Below, one piece after another: positions 1 through 64,000 of a stretch of DNA of 64,000 nucleotides. The stretch is taken from positions 1-64,000 of the forward strand of contig CAIXZF010000115.1 of assembly GCA_903923925.1 (NCBI GenBank). Reading direction: 5' to 3'. Within the stretch, counting starts at the first letter, position 1; the number at the start of each line of letters is the position of its first letter. The notes under the pieces are model-generated. The model saw only the letters and a program-made list of their open reading frames with translations. It was not told where the DNA came from and ran no database searches. The translations under genes and the position numbers were made by a program. This DNA is from an uncultured Bacteroidales bacterium. Lineage in GTDB: Bacteria; Bacteroidota; Bacteroidia; Bacteroidales; CAIXZF01.

Positions 1-132
1 GCATGCTCGTTTCATAATTTGTAAGATTAATGATTAATGCGCTAAGATAAAGATTGTGCCTCGAGCACGCAAAGCGCCTGAGATCCGGACTGGATTTTTA
101 TGCGTCTGTGTGAAAACCACAGGTTTGTAATG

Positions 133-140
133 TATATTTG
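133..140 (+). promoter_or_regulatory. Possible -7 element for the first TlpA-like gene
   Basis: TATATTTG fits the Bacteroidota -7 consensus TAnnTTTG and lies 34 bases before the start codon at 175. No convincing -33 TTTG sits at the usual 17-23 base distance, so this is a weak call. The rest of positions 1-174 shows no gene. Confidence 0.35.
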
Positions 141-174
141 ATTAATTAATTTACCCGATAAGTCATTATTTTGC

Positions 175-1389
175 ATGAATAAAATTCTTTTAATCACTCT
201 ATGTGTTTCATATTCTATGTGTTCCTTCGGGCAAGAGGCCAGAGAAATTATGAGGGAAACGCTTGATAAATGTCAGAACATCCATTATGGGTTCTGTGAA
301 ACAACAAAGTACTTTAAATCAATTGCTGCTAATGATACTTCTGTCAGCAAAGGGAAATATTTCTTTAAAAAGATACAAGGAGATACCCTATTCCCAATGG
401 TATTTCATACCTATGGGATGAAGAATTCGAAGTGCATCTTTGAGTCTATCTACACAGGTCAGGAGGTTGTTAATCTCAGACTGGAGGATAGTCTTGCAAC
501 AGTAACTGCGATATCAAAGTGGAGTTCAACTATTCGAGCTAAAAATTATTTAAGGTATATGTACTCCCCTTTCTGGCACGAGAAATGTAAACCCATTCTT
601 CATGACTCAGATATTGTAGCTAATAAGTATTCGATAGAATTACTGGGAAAGGTCACTTTAAATAAGCATTTATGCTATCATCTTCTTTGTGTGAGTTATC
701 CAAAATTTGACAGTTCTGAGAAATTGAACTTGGAGAGGATAGAACTTCAATTGTGGGTAAATATCTCGGATTATATACCGGTTCAATATAGCTATCATAT
801 GGTTGTGTTGTCAAAGAATGACACCATGGTTCAATATGAAAAATGGACACTCGATAACTATGATCTTACAAACACGGTGGATGAAAAATTATTTACATTG
901 CAATCAATTCCATCTTATTGTAATATCAAAGATTACGCAGGTCCACAGAAAGAGGTCGAATTGTTGCCAGTTGATACCATCGCCCCAGCATGGGAATTGA
1001 CCTCATTGAGTAATGAAAAGGTAAGTTTGGAATCCTTGAAAGGAAAACTTATCCTAATCGATTTCTTCTACAAATCCTGTTATCCCTGCAGGCTTGCTTT
1101 GCCTGTTTTGCAATCGTTACATGAGAAATATAAGGACAAAGGCTTGGCGATAATAGGTGTTGATCCATATGATAAACGGGAAAGCAATATTGCGGAATTC
1201 CTTGCGAAACGAGGTGTAACATATCCAGTCCTTCTGCAAGGAAAACAAACTGCAAATGATTATCATGTTACCGCTTATCCAACGATTTATCTGATTGACA
1301 AAAAGGGAATCATCATCAATGCACATTCAGGCTATGGTGAAGGAACTGAAAAAGAACTTACAAAGCTGATTGATAATAACCTGGATTAA
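175..1389 (+). CDS. Exported TlpA-like thioredoxin-fold protein
   Basis: The 404-residue protein begins with a signal peptide (hydrophobic residues about 4-18, cleavage near SFGQ). About 240 residues follow with no motif I recognise. A TlpA/ResA-type thioredoxin domain occupies roughly 265-395. Its redox pair is C302-Y-P-C305 and the cis-proline is P369 in AYPT, both as expected for an active thiol-disulfide protein. In the family such proteins act in the periplasm or at the cell surface, reducing or isomerising disulfides in client proteins. The N-terminal part resembles the extra domains that Bacteroidota TlpA proteins often carry, but its role cannot be read from the sequence. No partner gene is adjacent; the next 650 bases are non-coding. 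Confidence 0.85.
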   Translation: MNKILLITLCVSYSMCSFGQEAREIMRETLDKCQNIHYGFCETTKYFKSIAANDTSVSKGKYFFKKIQGDTLFPMVFHTYGMKNSKCIFESIYTGQEVVNLRLEDSLATVTAISKWSSTIRAKNYLRYMYSPFWHEKCKPILHDSDIVANKYSIELLGKVTLNKHLCYHLLCVSYPKFDSSEKLNLERIELQLWVNISDYIPVQYSYHMVVLSKNDTMVQYEKWTLDNYDLTNTVDEKLFTLQSIPSYCNIKDYAGPQKEVELLPVDTIAPAWELTSLSNEKVSLESLKGKLILIDFFYKSCYPCRLALPVLQSLHEKYKDKGLAIIGVDPYDKRESNIAEFLAKRGVTYPVLLQGKQTANDYHVTAYPTIYLIDKKGIIINAHSGYGEGTEKELTKLIDNNLD

Positions 1390-1486
1390 TCAGGATACTA
1401 AATGTATGACAATTCTGTATGGACATGCCACAGCCAGTCCCACCTCCGGTTTTCTGTATGGGGCTGTCTCAAAAGTTGATTCAGCC

Positions 1487-1748
1487 TCTTTTTATTTATA
1501 ATTGTTCGGTTTCATTATCTTTCAACAATTATTTGGGCTTTTTGCTCAAGGCCGCATGGCCCCGTAACCGCGTTAGCGACATTGGCTGGCGCTGCATAAT
1601 ATCCGGGCTCTGCTTAATACCCCACAGCGTCAGGCACAGTCGCGTTGCGGTTACGGGGCCATGCGGCCTGAGCATTTTGGTGCTTCAAACTTTGACAACT
1701 GTTTGTTTGATCGCCCCAAATAAAAATATCAGATTATAAAAAAGAGGA
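1487..1748. repeat. Long imperfect palindrome, MITE/REP-like element
   Basis: The core arms are 1544-1580 and 1639-1673. They include a perfect 22-base match (1550-1571 against 1647-1668) that begins GGCCGCATGGCCCC. The arms continue outward imperfectly, and the outer edges pair again (CCTCTTTTTATTTATAAT from 1487 against ATTATAAAAAAGAGG near 1734-1747). The core is far more GC-rich than its surroundings. Its symmetry and lack of a reading frame fit a non-autonomous mobile or REP-like element, or the remains of an insertion sequence. Copy number elsewhere is unknown. Confidence 0.6.
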
Positions 1749-1772
1749 TGTTCCTGGTCGGACAACAAAATG

Positions 1773-1813
1773 AAAGCTCAATAAATTGGTAATCAATTTG
1801 TTGGGCTTTTTTT
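1773..1813 (+). terminator. Strong intrinsic terminator
   Basis: A 16-base stem (1773-1788 with 1794-1809, two G-U pairs as RNA) closes a five-base loop and runs into seven T residues at 1807-1813. It could end transcription from the TlpA-like gene or belong to the neighbouring element. It lies about 380 bases past the stop codon, so the second option is at least as likely. Confidence 0.75.
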
Positions 1814-1875
1814 ATAAATGTTGAAACATTTGAGATTTTTTGATTAGTAGAATTATTAAAATAATATCACACCCT

Positions 1876-1892
1876 AGGAGATTAATGAAATT
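1876..1892 (+). repeat. Dispersed intergenic repeat, copy 1
   Basis: AGGAGATTAATGAAATT is identical to 28592-28608 and matches the minus strand of 44597-44613 at 16 of 17 bases. The left palindromic arm (AATCTCC) seen in the other copies is not intact here. Confidence 0.5.
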
Positions 1893-2043
1893 AACTAGTT
1901 GAATAAACATATTTGGCGCAACCCATCTTATAAATTTTAGTTCATTTTACACAAAGTCAATACTTTGTATCACTTTTATACTAACGCTCAAAAAACAGCT
2001 CGACAGGTGGGTAAAAAAACTTCTTTTAAGCGAGTTTCACATG

Positions 2044-2694
2044 TCACTTAATCCTCATAATGTGGTAATCTTTGAAACTATAGGTTTTCAATTTATGCCG
2101 TTCATTTAGAATGGCTGAGTAAATTACTATTCCACTGACCAATCCCCCCAAAATACCAAAAGTTTCCCAATCAAAACTGCCATATTTATAGTTCCAAATC
2201 GGAGTAGTTACAAATCCTATGAAAAGAAATAATGTTTCAAACCCGAAACCAGGTGTAGTCTCAGATTTGCTATACTGGATATGGTCGATATTTTTAAAAT
2301 AGATTTTCTCAAAATCAAGAGAACGCTTGAGTATAGCAGTATGACCATGATATACATCAGAAATACAAACCCACCCCGCTTTATATTTGGCTTCCCATTT
2401 AATATTAATGTTTGGAATGGTCTCATATTCCACTTTTGTCGGAAATCTATCATTAATTCTGATTTGAATAAAATCCGGACCTATATCTGTTATCGTTCCC
2501 TTAAACTTAGTAGAAGAATTAAACACGATGATGGGATGATTTTTCTTAATAATTACCCTGCTGCCCCCACTTTTAGACTTTACTTTTATCTTCGAAAACT
2601 GTCCATAAGAGACAGAAACAAATGAACACAGAATTGCCATTATGAAAAAGCTGATTATTCTCTTAATCCACTTATGTTGTATACTGTAAATCAT
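2044..2694 (-). CDS. Unrecognised exported or membrane protein
   Basis: I do not recognise this 216-residue protein. It starts with a basic then hydrophobic signal peptide or anchor (about residues 8-30, ending near SYGQ). A lysine-rich region of mixed strands follows, containing VIIKKNHPIIVF and TITDIGPDFIQI, which suggests a small beta-rich domain. Two hydrophobic segments (about 150-165 and 178-196) then precede a short basic tail. The predicted layout is an envelope protein with its central domain outside the cytoplasm. It is monocistronic, flanked by the non-coding gap on one side and a degenerate coding remnant on the other. Confidence 0.7.
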   Translation of the reverse strand: MIYSIQHKWIKRIISFFIMAILCSFVSVSYGQFSKIKVKSKSGGSRVIIKKNHPIIVFNSSTKFKGTITDIGPDFIQIRINDRFPTKVEYETIPNINIKWEAKYKAGWVCISDVYHGHTAILKRSLDFEKIYFKNIDHIQYSKSETTPGFGFETLFLFIGFVTTPIWNYKYGSFDWETFGILGGLVSGIVIYSAILNERHKLKTYSFKDYHIMRIK

Positions 2695-3039
2695 AGTTTC
2701 CTTCTTTTACGATACTTCTGTCGCATCCTTCTTATAAAATTGACATTACAAAAAATAAAATTGTATTGAGTTCATTGTCAATGATATATAGCTTTATTGA
2801 ACAAGGATAAACAAAAGTAATGAATTAACGGAAGCGATTCAGGAAAGTTGCCAAGGAAGAGCAGCTGTTCAGCTTATTTTTTGATGGTGGCAATAGTTCA
2901 ATCTCTTTCCTTTTATCCTCTATAAGATTATCAAGGTGTTCAAAATTCGGCCTTTCCTGTCTTTGATTTGACAAGGCCAGAGATAAAATTGAGTTTGCCG
3001 ATTTCTGCTACCTTTGCAATACAAACTCACAATCCAATA
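2695..3039. other. Gap with possible degenerate reading frame
   Basis: No intact gene is supported. On the minus strand an open frame without an ATG runs from about 2989 down to a TAA at 2825-2827 and encodes a protein-like sequence containing NFEHLDNLIEDKRKEIELL. It overlaps the promoter of the PqqD-like gene on the other strand. It may be the end of a decayed gene. Confidence 0.4.
2989..3016 (+). promoter_or_regulatory. Promoter of the PqqD-like gene
   Basis: TTG at 2989-2991, 17 bases, then TACCTTTG at 3009-3016. This fits the Bacteroidota promoter form. Transcription would start near 3023, so the in-frame ATG at 2968 cannot be used and the start is the ATG at 3040. Confidence 0.65.
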
Positions 3040-3417
3040 ATGAAATCCCGTCAAAACAAAAAAGAATCTCCTTCAGAAACCCTGAATTACCTCGATCAAA
3101 TTCCCCTTCGCATACTTACCCATCAAATTGAAGCTAACGGCCTGGTTACACTTCTTGTTCCCCGCTTCGAATCCCGGTTCTGGCGCAAATTCATGAACCT
3201 CCCCGAAAAGAAAAGCTATATCTATCTTCACCTCGATGAATCCGGCTCTGAAACCTGGCTTCTCATCGACGGAATTAAATCAGTCCATCATATTTGCACA
3301 GAACTCACACTAAAACTAGCCGAGAAAATTCATCCCACCGAAGAAAGAGTAACAAAATTTCTCACACAACTCTATAAAAACAAATACATCTCTTTTATTG
3401 GCTTGGCTAAAGTATAG
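3040..3417 (+). CDS. PqqD-like peptide-chaperone protein
   Basis: This 125-residue protein matches the PqqD family in its core: hydrophobic strands around VTLLVPRFES and IYLHLDESGSETWLLIDG, followed by helices ending ERVTKFLTQLYKNKYISFIG. PqqD domains bind the precursor peptide in RiPP pathways, but many Bacteroidota members stand alone and have no known partner. No radical SAM enzyme or precursor peptide is visible nearby. The first 15 or so residues are basic and polar (KSRQNKK). The start was chosen from the promoter just upstream; an earlier ATG would lie before the transcription start. Confidence 0.75.
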   Translation: MKSRQNKKESPSETLNYLDQIPLRILTHQIEANGLVTLLVPRFESRFWRKFMNLPEKKSYIYLHLDESGSETWLLIDGIKSVHHICTELTLKLAEKIHPTEERVTKFLTQLYKNKYISFIGLAKV

Positions 3418-3747
3418 CGCTCACTCTCCCTCTCACCTTATCAGCCAGGCTTTTGCTGATTACAATCAAAATCCAGTGCCGTCAGTCACAAAATATAGGT
3501 AGAAACAAGTCTACAAATCTATCAATTTACCAGTGAATCAATTGACTGGTAGCGATGTTTTTTGCCACAAAGTGGCGGCATGTATGTATCTGTTACGGTA
3601 ATAAGATATGTTATAGCCCATCACTTCTTAACGTTCCTTGCGTTAAAAAAAACCTTCCATCCTAAAGAAAATAAAGCAATAACTATTATAAACAAACGAG
3701 GGCGTCTCACTTAAGAGACGCCCTCGTTCAATTCAGCAGAACTCTGC
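3418..3747. other. Gap downstream of two convergent genes
   Basis: These 330 bases hold the terminator of the giant gene and two small hairpins (ACCAGT/ACTGGT near 3532-3552 and GCCAC/GTGGC near 3567-3580). No coding sequence is supported. Confidence 0.6.
3695..3728 (-). terminator. Terminator of the giant surface-protein gene
   Basis: A perfect 14-base stem (3695-3708 with 3715-3728) closes a six-base loop, 20 bases past the stop codon of the minus-strand gene. The tract after it on the minus strand is T-rich but interrupted (TTTGTTTATAATAG), so termination may be partial. Confidence 0.75.
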
Positions 3748-6700
3748 TTACTTGGTAAGAACCATCATCGTTGATTTAACATAGTCCTTAGTTGCACCCT
3801 TTACTTCCATCTTGTAAGTATAGACGCCAGGAACTAATGAAGAACCATCGAATTTAACCTTGTAAGTATTAGCATTCTGGTCAACATTGTTAACAAGAAC
3901 AGCTACCTGATCTCCAAGGATATTATAGACAGTCAAAGTAACTTTTCCATCTTCAGGAAGGTTGTAAACGATTTCTGTTACGCCCTTGAATGGATTTGGA
4001 TAATTGCTGATACTGTATTCATTAGCAGCAACAACCAATTTAGGATAAGTTAAATTAACATTCTGAATTGCAGCAGCACTCTTGTCAGAAATTTCGCTAA
4101 CACCATCAAGTGTAAGAGCTAATTCACCGGCAGCAACACCACTGATATTCTTTGTCTTTAGGTTCAGCGTAAGGAGAGCATCCATATTGCTGAGAGTAAT
4201 TTCCTTCATACTGTACCATGAAATTCTCAATTCGCCATTGTTAGCAGTGTAGAGAACATCACTTGAGTTGCCGTTATTAACAACAACACCTTCTACGTCA
4301 ACCAGATTTTCAGGATAGAATACTACCATTGAGATAGCGCCTACCTTTAGTGAACCGGTAACATTTACAGGCAGTAAGAAAGATTCGTATGATTTGATTT
4401 CTTTTACACCAAGGGTGTTAAGAGATACTGTAGCAGGAGTTTTTACGTAAGGTGGAGTGTATGAACCATTAACATCACCAAAACATAAAGCACTGAAATT
4501 ATTGATCACATTACTTGAGCCTAAAACAACTGTATTAGCCTGGAATAACCAATCACCTGCTGGGAAGCTGGAAATCTGGTTTACAAACCTCTTAGCTGCC
4601 ATGAGAGCATCAATTGAGTTAACTGCTGCATCTGCATTAACATTTGCTGCAAGTGCTCTGAATGGTGCCAAAGTGCTGATTCCAGCAAAATGTTTCAGAA
4701 TCAGAAGCGCGTCAGCTGAGTTAACACCACCCCAAGGTTTGCTACTTGCTGCGCGAACAGTGTATGAACCAGGAGTTAAGCTGCCGAAGTTATAGTGACC
4801 ACTATTATCAGTTGTAGTTGTTGCAACAAGTGCAGAACCCTGCATCAGGTTAACACTTACATTATTCATTACAGAACCTGCTGTATTGTCATAAGCAACT
4901 GTACCACTGATACCATATTGTGCACAAACTGCAGCATGGATTGTCTGGGTAGCAAAACCTGAACAACCATTCTGATCTGTATAAGAGTAAGTGATTTGAT
5001 AATCACCAGCTACTGTAGCATTGAATTGTCCACCTGTTACAAACTGACCACTATAAACACCACCTGCAGGATAACCACCGGTTAATGTTAATGAACCTGC
5101 GCCTAAGCAGAATGTGTTTGCAAACTGAGCTAAGCTAACAACTGGAGCACCGTAAACAGTGATCGACCTTGAAGCCTGACCTGAACAACCATTAGCATCC
5201 TGATACATATAAACTACTGAATAAGTTCCAGCACCATAAGTGGTAGGATTGAATGTTGTAGCTAAAGTACCATTAACATAGTATGAACCACCAGCTGGTA
5301 AACCGCCACCGAGTACTATCGGACTTGAACCGAAACATACACCGCTGAAAGAAGCTAGAGTAACATATGGAAGAGCATCTACTGTGATGTTCTGAGTTGC
5401 AGAATTTGCACAACCATAACCATTAGTGTATTCGTAGGTAATTGTGAAAGTACCAACTCCAACACCTGCTGGATCAAATTGATTAATCTGGATACCGTTT
5501 ACAAAGTATACTCCACCTGCTGGTGAACCTCCGCTAAGTGCGAATGCTGCTGAACCTTCACAAACACTTGTGAATGGGCTTAAGCTAACCTGTGGTAAAG
5601 GAGTAACAGTGATAACTGCTGAACCATTCATAACGTATTCGCAAGTTGTCAGACTTACAGACTCAACTGTATAGGTTCCGGCAACACTGTAAGTACCAAA
5701 TGATATAGCTGAACCAGTTCCAACTTCAACAACACCTGTTGCATTTCCGTCAAGCATAAGCTGATAATAAACACCAGCCTGTGAACCATCAAGTCCAACT
5801 GCAACACCATTACCAAACTGGCAGGTTACACCACCACCGGTAACATTGTATACTGCAGGTGCAGGATTTACAGAAATGATTACGTTTTCGTAACCAGGAT
5901 TGAAACAGAATGCATCATGTAGTTCACCAAATGTATAAGTAGTAGTTACACTAGGAGATACAGTGAGATCATATGTATTTGTTAACAGATTATTAACCTG
6001 TAACAAACTTGAACCATTGTAAATTGTGAATGAGAACGGTGGTACACCTGTGATATCAAGGCTGATAGTTGACTGCTGTCCAACACAAACTGTGGTAGGA
6101 GTTGCAGTGACAGTCATTTCTGGCCATCCCTTTGTGATAACATTTACAGTTCCTGTCATAATGTTGCTACATCCGCTGATTGGATTAGTTGCAACAACCC
6201 AGTAGAATCCAGAATCAGCAACTGACCAAACAATTGGCAGACCATTTCCGGCTACAGCACCTTGAACAGAAATAGGTAGAGTTGTACCAGCATAGAATTT
6301 ATATAACTGGTAGTTAATTCCCTGGCTAGAGCAATTCAGGATAAGATCCACGAAACAACCTGTACAACAGATTGGATTTGGAGCATTGAATGTGCAAGCA
6401 TCAGGAATACCATATACAGTTACATACTGTGAATAAGAATTAGCACATAAACCATTGCTGTAAGTATAAGTAACCATATAAGGTCCACCAACACCAGCAG
6501 CAGCAGGATTAAATGTATTACCAACTACTCCAGGACCACTGAAAACACCACCGGCCATATTTGCAGTTAGAGTAACTATAGGCTCATTCACACAATAAGT
6601 TGCTGAAAGACCTGAGAAGAATACATTTGGTATTGCACCAACACTTGTTGTATGACTTACACTGCTTGAGCAACCATTACCATCAGTAAATGAATACGTA

Positions 6701-9700
6701 ATAGTATATGGTCCGCCAATACCAGATAATTGTGGATTGAAGTATGCAGTTCCATTGTTATTGTCAATAACTCCCTGACCACTGAATGAACCAAGTGGTG
6801 CATGGTTACCAACAAGTAATGACATCTGAGCATCAATACAATATTCAGGATTCAAGCCTGTAAAGCTAACTGCAGGTAATGGGTTAACAACGATACTGCT
6901 ATAAGCAAATCCTTGGCAACCTGTACCATTTGTATACTGATAGGCAATAGCATGTGAACCTAAACCAGCTGTAGCAGGGTTGAAGCTTGTTGCTGCAACT
7001 CCATCAACTTTGTAAGAACCACCAGCTGGTAAACCACCTGTAAGAACAAACGGAGCAGCATTTACACAAACTGCAGCATATTGAGGAATAGAAACTCCTG
7101 GAATCTGAGTTACGCTAACGATAGCTGAACCATTGGTTACATTATTGTAACAACCGTAGAAATCACTAACCCAAGCTAAAGTATAAACACTTGTAACAAC
7201 TGGTTTTACGTAGAAGCTATAAGGATTTGTAGTAATACCTGAATGTGTAACAGTTGATGATCCATTGCTTAAACCAAAGCTGTATGGAGCTGTACCAATA
7301 CTAAAGTTAACTGTCAATAAAGCACTGTCGCCAGCACAAATTGTTGAGTTACCACTTAGCATTGCCTGAGCTGTAGGATAGATGACAACAGTAGCACTAC
7401 CGTTCATCCATGTCCAGCAACCAGTTTGCATGTTGGTAGCTTTGATAGTATAAGTACCACCAGTAGTTGAGTAATCATAGCAGAATGGCTGTCCGTTACC
7501 ATATTTAATAATTCCGGAAGCTACATTGTTGATATAGATCTCATAGGAGATACCTGTTTGTGAACCACTAAGGCAAACAAATACGTGAGTACAACCTAAG
7601 CAGCAAGCACCACCACCAGTAACGTTAAATACCGTTGGAAGAGGAGTAATTACTACAATAGATGTTCCGTTCATAACTCTGTTACAACCTGTACCATTAT
7701 CATGAGCTACAACTGTATAAGTACCAGCTACTGTCTGATATCCAAAACTTAATGGACTGCCAGTTCCGGCTAATACCTGTGATGTTGCTGTAGAACCAAT
7801 GTACAGAGTGTAAATAGTACCTACCTGTGATCCGCTCAGACCAACAATCACTCCCTGACCACCAGCGCAGTATGAACCACCACCGGTTACAACAAATGAA
7901 CTTGGTGAGTTTACAGTAATTGTTGCACTTCCACTACCTGAATTCTGGCAATGAGCGTCAACAACTGTAGAAATTGTGTAGGTTCTTGTATTACCAGGAG
8001 TTACGATAGTATCCCAGTTTGAAGTAAGAATATGATGTGAAAAACTGTTGAAACCATCGTTTACAACAATGTTCCAAGGAGCAGTACCAGTTAAGGTAAC
8101 ATGTAATGTTGCACTTAAACCATAACATACAGTTGCACTACCGCTAATTGTAGCAGTTGGTAAAGGATCAACAACTACTGTTGCAGTTCCTGTCATATTC
8201 CTTGTACATGTAGTTTGAGGATTGAAAGCAATTACTGTATAATCGCCAGCAGCTGTAACACCACAGAAACTTAATACTGAGCCTGTACCAGCTAGAGTTG
8301 TTCCAGTGTAGATATTGTTAAGTAATAATTTATACTCAACACCTGTCTGTGATCCACTTACGTATACACAAACACCAGAACCTCCAACGCAGTAACGACC
8401 ACCGCCACTAACATTGTAACCATTCATACCTGGATCTGGAATAACAACAGCATCGCCGTTCATAGTACTGGTACAACCTGTAGTTGCATTTACTGCTACA
8501 ACAGTATAGATACCAGTTGTCTGAGGACCAAAACTAATTGCTGAACCAGTACCGGCTACAGTTGCAATAGGACTTGGAGTACCTTGTCTGAATAACTGAT
8601 AGTTAACACCAGCCTGTGAACCGTTCATACCAACATAAACTCCAATACCACTGCAGAAATAACCACCACCGTTCACCTGGAACTTAGTTGGATTTGGATT
8701 AACAGTTACAGTACCAGCATTACCTGTGTTGTAACAAACTGCATCAGTAACAAGAGAAATAGTGTATGTTGTAGTTACACTTGGAGTAACACTATAATTG
8801 TAATCAAATGTTGTAACACCAGTTACACCACTGTTTACGTTAAGAACTGAGTTCGTTGTGCCGTTGTTAATATGAACTGCCCAATATGAATCTCCTGTTA
8901 AGTGGATATTCAAATTAGCGGTCTGACCAGCACAAATTGTACCATTATCGATAGTAGCTGTAGGAGGAGCCTGTTCAACAACAGTAGCAGTGCCACCCAT
9001 CATTGAAGCGCAACCAGTTACAACGTTTGTAGCTATAACAGTATATAAACCTGAAAGCTGAACACCACCAAAAGAAATAGCGTTGCCTGTACCTGCTACG
9101 ATAACCCCTGTTGGATTTCCGTCTCTTAACAGTTCATAGCTAATACCAGTTGATGAACAAGCTAAACCAATAGCTGGAGGAATACAACCGAAGCAGTAAA
9201 CACCACCACCAGTAATATAACATACTTCTGGTAAAGGATTAACAACTACAGTAGTAGTAGTACCACTTGAACACTGATGCTCATCAACTACATTAACTGA
9301 GTATACACCTGCATTAACAGCAGTTGCATTAGCAATACTTGCTGTAGCGCCAGTTGCTGTGAAAGCGTTTGGACCACTCCAGTTGTAGTTAATAATACCA
9401 AAACCAGTTGCAGAAGCAGTTAGGTTAATTGTTTCATGTACACAAACAGGTGTGTTACTAGCTGAAGTAACAACTGGAAGACTCCAAACTGCTAAAGTAG
9501 CAGTTGCAGAAGCTACACAACCATTAGCATCAGTAACAGTAACTGAATATACACCAGCATCAACAAGAGCTGCAGAAGCTAATACAGGATTTGCAATTGC
9601 AGAAGTAAATCCGTTAGGACCTGTCCATGAATAATTGAATGGGCCAGTACCAGCAGCATAAGCATGTAGTGTTAGAGTACTACCAATACAAGCTGATGAA

Positions 9701-12700
9701 CCACCAGCTGTAACAACTGGTAAAGGATTAACAACAACAGTTGTTGAACCAGTATTAACACAACCATTAAGGTCGGTAATCTGAAGTGTATAAGTACCTG
9801 CATTTGCAAGAGTTACACCATTCAATACTGGATTAGCTACAGAAGAAGTAAATCCGTTTGGACCAGTCCATAAGTATGTAAATGGACCATTACCGGTAAC
9901 AGTACTTGTAATTGTAACATTTCCACCAATACAAACAGGTGATGAGTTAGCAATACTTACAACTGGAAGTGCCCAGATTGTAATTGTTGCACTACCTGAA
10001 CCAGTATTTGTACAACCGTTACCATCAGTTACACTAACAACAGTGTAAGTAGTAGTTGCAGTTGGGCATACACTGTAATTGAAGCTTGCAGTAGAAGCAG
10101 TAACAGTAAAGTTACTTGTACCATTGCTTACAACAATCTGCCAAGGTGATTTTCCAGTTGACTGGAAATGAATAGTTGAACAGCTACCATAACATACTGA
10201 ATGAACACCAGTAAGAACAGTAGTTGGTAATGGATCAATAATAATTGGAATACATCCGATCATATTGTTAGTACAGCCTGTTGTAGGATTAGATGAAACA
10301 ACACTGTAATAACCAGGAAGTGTATGATAACCGAAAGAAATAGGTGAACCTGTTCCTGATACAGTCATAACGATTGAGTCAGCCTGGCAGCAGCAAGCAT
10401 TGAGTAACAATGTGTACTGAACACCAATCTGTGAACCGCTTAATCTGATCTCACGACCGTTTCCACCAATACAATAGTGACCACCCCCCTGAACATTAAA
10501 CCATAATGGTAATGGATTAATATGAATCGTAGGATTACCTGTCATCCAATTTGTACATCCGTAAATGTTTGTTGCAAGTACTTCATAAGTTCCACTTACA
10601 GCCTGAGGACCGAAAGTAATTGTTGAACCTGTACCTGTAGCAATTCCATCTGGAGCAGCTACTGCAGCACCATCTTTGTATAATCTGTAGCTAGTTCCTA
10701 AATCTGAACCTGAAAGTGCTACCTCAACACCACTACCAGCACATGTAGAATTACCACCTGGTAATATTACACTGAAGATATTTGGTCTTGGATGAACAAT
10801 TGCATTTACAGTTGTAGTACTAACACACTGATGACCAAGACTGGTTACAGTTAATGTATAAACTCCTGAATTAACAACCTGAGCATTAGCAATCACTGGA
10901 TTCTGCAGATTAGAAACAAATCCGTTTGGACCAGTCCAGCTGTAGCTTACGCCTTCTGGATGAGTTGCATTAGCAAATAGATTTAAGGTCTCATCAGCAC
11001 AAATCGGAGTTGGACTCTGATAAGCAGATACAATAGTTGGCAGAGCAACAACGCAAGCCTGACCATTAAAGAAATTAGTTGTCAGAACATCACCATTAAG
11101 CTTACTCAACTCACATGCACCCTGTGCAACGAGGTCAAAATTCAGAGCGTGACATGTTCCACCAGCATTTAATCCGTTAAATCTCAGATCAAGGAAATGG
11201 AATGTGCCATAGTTGCTATTTACAGTATTTGAAACATCAAAATAAGAAATACCAATTCTGTTTCCACTAGCGTATACAGATAACTGTAATGGGCTTAACT
11301 GTGAATTCAGGTTAATATAGTTCGTATATGTGAAGTTTGTATTATCATAATAGATCGTCAATGAAATAGCATTGATAGAATCTGCATGTGTGAATGTAAG
11401 TGGAACAAGAATATCACTGCTTACGCATGATGAAACGTTTCCAGCATACACATTAACAATAGGATCAATTGAAAGAACTCCGGCAGGACTATTAACTGTG
11501 TTACATGGACCAGAAACAACAGCACGATATTGATATCTTGTCATTGAGTATGGGCAAGCAGTTAAATTAAGAACTGAAGTAGTTACACCACTATAAATTC
11601 CGCCATTAGCTAAGTTTGTCCAGGTTGAACCACCATTGGTAGAAATCTGCCATTGAATAGCAGCATTTGAACCACCAGCTGTAACACTGAACGATGCAGC
11701 CTGACCTTCATCAAGATAAGCATTCGCAGGAGGAGTAACAATACTAACAGGAACATAATAAGCTAAAGTAGCTGAACTGTTCATAGTGTTGTAGCAGTAG
11801 TATGGTGCATTATTACGTGTACCAACAACTGTATAAACACCAGCAGCAAAAGTTGTAGATGACCAGGTAAGAGCAGGACCCTGTAAATAGTTTCTTGTTA
11901 AACCTGTTGGATTACCATTGAAATAAAGTTCATAAGTAACTCCAAATTCGCTGAAATTCTGTCTGATAACAACTTGTGTTCCCTGGCAAACAGTCAAAGT
12001 CTGACCACCACCCTGGAATGATACAAAGTATTTGTTAGGTAAAGGAAGAACAACAACAGCAGCTGAACCAGACATTAATTTCTGGCAACCAGTTGAATTA
12101 TTTACAGCCATAACAGTATATGTACCAGCAAGGGTAACATTCTGGAATGTAAGTAAACCATTAACACCTGGCAGACTTTCGTCAGGAACCATTACGTAAC
12201 CGTTTCTGTAAAGATGATAAGTAACACCAAGGTTTGAATTGTCGAGATTGATATCAACACCTAAACCTGAAGCACCACTACCAGCTGAACAATAACTTCC
12301 ACCACCGCTAACTGTATATACAAGTGGTAAAGGATCAATCACAACAGTAACACTGTTATTCATCATCTTTGTACAACCACTGGCATTGTAAACAGCTTGT
12401 ACTGTATAAACTCCAGTAGCAGTCTGAACTCCGAAATCGATAATAGTTCCTGTACCAACCATTGAAATACCAGTATAGGTACCATCAAGGATCAGTCTGT
12501 AAGAAGCTACAAAGAATTCTGAATTACTCAACCTGATATGTACTCCTGGAGCTGGGATATAATTGCAATAATGTCCGTTGTTGTCAACAGTAACACTAAA
12601 TGCATCAGGAATCTTATTAACTGTAACAGTTGAAGTAGCATTGCTTGTACAACCATTTGCGTTTGTATAAGTGTAGGTAACAGTTTTAGCACCTAATCCA

Positions 12701-15700
12701 GCTACTGCAGGATAGAAAGTACCACCAGTTACACCAACACCACTATAAGTACCACCTGCTGGTGTACCACCTGTAAGAACAACACTTGCAACATCCTGGC
12801 AAACTGCCATTGGAGCAAAACTGCTTACAACAGGCAGAGCGTTAACAGTAACACTATGAGTTGCTGTATAAGAACAACCACTAGCATTTGTGTAAGTATA
12901 GCTAATATTATATGTTCCAGTTACACTTGGAGTAAAGGTTGCTGTACCATTTCCATGGTCTGCAATACCATTACCACTGAATACGCCATGTAAATCTGTT
13001 GGGAAGCCAGTAACTGTTACTGCTGCTGCACCATTACAGAATGTTGAAACTGGCATGCTTAAGGAAACAGTTGTTGCAGGATAAACAAGAACAGTTACAA
13101 AACTGATTGCTACACCACATGCACTTGTTACCCTAACTTCATAGGTAGTTGTAACTGATGGGAAAAGTACAGGAGTACTTGGATATGAACTTGCTGTTGT
13201 GATAGCGGCGCCACCTGCAACAAACCACTGGTAAATTCCACCACCTGAAGCTGTAAGCATTGTGCCTTCACCTTGACAAATAGTATCATTTGGACCAGCA
13301 TGTGCTACCGGAGTATTGCCAGTTGTAACAACTAAAGGAGCAGAAACTGCAGAACAACCAAAATTATCAGTAACTGTTACTGTAAATGAGGTGTTGCTGT
13401 TTGGCTGTGGGATAACACTTGGATTTTGAGTTCCAGGAATTACTGCAGGAGAAACTACTGAAGGACTTGCAGCCCAAACAAAGTTATATGGAACATGTCC
13501 ACCACTTACCATTGCATTCAGGTTAGCTGTTGAACCGTTACAAATATTATAAGTAGTACCTAAACTAACAACAGGAGGTGTATTTACAGTTACTGTAAAT
13601 GTACCAACTCTGTAACAACCACTTGTTACATCAGTTACTGTAACAGTATAAACTGTAGTAACTGCTGGAGTAGCAACAGGATTCTTAATACTTGTACTGC
13701 TTAAACCAGCAGAAGGAGCCCATGCGTATGTGAATGGACCAGTTCCAATAGTTGGAGCATTTAAAGGAATTGTTACAGATCCACCAGGACAGATACCTGC
13801 AGTGTTGCCACCAGCAAATTCTACATTTGGAGAAGCTCTTACAATTACAGAAATCTGAGCATATCCTTCGCAACCATGATTATCAGTAACGGTAACATGA
13901 TATGTTGTTGGACTTGATGGAGTTGCAATTGGTGAAGCAACAGAAGCACTGCTTAAACCAGCAGCTGGACTCCAATTGTAACTTGCAATTGAACTACCTG
14001 AACCAAAAACTGAAGTAGCACTTAACGTTGCGCCTAAACCATCGCAAACTGTGATACTTGTTGCACCACTATTAATACTTACAACAGGAGGAGTATTAAC
14101 TGTAATATACATAGAGTCAATAGCTGTACATCCGGTTGGATCATAAATAGTTACATGAATATATTTTGAAACTGTTGGATGAGCAAGAACTGATCCGTAA
14201 CCATTTGGTGATAAATCAGCAAGTGGACTCCAGTTAAAATCGTATGGACCTGTTGAGATCTGAGCATTTTTAAGAATAGCGTGCAGAATTGTTGTACCAC
14301 CAACACAAATAGTATTTGTCTCGGCAAACAATGAATCTTTCAAAACATCTACAACAATAGTTTGTGAACCTGACATATTACTCATACAATACGTAGGAGC
14401 TCTGTTGCTCTTGCCTTTTACAGTATAAACACCAGCCAAAACCTGATTAGGTTCGAACCAGAATGCTGTACCAGGACCTGCAAATGTGTCAACTACAACA
14501 CTATTTCTGTATAAATAATAGGTAACACCATTTTCAGAACCATTTAGACCAATTGCAATGCCGCCTGTGTTCACACAATAGTGACCATTAGGATCGTTCA
14601 TTACAACCTGATAACCACTGAATGGTAATGGATTGATATTCACATTCCACAGAATTGATAAAGCACGTGTACAGTTTGTTGCATCTGTAACACTTGTGAT
14701 TTCGTAGGCTGTAGAATCGTTTGGTGTAAGTGTAAGTGTATAGTTAAATGGTGAAGTTGAACCAGTAACACCAGCAACGATACTTGTCTGACTGATACCT
14801 TTAGCTTTCCAGGTTACTGTCCATGGGGCTGTTCCTGTTAAAGTGAAAGTATAGCTTGTTGATTCACCTCTGCAAAGAGTAGTTGAAGCAAATGCACCTG
14901 TTAAGGTAGCTTTTGGCATAACTGTAATCGTTTTGCTTGCAGCTGAAACACAACCATTAACGTCTGTATAAGTGTAGGTAATTGTAAATGTACCTGCTGT
15001 TGATGGTGTAAAAATACCACCTGAAACACCAGTTCCGGTATAAACGCCACCAACTGGTAAACCACCTGTTAATGTTAATGGAGCAGCATCAATACAAATG
15101 TTTGCATAATTTGCATTTCCAGTTAGTAAGGTAACAGTTGGAAGAGCATAAACAAGCAAAGAAGCATCTGCGCTATTTGAACAACCGAATGGATCAGTAT
15201 AAGTATAAGTAACTAAATGACTACCAACACCGGCAGCAGTTACATTAAATACACCAGCTGTGATAAAACCACCTGAGTAAACTCCACCTGTTGGTGAACC
15301 ACCAGTTAAAGTAACAGGAGCATGATTAATGCAATAACCTGCAGGAACAAAACTTAATGATGGACCTGGAAGAGCTCTTACAAGAATCGTTTTGCTGTCT
15401 GATGACAAACATCCGTTTGGAGCAATATAGGAATACGTAATAACCTGATTACCTGTTCCGGCTAAATCTGGATTGAACATACCATTATTAACACCATTAC
15501 CACTATAAGTACCTCCAAGTGGTAAACCACCGCTAAGTGCAAAAGGTGCATGATCGATACAATAATAGGATGGAGAGAAACTAGCCAATGTTACAACTGG
15601 TTTAGGAATAATACCAATCAAAACAAAATCTGATGCTACACCGCATGAACCAGAAACGGTACAGGTGAACTTAGCATTGCTTACAGTAGCTCTAACATAT

Positions 15701-18700
15701 GGATTAGCAATATTTGGATTAGAAATATACTGTCCCGGAGGATAGCTGGTCCAAGAATAATAATAACCACCTGTTGCAGTTAACTGAATTGAATCACTTA
15801 AAGTTGCTGTAGTAGCTTTACATACTGTAGCAGCATTTGGGTGAATATCAACAGTTGCATACCCTGAAACAACGGTAATAGTAACATTGTCAACATCGGT
15901 AAATCCTAAAGCATCAGTAACAGTTACTGTATAAGTAGTTGTACTGTAAGGATGAGCTACCGGATTGTAAATTGAAGTAGATGATAAGGTAGCAGCATTG
16001 TTCCAATGATAGGTATATGGTGCTTTTCCTCCAACTACGTGAGCATAAATCTGTGTATTAGCAGTATCACAAACAGTTGCATCATAATCAGCATTTGCCT
16101 GTAATTCAGGATAAACAAAAACTGTTGCATATACATAAATGGTATCTACGGAAGAACCAGTAGAATAATCCCAAATTTTTGCTGTATACATCGTTGTTAC
16201 AGGAGGTGTAGCGATTGGTTTCTGACATTGTGTAGGAATACAGCTTGTGCCGCACTCATTTACATTGCAGGATAAACCAATAGATGGCGACCACCTTACA
16301 TGATATGTTTTCTTTCCGGCAATAATTTGAGGCTGTCCACCTTTAATAAAAAGGTCGAGTGTATCTCCGGCTACGCCTTCGATGTTTACATTTGGACATG
16401 AACCAAATAAAGCAGGGTTTTCATAAATCTTTACGTTATCGAATGCAAAACCTTCATCAACAAATGTATTGCTGTTTGAATGGAAATACACGCGAAGTTT
16501 AACACTTGATTTACCACCTAAACCAATCAAACGATGGATTACAGTTACATAACCTGTACCACTCGACTGACCGGCCCAAACTGGGTTACCAAGATTTGTT
16601 GTATCATTATACCAGTTGGTAGCATCATATAAATTTCCAACTGGATTCCAGGTAAGACCACCATCAATGGATGACAGTACGCGGGCTCCATCATTATGGG
16701 CTTCACTTCTGTATTTAACATCCATTTGGATCATTGGGTTTACATTGAGGCTCATATCAAAACATGGGCTTTCAACATATGACTCCTGGCTTGCAGAATA
16801 GTTACCCGTTGTTTTGGTAACCCATGCTTTTGTACCAGAAGCTGCGCCATTGATAAATGTTTTCGCAGGAGTTCCAAGTGCCCAGTCATTGTTTGCACCA
16901 TATGAATACCAATATGAATCTGTGCCATCGAAGTTCTGTGTATAAGGAAGATCCCCATCATCAGAAATTGCAATAACAGGAAGATTCCTGATTGGAATAT
17001 TTTTCAGTGTATCGTTGCTGGTTTTTAAATCACCAGCAAGTGCTACAGAAAATTTGCAAATATGCACACCAACAGCACTAAAGTTGGCATGAGTAGCAAA
17101 TGTATACGATTTTACTTCTCCCGGATTAATGGTTGTTGTAACATGTTCTGGAGTAATCCAGCTTATACCATTATAATAAGAGACATAATAATCATTCTGT
17201 GCTACCTCACCCTTATTTTCGATTTCCACCGTAACTATTTCTGAATTCGACATGCTGCATTTTGAAACTGGAGCAATCGAACGTTTTACAGAAAGGTCTT
17301 TGTCATAAGGAAGTACATTAATTTTATAGTCTTCAGCTTCACCATAGGAGAAGAGTCCGCATGGACCTGAATAACTAAACGAACTGTAAATAACGCGCAT
17401 TGTTGTAACACCAACAAGAGCTGTCATTGGTACAGCAACATTAGCTGTAACTGTAAATGGAGTATATATACTAGTTGTACCTATACCAACGGTTACCTTT
17501 TCTGTACTTACATCAAAAGAACCATCATGGTTCCAGTCAATATAGGCATCAAAATAACCAGCCCAAGAAGAATAATCACAGGTTTGTGCAGTTACACTGA
17601 TAGGGTATGTAAATCCCTTCCTGATAGAAGGAGCAGCAACGGTTCCTCTGAAATCAGTATAACCTGTAGCTGAGGTACAAGTACTGCTGTTATTTAATGT
17701 TCCCAGAGTAACATTAGTGATGTCCTCATAATTAATATAAGAAGAACCTGTAGCACAATAAACATAAAGTTCACTTGCTGTAAATGACCAGACTGGACAT
17801 CCAGTAGCTGAACCAATAACATTAGTTGGAACAACCTTCCAGTAATAAACCTGACCAGGTGTCATTAAAGGAGGAGTAAAACTTGCTGTACTCACGTTGC
17901 CAATAAAAGCAGGTGGGTTAGTAGTACCAAAGTAAACATCATAGGTTTCTGCCATTGGAGGAGAAGTCCAGGTAAGTGAACCATTCCTTGGCTGAGTTGT
18001 GGATAAATTCGAAGGGCTAAATGTGGTAACGCAAGAAGGTGCTGCCAGTTCATAAACAGAAACAGCATCCATTGCAAAATTATTACCATAAAAACTTGTT
18101 CCCAGGAAGCCAATTTTAATACTGCTAGCTCCAGCATAGGCATCAAGGTTAATCATATGTTTTCCCCAATATGTATTAAGATCATATCGGAGTATTGGAG
18201 TACCAACATTTGTCCATACGGTTCCTCCGTCTGTTGAAACCTGTACTTGGATGCTCTCATTATAGCCAGCATAACCAGGGTCATGCGACATATAAAATTC
18301 TACTCTTGGATGTATAGCACCAGCAAAAGTAAATACCGGAGTAATCAGTCGTGATTGTGTACCACTTGAGTAAGAAAATGCACTGAAGATTGCCATGTAA
18401 CCACCCTCATATGGGTTCATAGTAGGATAAGACATCGCAGTGGTAATACCCCAGTTTCCAGTACCGGCAACCTGCTGTACAAGCCAGCATGGGTTAGTTG
18501 CACCAAAACCGAATGAGTAAGGAAGACCCAAAGTAACACATGGTGTAGTTGCATTAGCACTTGCACCTCCCGAATAGTAATTAGCAGCTGTTACAGAGTA
18601 GGCCATATAATAATAAGTGGTAGCCGGACTCAAAGGAGTATGAACATAAGAAGTAGCTGCACCATTATAAATAACAGTACCTGTTCCAATTGTAGCTCCC

Positions 18701-19470
18701 GCAACATAAGGGGTGGTAGCGGTAGGAACAGTAAATGAATTGGTAGTACTTGCAACTACCATAACATTATTACTACTTGCATTTTTCGTCCATGCAAGGT
18801 TTATAGTAGTTGGATTCGCTGCTGTTGCAGTAAAAGTAGCCGGATTTAATACCGGTGGAGTAAGTTGCCAGGTAAAGCGAATATTTGAACGCATTGTACT
18901 TGTTGTACCACTAGTCTGGCCAAAAGCCGCGGTTCCATCACTTTGATAATACAAATAACGATTATCAGCAAAGGTAGTGTATGCCATTGAGGCGTTACTA
19001 TTATATGTAGTTATATCCGTACTGATTTGTATCAGGATATTGGAAGTACCATCCCACTGAAAGGGAGTGGTAAGAGTATGAGTATTAATACCTGCAACAG
19101 GATTATAGGTTGCAGTTTGGTAAACCAAAGCTGGCGTGGTTAAGAAGGCTGTACTCGGAAAAGCTCCGGTAGTTGTCAATCCGGCATAAAACCTGTAATT
19201 GCTCATGTTTGTACAACCATTCGTTGCAGTTACATTGAAGCCGATTTGAGTAATCCATCCGGCAGTCATCCCCGCCGCGGTTAATTCCGAAGCCTGATAA
19301 ATAAGCTGTGTTTTTCCGTTACCCCAATAATGCATATAACCAGTAGGTTGGGAACTACTGGCGTTGGTAGCTGTCCCACTCCCAATGGTATACACCGTCT
19401 GGCCGATGGAGTTAAATGATATCCCGCCAAGTATCAGAAGCGGAATTAAAAGCGTAATTACTTTTTTCAT
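3748..19470 (-). CDS. Giant modular T9SS-secreted surface protein with cohesin and dockerin-like domains
   Basis: The protein has 5240 residues from the ATG at 19470. This start puts a clean signal peptide (KKVITLLIPLLILGGISF, ending near IGQ) at the N-terminus; the open frame extends 38 codons further but that part is not signal-like. Approximate layout: N-terminal beta domain to 200; fibronectin III 204-304; choice-of-anchor/MAM-like 311-474; fibronectin III 481-566; GEVED domain 571-719; a second MAM-like domain 837-1011; then about 40 Ig/PKD-like modules to 4850. A cohesin-like domain interrupts these at 2675-2810. The C-terminus has a carboxypeptidase-regulatory-like domain 4848-4910, a dockerin-like segment 4911-4971 (SADALLILKHFAG and SIDALMAAKRFV), a second cohesin-like domain 5011-5144 and a T9SS type A sorting domain 5151-5240 (SNYPNPF). 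The likely role is a very long surface adhesin or scaffold. The family assignment of each module is by eye. Confidence 0.9.
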   Translation of the reverse strand: MKKVITLLIPLLILGGISFNSIGQTVYTIGSGTATNASSSQPTGYMHYWGNGKTQLIYQASELTAAGMTAGWITQIGFNVTATNGCTNMSNYRFYAGLTTTGAFPSTAFLTTPALVYQTATYNPVAGINTHTLTTPFQWDGTSNILIQISTDITTYNSNASMAYTTFADNRYLYYQSDGTAAFGQTSGTTSTMRSNIRFTWQLTPPVLNPATFTATAANPTTINLAWTKNASSNNVMVVASTTNSFTVPTATTPYVAGATIGTGTVIYNGAATSYVHTPLSPATTYYYMAYSVTAANYYSGGASANATTPCVTLGLPYSFGFGATNPCWLVQQVAGTGNWGITTAMSYPTMNPYEGGYMAIFSAFSYSSGTQSRLITPVFTFAGAIHPRVEFYMSHDPGYAGYNESIQVQVSTDGGTVWTNVGTPILRYDLNTYWGKHMINLDAYAGASSIKIGFLGTSFYGNNFAMDAVSVYELAAPSCVTTFSPSNLSTTQPRNGSLTWTSPPMAETYDVYFGTTNPPAFIGNVSTASFTPPLMTPGQVYYWKVVPTNVIGSATGCPVWSFTASELYVYCATGSSYINYEDITNVTLGTLNNSSTCTSATGYTDFRGTVAAPSIRKGFTYPISVTAQTCDYSSWAGYFDAYIDWNHDGSFDVSTEKVTVGIGTTSIYTPFTVTANVAVPMTALVGVTTMRVIYSSFSYSGPCGLFSYGEAEDYKINVLPYDKDLSVKRSIAPVSKCSMSNSEIVTVEIENKGEVAQNDYYVSYYNGISWITPEHVTTTINPGEVKSYTFATHANFSAVGVHICKFSVALAGDLKTSNDTLKNIPIRNLPVIAISDDGDLPYTQNFDGTDSYWYSYGANNDWALGTPAKTFINGAASGTKAWVTKTTGNYSASQESYVESPCFDMSLNVNPMIQMDVKYRSEAHNDGARVLSSIDGGLTWNPVGNLYDATNWYNDTTNLGNPVWAGQSSGTGYVTVIHRLIGLGGKSSVKLRVYFHSNSNTFVDEGFAFDNVKIYENPALFGSCPNVNIEGVAGDTLDLFIKGGQPQIIAGKKTYHVRWSPSIGLSCNVNECGTSCIPTQCQKPIATPPVTTMYTAKIWDYSTGSSVDTIYVYATVFVYPELQANADYDATVCDTANTQIYAHVVGGKAPYTYHWNNAATLSSTSIYNPVAHPYSTTTYTVTVTDALGFTDVDNVTITVVSGYATVDIHPNAATVCKATTATLSDSIQLTATGGYYYSWTSYPPGQYISNPNIANPYVRATVSNAKFTCTVSGSCGVASDFVLIGIIPKPVVTLASFSPSYYCIDHAPFALSGGLPLGGTYSGNGVNNGMFNPDLAGTGNQVITYSYIAPNGCLSSDSKTILVRALPGPSLSFVPAGYCINHAPVTLTGGSPTGGVYSGGFITAGVFNVTAAGVGSHLVTYTYTDPFGCSNSADASLLVYALPTVTLLTGNANYANICIDAAPLTLTGGLPVGGVYTGTGVSGGIFTPSTAGTFTITYTYTDVNGCVSAASKTITVMPKATLTGAFASTTLCRGESTSYTFTLTGTAPWTVTWKAKGISQTSIVAGVTGSTSPFNYTLTLTPNDSTAYEITSVTDATNCTRALSILWNVNINPLPFSGYQVVMNDPNGHYCVNTGGIAIGLNGSENGVTYYLYRNSVVVDTFAGPGTAFWFEPNQVLAGVYTVKGKSNRAPTYCMSNMSGSQTIVVDVLKDSLFAETNTICVGGTTILHAILKNAQISTGPYDFNWSPLADLSPNGYGSVLAHPTVSKYIHVTIYDPTGCTAIDSMYITVNTPPVVSINSGATSITVCDGLGATLSATSVFGSGSSIASYNWSPAAGLSSASVASPIATPSSPTTYHVTVTDNHGCEGYAQISVIVRASPNVEFAGGNTAGICPGGSVTIPLNAPTIGTGPFTYAWAPSAGLSSTSIKNPVATPAVTTVYTVTVTDVTSGCYRVGTFTVTVNTPPVVSLGTTYNICNGSTANLNAMVSGGHVPYNFVWAASPSVVSPAVIPGTQNPSVIPQPNSNTSFTVTVTDNFGCSAVSAPLVVTTGNTPVAHAGPNDTICQGEGTMLTASGGGIYQWFVAGGAAITTASSYPSTPVLFPSVTTTYEVRVTSACGVAISFVTVLVYPATTVSLSMPVSTFCNGAAAVTVTGFPTDLHGVFSGNGIADHGNGTATFTPSVTGTYNISYTYTNASGCSYTATHSVTVNALPVVSSFAPMAVCQDVASVVLTGGTPAGGTYSGVGVTGGTFYPAVAGLGAKTVTYTYTNANGCTSNATSTVTVNKIPDAFSVTVDNNGHYCNYIPAPGVHIRLSNSEFFVASYRLILDGTYTGISMVGTGTIIDFGVQTATGVYTVQAVYNASGCTKMMNNSVTVVIDPLPLVYTVSGGGSYCSAGSGASGLGVDINLDNSNLGVTYHLYRNGYVMVPDESLPGVNGLLTFQNVTLAGTYTVMAVNNSTGCQKLMSGSAAVVVLPLPNKYFVSFQGGGQTLTVCQGTQVVIRQNFSEFGVTYELYFNGNPTGLTRNYLQGPALTWSSTTFAAGVYTVVGTRNNAPYYCYNTMNSSATLAYYVPVSIVTPPANAYLDEGQAASFSVTAGGSNAAIQWQISTNGGSTWTNLANGGIYSGVTTSVLNLTACPYSMTRYQYRAVVSGPCNTVNSPAGVLSIDPIVNVYAGNVSSCVSSDILVPLTFTHADSINAISLTIYYDNTNFTYTNYINLNSQLSPLQLSVYASGNRIGISYFDVSNTVNSNYGTFHFLDLRFNGLNAGGTCHALNFDLVAQGACELSKLNGDVLTTNFFNGQACVVALPTIVSAYQSPTPICADETLNLFANATHPEGVSYSWTGPNGFVSNLQNPVIANAQVVNSGVYTLTVTSLGHQCVSTTTVNAIVHPRPNIFSVILPGGNSTCAGSGVEVALSGSDLGTSYRLYKDGAAVAAPDGIATGTGSTITFGPQAVSGTYEVLATNIYGCTNWMTGNPTIHINPLPLWFNVQGGGHYCIGGNGREIRLSGSQIGVQYTLLLNACCCQADSIVMTVSGTGSPISFGYHTLPGYYSVVSSNPTTGCTNNMIGCIPIIIDPLPTTVLTGVHSVCYGSCSTIHFQSTGKSPWQIVVSNGTSNFTVTASTASFNYSVCPTATTTYTVVSVTDGNGCTNTGSGSATITIWALPVVSIANSSPVCIGGNVTITSTVTGNGPFTYLWTGPNGFTSSVANPVLNGVTLANAGTYTLQITDLNGCVNTGSTTVVVNPLPVVTAGGSSACIGSTLTLHAYAAGTGPFNYSWTGPNGFTSAIANPVLASAALVDAGVYSVTVTDANGCVASATATLAVWSLPVVTSASNTPVCVHETINLTASATGFGIINYNWSGPNAFTATGATASIANATAVNAGVYSVNVVDEHQCSSGTTTTVVVNPLPEVCYITGGGVYCFGCIPPAIGLACSSTGISYELLRDGNPTGVIVAGTGNAISFGGVQLSGLYTVIATNVVTGCASMMGGTATVVEQAPPTATIDNGTICAGQTANLNIHLTGDSYWAVHINNGTTNSVLNVNSGVTGVTTFDYNYSVTPSVTTTYTISLVTDAVCYNTGNAGTVTVNPNPTKFQVNGGGYFCSGIGVYVGMNGSQAGVNYQLFRQGTPSPIATVAGTGSAISFGPQTTGIYTVVAVNATTGCTSTMNGDAVVIPDPGMNGYNVSGGGRYCVGGSGVCVYVSGSQTGVEYKLLLNNIYTGTTLAGTGSVLSFCGVTAAGDYTVIAFNPQTTCTRNMTGTATVVVDPLPTATISGSATVCYGLSATLHVTLTGTAPWNIVVNDGFNSFSHHILTSNWDTIVTPGNTRTYTISTVVDAHCQNSGSGSATITVNSPSSFVVTGGGSYCAGGQGVIVGLSGSQVGTIYTLYIGSTATSQVLAGTGSPLSFGYQTVAGTYTVVAHDNGTGCNRVMNGTSIVVITPLPTVFNVTGGGACCLGCTHVFVCLSGSQTGISYEIYINNVASGIIKYGNGQPFCYDYSTTGGTYTIKATNMQTGCWTWMNGSATVVIYPTAQAMLSGNSTICAGDSALLTVNFSIGTAPYSFGLSNGSSTVTHSGITTNPYSFYVKPVVTSVYTLAWVSDFYGCYNNVTNGSAIVSVTQIPGVSIPQYAAVCVNAAPFVLTGGLPAGGSYKVDGVAATSFNPATAGLGSHAIAYQYTNGTGCQGFAYSSIVVNPLPAVSFTGLNPEYCIDAQMSLLVGNHAPLGSFSGQGVIDNNNGTAYFNPQLSGIGGPYTITYSFTDGNGCSSSVSHTTSVGAIPNVFFSGLSATYCVNEPIVTLTANMAGGVFSGPGVVGNTFNPAAAGVGGPYMVTYTYSNGLCANSYSQYVTVYGIPDACTFNAPNPICCTGCFVDLILNCSSQGINYQLYKFYAGTTLPISVQGAVAGNGLPIVWSVADSGFYWVVATNPISGCSNIMTGTVNVITKGWPEMTVTATPTTVCVGQQSTISLDITGVPPFSFTIYNGSSLLQVNNLLTNTYDLTVSPSVTTTYTFGELHDAFCFNPGYENVIISVNPAPAVYNVTGGGVTCQFGNGVAVGLDGSQAGVYYQLMLDGNATGVVEVGTGSAISFGTYSVAGTYTVESVSLTTCEYVMNGSAVITVTPLPQVSLSPFTSVCEGSAAFALSGGSPAGGVYFVNGIQINQFDPAGVGVGTFTITYEYTNGYGCANSATQNITVDALPYVTLASFSGVCFGSSPIVLGGGLPAGGSYYVNGTLATTFNPTTYGAGTYSVVYMYQDANGCSGQASRSITVYGAPVVSLAQFANTFCLGAGSLTLTGGYPAGGVYSGQFVTGGQFNATVAGDYQITYSYTDQNGCSGFATQTIHAAVCAQYGISGTVAYDNTAGSVMNNVSVNLMQGSALVATTTTDNSGHYNFGSLTPGSYTVRAASSKPWGGVNSADALLILKHFAGISTLAPFRALAANVNADAAVNSIDALMAAKRFVNQISSFPAGDWLFQANTVVLGSSNVINNFSALCFGDVNGSYTPPYVKTPATVSLNTLGVKEIKSYESFLLPVNVTGSLKVGAISMVVFYPENLVDVEGVVVNNGNSSDVLYTANNGELRISWYSMKEITLSNMDALLTLNLKTKNISGVAAGELALTLDGVSEISDKSAAAIQNVNLTYPKLVVAANEYSISNYPNPFKGVTEIVYNLPEDGKVTLTVYNILGDQVAVLVNNVDQNANTYKVKFDGSSLVPGVYTYKMEVKGATKDYVKSTMMVLTK
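4915..15620 (-). repeat. Protein-level repeat zone of the giant gene
   Basis: Four main module types are interleaved. One, with core GGxPxGGxYSG and ending NGC, occurs about 11 times. A second, about 90 residues, has core GGGxYC, then GSQxGVxYxL, GTGxxISFG and TGCxxxMNG; it occurs 13 times, starting near 14610, 12605, 12320, 12030, 10780, 10490, 9215, 8680, 8420, 7890, 7630, 6400 and 5850. A third (WTGPNGF) occurs 4 times and a fourth (SGxxTVCxG ... TGTAPW) 6 times. The copies have diverged enough that they are not direct DNA repeats. Confidence 0.8.
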
Positions 19471-20281
19471 ATAAGCATAATTTAAGTTAATTATTGATTG
19501 ATTCTCTATTTTCTTGTCCGGGTAATCATCATAGTAATTTCCTGTTTTTGTGCATGTTGTCGTTGTAAACGATTTTGTTTCCATAAGCGAACCCTTATTT
19601 GTTTTGTTTTGTTTTCAAAAAATATAGACGTATATAGGGATTTAACCTGCAAAGTAATAACATAATACTCGAAATTACAAAAAAAACTAAAAAAAATTGC
19701 CCGACACTTGCTTTTAAACAACTTTGGGGTCCAACTCCTTAATTCTCAATGTTAAATTCTAACTATACTTACTATTTCCAATATATATTTTCCTTATCGT
19801 CTTCGTACTAGCGTATATTTTATGGTTTTATTTTATACTATGATGAATTCTTTTTATGCCACTTTATACTTGATTTTATGCACTAAAGTTACAATTTATC
19901 TCAACTGCAACAGGCTTTCTGTAATATTTATCTCTCTATAACCCAATGATAACAGCAATTCTCAAACTATAATTACTTCAATTAATTCGTTTTCAGTTAA
20001 TTACAAGGCAAGCTTCATATCGCACAAATATAACCAAATTTCCCCAAATGTAAAAAGTTTTTTCCTTCTCCCATTCAGGTAATTGTTAATTTTCGTTAAA
20101 ACCACGCCTTTAACGCATTTTAATGCTTAAAATTTTAAGCCGGTTTGAGGAGCTCAGTTTTACGAGGTTAAATTAATATAATAAGTACGAGACTGCAAAG
20201 GATTTTAGGAAAAATATTAATAAACAATTGTTAATAACTCAAATTCAGTAATTTTGCGGGCATAACTAAAAGAACTAACCC
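19471..20281. other. Long AT-rich divergent intergenic region
   Basis: These 811 bases separate the giant gene from pepD. They are strongly AT-rich and no RNA gene or protein gene is supported. The pepD promoter lies at the right end. On the minus strand TATATTTG at 20025-20032 fits the -7 consensus, but no good -33 element accompanies it, and it would give a leader of about 550 bases for the giant gene. Confidence 0.55.
20228..20256 (+). promoter_or_regulatory. Promoter of pepD
   Basis: TTG at 20228-20230, 18 bases, TAATTTTG at 20249-20256. Both elements and their spacing fit the Bacteroidota consensus. The start codon follows 25 bases later. Confidence 0.7.
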
Positions 20282-21742
20282 ATGAATGAATTTGTAAATG
20301 ATCTGAATCCGCGTCAAATCTGGAAAAATTTTGCCAGTTTGCTCAATATCCCACGTCCTTCGAAGAAAGAAGAACGCATAATCGCCTTCATGAAATCCTT
20401 CGGTGAGAACCTAGGGCTCGAAACAATTGTGGATGAAACAGGTAATGTTATTATAAAAAAACCTGCCACTCCGGGTAAAGAAAATGTAAAAGGTGTTATT
20501 CTTCAGGGTCATCTTGATATGGTTCCGCAGAAAAACAGCGACAAGGTTCATAATTTCGAAACAGACCCGATTGAAGCAGTACTCGACGGAGACTGGTTGA
20601 AAGCAAACGGAACTACTCTTGGGGCAGATAATGGAATGGGTGTTGCAGCAGCAATGGCGATCCTCGAATCGACAGATATTGCGCATGGTCCGATAGAAGC
20701 ACTTTTCACCATCGATGAAGAAACTGGTATGACGGGTGCCTTCGAACTCAAGGCTGGAATGCTTCAGGGCGATATCCTTCTTAATCTTGATTCTGAGGAT
20801 GAAGGTGAACTTTATGTTGGGTGTGCCGGTGGTACAAATGCAAATATGAAATTTTCCTATTCTGAGGAAGCAGTCCCAGAAGGATGGCAGGCATGGCAAC
20901 TTGTTATAAAAGGTCTTAAAGGTGGACATTCCGGACTCGATATTAACCTTGGTCGCGGAAATGCAAATAAACTGATGATCCGCTATCTCAAACATGCTAT
21001 TGCAAAACACAAGCTGAAACTTGCTTCTTTCGAAGGAGGCAGTCTCAGAAATGCAATCCCTAGAGAAGCTTTTGCAACTATTGTTGCTGAAGCGGGTAAA
21101 GCTGAAAAACTTCAGGAATGCGTTGCTGAGTATTTCGAGATTTTCAGAAAAGAACTTTCAGTAACCGAACCTTTTCTTGAATTCAAGATTCTTCCAGCCG
21201 AAATGCCTGCCTCTGTAATTGACGATTCAACAACAACACGGCTTATTCATGCAGTTTACGGATGCCCGAACGGAGTAATCCGCTTAAGCGACTCACTTGC
21301 CGGACTGGTAGAAACTTCAACCAACCTTGCAATTGTTAAATCAAACAAGGGAACGATAGCTGTTCATTGCTTACTGAGAAGTTCTGTGGATTCTGCCAAG
21401 GAAGATTTAGAAGAAATGATCTCAGGGATTTTTGAACTTGCCGGTGCTACTGTTGTTCTCGACGGAAAGTACCCAGGCTGGAAACCAAACCCCGACAGCA
21501 CTATTCTGAATGTGATGAGTGACACCTATAATAAACATTTCGGAAAAGTTCCTGAGGTAAAAGCAATTCATGCCGGACTTGAATGTGGAATATTAGGTGG
21601 AAACTACCCACACTGGGATATGATATCCTTCGGACCAACAATGCGTTTTCCGCATTCTCCCGACGAAAGAGTGAATATTCCTTCTGTGGACAAGTTTTAC
21701 ACCTTCCTCACAGAAACCCTCAAAAACATCCCGGTAAAATAA
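20282..21742 (+). CDS. pepD: Aminoacyl-histidine dipeptidase (M20 family)
   Basis: The 486-residue protein is a full-length PepD, a cytosolic zinc dipeptidase that splits Xaa-His and other dipeptides. Family metal and catalytic residues are present: H77 and D79 in QGHLDMV, D116 in GADNGMG, the catalytic E146 and ligand E147 in IDEETGM, and a conserved aspartate in NLDSEDEG. The C-terminal part has the expected HAGLECG and SFGPTM motifs. The gene has its own promoter and is followed by rpmH, which also has its own promoter, so it is likely transcribed alone. Confidence 0.95.
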   Translation: MNEFVNDLNPRQIWKNFASLLNIPRPSKKEERIIAFMKSFGENLGLETIVDETGNVIIKKPATPGKENVKGVILQGHLDMVPQKNSDKVHNFETDPIEAVLDGDWLKANGTTLGADNGMGVAAAMAILESTDIAHGPIEALFTIDEETGMTGAFELKAGMLQGDILLNLDSEDEGELYVGCAGGTNANMKFSYSEEAVPEGWQAWQLVIKGLKGGHSGLDINLGRGNANKLMIRYLKHAIAKHKLKLASFEGGSLRNAIPREAFATIVAEAGKAEKLQECVAEYFEIFRKELSVTEPFLEFKILPAEMPASVIDDSTTTRLIHAVYGCPNGVIRLSDSLAGLVETSTNLAIVKSNKGTIAVHCLLRSSVDSAKEDLEEMISGIFELAGATVVLDGKYPGWKPNPDSTILNVMSDTYNKHFGKVPEVKAIHAGLECGILGGNYPHWDMISFGPTMRFPHSPDERVNIPSVDKFYTFLTETLKNIPVK

Positions 21743-21765
21743 TTTTAGAAATAAATTAAGAATTA

Positions 21766-21796
21766 TTTGGGACTTATAAATTAATTCATAACTTTG
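21766..21796 (+). promoter_or_regulatory. Promoter of rpmH
   Basis: TTTG at 21766-21769, 19 bases, TAACTTTG at 21789-21796. This is one of the best matches to the Bacteroidota promoter in the window, as expected for a ribosomal protein gene. Confidence 0.8.
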
Positions 21797-21818
21797 CACC
21801 CCTTAAAAACGGATACCA

Positions 21819-21977
21819 ATGAGTAAAAGAACATTTCAGCCGTCCAATAGGAAGCGCAAGAATAAGCACGGCTTCAGAGAAAGAATGTCTGACCATAATG
21901 GTCAGAGGGTTTTATCAGCAAGAAGAGCCAGAGGCAGGAAAAAGCTGACCGTTTCAGACGAGTATAAAGGCAAGTAA
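21819..21977 (+). CDS. rpmH: 50S ribosomal protein L34
   Basis: The 52-residue product begins [19 protein letters not shown] and continues with [19 protein letters not shown], the L34 signature. It is very basic and full length for the family. L34 is a small structural protein of the large ribosomal subunit. A strong promoter precedes it and a strong terminator follows, so it forms a single-gene unit. In many bacteria rpmH sits beside rnpA and dnaA; here it stands apart from both. Confidence 0.98.
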
Positions 21978-22004
21978 CCTTCCCTTTGGGGATTTATGAT
22001 ATTT

Positions 22005-22040
22005 AAAAGAAGATAATCTTTCGGTTATCTTCTTTTTTTA
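22005..22040 (+). terminator. Terminator of rpmH
   Basis: The 11-12 base stem AAAGAAGATAA pairs with TTATCTTCTTT around a short loop and continues into a T-rich tail, 28 bases after the rpmH stop codon. Confidence 0.85.
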
Positions 22041-22047
22041 TTTTTTA

Positions 22048-22055
22048 TACCTTCG
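22048..22055 (+). promoter_or_regulatory. Probable -7 element for the first glycan operon
   Basis: TACCTTCG is one base from TAnnTTTG and lies 30 bases before the YfhO-like start codon, just after the rpmH terminator. The -33 element is not clear. Confidence 0.5.
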
Positions 22056-22085
22056 TAGCTTCTTCTAACTTAAAGATCATTTGGA

Positions 22086-24518
22086 ATGAACAAGGAGTTT
22101 ATCAACAAACAGCTGTTGCCTGTAGCTGCAGGAATTCTAATTTTTATTGCAGTTATCCTTACCTACTTCCACCCATTGCTGGAAGGCAAACGTTTACAAC
22201 AGGATGATATCGTGCGGCATAAAGGCATGTCGAAAGAACTGGCCGACTTCAGAACCCAAACAGGTACAGAAGCACTCTGGACTAATTCCATGTTTGGTGG
22301 AATGCCGGCTTTCCAGATTTCGACACTTTACAAAGGAAATCTTACGACGTATTTCGATAAAATTTTCCAGCTGGGACTCCCCCACCCTGCTAATCTCGTT
22401 TTCCTTTACGCACTGGGGTTCTTTATTCTCCTGCTAACTCTTAGAATAAACCCCTGGCTTTCAATTGCCGGTTCGCTCGGGTACGCATTTTCGTCCTACT
22501 TTTTCATCATTCTCATTGCCGGACATAACTCCAAAGCACATGCAATTGCCTATATGGCACCGGTGATCGCAGGAATATTGTTGTCGTACCGGGGGAAATA
22601 CCTTCTGGGTGCCGTAATAACGATGCTTGCACTTTCGCTGGAAATATCAGCTAATCATCTGCAGATAACGTATTACCTGATGATAATGATTATTATTCTG
22701 TTCATTACACAGCTGATTATGTCGGTTATTAATAAACAGATTCCTTCGTTTATTAAGGCCTCCGCTTTCCTTTTTATCGGGGCATTAATTGCTATCGGAC
22801 CCAATATCAGTAACTTATGGACTACATACGAATATAGCAACTATACCATTAGAGGAAAATCGGATCTTACGTTAAACAAGGCCAATCAAACCAGCGGTCT
22901 CGACAAAGATTATGCAACTGCCTGGAGTTATGGCGTTGGAGAATCGTTTACACTCCTTATCCCCGATTTCAAAGGAGGTTCCTCTCGCGGTGAACTTAGT
23001 GAAAGCAGTGAATGCTACAAGGTTCTGGAAGCAAACCAGGTGCCAAATTCAAAGGACATTATCAAAGGAATGCCGCTCTATTGGGGGCAGCAACCCTTTA
23101 CTTCAGGACCTGTTTACGCAGGCGCAATATTTATATTTCTTTTTGTGCTCGGACTTTTCATTGTGAAAGGACCTGAAAAATGGTGGCTTTTATCTGCTAC
23201 AGTTGCTTCAATAATGCTGGCCTGGGGTCATAATTTTTACGGATTAACAAATTTCTTTCTCGAGCATGTGCCTGCCTACAATAAATTCAGGGCAGTGGCG
23301 ATGATTCTTGTAATAGCGCAGTTCTGTATTCCATTGCTCGGAATGCTTGCAATTCAGCAGATTTTCAACAAAGATGCAGATCAGAAAAAGAATTTCACCG
23401 GACTCAAAATTGCACTTGGAATTACCGGGGGCTTATGCCTCATTTTCGCACTGATCCCTGGAACCTTCTTCGATTTTACCAGCGCTGACGATGCCCAGCT
23501 AAAAACCTCAGGTTTCCCCGACTGGCTTATTACAGCCCTGATTTCTGACAGGGAAAGCCTCCTGAAATCTGACTCTTTCCGATCGCTGATTTTCATTTTA
23601 TTAACCGCTGCCGGCTTATGGGCTGTTATCTACAAGAAAATTAAACCAAACTACTTTATCATTGCCTTTATAGTGCTGGTAATTGCAGACATGTGGCCGG
23701 TGAATCTGCGCTACCTGAACACAGACAGTTTTGTACGCAAAAGTGTAGAGCAAACACCGTATACACCCACTGCTGCCGACGAAATAATCTTAAAAGATCC
23801 GGATCCTAACTACAGGGTGCTTAACCTCACTGTTAATACATTCAATGATGCCAGTACATCTTATTTTCATAAGTCAATCGGAGGCTACCACGGCGCCAAA
23901 TTACGCAGGTTCCAGGAGTTGAAAGACTACCAGATCGACAAAAACAATATGTCGGTTCTGAACATGCTCAATACTAAATATTTTATTGTTAAAGGTGAAA
24001 ATAACGCTCCTACACCTCAGCAAAATCCAAATGCTCTGGGGAATGCATGGTTTGCAGCTAATTACAAGTTTGTACCAAATGCCGATAGCGAGCTATTATC
24101 ACTCACAACCTTTGATCCCAAAAAGATTGCTTTTATTGATCAGATCTTCAAATCGCAACTATCTGAATTCAAACCAGGAGCAGATACAACTGCTTCCATA
24201 AAACTTACAAGTTACAAACCCAACGATCTTCAATACGACTATAAATCTTCTACCAATCAATTATGCCTTTTTTCTGAGATGTATTATGACAAAGGATGGA
24301 ATGCATTTATTGATGGCAAAGCTGCTCCCCATTTCCGTGCAGATTACGTGCTGCGCGCTATGGTAATTCCGGCGGGTGATCACAAAATTGAATTCAAATT
24401 TGAACCAAATTCATATATTGTCGGAGAAAAAGTATCATTCGCTAGTTCTATCCTGATTATACTGCTGGTGCTGGGGTTTGCCGGGTTTGAGCTCCGTGGC
24501 ATCTTTAGCCGGAAATGA
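22086..24518 (+). CDS. YfhO-family multi-pass membrane protein
   Basis: This 810-residue protein has a first membrane helix at about 12-29, many more through residue 530 (for instance ALGFFILLLTLRINPWLSIAG and YAGAIFIFLFVLGLFIV), a soluble domain of about 230 residues, and a last helix near 783-803. The layout fits the YfhO family, which resembles GT-C transferases; Gram-positive relatives glycosylate lipoteichoic acid. In Bacteroidota the substrate is unknown. The last helix follows the phrase WNAFIDGKAAPHFRADYVLRA, a type of sequence typical of the family. The stop codon overlaps the start of the next glycosyltransferase by four bases, so the two are translationally coupled and probably act in the same glycan pathway. 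Confidence 0.85.
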   Translation: MNKEFINKQLLPVAAGILIFIAVILTYFHPLLEGKRLQQDDIVRHKGMSKELADFRTQTGTEALWTNSMFGGMPAFQISTLYKGNLTTYFDKIFQLGLPHPANLVFLYALGFFILLLTLRINPWLSIAGSLGYAFSSYFFIILIAGHNSKAHAIAYMAPVIAGILLSYRGKYLLGAVITMLALSLEISANHLQITYYLMIMIIILFITQLIMSVINKQIPSFIKASAFLFIGALIAIGPNISNLWTTYEYSNYTIRGKSDLTLNKANQTSGLDKDYATAWSYGVGESFTLLIPDFKGGSSRGELSESSECYKVLEANQVPNSKDIIKGMPLYWGQQPFTSGPVYAGAIFIFLFVLGLFIVKGPEKWWLLSATVASIMLAWGHNFYGLTNFFLEHVPAYNKFRAVAMILVIAQFCIPLLGMLAIQQIFNKDADQKKNFTGLKIALGITGGLCLIFALIPGTFFDFTSADDAQLKTSGFPDWLITALISDRESLLKSDSFRSLIFILLTAAGLWAVIYKKIKPNYFIIAFIVLVIADMWPVNLRYLNTDSFVRKSVEQTPYTPTAADEIILKDPDPNYRVLNLTVNTFNDASTSYFHKSIGGYHGAKLRRFQELKDYQIDKNNMSVLNMLNTKYFIVKGENNAPTPQQNPNALGNAWFAANYKFVPNADSELLSLTTFDPKKIAFIDQIFKSQLSEFKPGADTTASIKLTSYKPNDLQYDYKSSTNQLCLFSEMYYDKGWNAFIDGKAAPHFRADYVLRAMVIPAGDHKIEFKFEPNSYIVGEKVSFASSILIILLVLGFAGFELRGIFSRK

Positions 24519-25816
24519 AAAAAGTTCTGATAATAACATATTACTGGCCCCCGAGTGGTGGGGCCGGTGTTCAGCGGTGGTTGAAATTTGTAAAATACCT
24601 GCGCGATTTCGGCTGGGAACCTATTATTTTTACTCCTGAAAATCCTGAACTTCCAGAAACAGATCTTAGCCTTCTGAATGATGTTCCCGAAAAGCTGACA
24701 ATACTAAAAACACCCATCTGGGAGCCCTATAATTTCTACAAAAAGTTTACTGGAAAAGCAAAAGAAACACGAATCTCAGCAGGCTTTCTGAAAGAAGAGA
24801 AAAAGAGTAAATTTTCTGATTCCATTTCTGTATGGATCAGGGGGAATTTTTTTATTCCGGATGCCCGGAAATTCTGGATAAAACCTTCTGTGAAATTTCT
24901 TTCCGACTATCTGAAAATTAATAAAACAGACGCAATCGTATCCACCGGCCCTCCGCATTCCTGTCATTTAATTGCCTTAGGCATCAAACAAAAATTGAAT
25001 ATTCCCTGGCTGGCCGACTTCAGGGATCCCTGGACTGGCATAGATTTCTACCAAGATCTGAAATTAACAACATACGCGGACAAGCAACATAAACAATTCG
25101 AAAATCAGGTGCTAAAAAACGCTGATTCGGTTGTCGTAATCAGTCCTACTATGGCGGATGAATTTCAATTGCTGTTAAATAAAAATTACACAGTTATTAC
25201 GAACGGTTACGACGACTCAGATTATTCAAATAATCAACGTATTCAACCCGACAAATCCTTTAGTATATCACATATAGGTAGTCTTGTTCCTTCCAGAAAT
25301 CCAAGGTTATTATGGGAAGTTCTTGCTGAAATGATCAACAATGGCCATCCGCTGAAAGATTTTCTGGAAATTAAACTTGTTGGTAAGGTTGATTATTCAG
25401 TATTTGAAGAAACTGAAAAACTGGGTTTAAAATCTTTTATTACAAAGATTGAATATTTGCCGCATACTGATGTTGTAACACTACAAAAACAATCACAAAT
25501 TCTGCTCTTATTAATTAATGATACGCCAAATTCAAAATCAATTCTTACAGGAAAGTTTTTTGAATATCTGGCAGCGCAGCGCCCCATTTTATGCATTGGT
25601 CCTGAAGACGGGGATGCCGCTAAAATACTGGAAGAATGTGCTGCCGGAACTTGTGTTGATTATTTAAATAAAGAAAAACTAAAGAACGTAATTGATCAAT
25701 ATTTTCACGAATATAAAAATGGAATATTGCAAATTAATTCTGCAAAAACTGCGCAATATTCCAGAAAGAATTTAACAATGCAACTTTCGCAGGAATTAAA
25801 CAGAATAATTAACTAA
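24515..25816 (+). CDS. GT4-family glycosyltransferase
   Basis: The 433-residue product begins with KKVLIITYYWPPSGGAGVQRW, the acceptor-side loop of GT-B family 4 transferases. The middle has the ADFRDPWTG motif seen in many Bacteroidota GT4 enzymes. The donor-side half (from about 215) contains ISHIGSLVPSRNP and ends in a GKFFEYLAAQRPIL segment, with the acidic residue expected for nucleotide-sugar binding. The enzyme probably adds a sugar to a lipid-linked glycan at the inner face of the cytoplasmic membrane. Donor and acceptor cannot be told. It overlaps the upstream gene by four bases. Its last 200 bases are visibly AT-rich. Confidence 0.9.
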   Translation: MKKVLIITYYWPPSGGAGVQRWLKFVKYLRDFGWEPIIFTPENPELPETDLSLLNDVPEKLTILKTPIWEPYNFYKKFTGKAKETRISAGFLKEEKKSKFSDSISVWIRGNFFIPDARKFWIKPSVKFLSDYLKINKTDAIVSTGPPHSCHLIALGIKQKLNIPWLADFRDPWTGIDFYQDLKLTTYADKQHKQFENQVLKNADSVVVISPTMADEFQLLLNKNYTVITNGYDDSDYSNNQRIQPDKSFSISHIGSLVPSRNPRLLWEVLAEMINNGHPLKDFLEIKLVGKVDYSVFEETEKLGLKSFITKIEYLPHTDVVTLQKQSQILLLLINDTPNSKSILTGKFFEYLAAQRPILCIGPEDGDAAKILEECAAGTCVDYLNKEKLKNVIDQYFHEYKNGILQINSAKTAQYSRKNLTMQLSQELNRIIN

Positions 25817-25850
25817 AATTAAATAAAATCGCTCAAAAATATTCTGACAT

Positions 25851-26963
25851 ATGTTAGCTAAAAAAGACCCTATTTACGTCACCCAGCCTTTTATGCCGCC
25901 ATTGGAGGAATTCAATGAATATCTGAAGGATATCTGGGATTCGCGCTGGCTGACCAACAATGGGAAATTCCACATACAGCTTGAGCAGGAACTTTGTGAC
26001 TACCTGGGGGTAAAGCACCTCTCGCTATTCTCAAATGGAACTCTCGCCTTAATAGTAGCCTTAAATACACTGCGGATTACCGGCGAAGTAATAACAACAC
26101 CCTTCAGTTTTGTTGCAACAACACATGCGCTGCATTGGAATAGCATCAAACCTGTTTTCGTGGACATTGAACCCGATTATTTCAACCTGGATGTATCGAA
26201 AATAGAGGCCGCAATTACTCCGAAAACCACTGCGATAATGCCAGTACATGTCTACGGAAACCCTTGTTATACAGAGAAAATAGATACTATCGCTAAAACA
26301 TATGGCCTGAGGGTAATTTATGACGCCTGCCATGCCTTTGGAGTAACTCAGAATGAAAATAGCGTATTAAATTCCGGTGATCTTTCTGTATTAAGTTTTC
26401 ATGCAACGAAAGTCTTTAACACCTTCGAAGGGGGTGCAATTATTTGCCATGATGAAGGCACTAAAAAACGTATCGATTTCCTTAAGAATTTTGGCTTTGC
26501 AGATGAGGTAACCGTAGTTTCTCCGGGGATTAATGCCAAAATGAATGAGATCCAGGCTGCCTTTGGATTATTGCAATTAAAGTATCTTGATGAAAACAGA
26601 ATTAAGAGAAAAATAATTGCAGATTTATACAGGGAGCAGTTAAAAAATACTCCGGGAATTTCGATGCTTTATGATATTCCGGGTGTTAAACATTCGTATA
26701 ATTATTTCCCTATTGTTGTTACAAAAGACTACAAAATAAGCAGAGATAAACTTTATGAAACCTTTAAGGAATACAATATATTCAGCAGGCGGTATTTCTA
26801 TCCTCTCATCAGCGAATTTTCAACTTATAGCGCTTTAAGTTCAAGCAATCCTGACAATCTGCCGGTTGCCACAAGCATAGCAAAGCAGGTACTTTGTCTT
26901 CCGATTTATCCTTCTCTGGATTTACAGGATGTAAAAGATATCTGCGAAATAATTAACTCATGA
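25851..26963 (+). CDS. DegT/DnrJ/EryC1-family sugar aminotransferase, VioA-like
   Basis: The 370-residue enzyme is a PLP-dependent nucleotide-sugar aminotransferase. The PLP lysine is K187 (SFHATKVFN), the ring-nitrogen aspartate D158 (YDACHAFG), and SNGT at about 61-64 binds phosphate. The N-terminal phrases PFMPPLEEF and WLTNNGKFH resemble what I recall of VioA, which makes dTDP-4-amino-4,6-dideoxyglucose; the exact sugar is inference. A NeuD/PglD-type acetyltransferase and a GT56-like transferase encoded 2-4 kb downstream would complete a route to a 4-acetamido-4,6-dideoxyhexose. The gene follows the GT4 gene after 34 bases and overlaps the flippase gene by four bases. Confidence 0.88.
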   Translation: MLAKKDPIYVTQPFMPPLEEFNEYLKDIWDSRWLTNNGKFHIQLEQELCDYLGVKHLSLFSNGTLALIVALNTLRITGEVITTPFSFVATTHALHWNSIKPVFVDIEPDYFNLDVSKIEAAITPKTTAIMPVHVYGNPCYTEKIDTIAKTYGLRVIYDACHAFGVTQNENSVLNSGDLSVLSFHATKVFNTFEGGAIICHDEGTKKRIDFLKNFGFADEVTVVSPGINAKMNEIQAAFGLLQLKYLDENRIKRKIIADLYREQLKNTPGISMLYDIPGVKHSYNYFPIVVTKDYKISRDKLYETFKEYNIFSRRYFYPLISEFSTYSALSSSNPDNLPVATSIAKQVLCLPIYPSLDLQDVKDICEIINS

Positions 26964-28435
26964 AGTTAAATTTAAGGGAATTATTCAAGTTATCAGCAAT
27001 TTACACCCTTATAGGTGCACTCCCTCCATTGCTACAGCTAATTGTTCAGCCTGTAATGGAAGGAAAAAACAAGCTGGGCCCGGTTGATTTCTCTCAGCTG
27101 GCCATTCTTGAAACCATTATTTCCCTTGTTTTCGTGCTTACAATTCATTCGGTAAGCTATTCTATAGGAAGGTTGTATTACGATTACATGGATGATGCCA
27201 AGGGCTATAAGAAGCTGGTTGCAACATCCTTCATCTCTGTGATCGGAAGAGGGTTGCTATTGCTGGCAATTGGATTCATTTTCAGCCGGCAGATTGGGGC
27301 ATTATTTTCTCAACCGGCCCTGCAAAATTTTCATTCTTATGGTTATGTTGCAATTATATCAGGTATCAACAGAGCATTAATTAATGCGGCAAGCATTTTA
27401 TACAGAAATGAAAAAAGAGTATTCAGATTTGTGATAATCAATGTCGGACTTGCTGTTTTCAGAACCTTATTTCAGATAATCGGTGTTTTCTACTGGAATA
27501 TGAGTTTCCTTGGCTATGCCTACGGAACTGCAATAGGCAGCACAATTGTTGTGCTTATTATGATGATCGTAATATTCTACCGTAGCGGTGTTACTTTCGA
27601 CCGGAAAATATTCCACGAAATGAATGTTTACGGAAGGCCGCTTTTCTATTTTAGCTTGTTGAATTGGGGTTTAAGTTTCTCTGACAGATTTTTTCTGGAA
27701 TCAAATCCGGTAACGTTGGGAATTTATGATAATGCATTAAAATTTGCCCTGGGAATTCAACTTATTCTGCAAGGTTTACAATCGGCATCTCAGCCTGAAA
27801 TATTCAGGTTTATGAAGGAAGGAATAATGGAAAAAATAGAAGAAATAAAAAAGATTTCCAATATTCAGATTTTGCAATCAGAATTATTTATCGGGCTTTC
27901 GATTTTACCAACAATGTTGTTTTTATTTCTATTTTATAAAACAGATGTTAGGCTTTCTGCAGGTATTATCGGCATAGTTTACACCAAGTACATTTTAATC
28001 AGTTCTATGATTATTTTTGCTATGCCTTTGTACTATATGAAAATAACAAAAGCATTTTTTTATATTAATTCAAGCGTTGTCATTATTAACCTGGGATTGA
28101 ATTACTTACTTATACCTTTTTGGGGTTATTATGGGGCAATTTCAGCATCAGTTTTAGCATTACTTGCACAAACATTATTAATTTATTATTATCAGAATAA
28201 AAGAGTTCCTATTCCATGGAATCTGACAAAATTATTATGGTTTCCTATATCACAGGTAGGAGTTGCAATAATTCTGGAAATAATTAAAATAGCATTTAAT
28301 TTACCAGCAGTTTTAATGTCGGCAATTTTATGTTTTTATATTTTTTCAGGGGTATTTATTTTATATCAGAATGAAATAAAAATGTACAGTAAACGAATTT
28401 ATTTTTTTCTGAATAAAAACAAATTTCAAGTCTGA
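26960..28435 (+). CDS. Polysaccharide flippase, Wzx/MOP superfamily
   Basis: The 491-residue protein has about 12-14 membrane helices evenly spaced along its length, starting near LSAIYTLIGALPPLLQLIV and ending with LMSAILCFYIFSGVFILY. This is the form of the RfbX/Wzx branch of the MOP superfamily, which moves undecaprenyl-linked oligosaccharides across the inner membrane. It is coupled to the aminotransferase gene by a four-base overlap. The second half, from about 28000, is notably AT-rich. It is the last gene of this plus-strand operon. Confidence 0.88.
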   Translation: MKLNLRELFKLSAIYTLIGALPPLLQLIVQPVMEGKNKLGPVDFSQLAILETIISLVFVLTIHSVSYSIGRLYYDYMDDAKGYKKLVATSFISVIGRGLLLLAIGFIFSRQIGALFSQPALQNFHSYGYVAIISGINRALINAASILYRNEKRVFRFVIINVGLAVFRTLFQIIGVFYWNMSFLGYAYGTAIGSTIVVLIMMIVIFYRSGVTFDRKIFHEMNVYGRPLFYFSLLNWGLSFSDRFFLESNPVTLGIYDNALKFALGIQLILQGLQSASQPEIFRFMKEGIMEKIEEIKKISNIQILQSELFIGLSILPTMLFLFLFYKTDVRLSAGIIGIVYTKYILISSMIIFAMPLYYMKITKAFFYINSSVVIINLGLNYLLIPFWGYYGAISASVLALLAQTLLIYYYQNKRVPIPWNLTKLLWFPISQVGVAIILEIIKIAFNLPAVLMSAILCFYIFSGVFILYQNEIKMYSKRIYFFLNKNKFQV

Positions 28436-28674
28436 AAAAATAACACAAAAGGCAATATAGCCCTGCCTTGTTAAGACGATATTACAAATTTTCATAAACC
28501 TCGTTAAACAGATATTCTCACATGGACGTTCTACCTGCTCTTTTAGGTAATACTAATATTGCAGGATAATGGAAGTATCATAAATCTCCGGAGGAGATTA
28601 ATGAAATTGGGTTGGGGTTAAAATGGAAGGTAAATAATCTTCGGGGTTGGCTCTTTCAGGTTTGGGATGAGAAT
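28436..28674. other. Convergent gap with repeat copy
   Basis: These 239 bases separate two converging glycan operons. They contain a weak hairpin (AAGGCA/TGCCTT near 28449-28470) with no T tract and one copy of the dispersed palindromic repeat. No gene is supported. Confidence 0.5.
28583..28608 (+). repeat. Dispersed intergenic palindromic repeat, copy 2
   Basis: AATCTCC (28583-28589) and GGAGATT (28593-28599) form a seven-base inverted repeat around a three-base spacer, followed by AATGAAATT. The 17 bases 28592-28608 are identical to 1876-1892. Confidence 0.55.
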
Positions 28675-29823
28675 TTATTTCTCAATAAATTCCGCAAATG
28701 AAATCTTCATATCAGCAATAACTTTTTCACTTCCGAATTCTCTCTGAAGTACAATTCTGTTCTGTGCAATCTGCTCATCAGATAATGCATCAAAAACAGC
28801 ACTATCGTTTACCTGAAAATCACGTTGAAGGCTGAAAATATGTATGCCGATACGTTTAAAATAGGTGTATATTGTGGTAAATTCGTTGACATAAATTCTT
28901 GCACCAAGCCAGGCAGCACTGATAATATTTCCAATAGCCTGTTGCCTGTAGTGATTCATTATTACACAGGAACACGTCAGGTATAAGGCGTTGTACTCAT
29001 TTAACTTCATGAAATCATTAAGCGGAGTGAAGTTATCTCCCAGCACTTTTTTGCCATATTCGTTAATGTATCCTGCATATTTCATATTCCCGTAACTAAG
29101 CGGGACAATTACCTTTCTGTCCTGAAAATCGGCTCCGGAAATAAGCTCGAATGCCTCCGCATGATTTGATGTAAAACTGCTGCTGTTTCCAATTAAAATA
29201 TTACCCCTTTTTACTACTTTTTTATCTAGTAAATCTTTGCCAACAAAACCTTCTATCGTAGAATAAATAAACCATAATGAAGGCCTTTTAATGTTGGAAT
29301 ATTGTTCAAAATACTTAATTTCTTCAGGCATGAAATGAACAATATAATCCATGCCTTTAAACACACGATGAAGTGAGCGGTTGAATAGTTTCTGCAGTAT
29401 TCGTTGTACCGGAATAAATATTCTGTAGGGTGCCAGTTTATAATAAATCCTGTTGGTAAGTGGTCCATGAAAATGATGCGGAAAAATATCAGACATCGAA
29501 ATCTCAGCTCCATAAAGATCCCAGCTTAAGGGAGGCCTTTCGGGCTGATTTTTAATTAAATCAAGTGCCACAGTTGCATTTGTAAGCAAGAGGCTGTGAA
29601 ATAACACCAATGAGTAGTTTTTAACAGTAAGCCTGCCAAGAAATTCATAGTATTTATCTGAATTAAGCTGATAATATTGAATTTCTGAAGTTGTGCCCGA
29701 AGAATCAATTGTTGGCTGCCTGCCAATGACAACATATTCGCCTGGAATGCCAGCAGACTCAAAGCAATCACGACCTAATTTCAGGAATGTAGTAAGGCCC
29801 GTAAAAATATGAAGTATGGTCAT
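28675..29823 (-). CDS. GT56-like 4-acetamido-dideoxyhexose transferase
   Basis: The 382-residue protein resembles E. coli WecF (GT56), which adds Fuc4NAc to lipid II of enterobacterial common antigen. Matching stretches are ILIGNSSSFTSNHAEAF (compare ILVGNSGDRSNEH as I recall it), KVIVPLSYGN, and NHYRQQAIGNIISAAWLGARI. The start MTILHIF is also WecF-like. The likely role is cytoplasmic-face transfer of a 4-amino-sugar to a lipid-linked glycan. It lies eight bases after the NeuD-type acetyltransferase gene, in the same minus-strand unit, which supports a shared amino-sugar substrate. The acceptor is unknown. Confidence 0.75.
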   Translation of the reverse strand: MTILHIFTGLTTFLKLGRDCFESAGIPGEYVVIGRQPTIDSSGTTSEIQYYQLNSDKYYEFLGRLTVKNYSLVLFHSLLLTNATVALDLIKNQPERPPLSWDLYGAEISMSDIFPHHFHGPLTNRIYYKLAPYRIFIPVQRILQKLFNRSLHRVFKGMDYIVHFMPEEIKYFEQYSNIKRPSLWFIYSTIEGFVGKDLLDKKVVKRGNILIGNSSSFTSNHAEAFELISGADFQDRKVIVPLSYGNMKYAGYINEYGKKVLGDNFTPLNDFMKLNEYNALYLTCSCVIMNHYRQQAIGNIISAAWLGARIYVNEFTTIYTYFKRIGIHIFSLQRDFQVNDSAVFDALSDEQIAQNRIVLQREFGSEKVIADMKISFAEFIEK

Positions 29824-29831
29824 ATAGCCCT

Positions 29832-30497
29832 TTAGCTAAAGAGATTATTGTTCCTGTAATTTTCTTTTTTAACTACAGCAGGCATACCAACTGCTAAGAC
29901 ATTATCCGGAATATCCTTTGTTACAACGGCTCCTGCACCAACAACACAATTTTTACCAATGGTTCTTTTCTGAATAATAGTTGCAGAGGATCCAATAAAT
30001 GTATTGTCGTGTATTGTAACATTCCCGCCTATATTCGCTCCTGGTGATATGCTGCAATAATTACCAACAATTGTATTATGTTCAATAATACAGGATGAAT
30101 TAATTACACAAAACTCACCAATAGTACTTTCAACATTAACAAAAGAATTACTGAGAACAACAGTTCCTTGTCCGATTGAAGTATAATTGGCTACACAAGA
30201 TTTAGGAGATATTATGCTTGGGAAAATAATATCAGAATTTATAGAATTAATTTTCTGCACAACTTTTTGCCTGTTGAAAACATCACCAATTCCAACAACA
30301 ACATTATTGGTTCCATAAACTTCAAGGCAGTTTTTCAGAATTGTTTCATCGCCAATTGTCTTATAATTCAATACCCTGCTTCCTTTTGGCTGAAAAGAAT
30401 CTATGAAGCCTACAATTTCATAATTCAGCAATTCTAATACTACTGCAATGCTTCTTGCATGGCCTGAAGAACCAAAAACTATTATTCTATTGTTCAT
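29832..30497 (-). CDS. NeuD/PglD-type sugar O/N-acetyltransferase
   Basis: The 221-residue protein has an N-terminal Rossmann-like sugar-nucleotide domain (IIVFGSSGHARSI, residues 5-17) and, from about residue 90, left-handed beta-helix hexapeptide repeats (for example TSIGQGTVVLSNS, NTIVGNYCSISPGANIGGNVTI). This two-part form is shared by PglD, NeuD and VioB, which transfer acetyl from acetyl-CoA to UDP- or dTDP-linked amino sugars. Its place next to a GT56-like transferase and near a VioA-like aminotransferase suggests N-acetylation of a dTDP-4-amino-4,6-dideoxyhexose. The exact sugar is not shown by the sequence. Confidence 0.88.
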   Translation of the reverse strand: MNNRIIVFGSSGHARSIAVVLELLNYEIVGFIDSFQPKGSRVLNYKTIGDETILKNCLEVYGTNNVVVGIGDVFNRQKVVQKINSINSDIIFPSIISPKSCVANYTSIGQGTVVLSNSFVNVESTIGEFCVINSSCIIEHNTIVGNYCSISPGANIGGNVTIHDNTFIGSSATIIQKRTIGKNCVVGAGAVVTKDIPDNVLAVGMPAVVKKENYRNNNLFS

Positions 30498-30598
30498 CTT
30501 TTAGTAATTTGGGGATTTCATTCATCATTTTAAGTTCAGTTCAGTTTTTATTGTATAGTCCATTGTTCTGTATAGATATAGCATGCTTACAATTATAT

Positions 30599-31522
30599 TT
30601 ATATAGCATTTTTGGCTTGCTGTATGCTTGTGTTAAGTTCGAAACCGATGATTAGAACAAGGGAAAAAATGTAGGTCCAAACCAGGAGAATCAGGATAGT
30701 ACCTATGGATCCGTAGAGGGCATTGTATTTTGAAAAATTCCGTACATAAAAGTCGAAACCTATGGATGAAATAACGGAAAGGAAAGTAGCCAGTGTAGAA
30801 CCTGCAGAAATAAACCTGTACCTGGTTTTCTTCACCGGGCCCAGGTAAAAGACAAATGAAATTCCGAAGAAGAAGAGTGCAACCAGCACTATCCATTTCG
30901 CTGCCAGTAAGGCATAGATAATAAGCAGATCGTTTAAAAGGCCAATTGATTCCATGTAATTGAGAACAAAATTTCCAATAGTAAGCAATGCTATTGCAAC
31001 AATTGTGAGAAGAGCGAGAATAATAACCAGAAGCAGTGAAATAAAACGTTGTTTAACAGCTTTCCTTGTTTCTGATTTGTGAATACTCATATTGAATGCA
31101 AGAATCAGACTGTTAATTCCGCTGGTTGAGAAATACAGAGCCATGAGAAACCCGAAGGAAAGCAATCCACCCTGTTTCCGGGTGATAATATCGAATACTG
31201 TAGATTCGATTGTTAAATAGGCATTTTCGGGCATCAGGCCCTTTAGCAGGCCCATTAGAGTAGTTTCAAAATTGGCAATTGGCAAGTACGGAATTATTGT
31301 AAAGAAGAAGATTATAGCAGGAAAGAGGGCTATAAAAAAGCTATAAGCAACAGCAGAAGCCCTTGAAGTAACAGCGCCTTTGGAGATAGCAAGGTAAAAA
31401 AACACAGCCACTTCATAAACCGATAATCCCTGAAAACCCGGGAGAGATATCTGTTTACTAAACTGGATCAACCTGATAATAAAAGAAAGTCGAAGAAGAT
31501 GCTGGATTAATTTGGGTTTCAT
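30599..31522 (-). CDS. YihY/UPF0761 (BrkB-like) membrane protein
   Basis: The 307-residue protein has about six membrane helices and the family features: SRASAVAYSFFIALFPAIIFFF in the first helix region, FYLGPVKKTRYRFISAGS before the fifth, and YGSIGTILILLVWTYIFSLVLIIG near the end. YihY/BrkB proteins are inner-membrane proteins once annotated as ribonuclease BN; their function is unsettled. The gene starts four bases after nadC, so it is read from the nadC/DUF4783 promoter. The same order is frequent in Bacteroidota. Confidence 0.9.
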   Translation of the reverse strand: MKPKLIQHLLRLSFIIRLIQFSKQISLPGFQGLSVYEVAVFFYLAISKGAVTSRASAVAYSFFIALFPAIIFFFTIIPYLPIANFETTLMGLLKGLMPENAYLTIESTVFDIITRKQGGLLSFGFLMALYFSTSGINSLILAFNMSIHKSETRKAVKQRFISLLLVIILALLTIVAIALLTIGNFVLNYMESIGLLNDLLIIYALLAAKWIVLVALFFFGISFVFYLGPVKKTRYRFISAGSTLATFLSVISSIGFDFYVRNFSKYNALYGSIGTILILLVWTYIFSLVLIIGFELNTSIQQAKNAI

Positions 31523-31526
31523 AGCT

Positions 31527-32366
31527 TTAGATTACAGCTTTGAGGCTCATATCGAGGCTATGAATCTGGTGTGTTAAGGCGCCAACAGAAATAAAATCGA
31601 CTCCGCAGGCGGCGTAATCTCTGACATTTGCGAGTGTTATGCCTCCCGATGCCTCTGTTTCGAATCTGCCATCAATCAGGTTCACTGCTTTTGTGATATC
31701 CGGCAAAGCAAAATTATCGAGCATTATTCTGTGAACACCCCCGAGAGCGATTATTGTTTCAACATCTTTAAGTGAACGTGCTTCTATTTCGATTTTCAGA
31801 GGCTTTCCAAGAGCGATCAGGTAATTTGCGACATCACGTATTGCTTCTTCAATTCCGCCTGCATAATCGATGTGATTATCTTTAATGAGAATCATATCGA
31901 ACAGGCCAAATCTGTGATTCAGGGCGCCACCAATTCTCACAGCATCTTTTTCAATGAGGCGGAAATTCGGAGTAGTTTTACGGGTATCGAGGATTTTTGC
32001 CTTAAAGCCAGAAACAGCATCCACATATTTCCTTGCTACAGTGGCTATTCCACTCATTCTCTGCATGAAATTAAGGACCAGTCGCTCGGAAGTTAAAATA
32101 GAACGAGAGGAGCCTGAAACAAAGAAGGCGATGTCTGAGTGTTTAACTTTATCTCCTTCATTCAGCAGCAATTCGACAGAGAGTTGCGGATCAACAAGGT
32201 TAAAAACCTTTTTTGCGACATTTAAGCCGGCAAGGATTCCATCTTCTTTAAGGATAAGTTTTGCTTTTCCGGAAGCTTTTTCAGGAACAGTTGAAAGTGT
32301 TGTATGATCACCATCACCAATATCTTCACGGAGTGCGGAAATAATAATTTCGTCGAGAGTATTCAT
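31527..32366 (-). CDS. nadC: Nicotinate-nucleotide pyrophosphorylase (carboxylating)
   Basis: NadC turns quinolinate and PRPP into nicotinate mononucleotide, CO2 and pyrophosphate in de novo NAD synthesis. The 279-residue enzyme has the family motifs EDIGDGDHTT at the N-terminus, ERLVLNFMQRMSGIAT, the KILDTRKTTPNFR loop that binds quinolinate, KDNH, and EASGGI near the end. The chosen start (MNTLDEI) is seven codons inside the longest frame because it aligns with the usual N-terminus. Neither nadA nor nadB is in the window. It lies between DUF4783 and yihY genes, all on the minus strand with short gaps. Confidence 0.95.
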   Translation of the reverse strand: MNTLDEIIISALREDIGDGDHTTLSTVPEKASGKAKLILKEDGILAGLNVAKKVFNLVDPQLSVELLLNEGDKVKHSDIAFFVSGSSRSILTSERLVLNFMQRMSGIATVARKYVDAVSGFKAKILDTRKTTPNFRLIEKDAVRIGGALNHRFGLFDMILIKDNHIDYAGGIEEAIRDVANYLIALGKPLKIEIEARSLKDVETIIALGGVHRIMLDNFALPDITKAVNLIDGRFETEASGGITLANVRDYAACGVDFISVGALTHQIHSLDMSLKAVI

Positions 32367-32397
32367 TGTGGAAGAATTAAAAGGCATTTAAAAGGCA

Positions 32398-32853
32398 TTA
32401 TTCTTCTTCAAACTGTAGTTGTTGAATATATTGTACATCAGAGACTTTTTTCATGAGGAAATAGGTTCTGAAAGACTTTCCTTTTGCAGAAACATAGGTT
32501 CCTATAAAGAATTGTGAACCATCTTTAGACGCGCCCTGATGATTAATTTTAAAAGACTTTGGAGGATTCTTGGCAAAGAAATCCCTGACAATCTGTTCAG
32601 CCTGTGCTTTGCTGCATGTAATTTCGTTACCAGGTAAACTCAGGTCTATTGAAGAATTAAAGTATTTTGCAAGCGCAGGAGCATTGGCACTTCGAATAGC
32701 AGAAGCAATATCTTCTCCGGAAAAAGCTGTTAATTCCAAGCCACTTACAGCAGGGTTTGATAAGCATGTAAGATTGTAATTTGCAAACAATTGCAGTTGA
32801 TTGAAGAAGCAAAAGACAATAATGCCAAAGAATATTTTAATTGTTGTTTTCAT
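32398..32853 (-). CDS. DUF4783 exported protein
   Basis: The 151-residue protein has a signal peptide (IKIFFGIIVFCFFNQLQLFA) and a small alpha/beta domain of the DUF4783 type, with the typical SAIRSANAPALAKYFNSSIDL and QAEQIVRDFFAKNPP segments and a strand-rich C-terminus. The fold is NTF2-like by pattern. The function is unknown, though the gene often precedes nadC in Bacteroidota, as here. The start MKTTIK was chosen over one six codons upstream because the promoter's predicted transcription start is at about 32874, which leaves room for only a short leader. Confidence 0.85.
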   Translation of the reverse strand: MKTTIKIFFGIIVFCFFNQLQLFANYNLTCLSNPAVSGLELTAFSGEDIASAIRSANAPALAKYFNSSIDLSLPGNEITCSKAQAEQIVRDFFAKNPPKSFKINHQGASKDGSQFFIGTYVSAKGKSFRTYFLMKKVSDVQYIQQLQFEEE

Positions 32854-32880
32854 TGCTGTTGCTTGTTGCAAATATCAAAC

Positions 32881-32910
32881 CAAAGTTAGATGAAAAATGC
32901 CGATTGCAAA
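32881..32910 (-). promoter_or_regulatory. Promoter of the DUF4783-nadC-yihY operon
   Basis: On the minus strand TTTG (32907-32910), 18 bases, TAACTTTG (32881-32888). Both elements are full matches to the Bacteroidota consensus. Confidence 0.75.
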
Positions 32911-32974
32911 ATCAAAACAAAAAAAAACGTGAACAACTCCAATTCTGACTAAATTTACATCACCAATACCGAAC

Positions 32975-33448
32975 ATGAAGATTAGTCTGATATGTATAGG
33001 AAAAACCGATGCCGGTTATTTAAGGGCAGGAATATCTGAATATTCTCAGCGTATTTCGAGGTATTTGTCATTTGAAATAATTGATATACCAGAATTAAAG
33101 AATGTTTCTTCATATTCGGGGTCGCAGATAAAGGAAAAAGAAGCGGAGATTCTGATGAAGAAGTGGCCGGCAGCTGCCTTTACAGTGTTACTTGATGAAC
33201 ATGGTAAGGAGTTCAGATCTGTAGAATTTGCAGGTTTTTTACAAGGCAGAATGAACATGGGAATTAAGCATCTGGTGTTTATTATTGGAGGATCTTACGG
33301 CTTTAGTGAAGAAGTGATAAAGAAGTCGGATTATCAACTTTCATTGTCAAAGATGACTTTTTCGCATCAGCTAGTCAGATTATTATTTACGGAGCAGCTA
33401 TACAGATCGATGACAATACTAAGGAACGAACCCTATCATAACGAATAA
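32975..33448 (+). CDS. rlmH: 23S rRNA pseudouridine-1915 N3-methyltransferase
   Basis: RlmH methylates pseudouridine 1915 in helix 69 of 23S rRNA. The 157-residue protein has the SPOUT-family knot: HLVFIIGGSYGFSEEV binds S-adenosylmethionine, and LSKMTFSHQLVRLLFTEQLYR and the C-terminal PYHNE form the active region. The length is normal. TAAATTTA just upstream (about 32950) may be its -7 element. The gene is divergent from DUF4783/nadC, an order common in the phylum, and only nine bases separate it from the next membrane-protein gene, so the two may be co-transcribed. Confidence 0.95.
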   Translation: MKISLICIGKTDAGYLRAGISEYSQRISRYLSFEIIDIPELKNVSSYSGSQIKEKEAEILMKKWPAAAFTVLLDEHGKEFRSVEFAGFLQGRMNMGIKHLVFIIGGSYGFSEEVIKKSDYQLSLSKMTFSHQLVRLLFTEQLYRSMTILRNEPYHNE

Positions 33449-33457
33449 GCCAGACTC

Positions 33458-34849
33458 ATGGATGTATTTTTCGAATATAATTCACTCTGGGATCTATTTC
33501 TAGCTCCGATATATCTTTTTGTAATATTTTTCATAGCGTTCCGAATAGCGAATTCCAGAGAATATAATGAATCATTCTATACGTATTTTACAACTGGTCT
33601 GCTGATAAAGATTGCCGGTGGCCTATTTTTTACCGCGATATATACTTTTTACTACCATGGTGGAGACTGCCATGCTTATTTCCAGGGGGGCAGGTCATTA
33701 AACAATATGATTTTAAAGGCGCCCAGTGTCTATTTTTCGGTTTTGGGAGGAAACACTTCAGACGAGAACTGGTCGTATTTCGACGGATCAACCGGTTATC
33801 CTCCCCAAACATTATTTTCAAAGGGAGGGGCAAATTTTGCAACTGCGAGGTATATTAGTCCAATCTTGATGTTATCCTTCAATTCGATGATTGTCGGCAC
33901 TTTGCTTTTGGATTGTTTTTCGTATGCCTGCATCTGGAAGTTTTTTAAAATACTTTGCAATATCTACCCTGGCATGTCGAAAAAACTTGCACTGGGTATT
34001 CTTTTTGTCCCATCACTTGCTTTCTGGGGTTCAGGAATTATGAAAGACACCTTTACATATTCAGCTACCTTATTATTAACAGCGAGTGCATATACAATTT
34101 TCTTTTTACGAAAGAAAATACTTATCAATCTGTTTTTCATGTTGTTGAGTGTTATTTTAATAGTAACACTCAAGCCCTATATTTTAATTGCCCTTATTCC
34201 CGGATTAGGGTTAAGTATAGCTTATTACTATTCAAAGTTATTGCCCAACAAATTAGTTGGGGCTGTTGTGGCTCCTTTATTTGTTGCGATAGGGTTATTA
34301 ATCGGGGGTTGGAGTCTCGCCATGCTGGGATCACAGCTAGGTACTTATTCCACAACAGAAGGTATAATTGAAAAAGCCCAAATTAGCCAGAAGGACCTTT
34401 TAAGAACAGACCAATATGGGAGCAACAGTTTTAATATTGGTGAATTTGATCCCAGTATAGGAGGAATGTTAAAAAAGGCACCAATAGCAATAACTGCAGG
34501 AGTTTTCAGGCCGTTTATCTGGGACGCAAGAAACCCGGTAATGATAATTTCGGGTATTGAAAATTCGTTGCTGTTGTTTTTATTATTATTTCTGATGTTC
34601 AAACTCGGATTTAAGCGTTTCCTGAATTTTATTAAAGAAGATCCGATTGTAATGTTTGCATTCATCTTTGTGCTGATCTTCGGTTTCTCGGTAGGAATAA
34701 GTACAGCAAACTTTGGAGCCCTGGTAAGGTATAAGATTCCGGGAACTGTTTTTTACACAACAGGTTTAATGATTTTATGGGGGCGGTACAGTGAATTTAT
34801 CAAGAAAGATGCAGGTATAAGCAGCAGCACATCAGAAGGAAGGAAATAG
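33458..34849 (+). CDS. Multi-pass membrane protein, possible glycan polymerase
   Basis: The 463-residue protein has about ten hydrophobic helices and one large extracytoplasmic loop (about 70-130) rich in Gly, Ser and aromatic residues, containing YYHGGDCHAYFQGG and FDGSTGYPPQTLFSKGG. I do not recognise a named family with confidence. Topology and location next to a large glycan operon make a Wzy-like polymerase or a GT-C transferase possible. It starts nine bases after rlmH. Its last 97 bases overlap, on the opposite strand, the end of the GT39-like gene. Both ends look like true protein: here RYKIPGTVFYTTGLMIL and a polar tail. Confidence 0.7.
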   Translation: MDVFFEYNSLWDLFLAPIYLFVIFFIAFRIANSREYNESFYTYFTTGLLIKIAGGLFFTAIYTFYYHGGDCHAYFQGGRSLNNMILKAPSVYFSVLGGNTSDENWSYFDGSTGYPPQTLFSKGGANFATARYISPILMLSFNSMIVGTLLLDCFSYACIWKFFKILCNIYPGMSKKLALGILFVPSLAFWGSGIMKDTFTYSATLLLTASAYTIFFLRKKILINLFFMLLSVILIVTLKPYILIALIPGLGLSIAYYYSKLLPNKLVGAVVAPLFVAIGLLIGGWSLAMLGSQLGTYSTTEGIIEKAQISQKDLLRTDQYGSNSFNIGEFDPSIGGMLKKAPIAITAGVFRPFIWDARNPVMIISGIENSLLLFLLLFLMFKLGFKRFLNFIKEDPIVMFAFIFVLIFGFSVGISTANFGALVRYKIPGTVFYTTGLMILWGRYSEFIKKDAGISSSTSEGRK

Positions 34850-36201
34850 CGCATTTCGATATTTCGCATCTGCAGTGAAGTTCCGGCACATAAGAATAAA
34901 TACAGGAAAAGAAAATAGGAAAGTATAACAAATGCTGCTAATCGTGTTCCGGGAAATTGAAGCATCATGAAAACTGAACCAGCAACGCCAAGCATGATAA
35001 GCAATGACCGGTAATAAAAGAGTAAAGAGGCTAGTTTGCGGGTGAGAGAAGCATTATCGGAGAGGCTTGATTTAAACAGAGCTTTTTGAAGGTTCTTCAA
35101 TGGAACTTTTAAATAAAAATTCGCCGGATTATACTTTATCTGATTCTGTCTCAATTCGTTAAACAGCTTTTTAATTTCAGCATTGCAGTTTGGTTCATCG
35201 AAAGGGGGCTTCCAGAATCCTGATTTATGGCTAAATCCGCTTCCACAATTCTGGGCAAGCAGGATAGCCTTCTCTAATTTCAATGAATCCTCTTTATTCA
35301 GGTAAGCTTCATCAGGAAATACAACATGCTGATTTTTAATTAGCTGTGTATATTGTGGCTCCCATTCAGCTTTAACTGCATAGGTATATTGCAGGAATGC
35401 AGTAACATCTTCATTCCAATTATAAAATCCGCGGATATCCTGAGTAAGAACTATTTTCCCATGTAAAAAATAATTTCGTAATGGCCATCCTGCGTAAACC
35501 AGTGTAAAAAAAAGCACAAAATAACAACATGAAATAATCCTTTTTCTCAACAGAATTTGCTTATCCAGAATACAATAAATCAAATACAGCGGTACTAAAA
35601 GTAAAGCCTGAGGGCGGCATAAGACTGAAAGTGCAATAGCTGAAGCACTTATTGAATATTTAAACCTATTATTAGAAAGCAAGTACCAGAATGAGAGTAC
35701 AATGAGAAACACTGACAGCTGTTCTGAGTACACAACAGGAGTCCAGACTATGCTAAAGGGGTAAAGCGCAAACAGAACTGAAGAAATTATGCCTGTTCTG
35801 GCGGAGCCTGAAAGCTTAACAGTAATTCTATAGATGTAGAACACCAGCATAGAATCGAGTGTAATCTGAGCGGCTGCAACAATGGGGAATGCTCTTTCCC
35901 AACTGAAGCCAGCAAGAATATAAAAGAAGCCAATAAAAAAAGAATAGCCGGGCATGCGGCCGAAATATCCGAATTCGAGGCCAGGATTAGCAGTATATGT
36001 GCCAGTTTCGAGCAGACTTTGAAAGGATCCGGCCCAAGCGTAGGTATCGCCATCAACAAAAACATTTTCTCTGCCAAAATACGCTTTAGCTACAAATAGT
36101 AAGAAAACGACCCTTACTAAAAAAGCGATCAATATGACTATTCCAATCGGTGATTTTGCAAAATCACGAATGGTATTAAGCAATTCACCTTTAAATTTCA
36201 T
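34753..36201 (-). CDS. GT39/ArnT-like membrane glycosyltransferase
   Basis: This membrane protein (482 residues from the ATG at 36201; an ATG seven codons upstream is also possible) has about 11 helices. An early acidic loop, FVDGDTYAWAGSF, and GYFGRMPGYSFFIGFF fit the PMT_2/GT39 fold of GT-C enzymes, in which an aspartate in the first loop is catalytic. These enzymes take a sugar from a polyprenyl phosphate at the outer face of the inner membrane. The gene just upstream encodes a DPM-like GT2, which would make such a donor, so the two form a plausible pair. It overlaps that gene by 11 bases and the convergent plus-strand gene by 97 bases. Confidence 0.8.
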   Translation of the reverse strand: MKFKGELLNTIRDFAKSPIGIVILIAFLVRVVFLLFVAKAYFGRENVFVDGDTYAWAGSFQSLLETGTYTANPGLEFGYFGRMPGYSFFIGFFYILAGFSWERAFPIVAAAQITLDSMLVFYIYRITVKLSGSARTGIISSVLFALYPFSIVWTPVVYSEQLSVFLIVLSFWYLLSNNRFKYSISASAIALSVLCRPQALLLVPLYLIYCILDKQILLRKRIISCCYFVLFFTLVYAGWPLRNYFLHGKIVLTQDIRGFYNWNEDVTAFLQYTYAVKAEWEPQYTQLIKNQHVVFPDEAYLNKEDSLKLEKAILLAQNCGSGFSHKSGFWKPPFDEPNCNAEIKKLFNELRQNQIKYNPANFYLKVPLKNLQKALFKSSLSDNASLTRKLASLLFYYRSLLIMLGVAGSVFMMLQFPGTRLAAFVILSYFLFLYLFLCAGTSLQMRNIEMRYFLPSDVLLLIPASFLINSLYRPHKIIKPVV

Positions 36202-37141
36202 TCGTGTTTTCGCTAAGGTCAATCAGAAGATCTTTATAGTTTTTTACAGGTATAATAGCAGGCTGGGATCTGTAATTCAGGGCGATAAATGACAAAAATA
36301 ATGAAATCAGCAACGCCATGAGAAAGATTAGAATTAGGCCTGAAGATGCAGAAGTGGCCCAGCCGGGAATGGCCAGCTTTGTGAAATATTTTATTCCTAT
36401 AACACCTATTAAGCCAATAAAAGAAAGTAGAGACAGGAAAATAAATGTTATCAGCAGCCTGACGGCAACCACATCAATATAAACAGAAACAGCACTCAAT
36501 CCATGCATTACGAGTGCAACAAAGCTCATTTTCGATTTGCCGGTAATTCTTTGACCTCTGATCAGAGGCACTATTGTAAAAGGAATTTTGCTTCTGAGGA
36601 TACCGCCCGTATAATGGTTCCAGATTTCAGGGATATAAACCAGCTGCCGAAGCATTTTGGCAGGAATAAGGCTGAAGTTTCCAAACGAAATCCGATTCCC
36701 GGTAAGAATTCTGAAGAAGATCCTGTAAAAGAAGTAGTTTAAGCGGAAAAACATGTTTTCTTTACGGTTAAACCTCCCGGCAAATACAATTTTATCAGGA
36801 TTCAGAGAAAAGGCATTCATAAGAGCAGGAATACTTTCAGGAGCATCTTCTCCATCAGCATCCATAACAATTATCCCCAAATGGTCGCTCAGGTTATCAT
36901 GGATCCACGACAGACCAATTGCAATTGCTCTCTGATGTCCAAGATTTCTGCACAGATTGATTATAGTTACAGTTCTGTCATTACTAACAGCCAGACCAGG
37001 TTTTTCGTAGGAACCGTCGTTAACAAGCACGAATTGTGCAAAAAAACCATTTAGCTCAGCAGTTTTATGAATAGCCTGAATCAGTTTTTCCGCAGAATGC
37101 CAATCATTGTAAACCGGCATTAACACAGTTACTTTATTCAT
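36191..37141 (-). CDS. GT2 glycosyltransferase, DPM/ArnC-like polyprenyl-phosphate sugar synthase
   Basis: The 316-residue protein has a GT-A domain starting VTVLMPVYNDW, with LVNDGS and the metal-binding IVMDADGEDAP motif, and NLGHQRAIAIGLSW. Two C-terminal membrane helices (about 225-250 and 262-288) follow. This is the form of DPM1/ArnC/GtrB enzymes, which transfer a sugar from a nucleotide to undecaprenyl phosphate on the cytoplasmic side. The donor it makes is probably used by the downstream GT39-like enzyme. It overlaps the asparagine synthetase gene by eight bases. Confidence 0.87.
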   Translation of the reverse strand: MNKVTVLMPVYNDWHSAEKLIQAIHKTAELNGFFAQFVLVNDGSYEKPGLAVSNDRTVTIINLCRNLGHQRAIAIGLSWIHDNLSDHLGIIVMDADGEDAPESIPALMNAFSLNPDKIVFAGRFNRKENMFFRLNYFFYRIFFRILTGNRISFGNFSLIPAKMLRQLVYIPEIWNHYTGGILRSKIPFTIVPLIRGQRITGKSKMSFVALVMHGLSAVSVYIDVVAVRLLITFIFLSLLSFIGLIGVIGIKYFTKLAIPGWATSASSGLILIFLMALLISLFLSFIALNYRSQPAIIPVKNYKDLLIDLSENTNEI

Positions 37142-38993
37142 ATCCTTGAGTGTATTTAAGCATCCAACGTTGTAAAACGATTAACTGCCATAAACGGTTA
37201 TATAAGTAATCGTGGTTTTTATTCAGGTAATTATCTTTCAGCTTCTTTACATATTCAAAATTAAGAAGTTCGGTTGATGAAATTACATCTTCATTCAAAT
37301 AATCATTGATAAGGTACTTCAGATCAGTTTTAAGCCAACGTTTTAAGGGTATTGAAAATCCTTGTTTTGGCCTGTTAAAAAGCGTTTCCGGCAAGTAATC
37401 AAACAGTAGTTGTTTCTCGATATATTTGAAAGTATTCCCTTTAATTTTAAGTGAAGGTGAAATATTCAATGCATATTCCACAATTCTGTAGTCGAGAAGC
37501 GGAAGACGACATTCGAGGGAATACAGCATTGAAGCCCTGTCGACTTTAACAAGCAGATCATCGCGAAGATAGTACTGAAGGTCGAACAATGCCTGTTTTT
37601 CGACTTCAGAAATATTTTGATTGCTGATGTTACTTTCATCTTCAACAAAATATGACCGTACTTTAGAAGGTTTTAAAAGCTTTTCAATTTCTTTTTGCGA
37701 AAACAAATACTGCTCCTGTGAAAACAGATGGCTGCGGAGAGAACCTGACAAAGGGAAATCGAGTAAGCCAGCTACCCTCCTTCCGCGATTGCCATATAGT
37801 TTAAGCAACCGAAGCAACAATGGCCTTGATACCTTTAGCAGAGGATTGTTGATCCGTTTAACCCAGTTATAGACTCCATAACCATGGAAAAGTTCATCGC
37901 CTCCATCACCAGATAAAACCATTTTAACGTTTTTCCCTGCCAATTTTGAAACCAGCATTGTAGGTAAAAACGAAGAGTCGGCGAAGGGTTCATCAAAAAT
38001 ATCCATTCCATCAAGAATCATCTTTATTGCCTCAACAGGTCCAAGCAGATGAGTCGTATGATTTGCTCCAAGACGTTTCGCAATTTGAGCAGCGAAAATG
38101 CTTTCGTCCTGCTTTGAATTTTCAAACCCAATAGTAAAGGTATTTAAAGCTGCAGGCACATGTTTTGCAGCAACAGAAGCCACAAGAGCAGAATCGATGC
38201 CACCGCTCAGAAAAACTCCATAAGGAACATCGCTGATCAGCCGCAATTTTACAGAATCATTCAAAAGCTCATCAAGGTCGGCTTTTGCAGTATTAAGATC
38301 GGAAATTTTATTGTTCTTTATCTTCTCATAAACATTCCAATATTTCTGAATCTGTAATTCTCTACCATTAAAGGTAGCAAAAGAAGCCGCCGGGAATTTA
38401 TTTATCTCACTATAAACAGACAAAGGTTGTGGAATATACCCTAAATGCAGAAAACTATTTATTGCCTCAGGATTTATTGAAACTGACTCGCGAACTGCTT
38501 TGATTTTTAAAAGAGATTTTAATTCAGAAGCAAAATAAAATTTAGCATTTTTCAGGAAATAATAAAGCGGTTTTACTCCGATTCTATCACGGAATAAATG
38601 CAGCACTTTCGTTTCCTTATCAAGGATAACAAAAGCAAACATTCCATTAAATAAGTTAACACAATCTGATCCGAATCTGATAAAAGCTTCGAGGATAACT
38701 TCGGTATCAGAATTCGTTACAAATTCTGCATTAATTTTTGATTTTATTTCCTTGAAATTATAAATTTCTCCATTAAAAATAATAGCATAACGCCCACATT
38801 TGCTATACATTGGCTGATTAGCTTCTTCGCTAAGATCGATAATGCTAAGACGACGGTGGCAAAGGCCAACTCCACCATGAATGAATTTACCAGATGCATC
38901 CGGGCCACGATGAAAAAGCTCCCTGCTCATTAAATCGAGGATCAGGTTACCATCAGAAACTGAGGCATCAAAATAACCTGCTATTCCACACAT
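37134..38993 (-). CDS. asnB: Asparagine synthase (glutamine-hydrolysing)
   Basis: The 619-residue protein has an N-terminal Ntn glutaminase domain with the nucleophile C2 in MCGIAGYF and a C-terminal synthetase domain with the ATP-binding PP-loop FLSGGIDSALVAS at about 262-274. VLSGDGGDELFHGYG and the YSLECRLPLLD segment are also family features. It makes asparagine, or amidates a sugar carboxylate, from glutamine and ATP. AsnB-like enzymes are common in surface polysaccharide clusters, where they are thought to amidate uronic acids or similar groups. Its position in the middle of a glycan operon favours that second role. It overlaps both neighbours (8 and 13 bases). Confidence 0.93.
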   Translation of the reverse strand: MCGIAGYFDASVSDGNLILDLMSRELFHRGPDASGKFIHGGVGLCHRRLSIIDLSEEANQPMYSKCGRYAIIFNGEIYNFKEIKSKINAEFVTNSDTEVILEAFIRFGSDCVNLFNGMFAFVILDKETKVLHLFRDRIGVKPLYYFLKNAKFYFASELKSLLKIKAVRESVSINPEAINSFLHLGYIPQPLSVYSEINKFPAASFATFNGRELQIQKYWNVYEKIKNNKISDLNTAKADLDELLNDSVKLRLISDVPYGVFLSGGIDSALVASVAAKHVPAALNTFTIGFENSKQDESIFAAQIAKRLGANHTTHLLGPVEAIKMILDGMDIFDEPFADSSFLPTMLVSKLAGKNVKMVLSGDGGDELFHGYGVYNWVKRINNPLLKVSRPLLLRLLKLYGNRGRRVAGLLDFPLSGSLRSHLFSQEQYLFSQKEIEKLLKPSKVRSYFVEDESNISNQNISEVEKQALFDLQYYLRDDLLVKVDRASMLYSLECRLPLLDYRIVEYALNISPSLKIKGNTFKYIEKQLLFDYLPETLFNRPKQGFSIPLKRWLKTDLKYLINDYLNEDVISSTELLNFEYVKKLKDNYLNKNHDYLYNRLWQLIVLQRWMLKYTQGYE

Positions 38994-40279
38994 AATCCGA
39001 TAAATTTTACCATTTCAGAAGTCTGATGTTTTCTTGAATATACATTCGTATTTTTTATCTCCGGGTTTAGGTAATTTCTCATACTGAAATCAACAAATAT
39101 CTGATCAAGTATTGAAAATAATTCACTGGAATTATTAACAATAAATCCAGCATTTAATTCAGTTATTATATTGTTAAGAATTGAATTATCATTTTTAAAA
39201 AGGAGAATATTCCTGTTTACAGAAATATAATCGAATATTTTAGCATTCAACCAGTTAACATCCGGGATAGCAAACAAAAGCAATAAATCAGATTCAGAAA
39301 GCTGGTTCATGTACTCATTATAATTCAATCGTGGATAAATATTAATATGAGAACTAATATTATTTGCTGCTTTAATAATTCTTTTTTTATCATCAGGATA
39401 AAATGCCAATCCAAAGAAATTAATTTCGAATTTTATTCCCGGATATTTATGATTTATATTAATTAAACTATCAAAGAATTCCTCCACTGGAAAATGTGAA
39501 TATAAACGACCAGAATAGGCTATTTTTAATGTATTATTTGTATTAATTATTTCATTATTTTCTGATAATTTATTCCATTCATCAAATCCATTAAATATTA
39601 TTTTTGATTTAATTTTAAATGGCATAATATTAAGAATATCCTTTAAATATGGTGGTGCTGCAGCAGTTATTCCTGTAGCATTTCTAAGAATATTCTTTTC
39701 AAGTTTTTTATTTAAAATGCCTGATAATACAGATTCAAAATTATTGTTAATTTTAATCATATTATTTGTTGAAAATCCATCACGATAATCAGCAATCCAA
39801 GGGGTATTAAATTGTTGTGCTAATAAAGAAGCATATTTAAAAAGAATAAAGGGTTCCATTGTTGCAATAATGCATGAAATTTGATTGCTTTTTAAATACT
39901 TTTCAGCTTCAAAATAAATATTACTTGTTGAATCAATTTTAAAATAAAAAAAGCGCAGATATGAAAAAATAAATGATATAATTTTTCTAAAATATCTGAA
40001 TTTATTATCACCATATTTTATCAGTAATTTATCTCTGAAATTTGCCTTATACGGGCAGCGGATTATCGTTCCTTCAGGATTCGTTTCAGTAGTAGTATAA
40101 TTGATGCCTGAGGACAGGATTGTATCAGAAGGTTTATAGATATCCTTATCCCAGTGTCGGGTAATTACAACCGGATACAGCCCGTTCTCAAAGAAGTATT
40201 TATACCAGCTGTACGGACGCGCTGCTCCTACCGAGAAATATGGAGGGAAGTCATAAGCCAGAATCAGAACTTTCTTCAT
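38981..40279 (-). CDS. GT4-like glycosyltransferase, AT-rich gene
   Basis: The 432-residue protein starts KKVLILAYDFPPYFSVGAARP, the usual GT4 acceptor-side loop, and has TPWIADYRDGFS in the middle, as does the other GT4 protein near 24.5 kb. The donor half begins LKIAYSGRLYSHFPVEEF. It is probably an inner-membrane-associated sugar transferase. The central part of the gene is unusually AT-rich: 23 percent GC by hand count in 39481-39780 against 39 percent in 37501-37680 of asnB. It is rich in Asn and Ile. This may mark a gene acquired by transfer. It overlaps asnB by 13 bases and wbqC by 29 bases. Confidence 0.85.
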   Translation of the reverse strand: MKKVLILAYDFPPYFSVGAARPYSWYKYFFENGLYPVVITRHWDKDIYKPSDTILSSGINYTTTETNPEGTIIRCPYKANFRDKLLIKYGDNKFRYFRKIISFIFSYLRFFYFKIDSTSNIYFEAEKYLKSNQISCIIATMEPFILFKYASLLAQQFNTPWIADYRDGFSTNNMIKINNNFESVLSGILNKKLEKNILRNATGITAAAPPYLKDILNIMPFKIKSKIIFNGFDEWNKLSENNEIINTNNTLKIAYSGRLYSHFPVEEFFDSLININHKYPGIKFEINFFGLAFYPDDKKRIIKAANNISSHINIYPRLNYNEYMNQLSESDLLLLFAIPDVNWLNAKIFDYISVNRNILLFKNDNSILNNIITELNAGFIVNNSSELFSILDQIFVDFSMRNYLNPEIKNTNVYSRKHQTSEMVKFIGLCVE

Positions 40280-40967
40280 TATGGAGCAGGTCTTTTGTTT
40301 GTGGGCCTAAATTAAAAAGTGCATCAAGTACGCTTAATCCCGGAATAAAACCATCAAAAAGCTGTTTGTAAACGGGAGGTTTATAGGAGCTGTATTTTAA
40401 AGCGATATTGTTTTTCTGAAATAAAGCAGGATCATTATATTTTCTTGCGCCATTTCCGGACAAATACAAATCAGCATCGAGTTGTCTGCAAATTTCCACT
40501 AATTGTTCAGATTTCTGAAGTCCGGATATTTTGAGTTCAGATGCAAGAATACAGGGTGTTGAGATCTCAAGGCAGCTGCAGCAAAGCGAAATCAAGGCGA
40601 TATTAAGGTCGGAAAGATTCTCGAAATCAGAGAGCAGAACGGATTCTAAGCGTGGAAAATACAATTTAAAGAAAGGAGAGTGTATACAGGCATTTGTGAT
40701 TAAACTAAGGTGTTTACGAGCCCATTTCTGATTTGTATCAATCTGTATCTGATTTATTTTCTTAAGTCCAGTTTTATGCCTTACAGGAACAGTAAGTTTA
40801 ATCATTCCCTGAGGACTTTTCAAGCGTGTGCGATTTGTAAGTGATTCGGCATTTCCAGATTCGAAATCTACGTTATCCTGGATAACGAAGAGATCTACTT
40901 TGCTGATTTTATAGAAATACCCTAACCAGGGAAGGTAATTGGGTTGATGAACAGCAACAGACTTCAT
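40251..40967 (-). CDS. WbqC-family protein
   Basis: The 238-residue protein begins KSVAVHQPNYLPWLGYFYKI, the WbqC signature, followed by DLFVIQDNVDFESGN and RTRLKSPQGMIKLTVPV, also typical of the family. WbqC-like proteins occur in O-antigen and capsule clusters and with amidating or acylating genes; their biochemical role is not established. Here the gene is third from last in distance to asnB, within an eight-gene glycan operon, and overlaps the next GT4 gene by 29 bases, a strong sign of coupling. Confidence 0.9.
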   Translation of the reverse strand: MKSVAVHQPNYLPWLGYFYKISKVDLFVIQDNVDFESGNAESLTNRTRLKSPQGMIKLTVPVRHKTGLKKINQIQIDTNQKWARKHLSLITNACIHSPFFKLYFPRLESVLLSDFENLSDLNIALISLCCSCLEISTPCILASELKISGLQKSEQLVEICRQLDADLYLSGNGARKYNDPALFQKNNIALKYSSYKPPVYKQLFDGFIPGLSVLDALFNLGPQTKDLLHNEESSDSGL

Positions 40968-40970
40968 TGG

Positions 40971-42137
40971 TCAGGACAAATTAGTTTTCAATTTACTATA
41001 AAACTGGAGCAATTCTTTACTTTCATGCTGCCAGTTAAGCGAAACTCCGGCGTTTTTACTATTTTCCTTATAGAATCCAATGTTCTCCAGGATTTTCTTC
41101 AGTCCGTCAAGATAGGCATTTTTATAGTCGGGAATAATACAAACCCCGGCAGAATATTTTTCGACGACAGCTGCGATTTCAGGCTGTACAGTAGCCAAAA
41201 CAGGTAAACCGGCTAGAATATATTCAAATAATTTATTGTCGAGCGCGAGCCAATATGAAAGATCGGATTTGTTGTATGTAGGAACCAGGCCTACATCGCA
41301 GGAGGCAAGGTAATTTCCGATTTCGGGGAAAGGAACTTTGCTGTGAAAGTAGATGTTCCTGTAATCTTTAGACTTCACATAATTAACAATCTCTTTTTTT
41401 CCGCCCTGTTCACCGGCAATAATAACAAAGGCTAAACCCGGCTGATCGCCCACTTCATCAATTACCTGTTCGAGATTCAGAGTTTTCGGATATATTGCTG
41501 ATCCAATAAATACAAGGATTTTTGTGGAATCCTGAATATCAAATTTTTTACGCAGGAATTTGGGGTCTGTAGTAAAATCGACTTTAACGGGAATATTGCG
41601 GATAGTTAGTGCTGGATTTTTCAGTTTAAAATATTTTTCCAGGATTGCAGCTATCGACTTATTAACTGTGATAAGGTAGTTTATGTTTTTTGCGTTATTC
41701 CTTTCGCGGGCGATCTGGTATTTCCTTACAATCCATGATTTCAGAAAAAGGATTTTACTTGAATAGTTAGAAACATTTAACGGCCATGAATGGAATAATT
41801 CGTGAGAATCATAAATCAGAATGCAATTTGGCAAAGATTTTTTAACAGAAGCACCAAGGTGAAGCATCAGCTGATCGTGACAATGCAGAACATCCGGTTT
41901 TTCTGCGATAATTATTTCTTTATGAATAAACAGCAGATTTGTTTTCCAGAAGTCGTGGAGTTGAGGATCGAAGATTCGTTTTATTACAACAGAATTACGG
42001 ATTTCGTTATCCGGAAGCATTGAGTTTTTAACACAAAAGAGCACAACATTGTTAGCTGCAGCAGCCAGTGATTCAGCTTCCCGCTCCACTCTCCCGTCGT
42101 TTGTGTAGGAATTATCCAGCAACATCACAATTTTCAT
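40971..42137 (-). CDS. GT4-family glycosyltransferase
   Basis: The 388-residue protein begins KIVMLLDNSYTNDGRVEREAES, a form seen in Bacteroidota GT4 enzymes that replaces the usual glycine loop. HCHDQLMLHLGA and IYDSHELFHSW lie in the acceptor half; the donor half has ILVFIGSAIYP, a GLVPTYN segment and the DNKLFEYILAGLPVLAT motif with the nucleotide-sugar-binding glutamate. It is most likely a cytosolic-face transferase for a lipid-linked glycan. Three bases separate it from wbqC, and 30 from the PIG-L gene upstream. Confidence 0.9.
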   Translation of the reverse strand: MKIVMLLDNSYTNDGRVEREAESLAAAANNVVLFCVKNSMLPDNEIRNSVVIKRIFDPQLHDFWKTNLLFIHKEIIIAEKPDVLHCHDQLMLHLGASVKKSLPNCILIYDSHELFHSWPLNVSNYSSKILFLKSWIVRKYQIARERNNAKNINYLITVNKSIAAILEKYFKLKNPALTIRNIPVKVDFTTDPKFLRKKFDIQDSTKILVFIGSAIYPKTLNLEQVIDEVGDQPGLAFVIIAGEQGGKKEIVNYVKSKDYRNIYFHSKVPFPEIGNYLASCDVGLVPTYNKSDLSYWLALDNKLFEYILAGLPVLATVQPEIAAVVEKYSAGVCIIPDYKNAYLDGLKKILENIGFYKENSKNAGVSLNWQHESKELLQFYSKLKTNLS

Positions 42138-42167
42138 CTAAGCGATCTCATTATGTTTGTGAAAAGT

Positions 42168-42803
42168 TTAAATTATCCAACGAATTACTTCGAAAGCTTC
42201 AGCGAAACGTGATCCAATCTGAGTGCCACGGGTAATAGCCAGCGATCTAACAAACTCTTCCGAATAATACGCGCGAAAGTACTGCGATTTATATTCGAGT
42301 ACAGCTTTCACTTTAGTATTGATATTTACTTCATCAAGTGAGGAGAAGCAGGTAGTATTCATTTGAATTGTGTTCCAGGGGAGTTCGTATCCCAGAACAT
42401 TGCTTTGTTTAAAAGCCCGGATAGACTCATTGTAAATAACCTGATGGTCCTGGTGAAAATCTGAAGAAGCGGGTGTTAGCACCAGCCAGGGTTTCAGTTC
42501 CTTATTCAGCTTGACCATATCTTCGAGAATATCCTGGCGTTTATAGGAGAAATATCTCACATCATACTCGCAGATTCTCAGATCTTTAATTCCCAGTACG
42601 TCGGTAGCACGGCGAACTTCCTCTCTCAGCGTTCCTACAGGAAAGCCTTCGGGAGTACTTGAGTCGCAGGAAGAAAAGGCAACATAAGTAATATTATTCC
42701 CAAGCCTGATAAATTTATCGAGAGTTCCTCCGCAACCGAATTCGCCGTCATCAGTATGAGGTGCAAGAACAAGTATTGATTTATCTTTAATATTTTTTAT
42801 CAT
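42168..42803 (-). CDS. PIG-L-family deacetylase
   Basis: The 211-residue protein has the PIG-L metal site: the aspartate pair in APHTDDGEFGCGG (about 14-26) and the histidine in SDFHQDHQV (about 112-120). Family members remove N-acetyl groups from GlcNAc-type sugars in lipids, glycans and antibiotics. In a glycan operon the likely substrate is an N-acetylhexosamine residue or its carrier-linked form. It overlaps the upstream transferase gene by 17 bases. Confidence 0.92.
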   Translation of the reverse strand: MIKNIKDKSILVLAPHTDDGEFGCGGTLDKFIRLGNNITYVAFSSCDSSTPEGFPVGTLREEVRRATDVLGIKDLRICEYDVRYFSYKRQDILEDMVKLNKELKPWLVLTPASSDFHQDHQVIYNESIRAFKQSNVLGYELPWNTIQMNTTCFSSLDEVNINTKVKAVLEYKSQYFRAYYSEEFVRSLAITRGTQIGSRFAEAFEVIRWII

Positions 42804-43986
42804 AAACGGGAGGATAATAGCTGAAAATTATTTTGTTAAAGATATCAAAAGAGGAGTTAAGTCCATAAACAGAGTGAATAAGATTGTTGCCGGCTCTTCC
42901 GAGTTTTTCGCGAAGGGCCTGGTCCGCAATGAGCTTTTTGTAGTTTTCGATCCAATCAGTTTCATTGTAGGAAATCAGAAGATGTTCTTCATTAACTACT
43001 TCAGGAGCAAGGCCATAAGGCACTCCAATCATTGGCAGACCGGTGGCAAGGTAATCCATTACTTTCATTGTTGATTTACCCTGGGAGTGGATAGAGATGT
43101 TTTCGGGATAAATTCCGATATCCGCAGAATTCAACAATTTGAAGAAGGTATTGCTATCCCAGGTATAGTTTTCGATATTCAGGGAAGGATGCGAAATGCT
43201 CTGACTGCAGATAACGATAAGGCGGACCGGAATAATTTTATTTATTATTTCAAGAATCGGGAGATGGTTAATCAAATGGGTACGATTGTGGAACAGACCA
43301 GTCCAGAGGATCCGGAGTTCATTTTTTATTGAGTAGTCGGTTTTTGGAAAATACTGCTCTGTATTTACAGCAATTTTCCACATATAAACCGGTTTTTTAT
43401 ATTTTTTAAAATTCTGAAGCAGGAAATCGTTGGTGAGGGTTACTTTATCGACATACCTAAGCGTATTTTCAACAAGAATTGGTTGAGAATAAAAAACGGC
43501 ATCCCAGAAATCGATGGTAATATTTGAATTCAGTTTGCGTAAAAGTCTTTCAAGGTAAGGGTAAGTGAGGTCGTAGTAGAGCGGGAACAGTCCTCGTTGA
43601 ATAAAAGCAGCCTCATAATTTCTGGCTTTTAGAACCTGGAGGATTCTTTTCCAGAGTACATCGATATAAAACCAGTACTGTACATATTTTGGTTTACTGA
43701 ACACATTTCTGAAATGATCATCGGTGAATAAATCACAGATATAGAATTCAATATTATTTTTCTCAAGGAAGGGAACATACTCCAGAAACCTGCGAATATA
43801 GCCATCAGAACCGATGGCAGCATAGGGAAACATAATGATTGACTTCAGTTTTCGTGTTCGCGGGATGATTGGGCTAATTACACAAAGAAATATTATAATT
43901 ATCTGCAATATATTAATCCATAAGAGGAAAGCCGGATAGGCAATCCTTTCGAGGTTACGAATAAATACAGCTTTTAGATTTATCAT
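42787..43986 (-). CDS. Membrane-anchored glycosyltransferase, GT4-like; first gene of the operon
   Basis: The 399-residue product begins with MINLKAVFIRN and a long hydrophobic helix (about 15-40, including INILQIIIIFLCVISPII), unlike the other transferases here. The rest looks like GT-B: KLKSIIMFPYAAIG as the start of the first Rossmann domain, LRILWTGLFHNRTHLINHL as the donor-side start, and a KVMDYLATGLPMIGVPYG motif. It is probably an inner-membrane sugar transferase. The start was taken at the ATG at 43986 since the 16 codons before it overlap sequence close to the coaD side and are not typical. The operon promoter was not identified. Confidence 0.8.
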   Translation of the reverse strand: MINLKAVFIRNLERIAYPAFLLWINILQIIIIFLCVISPIIPRTRKLKSIIMFPYAAIGSDGYIRRFLEYVPFLEKNNIEFYICDLFTDDHFRNVFSKPKYVQYWFYIDVLWKRILQVLKARNYEAAFIQRGLFPLYYDLTYPYLERLLRKLNSNITIDFWDAVFYSQPILVENTLRYVDKVTLTNDFLLQNFKKYKKPVYMWKIAVNTEQYFPKTDYSIKNELRILWTGLFHNRTHLINHLPILEIINKIIPVRLIVICSQSISHPSLNIENYTWDSNTFFKLLNSADIGIYPENISIHSQGKSTMKVMDYLATGLPMIGVPYGLAPEVVNEEHLLISYNETDWIENYKKLIADQALREKLGRAGNNLIHSVYGLNSSFDIFNKIIFSYYPPVYDKKY

Positions 43987-44069
43987 AATTACGATAGTGT
44001 TCTGCAATATTGAATTCGGGGAATGTTCCTGCAATAATAAGAGTTATTCATCAGTTTTGGTCTTCCGTA

Positions 44070-44102
44070 TTGCTCTTTTTCGACACAGAATTGTTAAATT
44101 TG
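44070..44102 (+). promoter_or_regulatory. Promoter of coaD
   Basis: TTG at 44070-44072, 22 bases, TAAATTTG at 44095-44102. Transcription would start near 44109, which rules out the ATG at 44010 and fixes the start at 44121. Confidence 0.7.
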
Positions 44103-44120
44103 CTGTTAAATAAGGAAAAA

Positions 44121-44582
44121 ATGGCAAGAATAGCAGTATTTCCGGGGTCTTTTGATCCGTTAACGAGAGGGCATGAATCTATAGTAAGGCGTGCTGTCCC
44201 GCTTTTTGATGAAATATTTATTGCTATTGGCGAGAATGCAGAAAAGAAAGGCTTCTTTCCCGTTGAAAAGCGAATTGAATGGATTGAGCGTGTTTTCGGG
44301 GATTTGCCAACAGTAACCGTATCGACATACAGTGGATTAACAGTTGAATATTGCAGGAAAATCGGGGCTGAGTTTATCGTTCGGGGACTAAGAACATCTG
44401 CAGATTTTGAGTTTGAAAGAAGTATTGGACAGATAAACAAGCAATTAGAACCAAGTGTTGAAACTGTATTTTTTCTGACTACGCCGGAGTTTTCAGCATT
44501 AACCTCTTCTATAGTTCGGGATATAATCCGGCATGGTGGTGATCCGCTTCCATTTATACCGATTGGTTTGAAGCTGATTTAA
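44121..44582 (+). CDS. coaD: Phosphopantetheine adenylyltransferase
   Basis: CoaD transfers AMP from ATP to 4'-phosphopantetheine, the fourth step of coenzyme A synthesis. The 153-residue protein has the nucleotidyltransferase motif GSFDPLTRGH at 9-18, the RGLRTSADFEFE substrate loop and SALTSSIVRDI, which is the ISSS-type ATP loop. The length is normal. The start at 44121 follows a good promoter. It faces the large glycan operon and lies in a region (coaD, rsmD, DUF3822) that is conserved in the phylum, though here a TlpA-like gene has come between coaD and rsmD. Confidence 0.96.
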   Translation: MARIAVFPGSFDPLTRGHESIVRRAVPLFDEIFIAIGENAEKKGFFPVEKRIEWIERVFGDLPTVTVSTYSGLTVEYCRKIGAEFIVRGLRTSADFEFERSIGQINKQLEPSVETVFFLTTPEFSALTSSIVRDIIRHGGDPLPFIPIGLKLI

Positions 44583-44596
44583 TTAAACACTAAACA

Positions 44597-44620
44597 AATT
44601 TCATCAATCTCCTATGGAGA
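44597..44620 (-). repeat. Dispersed intergenic palindromic repeat, copy 3
   Basis: On the plus strand AATCTCC (44606-44612) and GGAGA (44616-44620) are inverted around a three-base spacer, preceded by AATTTCATC. The minus strand of 44597-44613 matches copies 1 and 2 at 16 of 17 bases. Confidence 0.5.
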
Positions 44621-44682
44621 ATTCAAGCAGGGGTCGAAAAAACCTACACTATTCTGAAGCTTAAGCAAACAATAAAACTGAA

Positions 44683-46104
44683 GTGCAAAAACACAAATCC
44701 TCCATATTTATTTCGAATTGTTTGGCAATTCTGGCTCTCCTTTATTCCTTGTCGGCATACTCGATAGAAACAATCATAAGCGGAAAAGCTGAATGGTTTA
44801 AAGGAGAAAAGATAAGCTTCAGTAAATATGGCGATTACATTAGCAATATTGAGGTTGTACTAAGTTCGGCAATTGTTGACAGCAGTGGAGAATTCCAATT
44901 GTTATTTGATTTAAAAGATACTATTTCGGGAAAAATTGAGATTGGCTACCAGGAGTCCGGGTTTATAATTTGCCCTGGTACAGATTATCAAATTCATATA
45001 AACAGCAGAAGTATAACAAGGTTATCGCAGGCCTTAAATCCCTTTATTGAGAAGGCATCGCTTTCGATAAGAATAATTCAGCCTGAAGGGATAGAACTCA
45101 ATGGGGAGATTTCAGAATTTCTTACACTGCTTGACACTTTTTTGCTCCTGAACAAGACCAATATTGTTGTATCTCAGTATAAAAATGCATACGACAGCCT
45201 GGTTTTAGTCCTTGCTGAACGGTTTCCCGGAAATGAAAGTAGTTTCCTGGGAAAGTATATCCGGTATAAGCTTGCAAGTTTCGACGGACTTGTTCACCGT
45301 TTAACCGAAGAACAAGCTGCTAAAAGGTATTTTATGGAAAGCAGGGTTTTGTATAGTAATCCATCGTATATGGAATCCTTCAACCAGTTTTTTGAGGGTT
45401 ATCTTCAACGAAACAGCATTAAAATTCCAAAAACAGACCTGGTTTACTGCATTAACAAGTTAACAAGTTTTAAGGCACTGACCGACAGCGCCGGTAAAGA
45501 CAAAATTCTTCGAAATGAAGAGCTTCGGGAGCTGGTTCTGCTTAAGGCGCTGAGCGAATTATTCTATTCCAAAGATTACGACAAATCGAAGATTTTAAAG
45601 ATGCTTCGCGAAGCAGCGCAATCGAAGTTCAGCGAACATAGAGAGATTTGCAGAAATCTGGAAAATAGCCTGATGCAAATGCAGACAGGGGCATTTTTAC
45701 CAGATTTCAACTTACAAAATCAGTCGGGAATAACAATTAACAGGGAGTCATTTAAGGGGCAATTTATTTATATTTCCTTTGTAACAACGTGGTGTGAAGG
45801 ATGTCTGCGGGAGCTTATTTATATTGAAAAACTTAAAGAAAAATATAAGGGAAAGGTTGAATTTGTGACGATTGTTTGCAATGAAGATTATGCGTACATG
45901 AAGAACTTTTTAAAGAATCATCTGAGTTGGAACTGGACGTTTCTAAGTCTGGATCTTAACGCAGGATTATTGAAAGATTTCAAAACAAAAGCCTTTCCTG
46001 ACTTTGTTTTTGCAGATAAAGAAGGGAAGGTACTCTCCTACCCTGCCAAAAAGCCAAGTGAAGGGATTGAAGTGGTGATTGAAAGGGTTTTGGCTGGGAA
46101 ATGA
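44683..46104 (+). CDS. Exported TlpA-like thioredoxin-fold protein
   Basis: The 473-residue protein starts at a GTG; no ATG is available for over 200 codons, and this start gives a complete signal peptide (ISNCLAILALLYSLSAYS). About 310 residues follow with an N-terminal beta domain like the DUF4369 domain of Bacteroidota TlpA proteins and a helical middle. The thioredoxin domain is at 335-470, with the redox pair C371-E-G-C374 in TTWCEGCLRE and cis-proline P439 in AFPD. It would act outside the cytoplasm as a thiol-disulfide oxidoreductase. It is the second such protein in the window. It lies between coaD and rsmD, outside any obvious functional set. Confidence 0.85.
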   Translation: MQKHKSSIFISNCLAILALLYSLSAYSIETIISGKAEWFKGEKISFSKYGDYISNIEVVLSSAIVDSSGEFQLLFDLKDTISGKIEIGYQESGFIICPGTDYQIHINSRSITRLSQALNPFIEKASLSIRIIQPEGIELNGEISEFLTLLDTFLLLNKTNIVVSQYKNAYDSLVLVLAERFPGNESSFLGKYIRYKLASFDGLVHRLTEEQAAKRYFMESRVLYSNPSYMESFNQFFEGYLQRNSIKIPKTDLVYCINKLTSFKALTDSAGKDKILRNEELRELVLLKALSELFYSKDYDKSKILKMLREAAQSKFSEHREICRNLENSLMQMQTGAFLPDFNLQNQSGITINRESFKGQFIYISFVTTWCEGCLRELIYIEKLKEKYKGKVEFVTIVCNEDYAYMKNFLKNHLSWNWTFLSLDLNAGLLKDFKTKAFPDFVFADKEGKVLSYPAKKPSEGIEVVIERVLAGK

Positions 46105-46119
46105 TAAAAACTTAGTGTG

Positions 46120-46671
46120 CTAGTTTGACTGATGTGCGGATGTTAGCTGGAAAAAAGTGAAGTGAACTTTGCCGTAGTTGCGGGTGTGGTGAAAAGCGGG
46201 GTGGGATGAGAAATCGCTGGTGGGACCATGTTCAAGGATCAGCCAGCCCTCTGGTTTTAGGGTAGAAACAAGGATTTTATCGGGTAATTCGTCAGCATGT
46301 TCCATATCGTAAGGAGGGTCTGCAAAAACGAGATCGAATTTTTTCTGGCTTCGGAAAAGAAAGCTGAATACATCAGCTTTCATCACTTTAATGTTGATAA
46401 AGCCCAGTTCTTCGATTACTTTTGAAATGAAAGAAACACATTTAAGGTTATTATCAACAGCCACAACCTCTTTGCATCCGCGGGAAGCAAATTCGAATGT
46501 AATGTTTCCAGTACCAGCGAACAGATCAAGAACTTCCATTTCAGAGAATTCGAGAAATGTATTAAAAATATTAAACAGGCTTTCCTTTGCCAGATCAGTT
46601 GTTGGGCGGACAGGGAGGCCAGTTGGAGGATTTATCCTTCTTCCCCTGTGAGTACCAGTTATTATTCGCAT
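46120..46671 (-). CDS. rsmD: 16S rRNA guanine-966 N2-methyltransferase
   Basis: RsmD methylates G966 of 16S rRNA. The 183-residue protein starts MRIITGTHRGRRI, with the AdoMet-binding DLFAGTGNITFE at 49-60 and the catalytic DPPY at 118-121. The length and motif order are normal. The first ten bases overlap the end of the DUF3822 gene, so the two are co-translated. The 15-base gap to the converging TlpA-like gene contains no terminator. Confidence 0.95.
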   Translation of the reverse strand: MRIITGTHRGRRINPPTGLPVRPTTDLAKESLFNIFNTFLEFSEMEVLDLFAGTGNITFEFASRGCKEVVAVDNNLKCVSFISKVIEELGFINIKVMKADVFSFLFRSQKKFDLVFADPPYDMEHADELPDKILVSTLKPEGWLILEHGPTSDFSSHPAFHHTRNYGKVHFTFFQLTSAHQSN

Positions 46672-47522
46672 GCCAGGAGATAAAAGATGTTATCGAGTTG
46701 AAGTTGGTTAAGACCTTTTGATCCTTTAGTGTACTTTTCTGTTTTCAGTGTAACATTAAAAGCTAATGAAATATTAGGAATTGCTTTTTTAAGTGTTGTA
46801 ATTACAGCTGATTTGGGACCAATATCTCCACTAAAATCAATACCATAATCGTTAGCATATTCAAGTGAATGTATTGTATTTAAAAGAAAAAATAAGGTTT
46901 CATCAGGATCAGAAGTGATAATCTGGTTGTAATACCGGATAGTATTATTATCAGGAATAAGAATCTCAATACCATCTTTAAAAAAAGAACAAAATACCTT
47001 ATTGAGAGAAGTTTTCTTACCGGATAATTCCATTCTGAATTTGTTAATTAAAACAGTACCAGAATGATAGAGCGCAAAAACACCATTAAAGATATCCATT
47101 GCAGTTTTAACATAGGGAGGAACAGCTGCAAGCAAATTGATTTTTAATTCATCCAGGCGGTTTATATTTGTCGGGAGAGTGCTTATTTCTTTCTGATGCA
47201 GGATAAGGTAATAATCCCTTTCACCTGGGTCGAACCATTCATCTGGAACCAATTCGAAAGTTGAAGTATAGAACATTAACTTACAGCTGGCAAAATCGGT
47301 AGGTTCGCAGGGGAGTTTTTCTTTAAGGGTGAACAACAAGTCTCTAACAGACTCATTATCTGTACATTCAGCAACAACAAGGAATAAAAGAGTTTCAGAA
47401 TGCGTATCAGCGATTGCTAATTTGCCCTGATTATTAGAAATATCGAGTAATAGCGAACAAATGCCCGGGTTAAATTTGCTTAACTGTTTGTGTTTGAAGA
47501 GTGTATTTATTTTAACTGCCAT
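46662..47522 (-). CDS. DUF3822-family protein
   Basis: The 286-residue protein has no signal peptide. Its two halves repeat an actin-like pattern of strands (LLLDISNNQGKLAIAD and KVFCSFFKDGIEILIPDN), and the C-terminus ends YTKGSKGLNQLQLDNIFYLLACE. It fits DUF3822, a Bacteroidota family of unknown function usually placed upstream of rsmD, as here. The ATG at 47522 was chosen because the promoter's -7 element covers 47541-47548 and leaves no room for the longer form. Confidence 0.8.
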   Translation of the reverse strand: MAVKINTLFKHKQLSKFNPGICSLLLDISNNQGKLAIADTHSETLLFLVVAECTDNESVRDLLFTLKEKLPCEPTDFASCKLMFYTSTFELVPDEWFDPGERDYYLILHQKEISTLPTNINRLDELKINLLAAVPPYVKTAMDIFNGVFALYHSGTVLINKFRMELSGKKTSLNKVFCSFFKDGIEILIPDNNTIRYYNQIITSDPDETLFFLLNTIHSLEYANDYGIDFSGDIGPKSAVITTLKKAIPNISLAFNVTLKTEKYTKGSKGLNQLQLDNIFYLLACE

Positions 47523-47540
47523 AGTTACAAACTTGAGTTC

Positions 47541-47569
47541 CAAAATTAGAACAATTTATCGTTGTTCAA
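47541..47569 (-). promoter_or_regulatory. Promoter of the DUF3822-rsmD operon
   Basis: On the minus strand TTG (47567-47569), 18 bases, TAATTTTG (47541-47548). Its -33 element lies three bases from that of the opposite mntP promoter. Confidence 0.7.
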
Positions 47570-47593
47570 GCCAGAAAAAAGCCATTAACTTTG
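47562..47593 (+). promoter_or_regulatory. Promoter of mntP
   Basis: TTG at 47562-47564, 21 bases, TAACTTTG at 47586-47593. A purine-rich GGGAGGGAG precedes the start codon, which is unusual here and may act as a ribosome binding site. The leader is about 10 bases long, so there is no space for a manganese riboswitch. Confidence 0.7.
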
Positions 47594-47609
47594 CCGGGAG
47601 GGAGCAAAT

Positions 47610-48173
47610 ATGGAAATAATCACTTTACTACTTATTGGAATCGGGCTTTCGTTTGATTCCTTTGCAGCATCCATTACAAGTGGTGTTGCGAAGAATAAGA
47701 TCAGGTTCTGGCAGGCGACGAGGATAGCGTTTTCGCTGGCATTTTTCCAGGCACTGATGCCTGTTTTAGGCTGGCTTGTGGGAATACGAATACTGCACCT
47801 GATACAAACTATAGATCACTGGATAGCTTTTGGATTGCTTTTAATTCTGGGTTTAAAGATGATTTGGGAGAGTTTACAGAAGAGTGAAGAGGAAAAAAAC
47901 TTTGATCCGCTCAATCTGCTTGTGTTGCTCGGCATGTCGCTGGCAACCAGTATCGATGCCTTTGTTGTCGGAATAAGTTTTGGCTTTCTGAAGGTCAATA
48001 TTTTACTGGCAACCTTTGTTATTGGTTCAATAACATTCATTATTTCGATGCTTGGAATACTTTTCGGAAAAAAGACAGGCAGCAGATTCGGAAAGAAAAT
48101 GGAAATCGTCGGAGGGCTGATTCTAATAGGGATAGGCACAAAAATTCTTATCGAGCATCTCTATTTCCAATAG
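47610..48173 (+). CDS. mntP: Manganese efflux pump MntP
   Basis: The 187-residue protein has six membrane helices in two repeats of three. Each repeat has the conserved aspartate motif: GLSFDSFAASITSG at about 12-25 and ATSIDAFVVGISFG at about 110-123. MntP exports manganese and protects against excess. The gene is single. It ends one base before the end of the converging S8 protease gene. Confidence 0.93.
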   Translation: MEIITLLLIGIGLSFDSFAASITSGVAKNKIRFWQATRIAFSLAFFQALMPVLGWLVGIRILHLIQTIDHWIAFGLLLILGLKMIWESLQKSEEEKNFDPLNLLVLLGMSLATSIDAFVVGISFGFLKVNILLATFVIGSITFIISMLGILFGKKTGSRFGKKMEIVGGLILIGIGTKILIEHLYFQ

Positions 48174-48174
48174 T

Positions 48175-51012
48175 TTATTCCAGATTTATCATTTTAATGT
48201 TTCTGATTTCAGAGTTGGTTCTTATATTCAATAAAAACATGCCTTTTGGCTTGAGAGAAAGGGGAAATGAATGCATACCCGGGTTTAAAACGCCAGAATA
48301 AATTGTTTGAATAATCCTTCCCTGCAAGTCTGTAATTATTACGTCCGTATTTTCCGTTCTTTCTGTGTTAAAGGTTAAAACAGTCTGATTGCAAAAAGGA
48401 TTAGGAGTCAGAGTTGGTGAAATCGAAAGATATTTATCCGGATCATCAATGCCAATCGCATTATTGTAACGCATTCTGGCTCTAAGCGCAGAGGCTTTGA
48501 GATCTTCAGTATAATCGCCACCGATAAGGGCGAAAGCAACAACGAGGGAATCGCCAGGAGGCAGCAGGAAAGGGCCGGAGCTAAGCATATCGGCTACATC
48601 ATTGCCGGAAGTTTGCATACCAGCCTGATTACGGAATGATTTAAGTGCCACATACTTCTCGTTAGTTGAAAAACCATCAGAAAGATTAATGCTTGAATTT
48701 GCACCATTCAAATCGAAGGCATAATGTTTTACCGGGCCGTTTGTGATAAGGCTGATGCCTGTCATTGGCCAGCCATCAATATAAAAAGTATATCCCATGC
48801 GTGTTGCAGAATCCCAGGCCACGCGGTTTGAACCCGCAGTAAAAGTTGTTATATCCCAATCAAGGAAGATCCCTGCATAAAGGAAATTTACTGCTGCAGA
48901 AGTTGTGTTCCTGATTGTATATTCATAAATAATATATTTTTTATCCTCTACATTGTTCCAGCTGTATGTTTTCTGTTTTATTTCGGCACCAATTGCAGAT
49001 GAAGCAGCGAGAGAATCATTGAAAACAGCCTGTGTTTCAACATCTGCCTTTAGCGGATTTGCAAGAATATGAACCTTTTCAATTGTTTTGAAATCGTTAT
49101 CATAGCCGGTATGCGCTGCATTAATAACAGCATCGGAAACTTTTGTATAGGAAGCTCCCAGCATAAATCCGCCACTTGAGAGGTAGGAATTCCAGTTATT
49201 GTAACTAAAACCGATGCCCTGGCCATTGTAATCATCGTTGTATCCAATCCTTCCTTTGCTGGTAACAGTGGTTTTCAGTGTTCCATTCGAAAGCGTGAGG
49301 AAATCAGCTGCGAGAACGATTGGTGTAAATTCGAATGTTTTGTGATAAGCATCCGTATATGTAAGCTTCAGAAAAGCGGTTTCAGATGTTTGCGCAGCAG
49401 GATTTACAACAAATCTGAAGGGGAGGTTTAAATTATTAACAGAATCAGAAGCATTGAGGTTTCCCGGAGTAAATATACTGTCGATTAGTGTGATTCCCGG
49501 AGATGTGGAAGACAGTTTAATACTCAGGCCAGGGGCAAGACTGAGGTAATTGAAGAAAACTGCTTTCATGGCTACAGTATCGCCAGGGCCGGGTGACTGA
49601 GAATTTGAAACCTGGTAAACAACACTTTTCAACCTAACAGAGGATAAGCTATCCTGAGAAATGGCTTTTAAAAGGTTAATTCTGCCCATCCCGAGTTTGG
49701 TTGCGTAAGGGATATTGGGAGCAAGATAATCGATGCTATCGCAGGAAACACGGAGTTTCTCAGCAAGCTGGAGTGCTGATAACTGTGGATAATGCGATTT
49801 AACAATAGCAGCCGCCCCAGAAACTACAGCCGAAGCCATTGAAGTACCGGAAAGACTTTTATAGAAATACGGATAATCCCAGGTGGAAAGTATGTCTTTC
49901 CCGGGAGCACAAACATCAACAAAATATCCATACGTGGAAGCATAGCCAGAATAGACGAACATTTTATTATCACTGGCATCTGTTGCAGCCACACTCAATA
50001 CGTTATCGTAGGAAGCAGGATAATACGGAATTTCGAGTCCATCGTTTCCTGCGGCTGCAACAACCAGGGCATTTCTGTTAAACGTAGCATAATTTACAAT
50101 ATCCTGACCGAACTGTCCGGCAGTATAAGGTGCACCCCAGGAGCAATTAATTACGGCACAATTATGATCGGCAGCATAAACAATTCCTTCGAATGCCCTG
50201 GTAAATTGTCCGGCAGCATTCGCAACTTTTACGGGCAAAAACTTACATTTGAACCCCACGCCTGCCACGCCTGTGAGATTATCAGTGGAGGCAGCTGCAA
50301 TGCCGCATATAAGAACACCATGAGAAGAATTGCCACCGCCGGGTGCCACCTGAGGATCGTTGTCATTTTCGCCTAAATCCCAACCCCGGAAATTATCGAT
50401 ATACGTGTCGTTGTCGTTATCGATACCATCAACAGGATCGTTATAGTTATATTTCAGATTATCAATCAAATCCTCATGATCATCGTCGGTGCCTGTATCT
50501 GTGATCCCAATAACGACAGAAGAATCGCCCTGTTCAAGCTCCCATGCTTCGTATGCCTTTATCTTAGCGATATAATATTCGTTCCCGATTTTAGGGTCGT
50601 TTGGAATATACATCGGAAGCGGAACAAACTTAGGTTCAACATATTCAAAAATGCCTGTATTTCTGAGCATACCAAGTACTTTTCCAAGAGACAGGCCGGA
50701 TTGGTAATGCACTTCATAAATCAGTGAGATATCAACAAGTGGAAATCCAAAAGCATTCAGTTTTTTTTCAGGAGGCTGATGAAGAGGAAATACTTTAGCA
50801 GTCTGATTCACTTTAAGAACATCAAAAAGTTGGTTAAGTTCATGGTTATTGATTTTCTGAGACTTACAAGAATTTCTGTATTCAGGTTTTACTTTCGCCA
50901 TTAAGGTACCTTTTAAAATATACGATTCATTCTTATATTCTGATTGCGCATTAACTCCTGACAGGAGAATACAGAGAGCGCATAAGAGCAAAAAGAACTG
51001 TTTTGTAGGCAT
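48175..51012 (-). CDS. Subtilisin-like (S8) protease with T9SS sorting domain
   Basis: From the ATG at 51012 the product has 945 residues and a signal peptide (KQFFLLLCALCILLSGVNA). An N-terminal propeptide-like region is followed by the S8 domain with the catalytic triad D172 (GITDTGTD), H231 (NSSHGVL) and S391 (SGTSMASA), and oxyanion N323 (AAGNDG). The loop DGIDNDNDTYIDN is typical of Ca-binding members. A beta-rich middle and a T9SS type A domain (TLTPNPFCNQTV, ending KMINLE) complete it. It is probably a secreted or surface-bound serine protease. The earlier in-frame ATG at 51072 lies beyond the promoter and is unlikely. Confidence 0.92.
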   Translation of the reverse strand: MPTKQFFLLLCALCILLSGVNAQSEYKNESYILKGTLMAKVKPEYRNSCKSQKINNHELNQLFDVLKVNQTAKVFPLHQPPEKKLNAFGFPLVDISLIYEVHYQSGLSLGKVLGMLRNTGIFEYVEPKFVPLPMYIPNDPKIGNEYYIAKIKAYEAWELEQGDSSVVIGITDTGTDDDHEDLIDNLKYNYNDPVDGIDNDNDTYIDNFRGWDLGENDNDPQVAPGGGNSSHGVLICGIAAASTDNLTGVAGVGFKCKFLPVKVANAAGQFTRAFEGIVYAADHNCAVINCSWGAPYTAGQFGQDIVNYATFNRNALVVAAAGNDGLEIPYYPASYDNVLSVAATDASDNKMFVYSGYASTYGYFVDVCAPGKDILSTWDYPYFYKSLSGTSMASAVVSGAAAIVKSHYPQLSALQLAEKLRVSCDSIDYLAPNIPYATKLGMGRINLLKAISQDSLSSVRLKSVVYQVSNSQSPGPGDTVAMKAVFFNYLSLAPGLSIKLSSTSPGITLIDSIFTPGNLNASDSVNNLNLPFRFVVNPAAQTSETAFLKLTYTDAYHKTFEFTPIVLAADFLTLSNGTLKTTVTSKGRIGYNDDYNGQGIGFSYNNWNSYLSSGGFMLGASYTKVSDAVINAAHTGYDNDFKTIEKVHILANPLKADVETQAVFNDSLAASSAIGAEIKQKTYSWNNVEDKKYIIYEYTIRNTTSAAVNFLYAGIFLDWDITTFTAGSNRVAWDSATRMGYTFYIDGWPMTGISLITNGPVKHYAFDLNGANSSINLSDGFSTNEKYVALKSFRNQAGMQTSGNDVADMLSSGPFLLPPGDSLVVAFALIGGDYTEDLKASALRARMRYNNAIGIDDPDKYLSISPTLTPNPFCNQTVLTFNTERTENTDVIITDLQGRIIQTIYSGVLNPGMHSFPLSLKPKGMFLLNIRTNSEIRNIKMINLE

Positions 51013-51038
51013 TGTCATCAATAGTGACTTTTGATGCA

Positions 51039-51073
51039 CAAAAATATAGCATAAATCAAAGGATTTTAACAAA
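51039..51073 (-). promoter_or_regulatory. Promoter of the S8 protease gene
   Basis: On the minus strand TTTG (51070-51073), 23 bases, TATTTTTG (51039-51046). Transcription would start near 51032, which supports the start codon at 51012 or 51018. Confidence 0.55.
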
Positions 51074-51119
51074 TCACGAAGAAATCGGCAATAAATGATT
51101 TGAAATGCAGACAGCTAAG

Positions 51120-53186
51120 TCAGTGTTTAACAAATTTCCGGGTAAACACAGTAGTTCCATCCGTAACTTTAAGCAAATAAAATCCGGGGTTAAGAGATTC
51201 GATCCGGATTGTATTTAATTCGGCTTTATGAAGTTTGCCTGTTTGCCCGGTTGATCCTAAAACATCTGAAATTACATATGCAGCATTCGGTTTATCCACA
51301 TCATAGTCGAGGTAAAGCTGGGTTGTAGCTGGATTTGGATAGAGCTTCACTTTTGCATATTTAGCGTCGTAGGAGTTAATTCCTGAAAAACTACCTTGTC
51401 CGCATGGAGTTGAATCGTTTTTGAAATAATTTCTGACCATATCGATTCGTTGATTCATAACAGTAATTGCTGCAGATGCATTTGTATCTGAATAATTACG
51501 CCCTGTAACGAAAGCGATATCGAGAGGTTGCATTGTTGTTTTATTAATAACGAAAGGGCCTAAAATTGCAATCCCTCTTCGGTCGGCGGGTGGATTGCCG
51601 GTTTCCAGTTCAGTCCATGAAGGCCCGGAGCCACCAGCTCCAGTTGTAAACCCGGCAGGTTGAATACCATCTGTTCCCCAGTTACAGGGATCGGTAAGCG
51701 CGGGAAACATAAACCTGCATTCAGGTCCTGTTGCACCACTGCCCGGATGCCCGTTTCCTCCATAACTGCAAGCTTGCCCATCGCGCCAGTTTCCCCTGAG
51801 ATAGCTAATGTATTCAGAACCAATTTGAGGGTCACTGGTTGGGCCTGAAGGTGAATTATTGAAATACCGGGATCCCATTAGTCCAAGGCGTTCATCGTCG
51901 CGATCGCCATTGCCAAAACCGAAACCATTAATACTCATATCGCAAGGTGAATGAGTGAGCGAATCATATTGAGGATCATCGAGTGTATTAGGTTCCATAA
52001 AAGGACCAGCAAGAATCGTAAGTGACTGAGCCGGAGGAAAAGTCCCATAATGAGCTGGAAGACCAGTACCATCAACATTAGTGCCGTTGTAAAAAAATAC
52101 AGAGCCACGTGAAACGTCAGTTCCAACATAATCGTCCCACAAAGAACCTAGATCTCCATCAATAAACAATCCAATTATGCCTTCACCATAGTCGTAGGTA
52201 GAACGGTTATAAACCTCAAGATGCATAAATACAGTATTCCAAAGGGCAGAATCCTGCTGACAATCGAAGGCATAGGTCATTGAATGAATTTCGACACCTA
52301 AGGCCTCTCCCTGTGTTTCAGAGTGAATACCTGCCTTATCATTATATATACTAAAAATAGCCATATCGCCACGTATTAAAGGATAATCTCCTTTCAACGG
52401 ATTGTATACATTGTCTCCGTCCACATCTTTAAAAGGTGCAAGTTTAGCCGATTCACCGAGGGCGGTATTGCCATTACCCGGCCAGGTAGCTATTGCAGTT
52501 ATCGGAATATAGCCCGGCTGCCACCAATGTGAGTTGTGCCATGCAATTTCAGAACGCCTGAGTTTCCATACTTTAGTCCATGTTTTTATATATTGATTAT
52601 CATAATTTGTTGAAACAGGACCGGAATAAAAATCCTGTCCCGGAACTCTGTACCGTTCAGCGGCGATATGATACTGACCGTTAACATCGCGGCCGGCAAT
52701 CCACATACTGAAATTAAATATACTTGATGCCTGGCCAGATTTAGGAACAACATAATGGTTCCCTCCAGTCAGATCCCAAAACTGGTTACCATATGAGTTA
52801 ATAAGAGCACTCACATTATTGATATTGAGTGTATCTCGACAAGGATTTTCGACAAACACAGATACCTTAGAATTAATTATTGCAGGGTTCACATAATCAA
52901 GCAATTTGTATAAAATATTAACCCATCCGTGCGCATAAATGGAAGGTTTGAAGGTGATTGTATTGTAGGTATAGGTTCTTATACCATATCCATTTGCAGG
53001 AGATCCTACAAAAAACAAATACAGAGAATCTCCGTCAGGGTCATAATCATTGGCAAGAATATTAACAGTTACACTATCACCATATGACACATATGCTGTA
53101 TCATTTATAGCAACAGGAGGAACATTCTGGGCCAGAATCCTTAATGTTGAAAGGAAAAACATGAATAGAAAGTAATTTGTTTTCAT
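51120..53186 (-). CDS. T9SS-secreted protein with cadherin-like N-terminal domain
   Basis: From the ATG at 53186 the product has 688 residues and a signal peptide (KTNYFLFMFFLSTLRILAQ). Residues 21-110 form a cadherin/Big_9-like domain with NDTAYVSYGDSVTVNILANDYDPDGD. The middle, which I cannot name, begins ALINSYGNQFWDLTGG and SIFNFSMWIAGRDVNGQ, a pattern common to many exported Bacteroidota proteins. A T9SS type A domain ends it (VKLYPNPATTQLYLDY ... TRKFVKH). It lies directly upstream of the S8 protease gene on the same strand, and may be its partner or substrate; that is inference. TATCTTTA at 53204-53211 may be its -7 element. Confidence 0.85.
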   Translation of the reverse strand: MKTNYFLFMFFLSTLRILAQNVPPVAINDTAYVSYGDSVTVNILANDYDPDGDSLYLFFVGSPANGYGIRTYTYNTITFKPSIYAHGWVNILYKLLDYVNPAIINSKVSVFVENPCRDTLNINNVSALINSYGNQFWDLTGGNHYVVPKSGQASSIFNFSMWIAGRDVNGQYHIAAERYRVPGQDFYSGPVSTNYDNQYIKTWTKVWKLRRSEIAWHNSHWWQPGYIPITAIATWPGNGNTALGESAKLAPFKDVDGDNVYNPLKGDYPLIRGDMAIFSIYNDKAGIHSETQGEALGVEIHSMTYAFDCQQDSALWNTVFMHLEVYNRSTYDYGEGIIGLFIDGDLGSLWDDYVGTDVSRGSVFFYNGTNVDGTGLPAHYGTFPPAQSLTILAGPFMEPNTLDDPQYDSLTHSPCDMSINGFGFGNGDRDDERLGLMGSRYFNNSPSGPTSDPQIGSEYISYLRGNWRDGQACSYGGNGHPGSGATGPECRFMFPALTDPCNWGTDGIQPAGFTTGAGGSGPSWTELETGNPPADRRGIAILGPFVINKTTMQPLDIAFVTGRNYSDTNASAAITVMNQRIDMVRNYFKNDSTPCGQGSFSGINSYDAKYAKVKLYPNPATTQLYLDYDVDKPNAAYVISDVLGSTGQTGKLHKAELNTIRIESLNPGFYLLKVTDGTTVFTRKFVKH

Positions 53187-53306
53187 ACCTTTAGATTTTC
53201 CATTAAAGATAATTTCTGAAAATCCCGGAAGCAATACAAAACCAGATAACGGTTGAGTATTTTCAGGATGCGGTAGTTTGCAAGGAGAAGACAGTATAAA
53301 GTTGAA

Positions 53307-53777
53307 TTAAGCCTGTGAAGGAGGAATCATTTCCAAGAAGGAAGGAATTTCCGGAAGGAGTTTAAACGCCTCAGTTTTGTGGTCTATTGCGATGCAATAA
53401 TGGCTTAGTCCATTGGTGATAAGCAGCAATCCGACTTTGAATTTTAGGTTATACCTGGCGGCCTGTTCAAGCGTCGACTGACTTAATTTTACTGAGGGAG
53501 CTTTGCACTCAATCAGCAGAACCGGTGAAGTATTTTTATCGTAAACGAGTGCATCGAATCGTTTTGATAAGGTATTGATTATTAGTGCCTTTTCAACAGC
53601 GATAAGGGAAGAAGGAACTAATTTCTCCTCGATCATGTACCATAGAATATGTTGTCGGACCCATTCTTCTGGAGTCAGGACTACCCATTTTTTTCTGACC
53701 ACATCAAATACAAGCTCTCTCCCATCTTTTGCGATTGTCCGGATTGGAAATTCAGGAAAATTCAGATTTCGGGTCAT
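53307..53777 (-). CDS. HsdR N-terminal-like PD-(D/E)XK protein
   Basis: The 156-residue protein is close to the type I restriction R-subunit N-terminal domain (HSDR_N_2). The nuclease-fold core includes the aspartate in RFDALVYD, then LLIECKAP, where ECK is the D/E-X-K. Bacteroidota carry this protein as a stand-alone gene; no hsdM, hsdS or helicase gene is close by, so it is not evidence for a restriction system. The role is unknown, possibly in DNA repair. Three bases separate it from the downstream end of the pseudouridine synthase gene, in the same minus-strand set. Confidence 0.85.
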   Translation of the reverse strand: MTRNLNFPEFPIRTIAKDGRELVFDVVRKKWVVLTPEEWVRQHILWYMIEEKLVPSSLIAVEKALIINTLSKRFDALVYDKNTSPVLLIECKAPSVKLSQSTLEQAARYNLKFKVGLLLITNGLSHYCIAIDHKTEAFKLLPEIPSFLEMIPPSQA

Positions 53778-53780
53778 TGC

Positions 53781-54482
53781 TTAAAATTGATTGAGGAAAT
53801 AATCCCATAATGGATCTGATGGAGGGCGTGCTACGACATGGACAAGTTCATTTTTAACAGGGTGTATAAACTTTAAATCCACAGAATGAAGGTGAATAGA
53901 GGCGTTGTTGTTTGAACGGGGATATCCATATTTCAGATCCCCTTTGATAGGGCAGCCAATGGCAGACAATTGGCATCTGATCTGGTGGTGGCGACCAGTT
54001 AGAAGATTGATTTTCAGAAGATAGTACTGATCACTATGAGCAATAAGCTCGTAAATGAGTTCAGCTTTCTGTGCATCGGCTGAAGGTTGTTTTAGTGCGA
54101 AGGACTTATTCTTCTCCGTATTCCTTTTAAGGTAATGTACCAGATGATCGGTTTGCATCGGGGGCGGATTTTTTACAACAGCCCAGTATGTTTTCTCGAG
54201 TTTTCGTTCTTTAAGTAATTCGTTCATACGTGTAAGAGCCTTGCTTGTTCTGGCAAAAGCAACTGCTCCGCTCACAGGCCTGTCGAGACGGTGAATTACA
54301 CCCAGGAAGACCTCACCAGGCTTGTTGTATTTTTTTGCGATATATTTTTTGACTGTTTCACTAAGGGGTTCATCGCCGGTTTTATCACCCTGAACAATCT
54401 CCGAAGGGAGTTTATTAACGATGATAAGATGGTTATCTTCAAAGAGAATCCTTTCGGAAATATCAATATTGTTCTCTTTCAT
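53781..54482 (-). CDS. RluA-family RNA pseudouridine synthase
   Basis: From [10 protein letters not shown] the protein has 233 residues. It has the RluA/RluD core without an S4 domain: [14 protein letters not shown] at the N-terminus, the catalytic aspartate (D67) in HRLDRPVSG, and YWAVVKNPP and [13 protein letters not shown] towards the end. The target uridine cannot be told by sequence. The start overlaps panB by 20 bases, so translation is coupled. Confidence 0.92.
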
Positions 54483-55281
54483 TCGGGAAATCAAGTGATT
54501 TTATATCCGTAATGTAGGCTGAAACAGAACCCTTTATTTCTTCACTCAGGTTATGATAGCGGCGCAGGAAACGGGGCGAAAACTTTGTTGTTATTCCGAG
54601 CATATCATGAAGCACCAATACCTGTCCGTCGACTTTGCCACCTGCTCCGATGCCGATAATAGGAATTTTAAGTTCAATTGCAACGCGGGCAGCCAGAGCT
54701 GCAGGAATTTTTTCGAGCACAATGGCAAAGCAACCGGCCTCTTCGAGCAAATGCGCATCTTCTATAAGTTTGTTTGCCTCATGTTCCTCTTTTGCTCTTA
54801 CCACATAGGTGCCAAATTTATGGATTGACTGAGGAGTTAGTCCAAGGTGCCCCATTACCGGTATTCCGGCAGAAAGAATCCTGTCGACTGATTCAATAAC
54901 TTCGCGTCCGCCTTCGAGTTTAACGGCATCGGCACCTGATTCCTTCATTATCCGGATTGCAGAATTCAGGGCCTCCTTTGAATTTCCCTGATAGGTACCA
55001 AAGGGCATATCCACAACAACCAAAGCCCTGTTAATACCCCGAACCACAGAACTGGCATGATAAATCATCTCATTGAGGGTAATTGGCAGGGTTGTGCGGT
55101 GGCCGGCCATAACATTTGAAGCGGAGTCACCTACCAGGATAACTTCAATTCCAGCCTCATCCAGAAGCGTTGCAAAAGAAAAGTCGTATGCGGTGAGCAT
55201 CGCTATTTTCTCGCCACGCAGTTTCATTTCCTGAAGTACGTGTGTGGTTATCTTGGATGGTGTAAATCTGTTTGGTGACAT
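54463..55281 (-). CDS. panB: 3-methyl-2-oxobutanoate hydroxymethyltransferase
   Basis: PanB converts 2-oxoisovalerate and methylenetetrahydrofolate into ketopantoate, the first step of pantothenate synthesis. The 272-residue enzyme has [16 protein letters not shown], the metal-binding [30 protein letters not shown] and [15 protein letters not shown] motifs. The start at 55281 sits 16 bases after the -7 element; the longer frame would begin inside it. panC and panD are not in the window, although coaD, later in the same pathway, is. It shares a 49-base divergent region with the next gene. Confidence 0.96.
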
Positions 55282-55296
55282 ATGCCTGATTTTTCG

Positions 55297-55304
55297 CAAA
55301 TTTA
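55297..55304 (-). promoter_or_regulatory. -7 element of the panB operon
   Basis: TAAATTTG on the minus strand fits the consensus. A -33 element is not evident at the usual distance. On the plus strand TACATTTT at 55303-55310 may be the -7 element of the divergent gene. Confidence 0.55.
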
Positions 55305-55330
55305 CATTTTTTTAAACCCTGACTGATAAA

Positions 55331-58219
55331 ATGGCTCTGAGATCGTCCCGATTCGTAAGTATATTTTTCGTGATTGTTGTAACGAATTGTTTTTCTGTTG
55401 TTTATGCTCAATATTTCAGTCTGGGACAGGATCCGTTTTCCACGAAATGGAGGCAAATAAGCACAGAACATTTCAGGTTAATTTTTCCAGACAGTTTCAG
55501 GCTTGAGTCGAACAGGCTCGCAAACATGCTTGAATCCTCATACAGCCGGGTAAGTGCAAGTATGGTTGCTAAACCGTATAGGATTCCCTTAATAATTCAT
55601 AACCAAGGTGTTATTTCGAATGCAATTGTTGGGTTGGCACCAAAACGCATGGAGTTCTTCACTACTCAGCCACAAGATATGTATTCTCAGGATTGGCTGG
55701 ATCAGCTGGTATTGCATGAAATGAGGCATGTGATGCAAATAACTCGTACGAAAACAGGCTTTGGGAAAGTACTTCCATGGTTTTTTGGTGAACAGATTAC
55801 GGCAGGAATAATCGGTGTTTTCCTTCCTTCATGGGTAATAGAAGGGGATGCGGTAATTTCTGAAACTGCCTTAAGTAAAAGTGGCAGGGGTCGTGTTCCA
55901 GCCTTTGAGATGGAGCTCAGGGCACAGCTTGTTGAGAAAGGCAGTTTTTCATACGACAAGGCTGTATTCGGTTCGTACCGGGATTTTATTCCTGATCAGT
56001 ATGTGCTTGGATATCATCTTGCTGCAACAGGCAGAAAGAACTTTGGTGCAGCTATGTGGTCGAAAGTATTTGAAGAAGTGGGCAGAAAGCCTTTTTTGAT
56101 CACAGCCTTTTCTCATGGAATAAAAAAAGTAAGCGGATACAGCAAAAGCAGGTTCTATAAGGAAAGCATGAAGGAACTATCTTCAATTTATGGGGTTCAA
56201 TCCGAAACTAAGAAAAAGAATTCCCGAGAAGCCTTTTATTCCTACCGTTGTCCGGCTTATGTAAACGATTCAACAGTTTTTGCATTAAAAACCAGTATTG
56301 ATGATATCGACAGATTTGTAGTACTTTGTAAAGGTAAAGAGCAAAATTTATTTACCCCCGGCCAGATACAAGATAAGCTTATTTCAGTAAATGGCAGGAT
56401 CTACTGGGCTGAAATTCAAAATGATATACGGTGGGAACAGGAAAGTTATTCTGTTATTAAGGAATTCGATCCTGTTCGTAAAAAGCTGCAGACTTTATCA
56501 AAAAAATCAAGATATTTTGCTCCCTCTATATCAAAATCGGGGACAAAACTATGCGTTGTGGAAGTAGGTAAGGATTATAAAAATAAACTTATCATTCTGA
56601 ATTCAGCTTCAGGAGAAGTTCTTAAATCAATACAACTACCAGAAAACCAATTCATACAGACGCCCGTTTTTGATAATACCGGAATGTGTGTTCTGGCAAC
56701 TATCATTGGCAAAAGTGGGAAAAGTATAGGTTTAATCAGGCTGGATTCGGGTACAGTGAGGTATCTTATTCCATTTGCTGATTATGAAATCTCACATCCA
56801 GTTCAAAATGCTGAGAAGATCTATTTCATTGCCGGGTATGGAGGCATCAGTAATATTTTTTCAATTGACATGAATGGCAACAACTTACGCCAGATAACGG
56901 ATTCAAAATTTGGGATTGGGGAGTTTTCTGTATTTCCAAAAACCGATCAGATTTGTTATTCCGATTACACTTCCGATGGTTATCGGATCAGGTTTTCGTC
57001 CATTGATCCGGAAATTTTACAAAAACCGATCTCCAAGGCGTATTCAATTTCAGGACTTGACAGCATCATTGCCAGGCAGGAAAATACTTTGGCAACAGGC
57101 AGGCAGACCACAGAATACAGGAATAATTCAAAATCAGACAGTGTTTATGCTGTAAAAACATATAAGCGAATCACAAACTTGCTGAATTTTCATAGCTGGG
57201 CTCCAGTGTATATAGATGCTACTAATCAAACATTTAACCCCGGAATCAGTATTATGTCGCAGGATTTGCTGAGCACTTCCGTTTTCACAGCCGGGTATGA
57301 ATACCTCACGAATGAGGACGTTGGCAGATACCACTTTTCTTACAGTTACCAGGGATTTTATCCTACCATAGACTTCAGTTATGAAGGAGGCGACAGGGCT
57401 GGTCAGTATTATTCGAAGGCTGAAAATATTTACAAACGATTCACCTGGAAGGAACAAACTCTAAAAACAGGGATTACTTTACCTCTTGATTTTTCCAGAA
57501 ATAAAATTTTTCAAGGCCTTCAGTTTTCTTTGAATTCTACCTGGTTTGAAACGAAGTTAACAGATTTAAAACTGACAAATTTCTTTGAGGGCAATTTCCA
57601 AAGCCTTGATTATCGGATTTATGCATACAGCTATTTAAAGTCGCCGCAGAAAAACATGTATCCAAAGTTCGGTATCACAGCAAATTTTCAATACAAGCAT
57701 ACGCCATTGGGTGGCAAAAATCTTGGAACAATTTTCAATGCAGGAACGCAGATCTTCCTTCCTGGCATCATGAAGCACCATGGAGGAAGAATAATTCTTT
57801 CATACCAGCAGCGGACTCCCGAACTCTATACCTTCTCTGACCTCAGCATTGTTGTGCCTGGATATAGTGGCTATACCGGCAATCAATTCCGCTTGTTCTA
57901 CACAGATTACAAATTTCCGTTCTGGTATCCTGACCTGAGCATTCCTTCTGTTTTATATTTGAAAAGACTAACTGCCAAGTGTTTTTATGCGACATCAGAA
58001 AGCGATAAGCAAGGAATTCCGGAGAAGTATACAGCAGCTGGATTTGAACTCAGTTCAGAAATTCATCTCTTCAGATTTTATGCCCCAATTGATATTGGTT
58101 TCAGAAGTATCTACCAGGCAGATTCGAAAGTATGGAAAACAGAAGTTGTATATCAGATCAATTTCGACCGTTTTATGGGTAATAATAAATTCCGCAAATA
58201 CCAATATGCAAAGATGTAA
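55331..58219 (+). CDS. Envelope protein: HEXXH peptidase, TolB-like propeller and C-terminal barrel
   Basis: The 962-residue protein has a signal peptide (VSIFFVIVVTNCFSVVYA). Residues about 30-290 look like a gluzincin peptidase: H129-E-M-R-H133 is an HEXXH zinc motif, and E161 in SWVIEGDAV is placed like the third ligand. Residues about 300-560 contain strands of the TolB/PD40 type (for example SKSGTKLCVVEVG and NIFSIDMNGNNLRQIT). From about 610 the protein is rich in alternating beta strands with aromatic ends (for example GRYHFSYSYQGFYPTIDFSYEGG), as in an outer-membrane barrel. The likely site is the outer membrane, with the peptidase in the periplasm. Function is not known. Confidence 0.75.
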   Translation: MALRSSRFVSIFFVIVVTNCFSVVYAQYFSLGQDPFSTKWRQISTEHFRLIFPDSFRLESNRLANMLESSYSRVSASMVAKPYRIPLIIHNQGVISNAIVGLAPKRMEFFTTQPQDMYSQDWLDQLVLHEMRHVMQITRTKTGFGKVLPWFFGEQITAGIIGVFLPSWVIEGDAVISETALSKSGRGRVPAFEMELRAQLVEKGSFSYDKAVFGSYRDFIPDQYVLGYHLAATGRKNFGAAMWSKVFEEVGRKPFLITAFSHGIKKVSGYSKSRFYKESMKELSSIYGVQSETKKKNSREAFYSYRCPAYVNDSTVFALKTSIDDIDRFVVLCKGKEQNLFTPGQIQDKLISVNGRIYWAEIQNDIRWEQESYSVIKEFDPVRKKLQTLSKKSRYFAPSISKSGTKLCVVEVGKDYKNKLIILNSASGEVLKSIQLPENQFIQTPVFDNTGMCVLATIIGKSGKSIGLIRLDSGTVRYLIPFADYEISHPVQNAEKIYFIAGYGGISNIFSIDMNGNNLRQITDSKFGIGEFSVFPKTDQICYSDYTSDGYRIRFSSIDPEILQKPISKAYSISGLDSIIARQENTLATGRQTTEYRNNSKSDSVYAVKTYKRITNLLNFHSWAPVYIDATNQTFNPGISIMSQDLLSTSVFTAGYEYLTNEDVGRYHFSYSYQGFYPTIDFSYEGGDRAGQYYSKAENIYKRFTWKEQTLKTGITLPLDFSRNKIFQGLQFSLNSTWFETKLTDLKLTNFFEGNFQSLDYRIYAYSYLKSPQKNMYPKFGITANFQYKHTPLGGKNLGTIFNAGTQIFLPGIMKHHGGRIILSYQQRTPELYTFSDLSIVVPGYSGYTGNQFRLFYTDYKFPFWYPDLSIPSVLYLKRLTAKCFYATSESDKQGIPEKYTAAGFELSSEIHLFRFYAPIDIGFRSIYQADSKVWKTEVVYQINFDRFMGNNKFRKYQYAKM

Positions 58220-58227
58220 AACTTCGG

Positions 58228-58235
58228 TATCTTCG
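58228..58235 (+). promoter_or_regulatory. Possible -7 element before the pyridoxamine oxidase-like gene
   Basis: TATCTTCG differs from TAnnTTTG at one base and sits 22 bases before the start codon. Confidence 0.4.
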
Positions 58236-58257
58236 CGGCTCAAATACCAATTGTGAG

Positions 58258-58719
58258 ATGAAACATCGTTCGTTAGATCACGAAACTGAAATACAAGAAG
58301 TTATAGATAAAAGTATTGTTTGTCATGTGGCCATGGTTGATGCAGAAAACAAGCCCTATTTGCTGCCATTTAATTTTGGCCGGGTTGGAGAAGACATTTT
58401 CCTGCATTCAGCACAGGAAGGCAAAAAGATGAGAATTCTCCATTCGAAACCTGATGTTTGTGTGGCATTCAGCACTGATTATCACCTGCGATACGTTAAT
58501 GAAGAAGTAGCCTGTAGCTGGAGTATGAAATACAAGAGTGTGCTAATTTATGGCAAGGTGGAATTCATTGAAAATGAAGATGCTAAGATTGCAGCCATGA
58601 ATGTTATTATGCAAAAATATGCAGGCAGGGATTTTGGATATAATATGCCTGCAATCCGCGAAGTCTGTGTATATAAGGTTATAGCTGATGAAATTACTGG
58701 CAGGGCTTATGGTTATTGA
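58258..58719 (+). CDS. Pyridoxamine 5'-phosphate oxidase-like flavin protein
   Basis: The 153-residue protein fits the split-barrel FMN-binding family (pyridoxamine oxidase-like, NimA type): IVCHVAMVDAENKPYLLPFNFG near the N-terminus, IFLHSAQEGKKMRIL as the flavin-contact region and CSWSMKYKSVLIYGKVEFI. Such proteins bind FMN, F420 or heme and reduce small molecules; those of the NimA type have been linked to nitroimidazole reduction. The exact substrate is unknown. No signal peptide is present. It is followed 18 bases later by the PAP2 gene. Confidence 0.88.
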   Translation: MKHRSLDHETEIQEVIDKSIVCHVAMVDAENKPYLLPFNFGRVGEDIFLHSAQEGKKMRILHSKPDVCVAFSTDYHLRYVNEEVACSWSMKYKSVLIYGKVEFIENEDAKIAAMNVIMQKYAGRDFGYNMPAIREVCVYKVIADEITGRAYGY

Positions 58720-58737
58720 TTTCAATATTAATTTTTG

Positions 58738-59337
58738 ATGACAGAATTTCTGAATATTATTGACACGCAACTACTTATCCTGGTAAATGGTTTTCACATT
58801 ACATTTACCGATTATGTAATGGCTATTTTCAGTAACAGACCTATTTGGACACCTCTTTACCTGTTGCTGATGTACAAACTATATATGCTTTACGGCAAAA
58901 GATCATGGATTCCGATTCTGGGTGCTTTTGCTCTGATTGCACTGGCAGACCAGGGAAGCGTACATCTTTTCAAGAACGTTTTTATGCGATTACGACCTTG
59001 CCATGAACCTTCACTTGAAGGCAAGTTACATTTGGTTGATGGTGAATGCGGAGGGCAATATGGTTTTATCTCATCGCATGCTGCAAATACTTTTGCTATA
59101 GCTGTTTACCTTTATGGCTTTTTGAAGAAGGATAGCTACTGGCTTGCAATTTCCTTGCTGGGGTGGGCATTTATTGTTTCGTATTCAAGAGTTTACCTGG
59201 GGGTTCATTATCCGGGTGATGTATTTATCGGAGGGCTTTTCGGTGCTCTGCTTGGTTTCCTTATGCGTTTGATAATCAGAAGATTTGAATTACCGGGTGC
59301 AAGGTCATCCAAAGCAGAATCAACCTATCGTTTCTGA
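58738..59337 (+). CDS. PAP2-family membrane phosphatase
   Basis: The 199-residue protein has about five membrane helices and the three PAP2 motifs: KNVFMRLRPCHEP (KX6RP), SSHAANT (in place of PSGH) and SYSRVYLGVHYPGD (SRX5HX3D). PAP2 enzymes remove phosphate from lipid phosphates such as undecaprenyl pyrophosphate or phosphatidic acid. Undecaprenyl-pyrophosphate recycling would fit the many glycan genes here, but the substrate is inference. The ATG at 58738 was preferred to a TTG one codon upstream. Confidence 0.9.
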   Translation: MTEFLNIIDTQLLILVNGFHITFTDYVMAIFSNRPIWTPLYLLLMYKLYMLYGKRSWIPILGAFALIALADQGSVHLFKNVFMRLRPCHEPSLEGKLHLVDGECGGQYGFISSHAANTFAIAVYLYGFLKKDSYWLAISLLGWAFIVSYSRVYLGVHYPGDVFIGGLFGALLGFLMRLIIRRFELPGARSSKAESTYRF

Positions 59338-59375
59338 GAGGTTCAGGCAAAAAAGGCGTACACAGAATTAAATTT

Positions 59376-60380
59376 TTATTTGTCGAGAGGTTTAATCAGC
59401 TCCGCCCAAAGCAGGTCCTTGAGTTTTGACAAACCAGTATTCGTATGCGATGAAATAAATACAGAAGGAATGCTCGCAGGAACTTCCTTTTTTAACTGTG
59501 TAAGCAACTCATCATCAAGAAGATCAGATTTTGTAATTGCCAGCACTCTTGATTTGTCGAGAAGCTCCGGATTATATTGCTTCAATTCATTCAATAAGAT
59601 ATCATACTCATTCCGAATGCTTTTTGCATCTGCCGGAACCATAAAAAGCAGCACAGAATTCCGTTCGATATGTCTGAGAAACCTTAAGCCCAGGCCTTTT
59701 CCTTCATGAGCACCTTCAATAATACCGGGGATGTCAGCCATAACAAACGAACGTTCATCACGGTATTTAACAATTCCCAGATTAGGTCGTAGTGTAGTGA
59801 AGGGATAGTCGGCAACTTCTGGTCTTGCTGCAGAAACTACCGACAAAAGTGTTGATTTTCCTGCATTTGGGAATCCGACAAGGCCAACATCGGCAAGGAT
59901 TTTTAATTCGAATATTTTCCAGCCTTCTTTTCCTTCCTCACCTGGCTGCGCAAACCTGGGAGTGCGGTGCATAGAGGTTTTGAAATAATCATTGCCCATT
60001 CCACCTCTTCCGCCAGGCATAATAATTACCAATTGGCCATGTTCAGTGATTTCGCCTTCAACAAGCCCCGTTTCAGCATCTTTAACCACAGTTCCGAGCG
60101 GAACTTCGATGATTATATCGTCGGCATCGGAACCTGTTCTCATGCTGCCAGCGCCATTGCCACCGTCTTTGGCAAGTAAATGCTTTGTATAGCGGAGATG
60201 AAGTAATGTCCAGAGCTGATTGTTTCCTTTCAGGATTACATGTCCTCCCCTTCCACCGTTACCGCCATCGGGTCCGCCACGCGGAGTAAGCCTTGTGCGG
60301 ATAAAATGAACTGATCCACCGCCACCATTACCAGATCTGCAATAGACCTTAATAAAATCAACAAAATTTGAAGTTGCCAT
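59376..60380 (-). CDS. obgE: GTPase Obg/CgtA
   Basis: The 334-residue protein has the Obg glycine-rich domain (1-158, with [11 protein letters not shown] and [11 protein letters not shown]) and a GTPase domain whose P-loop is GFPNAGKS at 169-176, then [16 protein letters not shown] (G3) and TKSDLL (G4). The C-terminal OCT domain is missing, as in many Bacteroidota. Obg binds the large ribosomal subunit and links growth with stress control. Its start codon directly abuts the hpt stop codon, so the two are coupled. In related genomes adk often lies between hpt and obgE; here it is absent. Confidence 0.96.
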
Positions 60381-60917
60381 TTATTTTACAATAGAATAAA
60401 TATCTGGCAGGTTCCGGCCAAATCCATCATAATCGAGGCCATAGCCTACGATAAAATCGTTCGGAATTTCAAGCCCCACGTAATCAATGGGGTATGTTTC
60501 CGCAAAAGCACCAGGTTTAAAGAGTAAGGTAAGCAGTTTAAGTGATTTAGGGTGCTGATTCTGCAATTCAACTCTTAGCTTACCAAGTGTAAGTCCAGTA
60601 TCCACGATATCTTCAATAACAATTACTTCGCGACCTTCAAGATTCTGCCCAACACCAATGAGTTGCTGAACACTTCCGGTTGAGGAGGTTCCTGTATAGG
60701 AGGAAAGTTTAACAAAGGAAATCTCACATTCAATTGTCAGTTTTTTAAACAGATCAGATGCGAACATGAATGATCCGTTTAATACTGCTATAAATAAAGG
60801 TTTCTGGTCCTTGTAATCTGAATTTATCTGCTTTGCAATACCATCAACAACATTGTCAATTGTTGAGGAATCGAGATATTTTGCGAAAGATTTTCCGTTT
60901 ACTTGTATCGATTGCAT
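60381..60917 (-). CDS. hpt: Hypoxanthine phosphoribosyltransferase
   Basis: Hpt salvages hypoxanthine and guanine with PRPP. From MQSIQVNGKSF it has 178 residues. The PRPP-binding motif VIVIEDIVDTGLTLG is intact, as are LNGSFMFASDL and the C-terminal DYDGFGRNLPDIY. The start was set by the -7 element at 60932-60939, which covers part of the longer frame. It is divergent from purE, another purine gene, and precedes obgE with no gap. Confidence 0.95.
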   Translation of the reverse strand: MQSIQVNGKSFAKYLDSSTIDNVVDGIAKQINSDYKDQKPLFIAVLNGSFMFASDLFKKLTIECEISFVKLSSYTGTSSTGSVQQLIGVGQNLEGREVIVIEDIVDTGLTLGKLRVELQNQHPKSLKLLTLLFKPGAFAETYPIDYVGLEIPNDFIVGYGLDYDGFGRNLPDIYSIVK

Positions 60918-60931
60918 AGATATAAAAACGG

Positions 60932-60939
60932 CAAAAGTA
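60932..60939 (-). promoter_or_regulatory. -7 element of hpt-obgE
   Basis: TACTTTTG on the minus strand fits the consensus and lies 14 bases before the start codon. The -33 element is not clear. Confidence 0.55.
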
Positions 60940-60996
60940 GTGAAATTCTGCAACATACATTGAATAATAATTTACAGCAGGTGAATTGATCTTTCG

Positions 60997-61004
60997 TATT
61001 TTTG
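60997..61004 (+). promoter_or_regulatory. -7 element of purE
   Basis: TATTTTTG fits the consensus, 19 bases before the purE start codon. The -33 element is weak. Confidence 0.55.
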
Positions 61005-61023
61005 CAAATTAAAAACTAAAAGT

Positions 61024-61536
61024 ATGCATCCAAGAGTAAGCATTATAATGGGTAGCACATCCGATTTAAAGGTGATGGAAGAGGCTGCTAAAATCCTGAA
61101 TGATTTTGAAATTCCTTTCGAAATCAATGCGTTATCAGCACACCGTACACCTGAAAGAGTTGCCGAATTTGCAGAAAATGCATATTCAAGAGGAGTTCGG
61201 GTAATTATTGCTGGTGCCGGCGGTGCTGCACACTTACCTGGAGTAATAGCATCGATGACGCCTGTACCAGTAATCGGTGTTCCAATAAAGTCGTCCAATT
61301 CAATCGATGGCTGGGATTCTATCCTCTCAATTTTACAGATGCCTGCCGGGATTCCGGTTGCAACAGTTGCACTTGACGGTGCGCGAAATGCCGGAATTCT
61401 GGCCACTCAAATTCTTGCTACTGGCGACGAAGCCCTGATGCAGAAAATTGTGGAATTCAAGAATACACTAAAGAAAAAGATTCTGGAGGCCAATGAACAA
61501 CTAGCAGCAGTTAAATACCCTTTTAAAGTTTCCTGA
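61024..61536 (+). CDS. purE: 5-(carboxyamino)imidazole ribonucleotide mutase
   Basis: PurE class I moves the carboxylate of N5-CAIR to make CAIR in purine synthesis. The 170-residue protein has the class I motifs: IIMGSTSDLKVMEEA at 7-21, SAHRTPER at 38-45 with the catalytic histidine, and GAGGAAHLPG at 64-73. The length is normal. The last 14 bases overlap the end of the converging O-methyltransferase gene. purK is not in the window. Confidence 0.97.
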   Translation: MHPRVSIIMGSTSDLKVMEEAAKILNDFEIPFEINALSAHRTPERVAEFAENAYSRGVRVIIAGAGGAAHLPGVIASMTPVPVIGVPIKSSNSIDGWDSILSILQMPAGIPVATVALDGARNAGILATQILATGDEALMQKIVEFKNTLKKKILEANEQLAAVKYPFKVS

Positions 61537-62158
61537 TCATTGTAATCCCATCTCTAAACGGCAATAAGAGCTTTTCAACTCTGTTATCTTTAGCAACAAA
61601 GTCGTTAAAAATCTGGATGGAATTGGTTTCGAAATCTCCACTGTGGGCTTTCGAAAGGATTTTTCCGCCCCAGAGGGTGTTGTCGGCAAGGAGTAAGCCT
61701 CCTGACTTTAGTTTATCGAAAACCAAATGGTAGTATTCCAGGTAGTTTTCTTTATCCGCATCGAGAAAGATGAGGTTAAACTCCTCCTTAAGGTCTGGGA
61801 TAATTTTCAATGCTGATCCTATATACAGTTTAACTCTGTCGGTAATTCCTGCCTTGGTAAAATTATCATTAAGCAAATCCTCAAGTTCGGGATTAATTTC
61901 GATAGTATGGATAACTCCTTGCTTTTCAAGTCCTTCAGCCAGGCATATTGCAGAATAGCCAGTGAAGGTTCCAATCTCAAGAATGGCTTTGGGTGCTGTG
62001 AGCTTTGAAATCATCGACAAAAATCGTCCCTGCAAATGGCCGGAAAGCATCCTCGGAAAAGGCATTTTAATGTAGGTTTCTCTGTGAATTTTATAGAGAA
62101 TATCGCTCTCAGCACTGGAATGCTGCTCTGAATAATAGAGTAATTCGTCGTTTATCAT
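61523..62158 (-). CDS. Class I SAM-dependent O-methyltransferase (family 3)
   Basis: The 211-residue protein matches the caffeoyl-CoA/catechol O-methyltransferase-like family 3: ILEIGTFTGYSAICLAEGL binds AdoMet, HTIEINPE follows, and LIFLDADKENYLEYY holds the metal-binding aspartates, with LLLADNTLWGG after. The substrate is unknown in bacteria. The start overlaps the M16 peptidase gene by four bases. Confidence 0.9.
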   Translation of the reverse strand: MINDELLYYSEQHSSAESDILYKIHRETYIKMPFPRMLSGHLQGRFLSMISKLTAPKAILEIGTFTGYSAICLAEGLEKQGVIHTIEINPELEDLLNDNFTKAGITDRVKLYIGSALKIIPDLKEEFNLIFLDADKENYLEYYHLVFDKLKSGGLLLADNTLWGGKILSKAHSGDFETNSIQIFNDFVAKDNRVEKLLLPFRDGITMIRKL

Positions 62159-63405
62159 TTTGTTTTTCTCTCATTTTGAAGCACAAGGCGACTCATGCTA
62201 TTTTCATTAAAAACCTCATTCGCGGTTTCAAGGATGTTCTCAGAAGTTATAGATTCAATTTTTGCTTCAATTTCAGATAGTTCTTCAATCCTGTCGTAGA
62301 TCATCATCGACTTTGCTGCCGAAATCATCTGGTTAAGGTTCGACTCCATCGACAAGGCCATCTGGCCGATATATTGCTGTTTTGCCTTGTACAACTGAAC
62401 GTCGCCCAATTTTTTTTCCCGGATTCCCTTTAATTCAAGATATACCCTGTCGCTTGCCTTTTCGAGCGACTGATAATCGGTGGCAAAGTAAATCAATAGT
62501 TGTCCTGAATCGGTAAACGCTGAATAATTTGATTCCACATTATAGGCATATCCAAGTTTCTCCCTTAAGGAATAGCTCAATCTTGAACTCATAGCTGGTC
62601 CACCTAAAATATTGTTTAACAATGCTATAGAGTACTTATCCGGATGATAGCAGGAATAAGCAGGTGCACCGATAATGCAATGCGACTGCGAAGTTTTCCC
62701 CTTTATCACAGCATCAAAGGGTTTATAGGATAAAAGCGGATCCTGATAGAAATTTTTTAAAGCAGCTAAGTCAGGTTTTATGGCTTTGGAGAAATATTTT
62801 TCTGTCAGAGTACAAAGTTTGCGGAATGGAATGTCTCCGAAAGATGAAAGTATCATATTTTCCGGTTGGTAATGCAATTTGTAAAATGCCAGAAGGTTCT
62901 CAATGGATTGCTTTTTTATTCCTTTCGGAGTACCTAAAATACTTTTCCCCAATTGGTTATTGGGGAATAATTTTAACTCAAAGTGCTCATTAACTGTTTC
63001 ATACGGCAATTCCTGATATGAATGTATTTCATCAATAACAACCTCTTTCTCCTTCTCTACTTCTTTTGGTGGAAAAATTGAGTTAAAGAGGATATCGGTT
63101 AGAAGTTCGATTGTCCTTTCATAATAAACCGGCAGGAAAGAAGCATAAATACAGGTCTCTTCCTTAGAGGTATAAGCATTAATTTCAGCTCCTACGTCCT
63201 CTAAGCGGGTAAGAATATGATAGGCTTTGCGGTGAGTAGTTCCTTTGAATAAACAGTGTTCGATAAGGTGTGCTAATCCATGCTCATGCTCTTGTTCGTC
63301 GCGGGAACCCGCTTTAATAACGATGCCCAGATGGGCAACTTCTGTAGCGGAAGGCCTGTGAACGATTTGCAATCCATTGGGTAAGCTATGATGTTGGTAG
63401 TCCAT
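62155..63405 (-). CDS. M16-family zinc peptidase
   Basis: From MDYQHHSLPNG it has 416 residues and the inverted zinc motif H46-L-I-E-H50 (HXXEH) with a distal glutamate in the KEVVIDEIHSYQE segment. The second, non-catalytic M16 half follows with the usual LGYAYNVESNYSAF. There is no signal peptide, so it is probably cytosolic, like other single-chain bacterial M16B enzymes of this size (MPP-like). The longer frame adds 11 codons and is not needed. It overlaps the O-methyltransferase gene by four bases. Confidence 0.93.
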   Translation of the reverse strand: MDYQHHSLPNGLQIVHRPSATEVAHLGIVIKAGSRDEQEHEHGLAHLIEHCLFKGTTHRKAYHILTRLEDVGAEINAYTSKEETCIYASFLPVYYERTIELLTDILFNSIFPPKEVEKEKEVVIDEIHSYQELPYETVNEHFELKLFPNNQLGKSILGTPKGIKKQSIENLLAFYKLHYQPENMILSSFGDIPFRKLCTLTEKYFSKAIKPDLAALKNFYQDPLLSYKPFDAVIKGKTSQSHCIIGAPAYSCYHPDKYSIALLNNILGGPAMSSRLSYSLREKLGYAYNVESNYSAFTDSGQLLIYFATDYQSLEKASDRVYLELKGIREKKLGDVQLYKAKQQYIGQMALSMESNLNQMISAAKSMMIYDRIEELSEIEAKIESITSENILETANEVFNENSMSRLVLQNERKTK

Positions 63406-63464
63406 GCGAATTTGAATATCTGGATATAAAGGGGGCAATATCCGTATTTTTCAGCTAAAAACAT

Positions 63465-63472
63465 TAATTTCG
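63465..63472 (+). promoter_or_regulatory. Possible -7 element of the ABC ATPase gene
   Basis: TAATTTCG differs from TAnnTTTG at one base and sits 21 bases before the start codon. Confidence 0.4.
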
Positions 63473-63493
63473 TGCAGAATTATCCGGATAAAG

Positions 63494-64000
63494 ATGTCGA
63501 TAACAGTAAAAAACATTTCAAAGTTCTATGGAAGTCAGAAAGCACTCGACAATGTGAGCTTTCAAATCAATCCAGGGGAAATCTGCGGTTTTCTGGGCCC
63601 GAACGGTGCAGGGAAATCCACTATGATGAAGATCCTATGCTGTTTTATTCCACCAAGTTCCGGTGAGGCCGGTATCTGCGGTTTTGATATTACAGAGCAA
63701 AGTATTGATGTGAGGCGAAAAATTGGCTATCTGCCTGAAAACAACCCACTTTACCTCGACATGTATGTAAGAGAATACCTCGGGTTTATTGCAGGAATTC
63801 ACAAAATAAAAATTAAAGCCGATCAGCGTATTTCGGAAATGATTGCCTTAACCGGCCTTTCGATTGAACAAAACAAGAAGATAGGTGCTTTATCAAAAGG
63901 ATACAGGCAACGCGTTGGTTTAGCCCAGGTTTTGCTCCATGATCCGGAAGTTCTTATTCTTGATGAGCCAACTTCAGGATTGGATCCAAACCAGCTGATT
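63494..64000 (+). CDS. gldA: ABC transporter ATPase, GldA-like (cut by the window edge)
   Basis: The first 169 residues are present. The Walker A motif GPNGAGKST is at 35-43, the signature LSKGYRQRVG at 133-142, and the Walker B with the catalytic glutamate VLILDEP at 153-159, so the ATPase core is intact. The N-terminal MSITVKNISKFYG and GYLPENNPLYLDMYVREYL are close to GldA, the ATPase of the gliding-motility associated GldAFG transporter in Bacteroidota; related LPS or drug exporters cannot be excluded. Its permease genes would lie beyond position 64000. Confidence 0.85.
   Translation, partial: MSITVKNISKFYGSQKALDNVSFQINPGEICGFLGPNGAGKSTMMKILCCFIPPSSGEAGICGFDITEQSIDVRRKIGYLPENNPLYLDMYVREYLGFIAGIHKIKIKADQRISEMIALTGLSIEQNKKIGALSKGYRQRVGLAQVLLHDPEVLILDEPTSGLDPNQLI

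Follow-up and report, generated by a model that had tools for sequence, protein, structure and literature searches.

A giant T9SS-exported protein with two cohesin-fold domains and a dockerin-derived segment nested in a CPD domain, and the putative cohesin-dockerin assembly of its Bacteroidota lineage

Does one giant protein of an uncultured Bacteroidales bacterium carry both cohesins and a dockerin in the same chain, and, if so, what might these domains bind? The question is raised by a stretch of 64,000 nucleotides (the window; contig CAIXZF010000115.1, positions 1 to 64,000), in which one gene had been predicted, from its letters alone, to encode a T9SS protein with two cohesin-like domains and a dockerin-like segment. 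Bacteroidetes have been described without cellulosomes. According to the excerpted text of a 2018 genome study, no cohesins or dockerins were found, in line with other Bacteroidetes genomes (PMC5831590), and in an excerpt of a second paper two soil species are without dockerin or scaffoldin (PMC6247017). The scaffoldins of a rumen consortium are placed in Clostridia only in the excerpt of PMC7480376, and an excerpted cockroach single-cell study reports PF00404 dockerins in a few Bacteroidota single-cell genomes (PMC10266427). We were interested in establishing which of the predicted domains are present in the giant protein, how they are arranged, and whether related genes occur in the rest of the genome and in other genomes.

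The longest open reading frame (ORF) of the gene lies on the minus strand at 3748-19584 (P0001, 5278 aa), and all residues are numbered by it, residue i beginning at 19584-3(i-1). Met39 opens what looks by eye like a typical signal peptide (MKKVITLLIPLLILGG...) and is the likely start. Since position 19470 corresponds to Met39, the residue numbers of the original prediction run 38 lower than those used here. Pfam matches begin with a GEVED domain near the N terminus, continue with Ig-like and PKD-like domains and end with CarboxypepD_reg (CPD), a borderline Dockerin_1 and a T9SS sorting domain, a large share of the remaining protein being Ig-like (Table 1). Among NCBIfam models, nothing except the T9SS tail scored above cut-off. 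With a C-terminal sorting domain, and with the translocon SprA encoded in the genome (2656 bits), the protein has what is expected of type A T9SS cargo. Our own HMM calls a T9SS tail in two other minus-strand genes of the window, a subtilase at 48175-51072 (Peptidase_S8, E 3.4e-41) and a gene with cadherin-like domains at 51120-53234 (PF18962), neither of which has a dockerin or cohesin call.

Table 1. Features of the giant gene; positions are those of the window and residues those of the longest ORF
Feature	Positions	Strand	Basis
CDS, giant T9SS protein	3748..19470	minus	5240 aa when begun at Met39
Signal peptide, residues 39-62 (MKKVITLLIPLLILGGISFNSIGQ)	19399..19470	minus	read by eye
GEVED domain, residues 677-756	17317..17556	minus	Pfam PF20009, E 3.8e-17
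Mid-chain (I-type) cohesin, residues 2710-2838	11071..11457	minus	leave-out HMM, AlphaFold2, VIA-align
CPD (carboxypeptidase-regulatory-like), first part, residues 4888-4946	4747..4923	minus	PF13620, E 8.1e-10, profile positions 2-56 of 82 only
Dockerin-derived helix pair within the CPD, residues 4949-5009	4558..4740	minus	PF00404, 21.3-25.1 bits; model helices H69-79, H87-93, H103-113
Calcium loop 1, N-terminal piece GGVNSAD (positions 6-12)	4711..4731	minus	column counts, 60 modules
CPD, last strands, residues 5012-5034	4483..4551	minus	solved CPD/transthyretin-like domains aligning on both sides of the dockerin
Calcium loop 1, C-terminal piece GDVNGSY (positions 1-5 = D-V-N-G-S)	4459..4479	minus	column counts and invariant D150
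T-type cohesin, residues 5052-5180	4045..4431	minus	VIA-align, leave-out HMM
T9SS type A sorting domain, residues 5194-5269	3778..4005	minus	PF18962, E 6.6e-10; TIGR04183, E 1.1e-8

Both cohesins were recognized by a leave-out HMM, built from paralogues with the window's copies excluded, which scored 77 bits at residues 2710-2838 and 60 bits at residues 5054-5176. Its three other reported stretches had negative bit scores, and none of 200 shuffled copies exceeded 6.6 bits. The AlphaFold2 model of the mid-chain domain (mean pLDDT 94.4, pTM 0.88) aligned by VIA-align with 6kgc_A at Z 19.0 (132 residues, 1.6 A) and also with 2xdh of Archaeoglobus fulgidus at Z 16.4, and cohesin or scaffoldin titles stood on nearly all of the 50 rows listed. 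The C-terminal domain, modelled as residues 165-293 of a larger block (mean pLDDT 94.2), matched 2vn5_A with Z up to 11.7 over 123 aligned residues at 2.6 A. The cohesin-like domain that had been placed at about residues 2675-2810, and the second one placed just before the T9SS domain, are therefore both borne out, and the structure prediction of the two segments gives cohesin folds rather than plain Ig strands.

The Pfam cohesin profile, PF00963, gave the isolated mid-chain domain 17 bits (E 0.0072; curated cut-off 24.1) and did not match the C-terminal module. The giant gene was absent among the 42 places listed in a whole-genome search with this profile, and neither of its cohesins was reported in a Pfam scan of long pieces. 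Elsewhere in the same genome the profile exceeded its cut-off at 30 of the 42 listed places, one of them with a neighbour's help. When a profile made from 50 of the listed cohesins of the genome, 37 of which match PF00963 at E <=0.1, was compared with the PDB, cohesins came first (best 2xdh, E 4e-11). The sub-threshold Pfam scores of the window copies are what speaks for regarding the segments as plain Ig-like strands with a chance helix pair. That explanation is ruled out, with next to no probability left to it, by the Z scores of 19.0 and 11.7 to solved cohesins, by leave-out HMM scores far above those of shuffled copies, and by the invariant motif residues described below. The predicted folds settle the identity of the two domains as cohesin-fold domains.

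The dockerin-like segment was correctly placed next to the second cohesin, and its two helix motifs, SADALLILKHFAG at residue 4956 and SIDALMAAKRFV at residue 4990, form a real dockerin-derived helix pair, but the segment is not a canonical dockerin and is nested in the CPD domain. The 293-residue CPD-dockerin-cohesin block (window 4045-4923, minus strand), whose numbering is used for the model helices and for D71, D105 and D150, was modelled by AlphaFold2 with pTM 0.90. Model residues 1-147 match solved CPD, transthyretin-like and CnaB domains (VIA-align) over some 80 aligned residues, and CPD strands resume at model residues 125-147, the dockerin not being one contiguous domain. Since a match of about 80 residues spans positions 1-147, and the dockerin helices lie at 69-113, the CPD is interrupted by the dockerin. 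The duplicated unit of calcium loop and helix is present, with an NSxDAL motif repeated. Among the rows listed for Foldseek and VIA-align there was no dockerin chain for the helix pair, an absence that we do not count against its dockerin identity. A Pfam search, proposed earlier as a check, gave below-cut-off or no matches for the window's cohesins and a borderline result for its dockerin, where PF00404 scored 21.3 and 22.4 bits against a cut-off of 22.9, and 25.1 bits in the genome search. Profile positions 1-7 were unmatched in the window dockerin, and 60 of the 65 PF00404 matches in the genome start at position 8 or beyond.

The calcium ligands are denoted by their positions in each dockerin loop. 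Loop 2 keeps ligands 1, 3, 5 and 12 in the window (N-V-N-A-D...N-S-I-D) and is canonical by pattern in 55 of the 60 modules of the genome. Loop 1, in contrast, lacks ligands 1, 3 and 5 in the contiguous layout, and canonical upstream ligands occur in only 2 of the 60 modules, the other 58 being not canonical. The calcium-coordinating residues whose absence would have spoken against a dockerin are thus kept in the second loop and missing from the contiguous place in the first. A D.N.S-type motif that follows the CPD strands closes the module in 56 of 60 cases, and in the columns of this closing GDVNGSY motif the D is found in 59 and the S in 58 of the 60. Furthermore, D71, D105 and D150 are invariant in all 54 modules of an alignment made from the window and 53 of the 59 modules from loci in other metagenome-assembled genomes (MAGs). 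Of these, D71 is the final ligand in loop 1 and D105 that in loop 2, and ligand 1 of loop 1 would presumably be D150; the D-V-N-G-S found some 80 residues downstream could supply the ligands that the window's loop 1 is without. The simplest reading of these sequences is that loop 1 is divided after position 5, with positions 1-5 now lying behind the last CPD strand, in which case the two pieces would be expected to meet in space. The domain is dockerin-derived, not a canonical type I dockerin. Elsewhere in the genome two dockerins do have the ordinary shape (C46:5186-5332 and C39:81787-81948).

The genome (4.6 Mb, 117 contigs) contains 60 CPD-dockerin ORFs. In 34 of them (class A) the dockerin is followed by a cohesin and then a T9SS tail; in the remaining 26 (class B) neither follows. 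The class A cohesin was called by our own HMM in 32 of the 34, and in the other two, which were left out of the class A module set, it was seen with a longer profile. PF00404 matched all 32 of the class A modules given at E <=0.1. Within class B, 22 of the 26 stop 2-7 residues past the dockerin and four run on into a Fib_succ_major domain. We considered whether class B genes could be broken class A genes and rejected this, 22 of the 26 ending within those 2-7 residues after the same motif; 25 ORFs in the named MAG loci, which end at most 60 residues from the dockerin, also support class B as real. By a crude hydrophobicity count of ORFs with complete 5' ends, signal-like N termini were found in 22 of 28 class A and 20 of 25 class B proteins. 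Three dockerins are free-standing (C32:88585-89764 and C35:188492-189106), with lengths of 190-204 aa and little beyond a signal-like N terminus and the CPD-dockerin.

Cohesins number about 85 in this genome, counting 83 non-duplicate ones, from which the cohesin tree was made, and the two of class A that our HMM had missed. Some proteins contain 4-10 internal copies, a scaffoldin of 5614 aa (C35:370741-387585) has 11, and partial genes at contig ends bear 5 and 4. For comparison, PF00404 exceeded its cut-off in two of 14 named control genomes and PF00963 in one. The original prediction had not included this set of about 60 dockerin genes, nor a CPD interrupted by a dockerin, nor a dockerin and a cohesin predicted to pack rigidly within the same chain. 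The scaffoldin stands in a run of five adjacent cohesin genes (C35:359881-395937; L041, L058, L061), whose other four members encode a cohesin protein of 980 aa, two class A proteins and a small cohesin-T9SS protein.

The pTM of 0.90 points to a fixed arrangement of the parts of the C-terminal block, and CPD, dockerin and cohesin are predicted to form a single rigid unit. This unit could have a purely structural role, as a rigid spacer before the T9SS tail, with the internal cohesins as stalk domains and no pairing in trans. Such a role would suit the high pTM of the three-domain block, the largely Ig-like remainder of the window protein, and the co-occurrence of the terminal cohesin and T9SS tail after the dockerin, found in 32 of 34 class A genes by HMM and in the last two by the longer profile. 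It leaves unexplained the 26 dockerins with no such cohesin and tail, the proteins with 4-10 internal cohesins and the free-standing dockerin proteins, and we consider it unlikely.

The dockerin-bearing proteins that were scanned do not resemble those of a cellulose-degrading complex. The standouts among the class B proteins, all 26 of which were scanned, are an M14 carboxypeptidase, a gingipain-like C25 peptidase, a heparinase II/III-like protein and a purple-acid-phosphatase-like protein; in the others the domains are non-catalytic, such as beta-helix, GEVED, BACON, PKD, cohesin or lectin-like ones, or there is no match, and three amount to scarcely more than a signal-like N terminus with the module. 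Class A, scanned in the N-terminal parts of 9 of its 34 members, includes C25, C10 and M6-like peptidases. No glycoside hydrolase family was detected in the 26 class B proteins or in those nine N-terminal parts (E 1e-3 to 1e-5), and there was none in the window protein, scanned with an E cut-off of 1, apart from sub-cut-off matches to ChitinaseA_N, an Ig-like domain. A classical cellulosome transferred into Bacteroidota would account for the 11-cohesin scaffoldin and the many dockerin proteins, but the scanned cargo of both classes and the window protein is without glycoside hydrolases and the dockerin itself has been rebuilt; we reject this explanation as very improbable. One locus, C51:56647-83160 (L050, L051), encodes C25 peptidases of both classes together with an M6-like class A peptidase and offers a natural pair in which the two tails can be compared within one enzyme family.

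In a quick tree the 32 terminal cohesins (T) were separated from the 51 internal ones (I) by one branch with SH-aLRT 97, requiring one change where shuffled labels required a mean of 25.8, in an alignment of few columns with three long branches. The two clades also differ in cysteines, at least two being found in 44 of 51 I-cohesins and in 5 of 32 T-cohesins. The T-cohesins are more diverged: of the 27 families matched by the 32 class A modules, the 25 listed do not include PF00963, and a single T-cohesin exceeded its cut-off (C35:110909-111181, 25.4 bits). A separate alignment of internal cohesins comprises the window's copy and 32 of the 58 internal cohesins. The dockerin tree does not sort the classes cleanly, with 14 changes against a shuffled mean of 19.7 and at least four of them forced by starred branches. 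The class label is nevertheless partly clustered on it, 14 changes having been reached in only 3-4 of 500 shuffles, with a bootstrap that is not settled. This intermingling of the classes means that one kind of dockerin has repeatedly been joined to, or parted from, a cohesin-T9SS tail, and it is what a dockerin shared by both classes would lead one to expect. Together, the two trees fit a system in which all dockerins share a partner, the internal cohesins, and the terminal cohesin next to the dockerin plays a special part; they do not prove binding.

These observations support, with a probability that we put at about 0.58, a model in which the giant protein is a T9SS-exported surface adhesin within a genome-wide cohesin-dockerin assembly of this uncultured Bacteroidota lineage, combining capture in trans with a block in cis. 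Its mid-chain I-cohesin would serve as a receptor for the dockerin on a different exported protein, class B being its most likely source. Its own dockerin would be held in cis by the adjacent T-cohesin, forming a latch or a stiff stalk beside the T9SS tail, and the split loop 1 would clasp the dockerin once both ends of the CPD have folded. The outcome would be a surface coat where tail-less proteins, such as the gingipain-like C25 peptidase, the M14 carboxypeptidase, the heparinase-like and phosphatase-like proteins and adhesins, are held by T9SS-anchored cohesin proteins like the giant protein and the 11-cohesin scaffoldin. If T-cohesins occupy them in cis, class A dockerins may be without any binding in trans. 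The protein may also polymerise or attach itself to other surface proteins, as originally suggested. We read the whole as an assembly of T9SS-displayed adhesins and peptidases and not as a cellulosome, its binding in cis or trans being putative.

How the tail-less proteins would leave the cell admits of more than one explanation. The split nested dockerin could be a tag for piggyback export, class B proteins being bound in the periplasm by the I-cohesins of class A partners, which would take them out through the T9SS, while the T-cohesin shields the carrier's own dockerin in cis; this we find rather improbable. Alternatively, the CPD-dockerin could itself be an export or sorting signal for class B, through the T9SS or another route, and the cohesins would anchor the proteins only afterwards. 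The signal-like N terminus of 20 of 25 class B proteins, the dockerin as last element in 22 of 26 with no T9SS tail, and the fact that C25 peptidases bear either tail agree with such a signal. Against it, T9SS export is known to use a C-terminal domain (CTD) bound to PorV inside the SprA pore, cargo without a CTD being unmentioned in the excerpt of the paper that describes it (PMC10994853). Furthermore, in class A, which has both dockerin and T9SS tail, the signal would be redundant. We regard a role of the CPD-dockerin as such a signal as improbable.

The proposed assembly shares with the clostridial cellulosomes of C. thermocellum and R. flavefaciens the cohesin fold, a dockerin-derived helix pair and a multi-cohesin scaffoldin. 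In type II cellulosome complexes an Ig-like X module stands beside the dockerin, and clostridial cellulosomes are anchored by sortase or SLH. Here, the dockerin is inside the CPD and not beside it, anchoring is through the T9SS, and the cargo so far consists of peptidases and adhesins. The non-cellulosomal cohesin 2xdh of Archaeoglobus fulgidus, the best sequence match of our cohesin profile (E 4e-11) and also a fold match (Z 16.4), comes from a chain that is one cohesin domain. A wider survey of such non-cellulosomal cohesin modules is said to have been made by Peer et al. in 2009. The likeness to Bacteroidetes described without cellulosomes lies in their T9SS-exported multimodular surface proteins, some with Ig-like folds, as far as excerpts of the two papers go (PMC6247017, PMC5831590). 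A related complex is proposed for the Cloacimonadota 'Ca. Stygibacter', where, in an excerpt of PMC8542988, a scaffoldin-like protein combines cohesins in tandem with a conserved anchoring domain at its C terminus, for which the authors cite a T9SS review. Its enzymes bear a signal peptide and a C-terminal dockerin, one of them being a C25 peptidase, and the complex is not cellulase-based (PMC8542988). The general idea of a scaffoldin with dockerin enzymes and a C-terminal anchor is, as that excerpt has it, already published for Cloacimonadota (PMC8542988). That complex belongs to another phylum, few of its proteins are named, and its scaffoldin has CBM2/CBM3; in the excerpted description there is no mention of a dockerin nested in a CPD, of a tail of the dockerin-cohesin-T9SS kind or of cohesins falling into two clades (PMC8542988). 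Titles and abstract openings of open-licence papers yielded no account of a Bacteroidota cohesin-dockerin network or of a CPD-nested, split or circularly permuted dockerin, and among that literature the split nested dockerin and the two-class system look new.

In one Bacteroidota genome, then, some 60 dockerin genes and some 85 cohesins are tied to the T9SS, against the absence stated in the excerpt of PMC5831590, and relatives are found in 25 MAGs. The network offers a testable route for displaying enzymes without a T9SS tail, and the calcium site, which in the model seems to close only once the surrounding CPD folds, might be a handle for the design of binding switches.

The scan of named genomes gave 73 loci, spread over 25 assemblies. 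Each of these bears the title of a MAG, most under Bacteroidetes or Bacteroidota groups and some under Ignavibacteria or, oddly, Sphingomonadales. The ORFs in these loci were 61 class A-like, 25 of class B and 7 cut off or extended. Another genome of the family (G001, with coordinates as MAG RA.bin97) has 108 matches, and by hand count the 90 matches listed of the 108 comprise 47 class A-like and 43 class B-like ones. At least one full-length match to the CPD-dockerin-cohesin profile was present in each of the 11 MAGs searched whole. In a phylum-wide search, where at most eight candidates were scored per genome and the result gives presence and not counts, 85 of 296 genomes, our own included, had a match at E <=1e-5; two genomes of the same order had none among the candidates so scored. 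One locus of our genome (L062, C57) is identical over 4683 bases (100%) to a locus of the Ignavibacteria MAG KTt_bin-1687 (L135, CAIOZA010000052), and either the same organism is in both bins or the contig is misplaced in one of them. At six loci (L115, L125, L128, L144, L151 and L164) a short gene (461-477 aa) for a CPD-dockerin-cohesin-T9SS protein is directly followed by a gene with two N-terminal cohesins.
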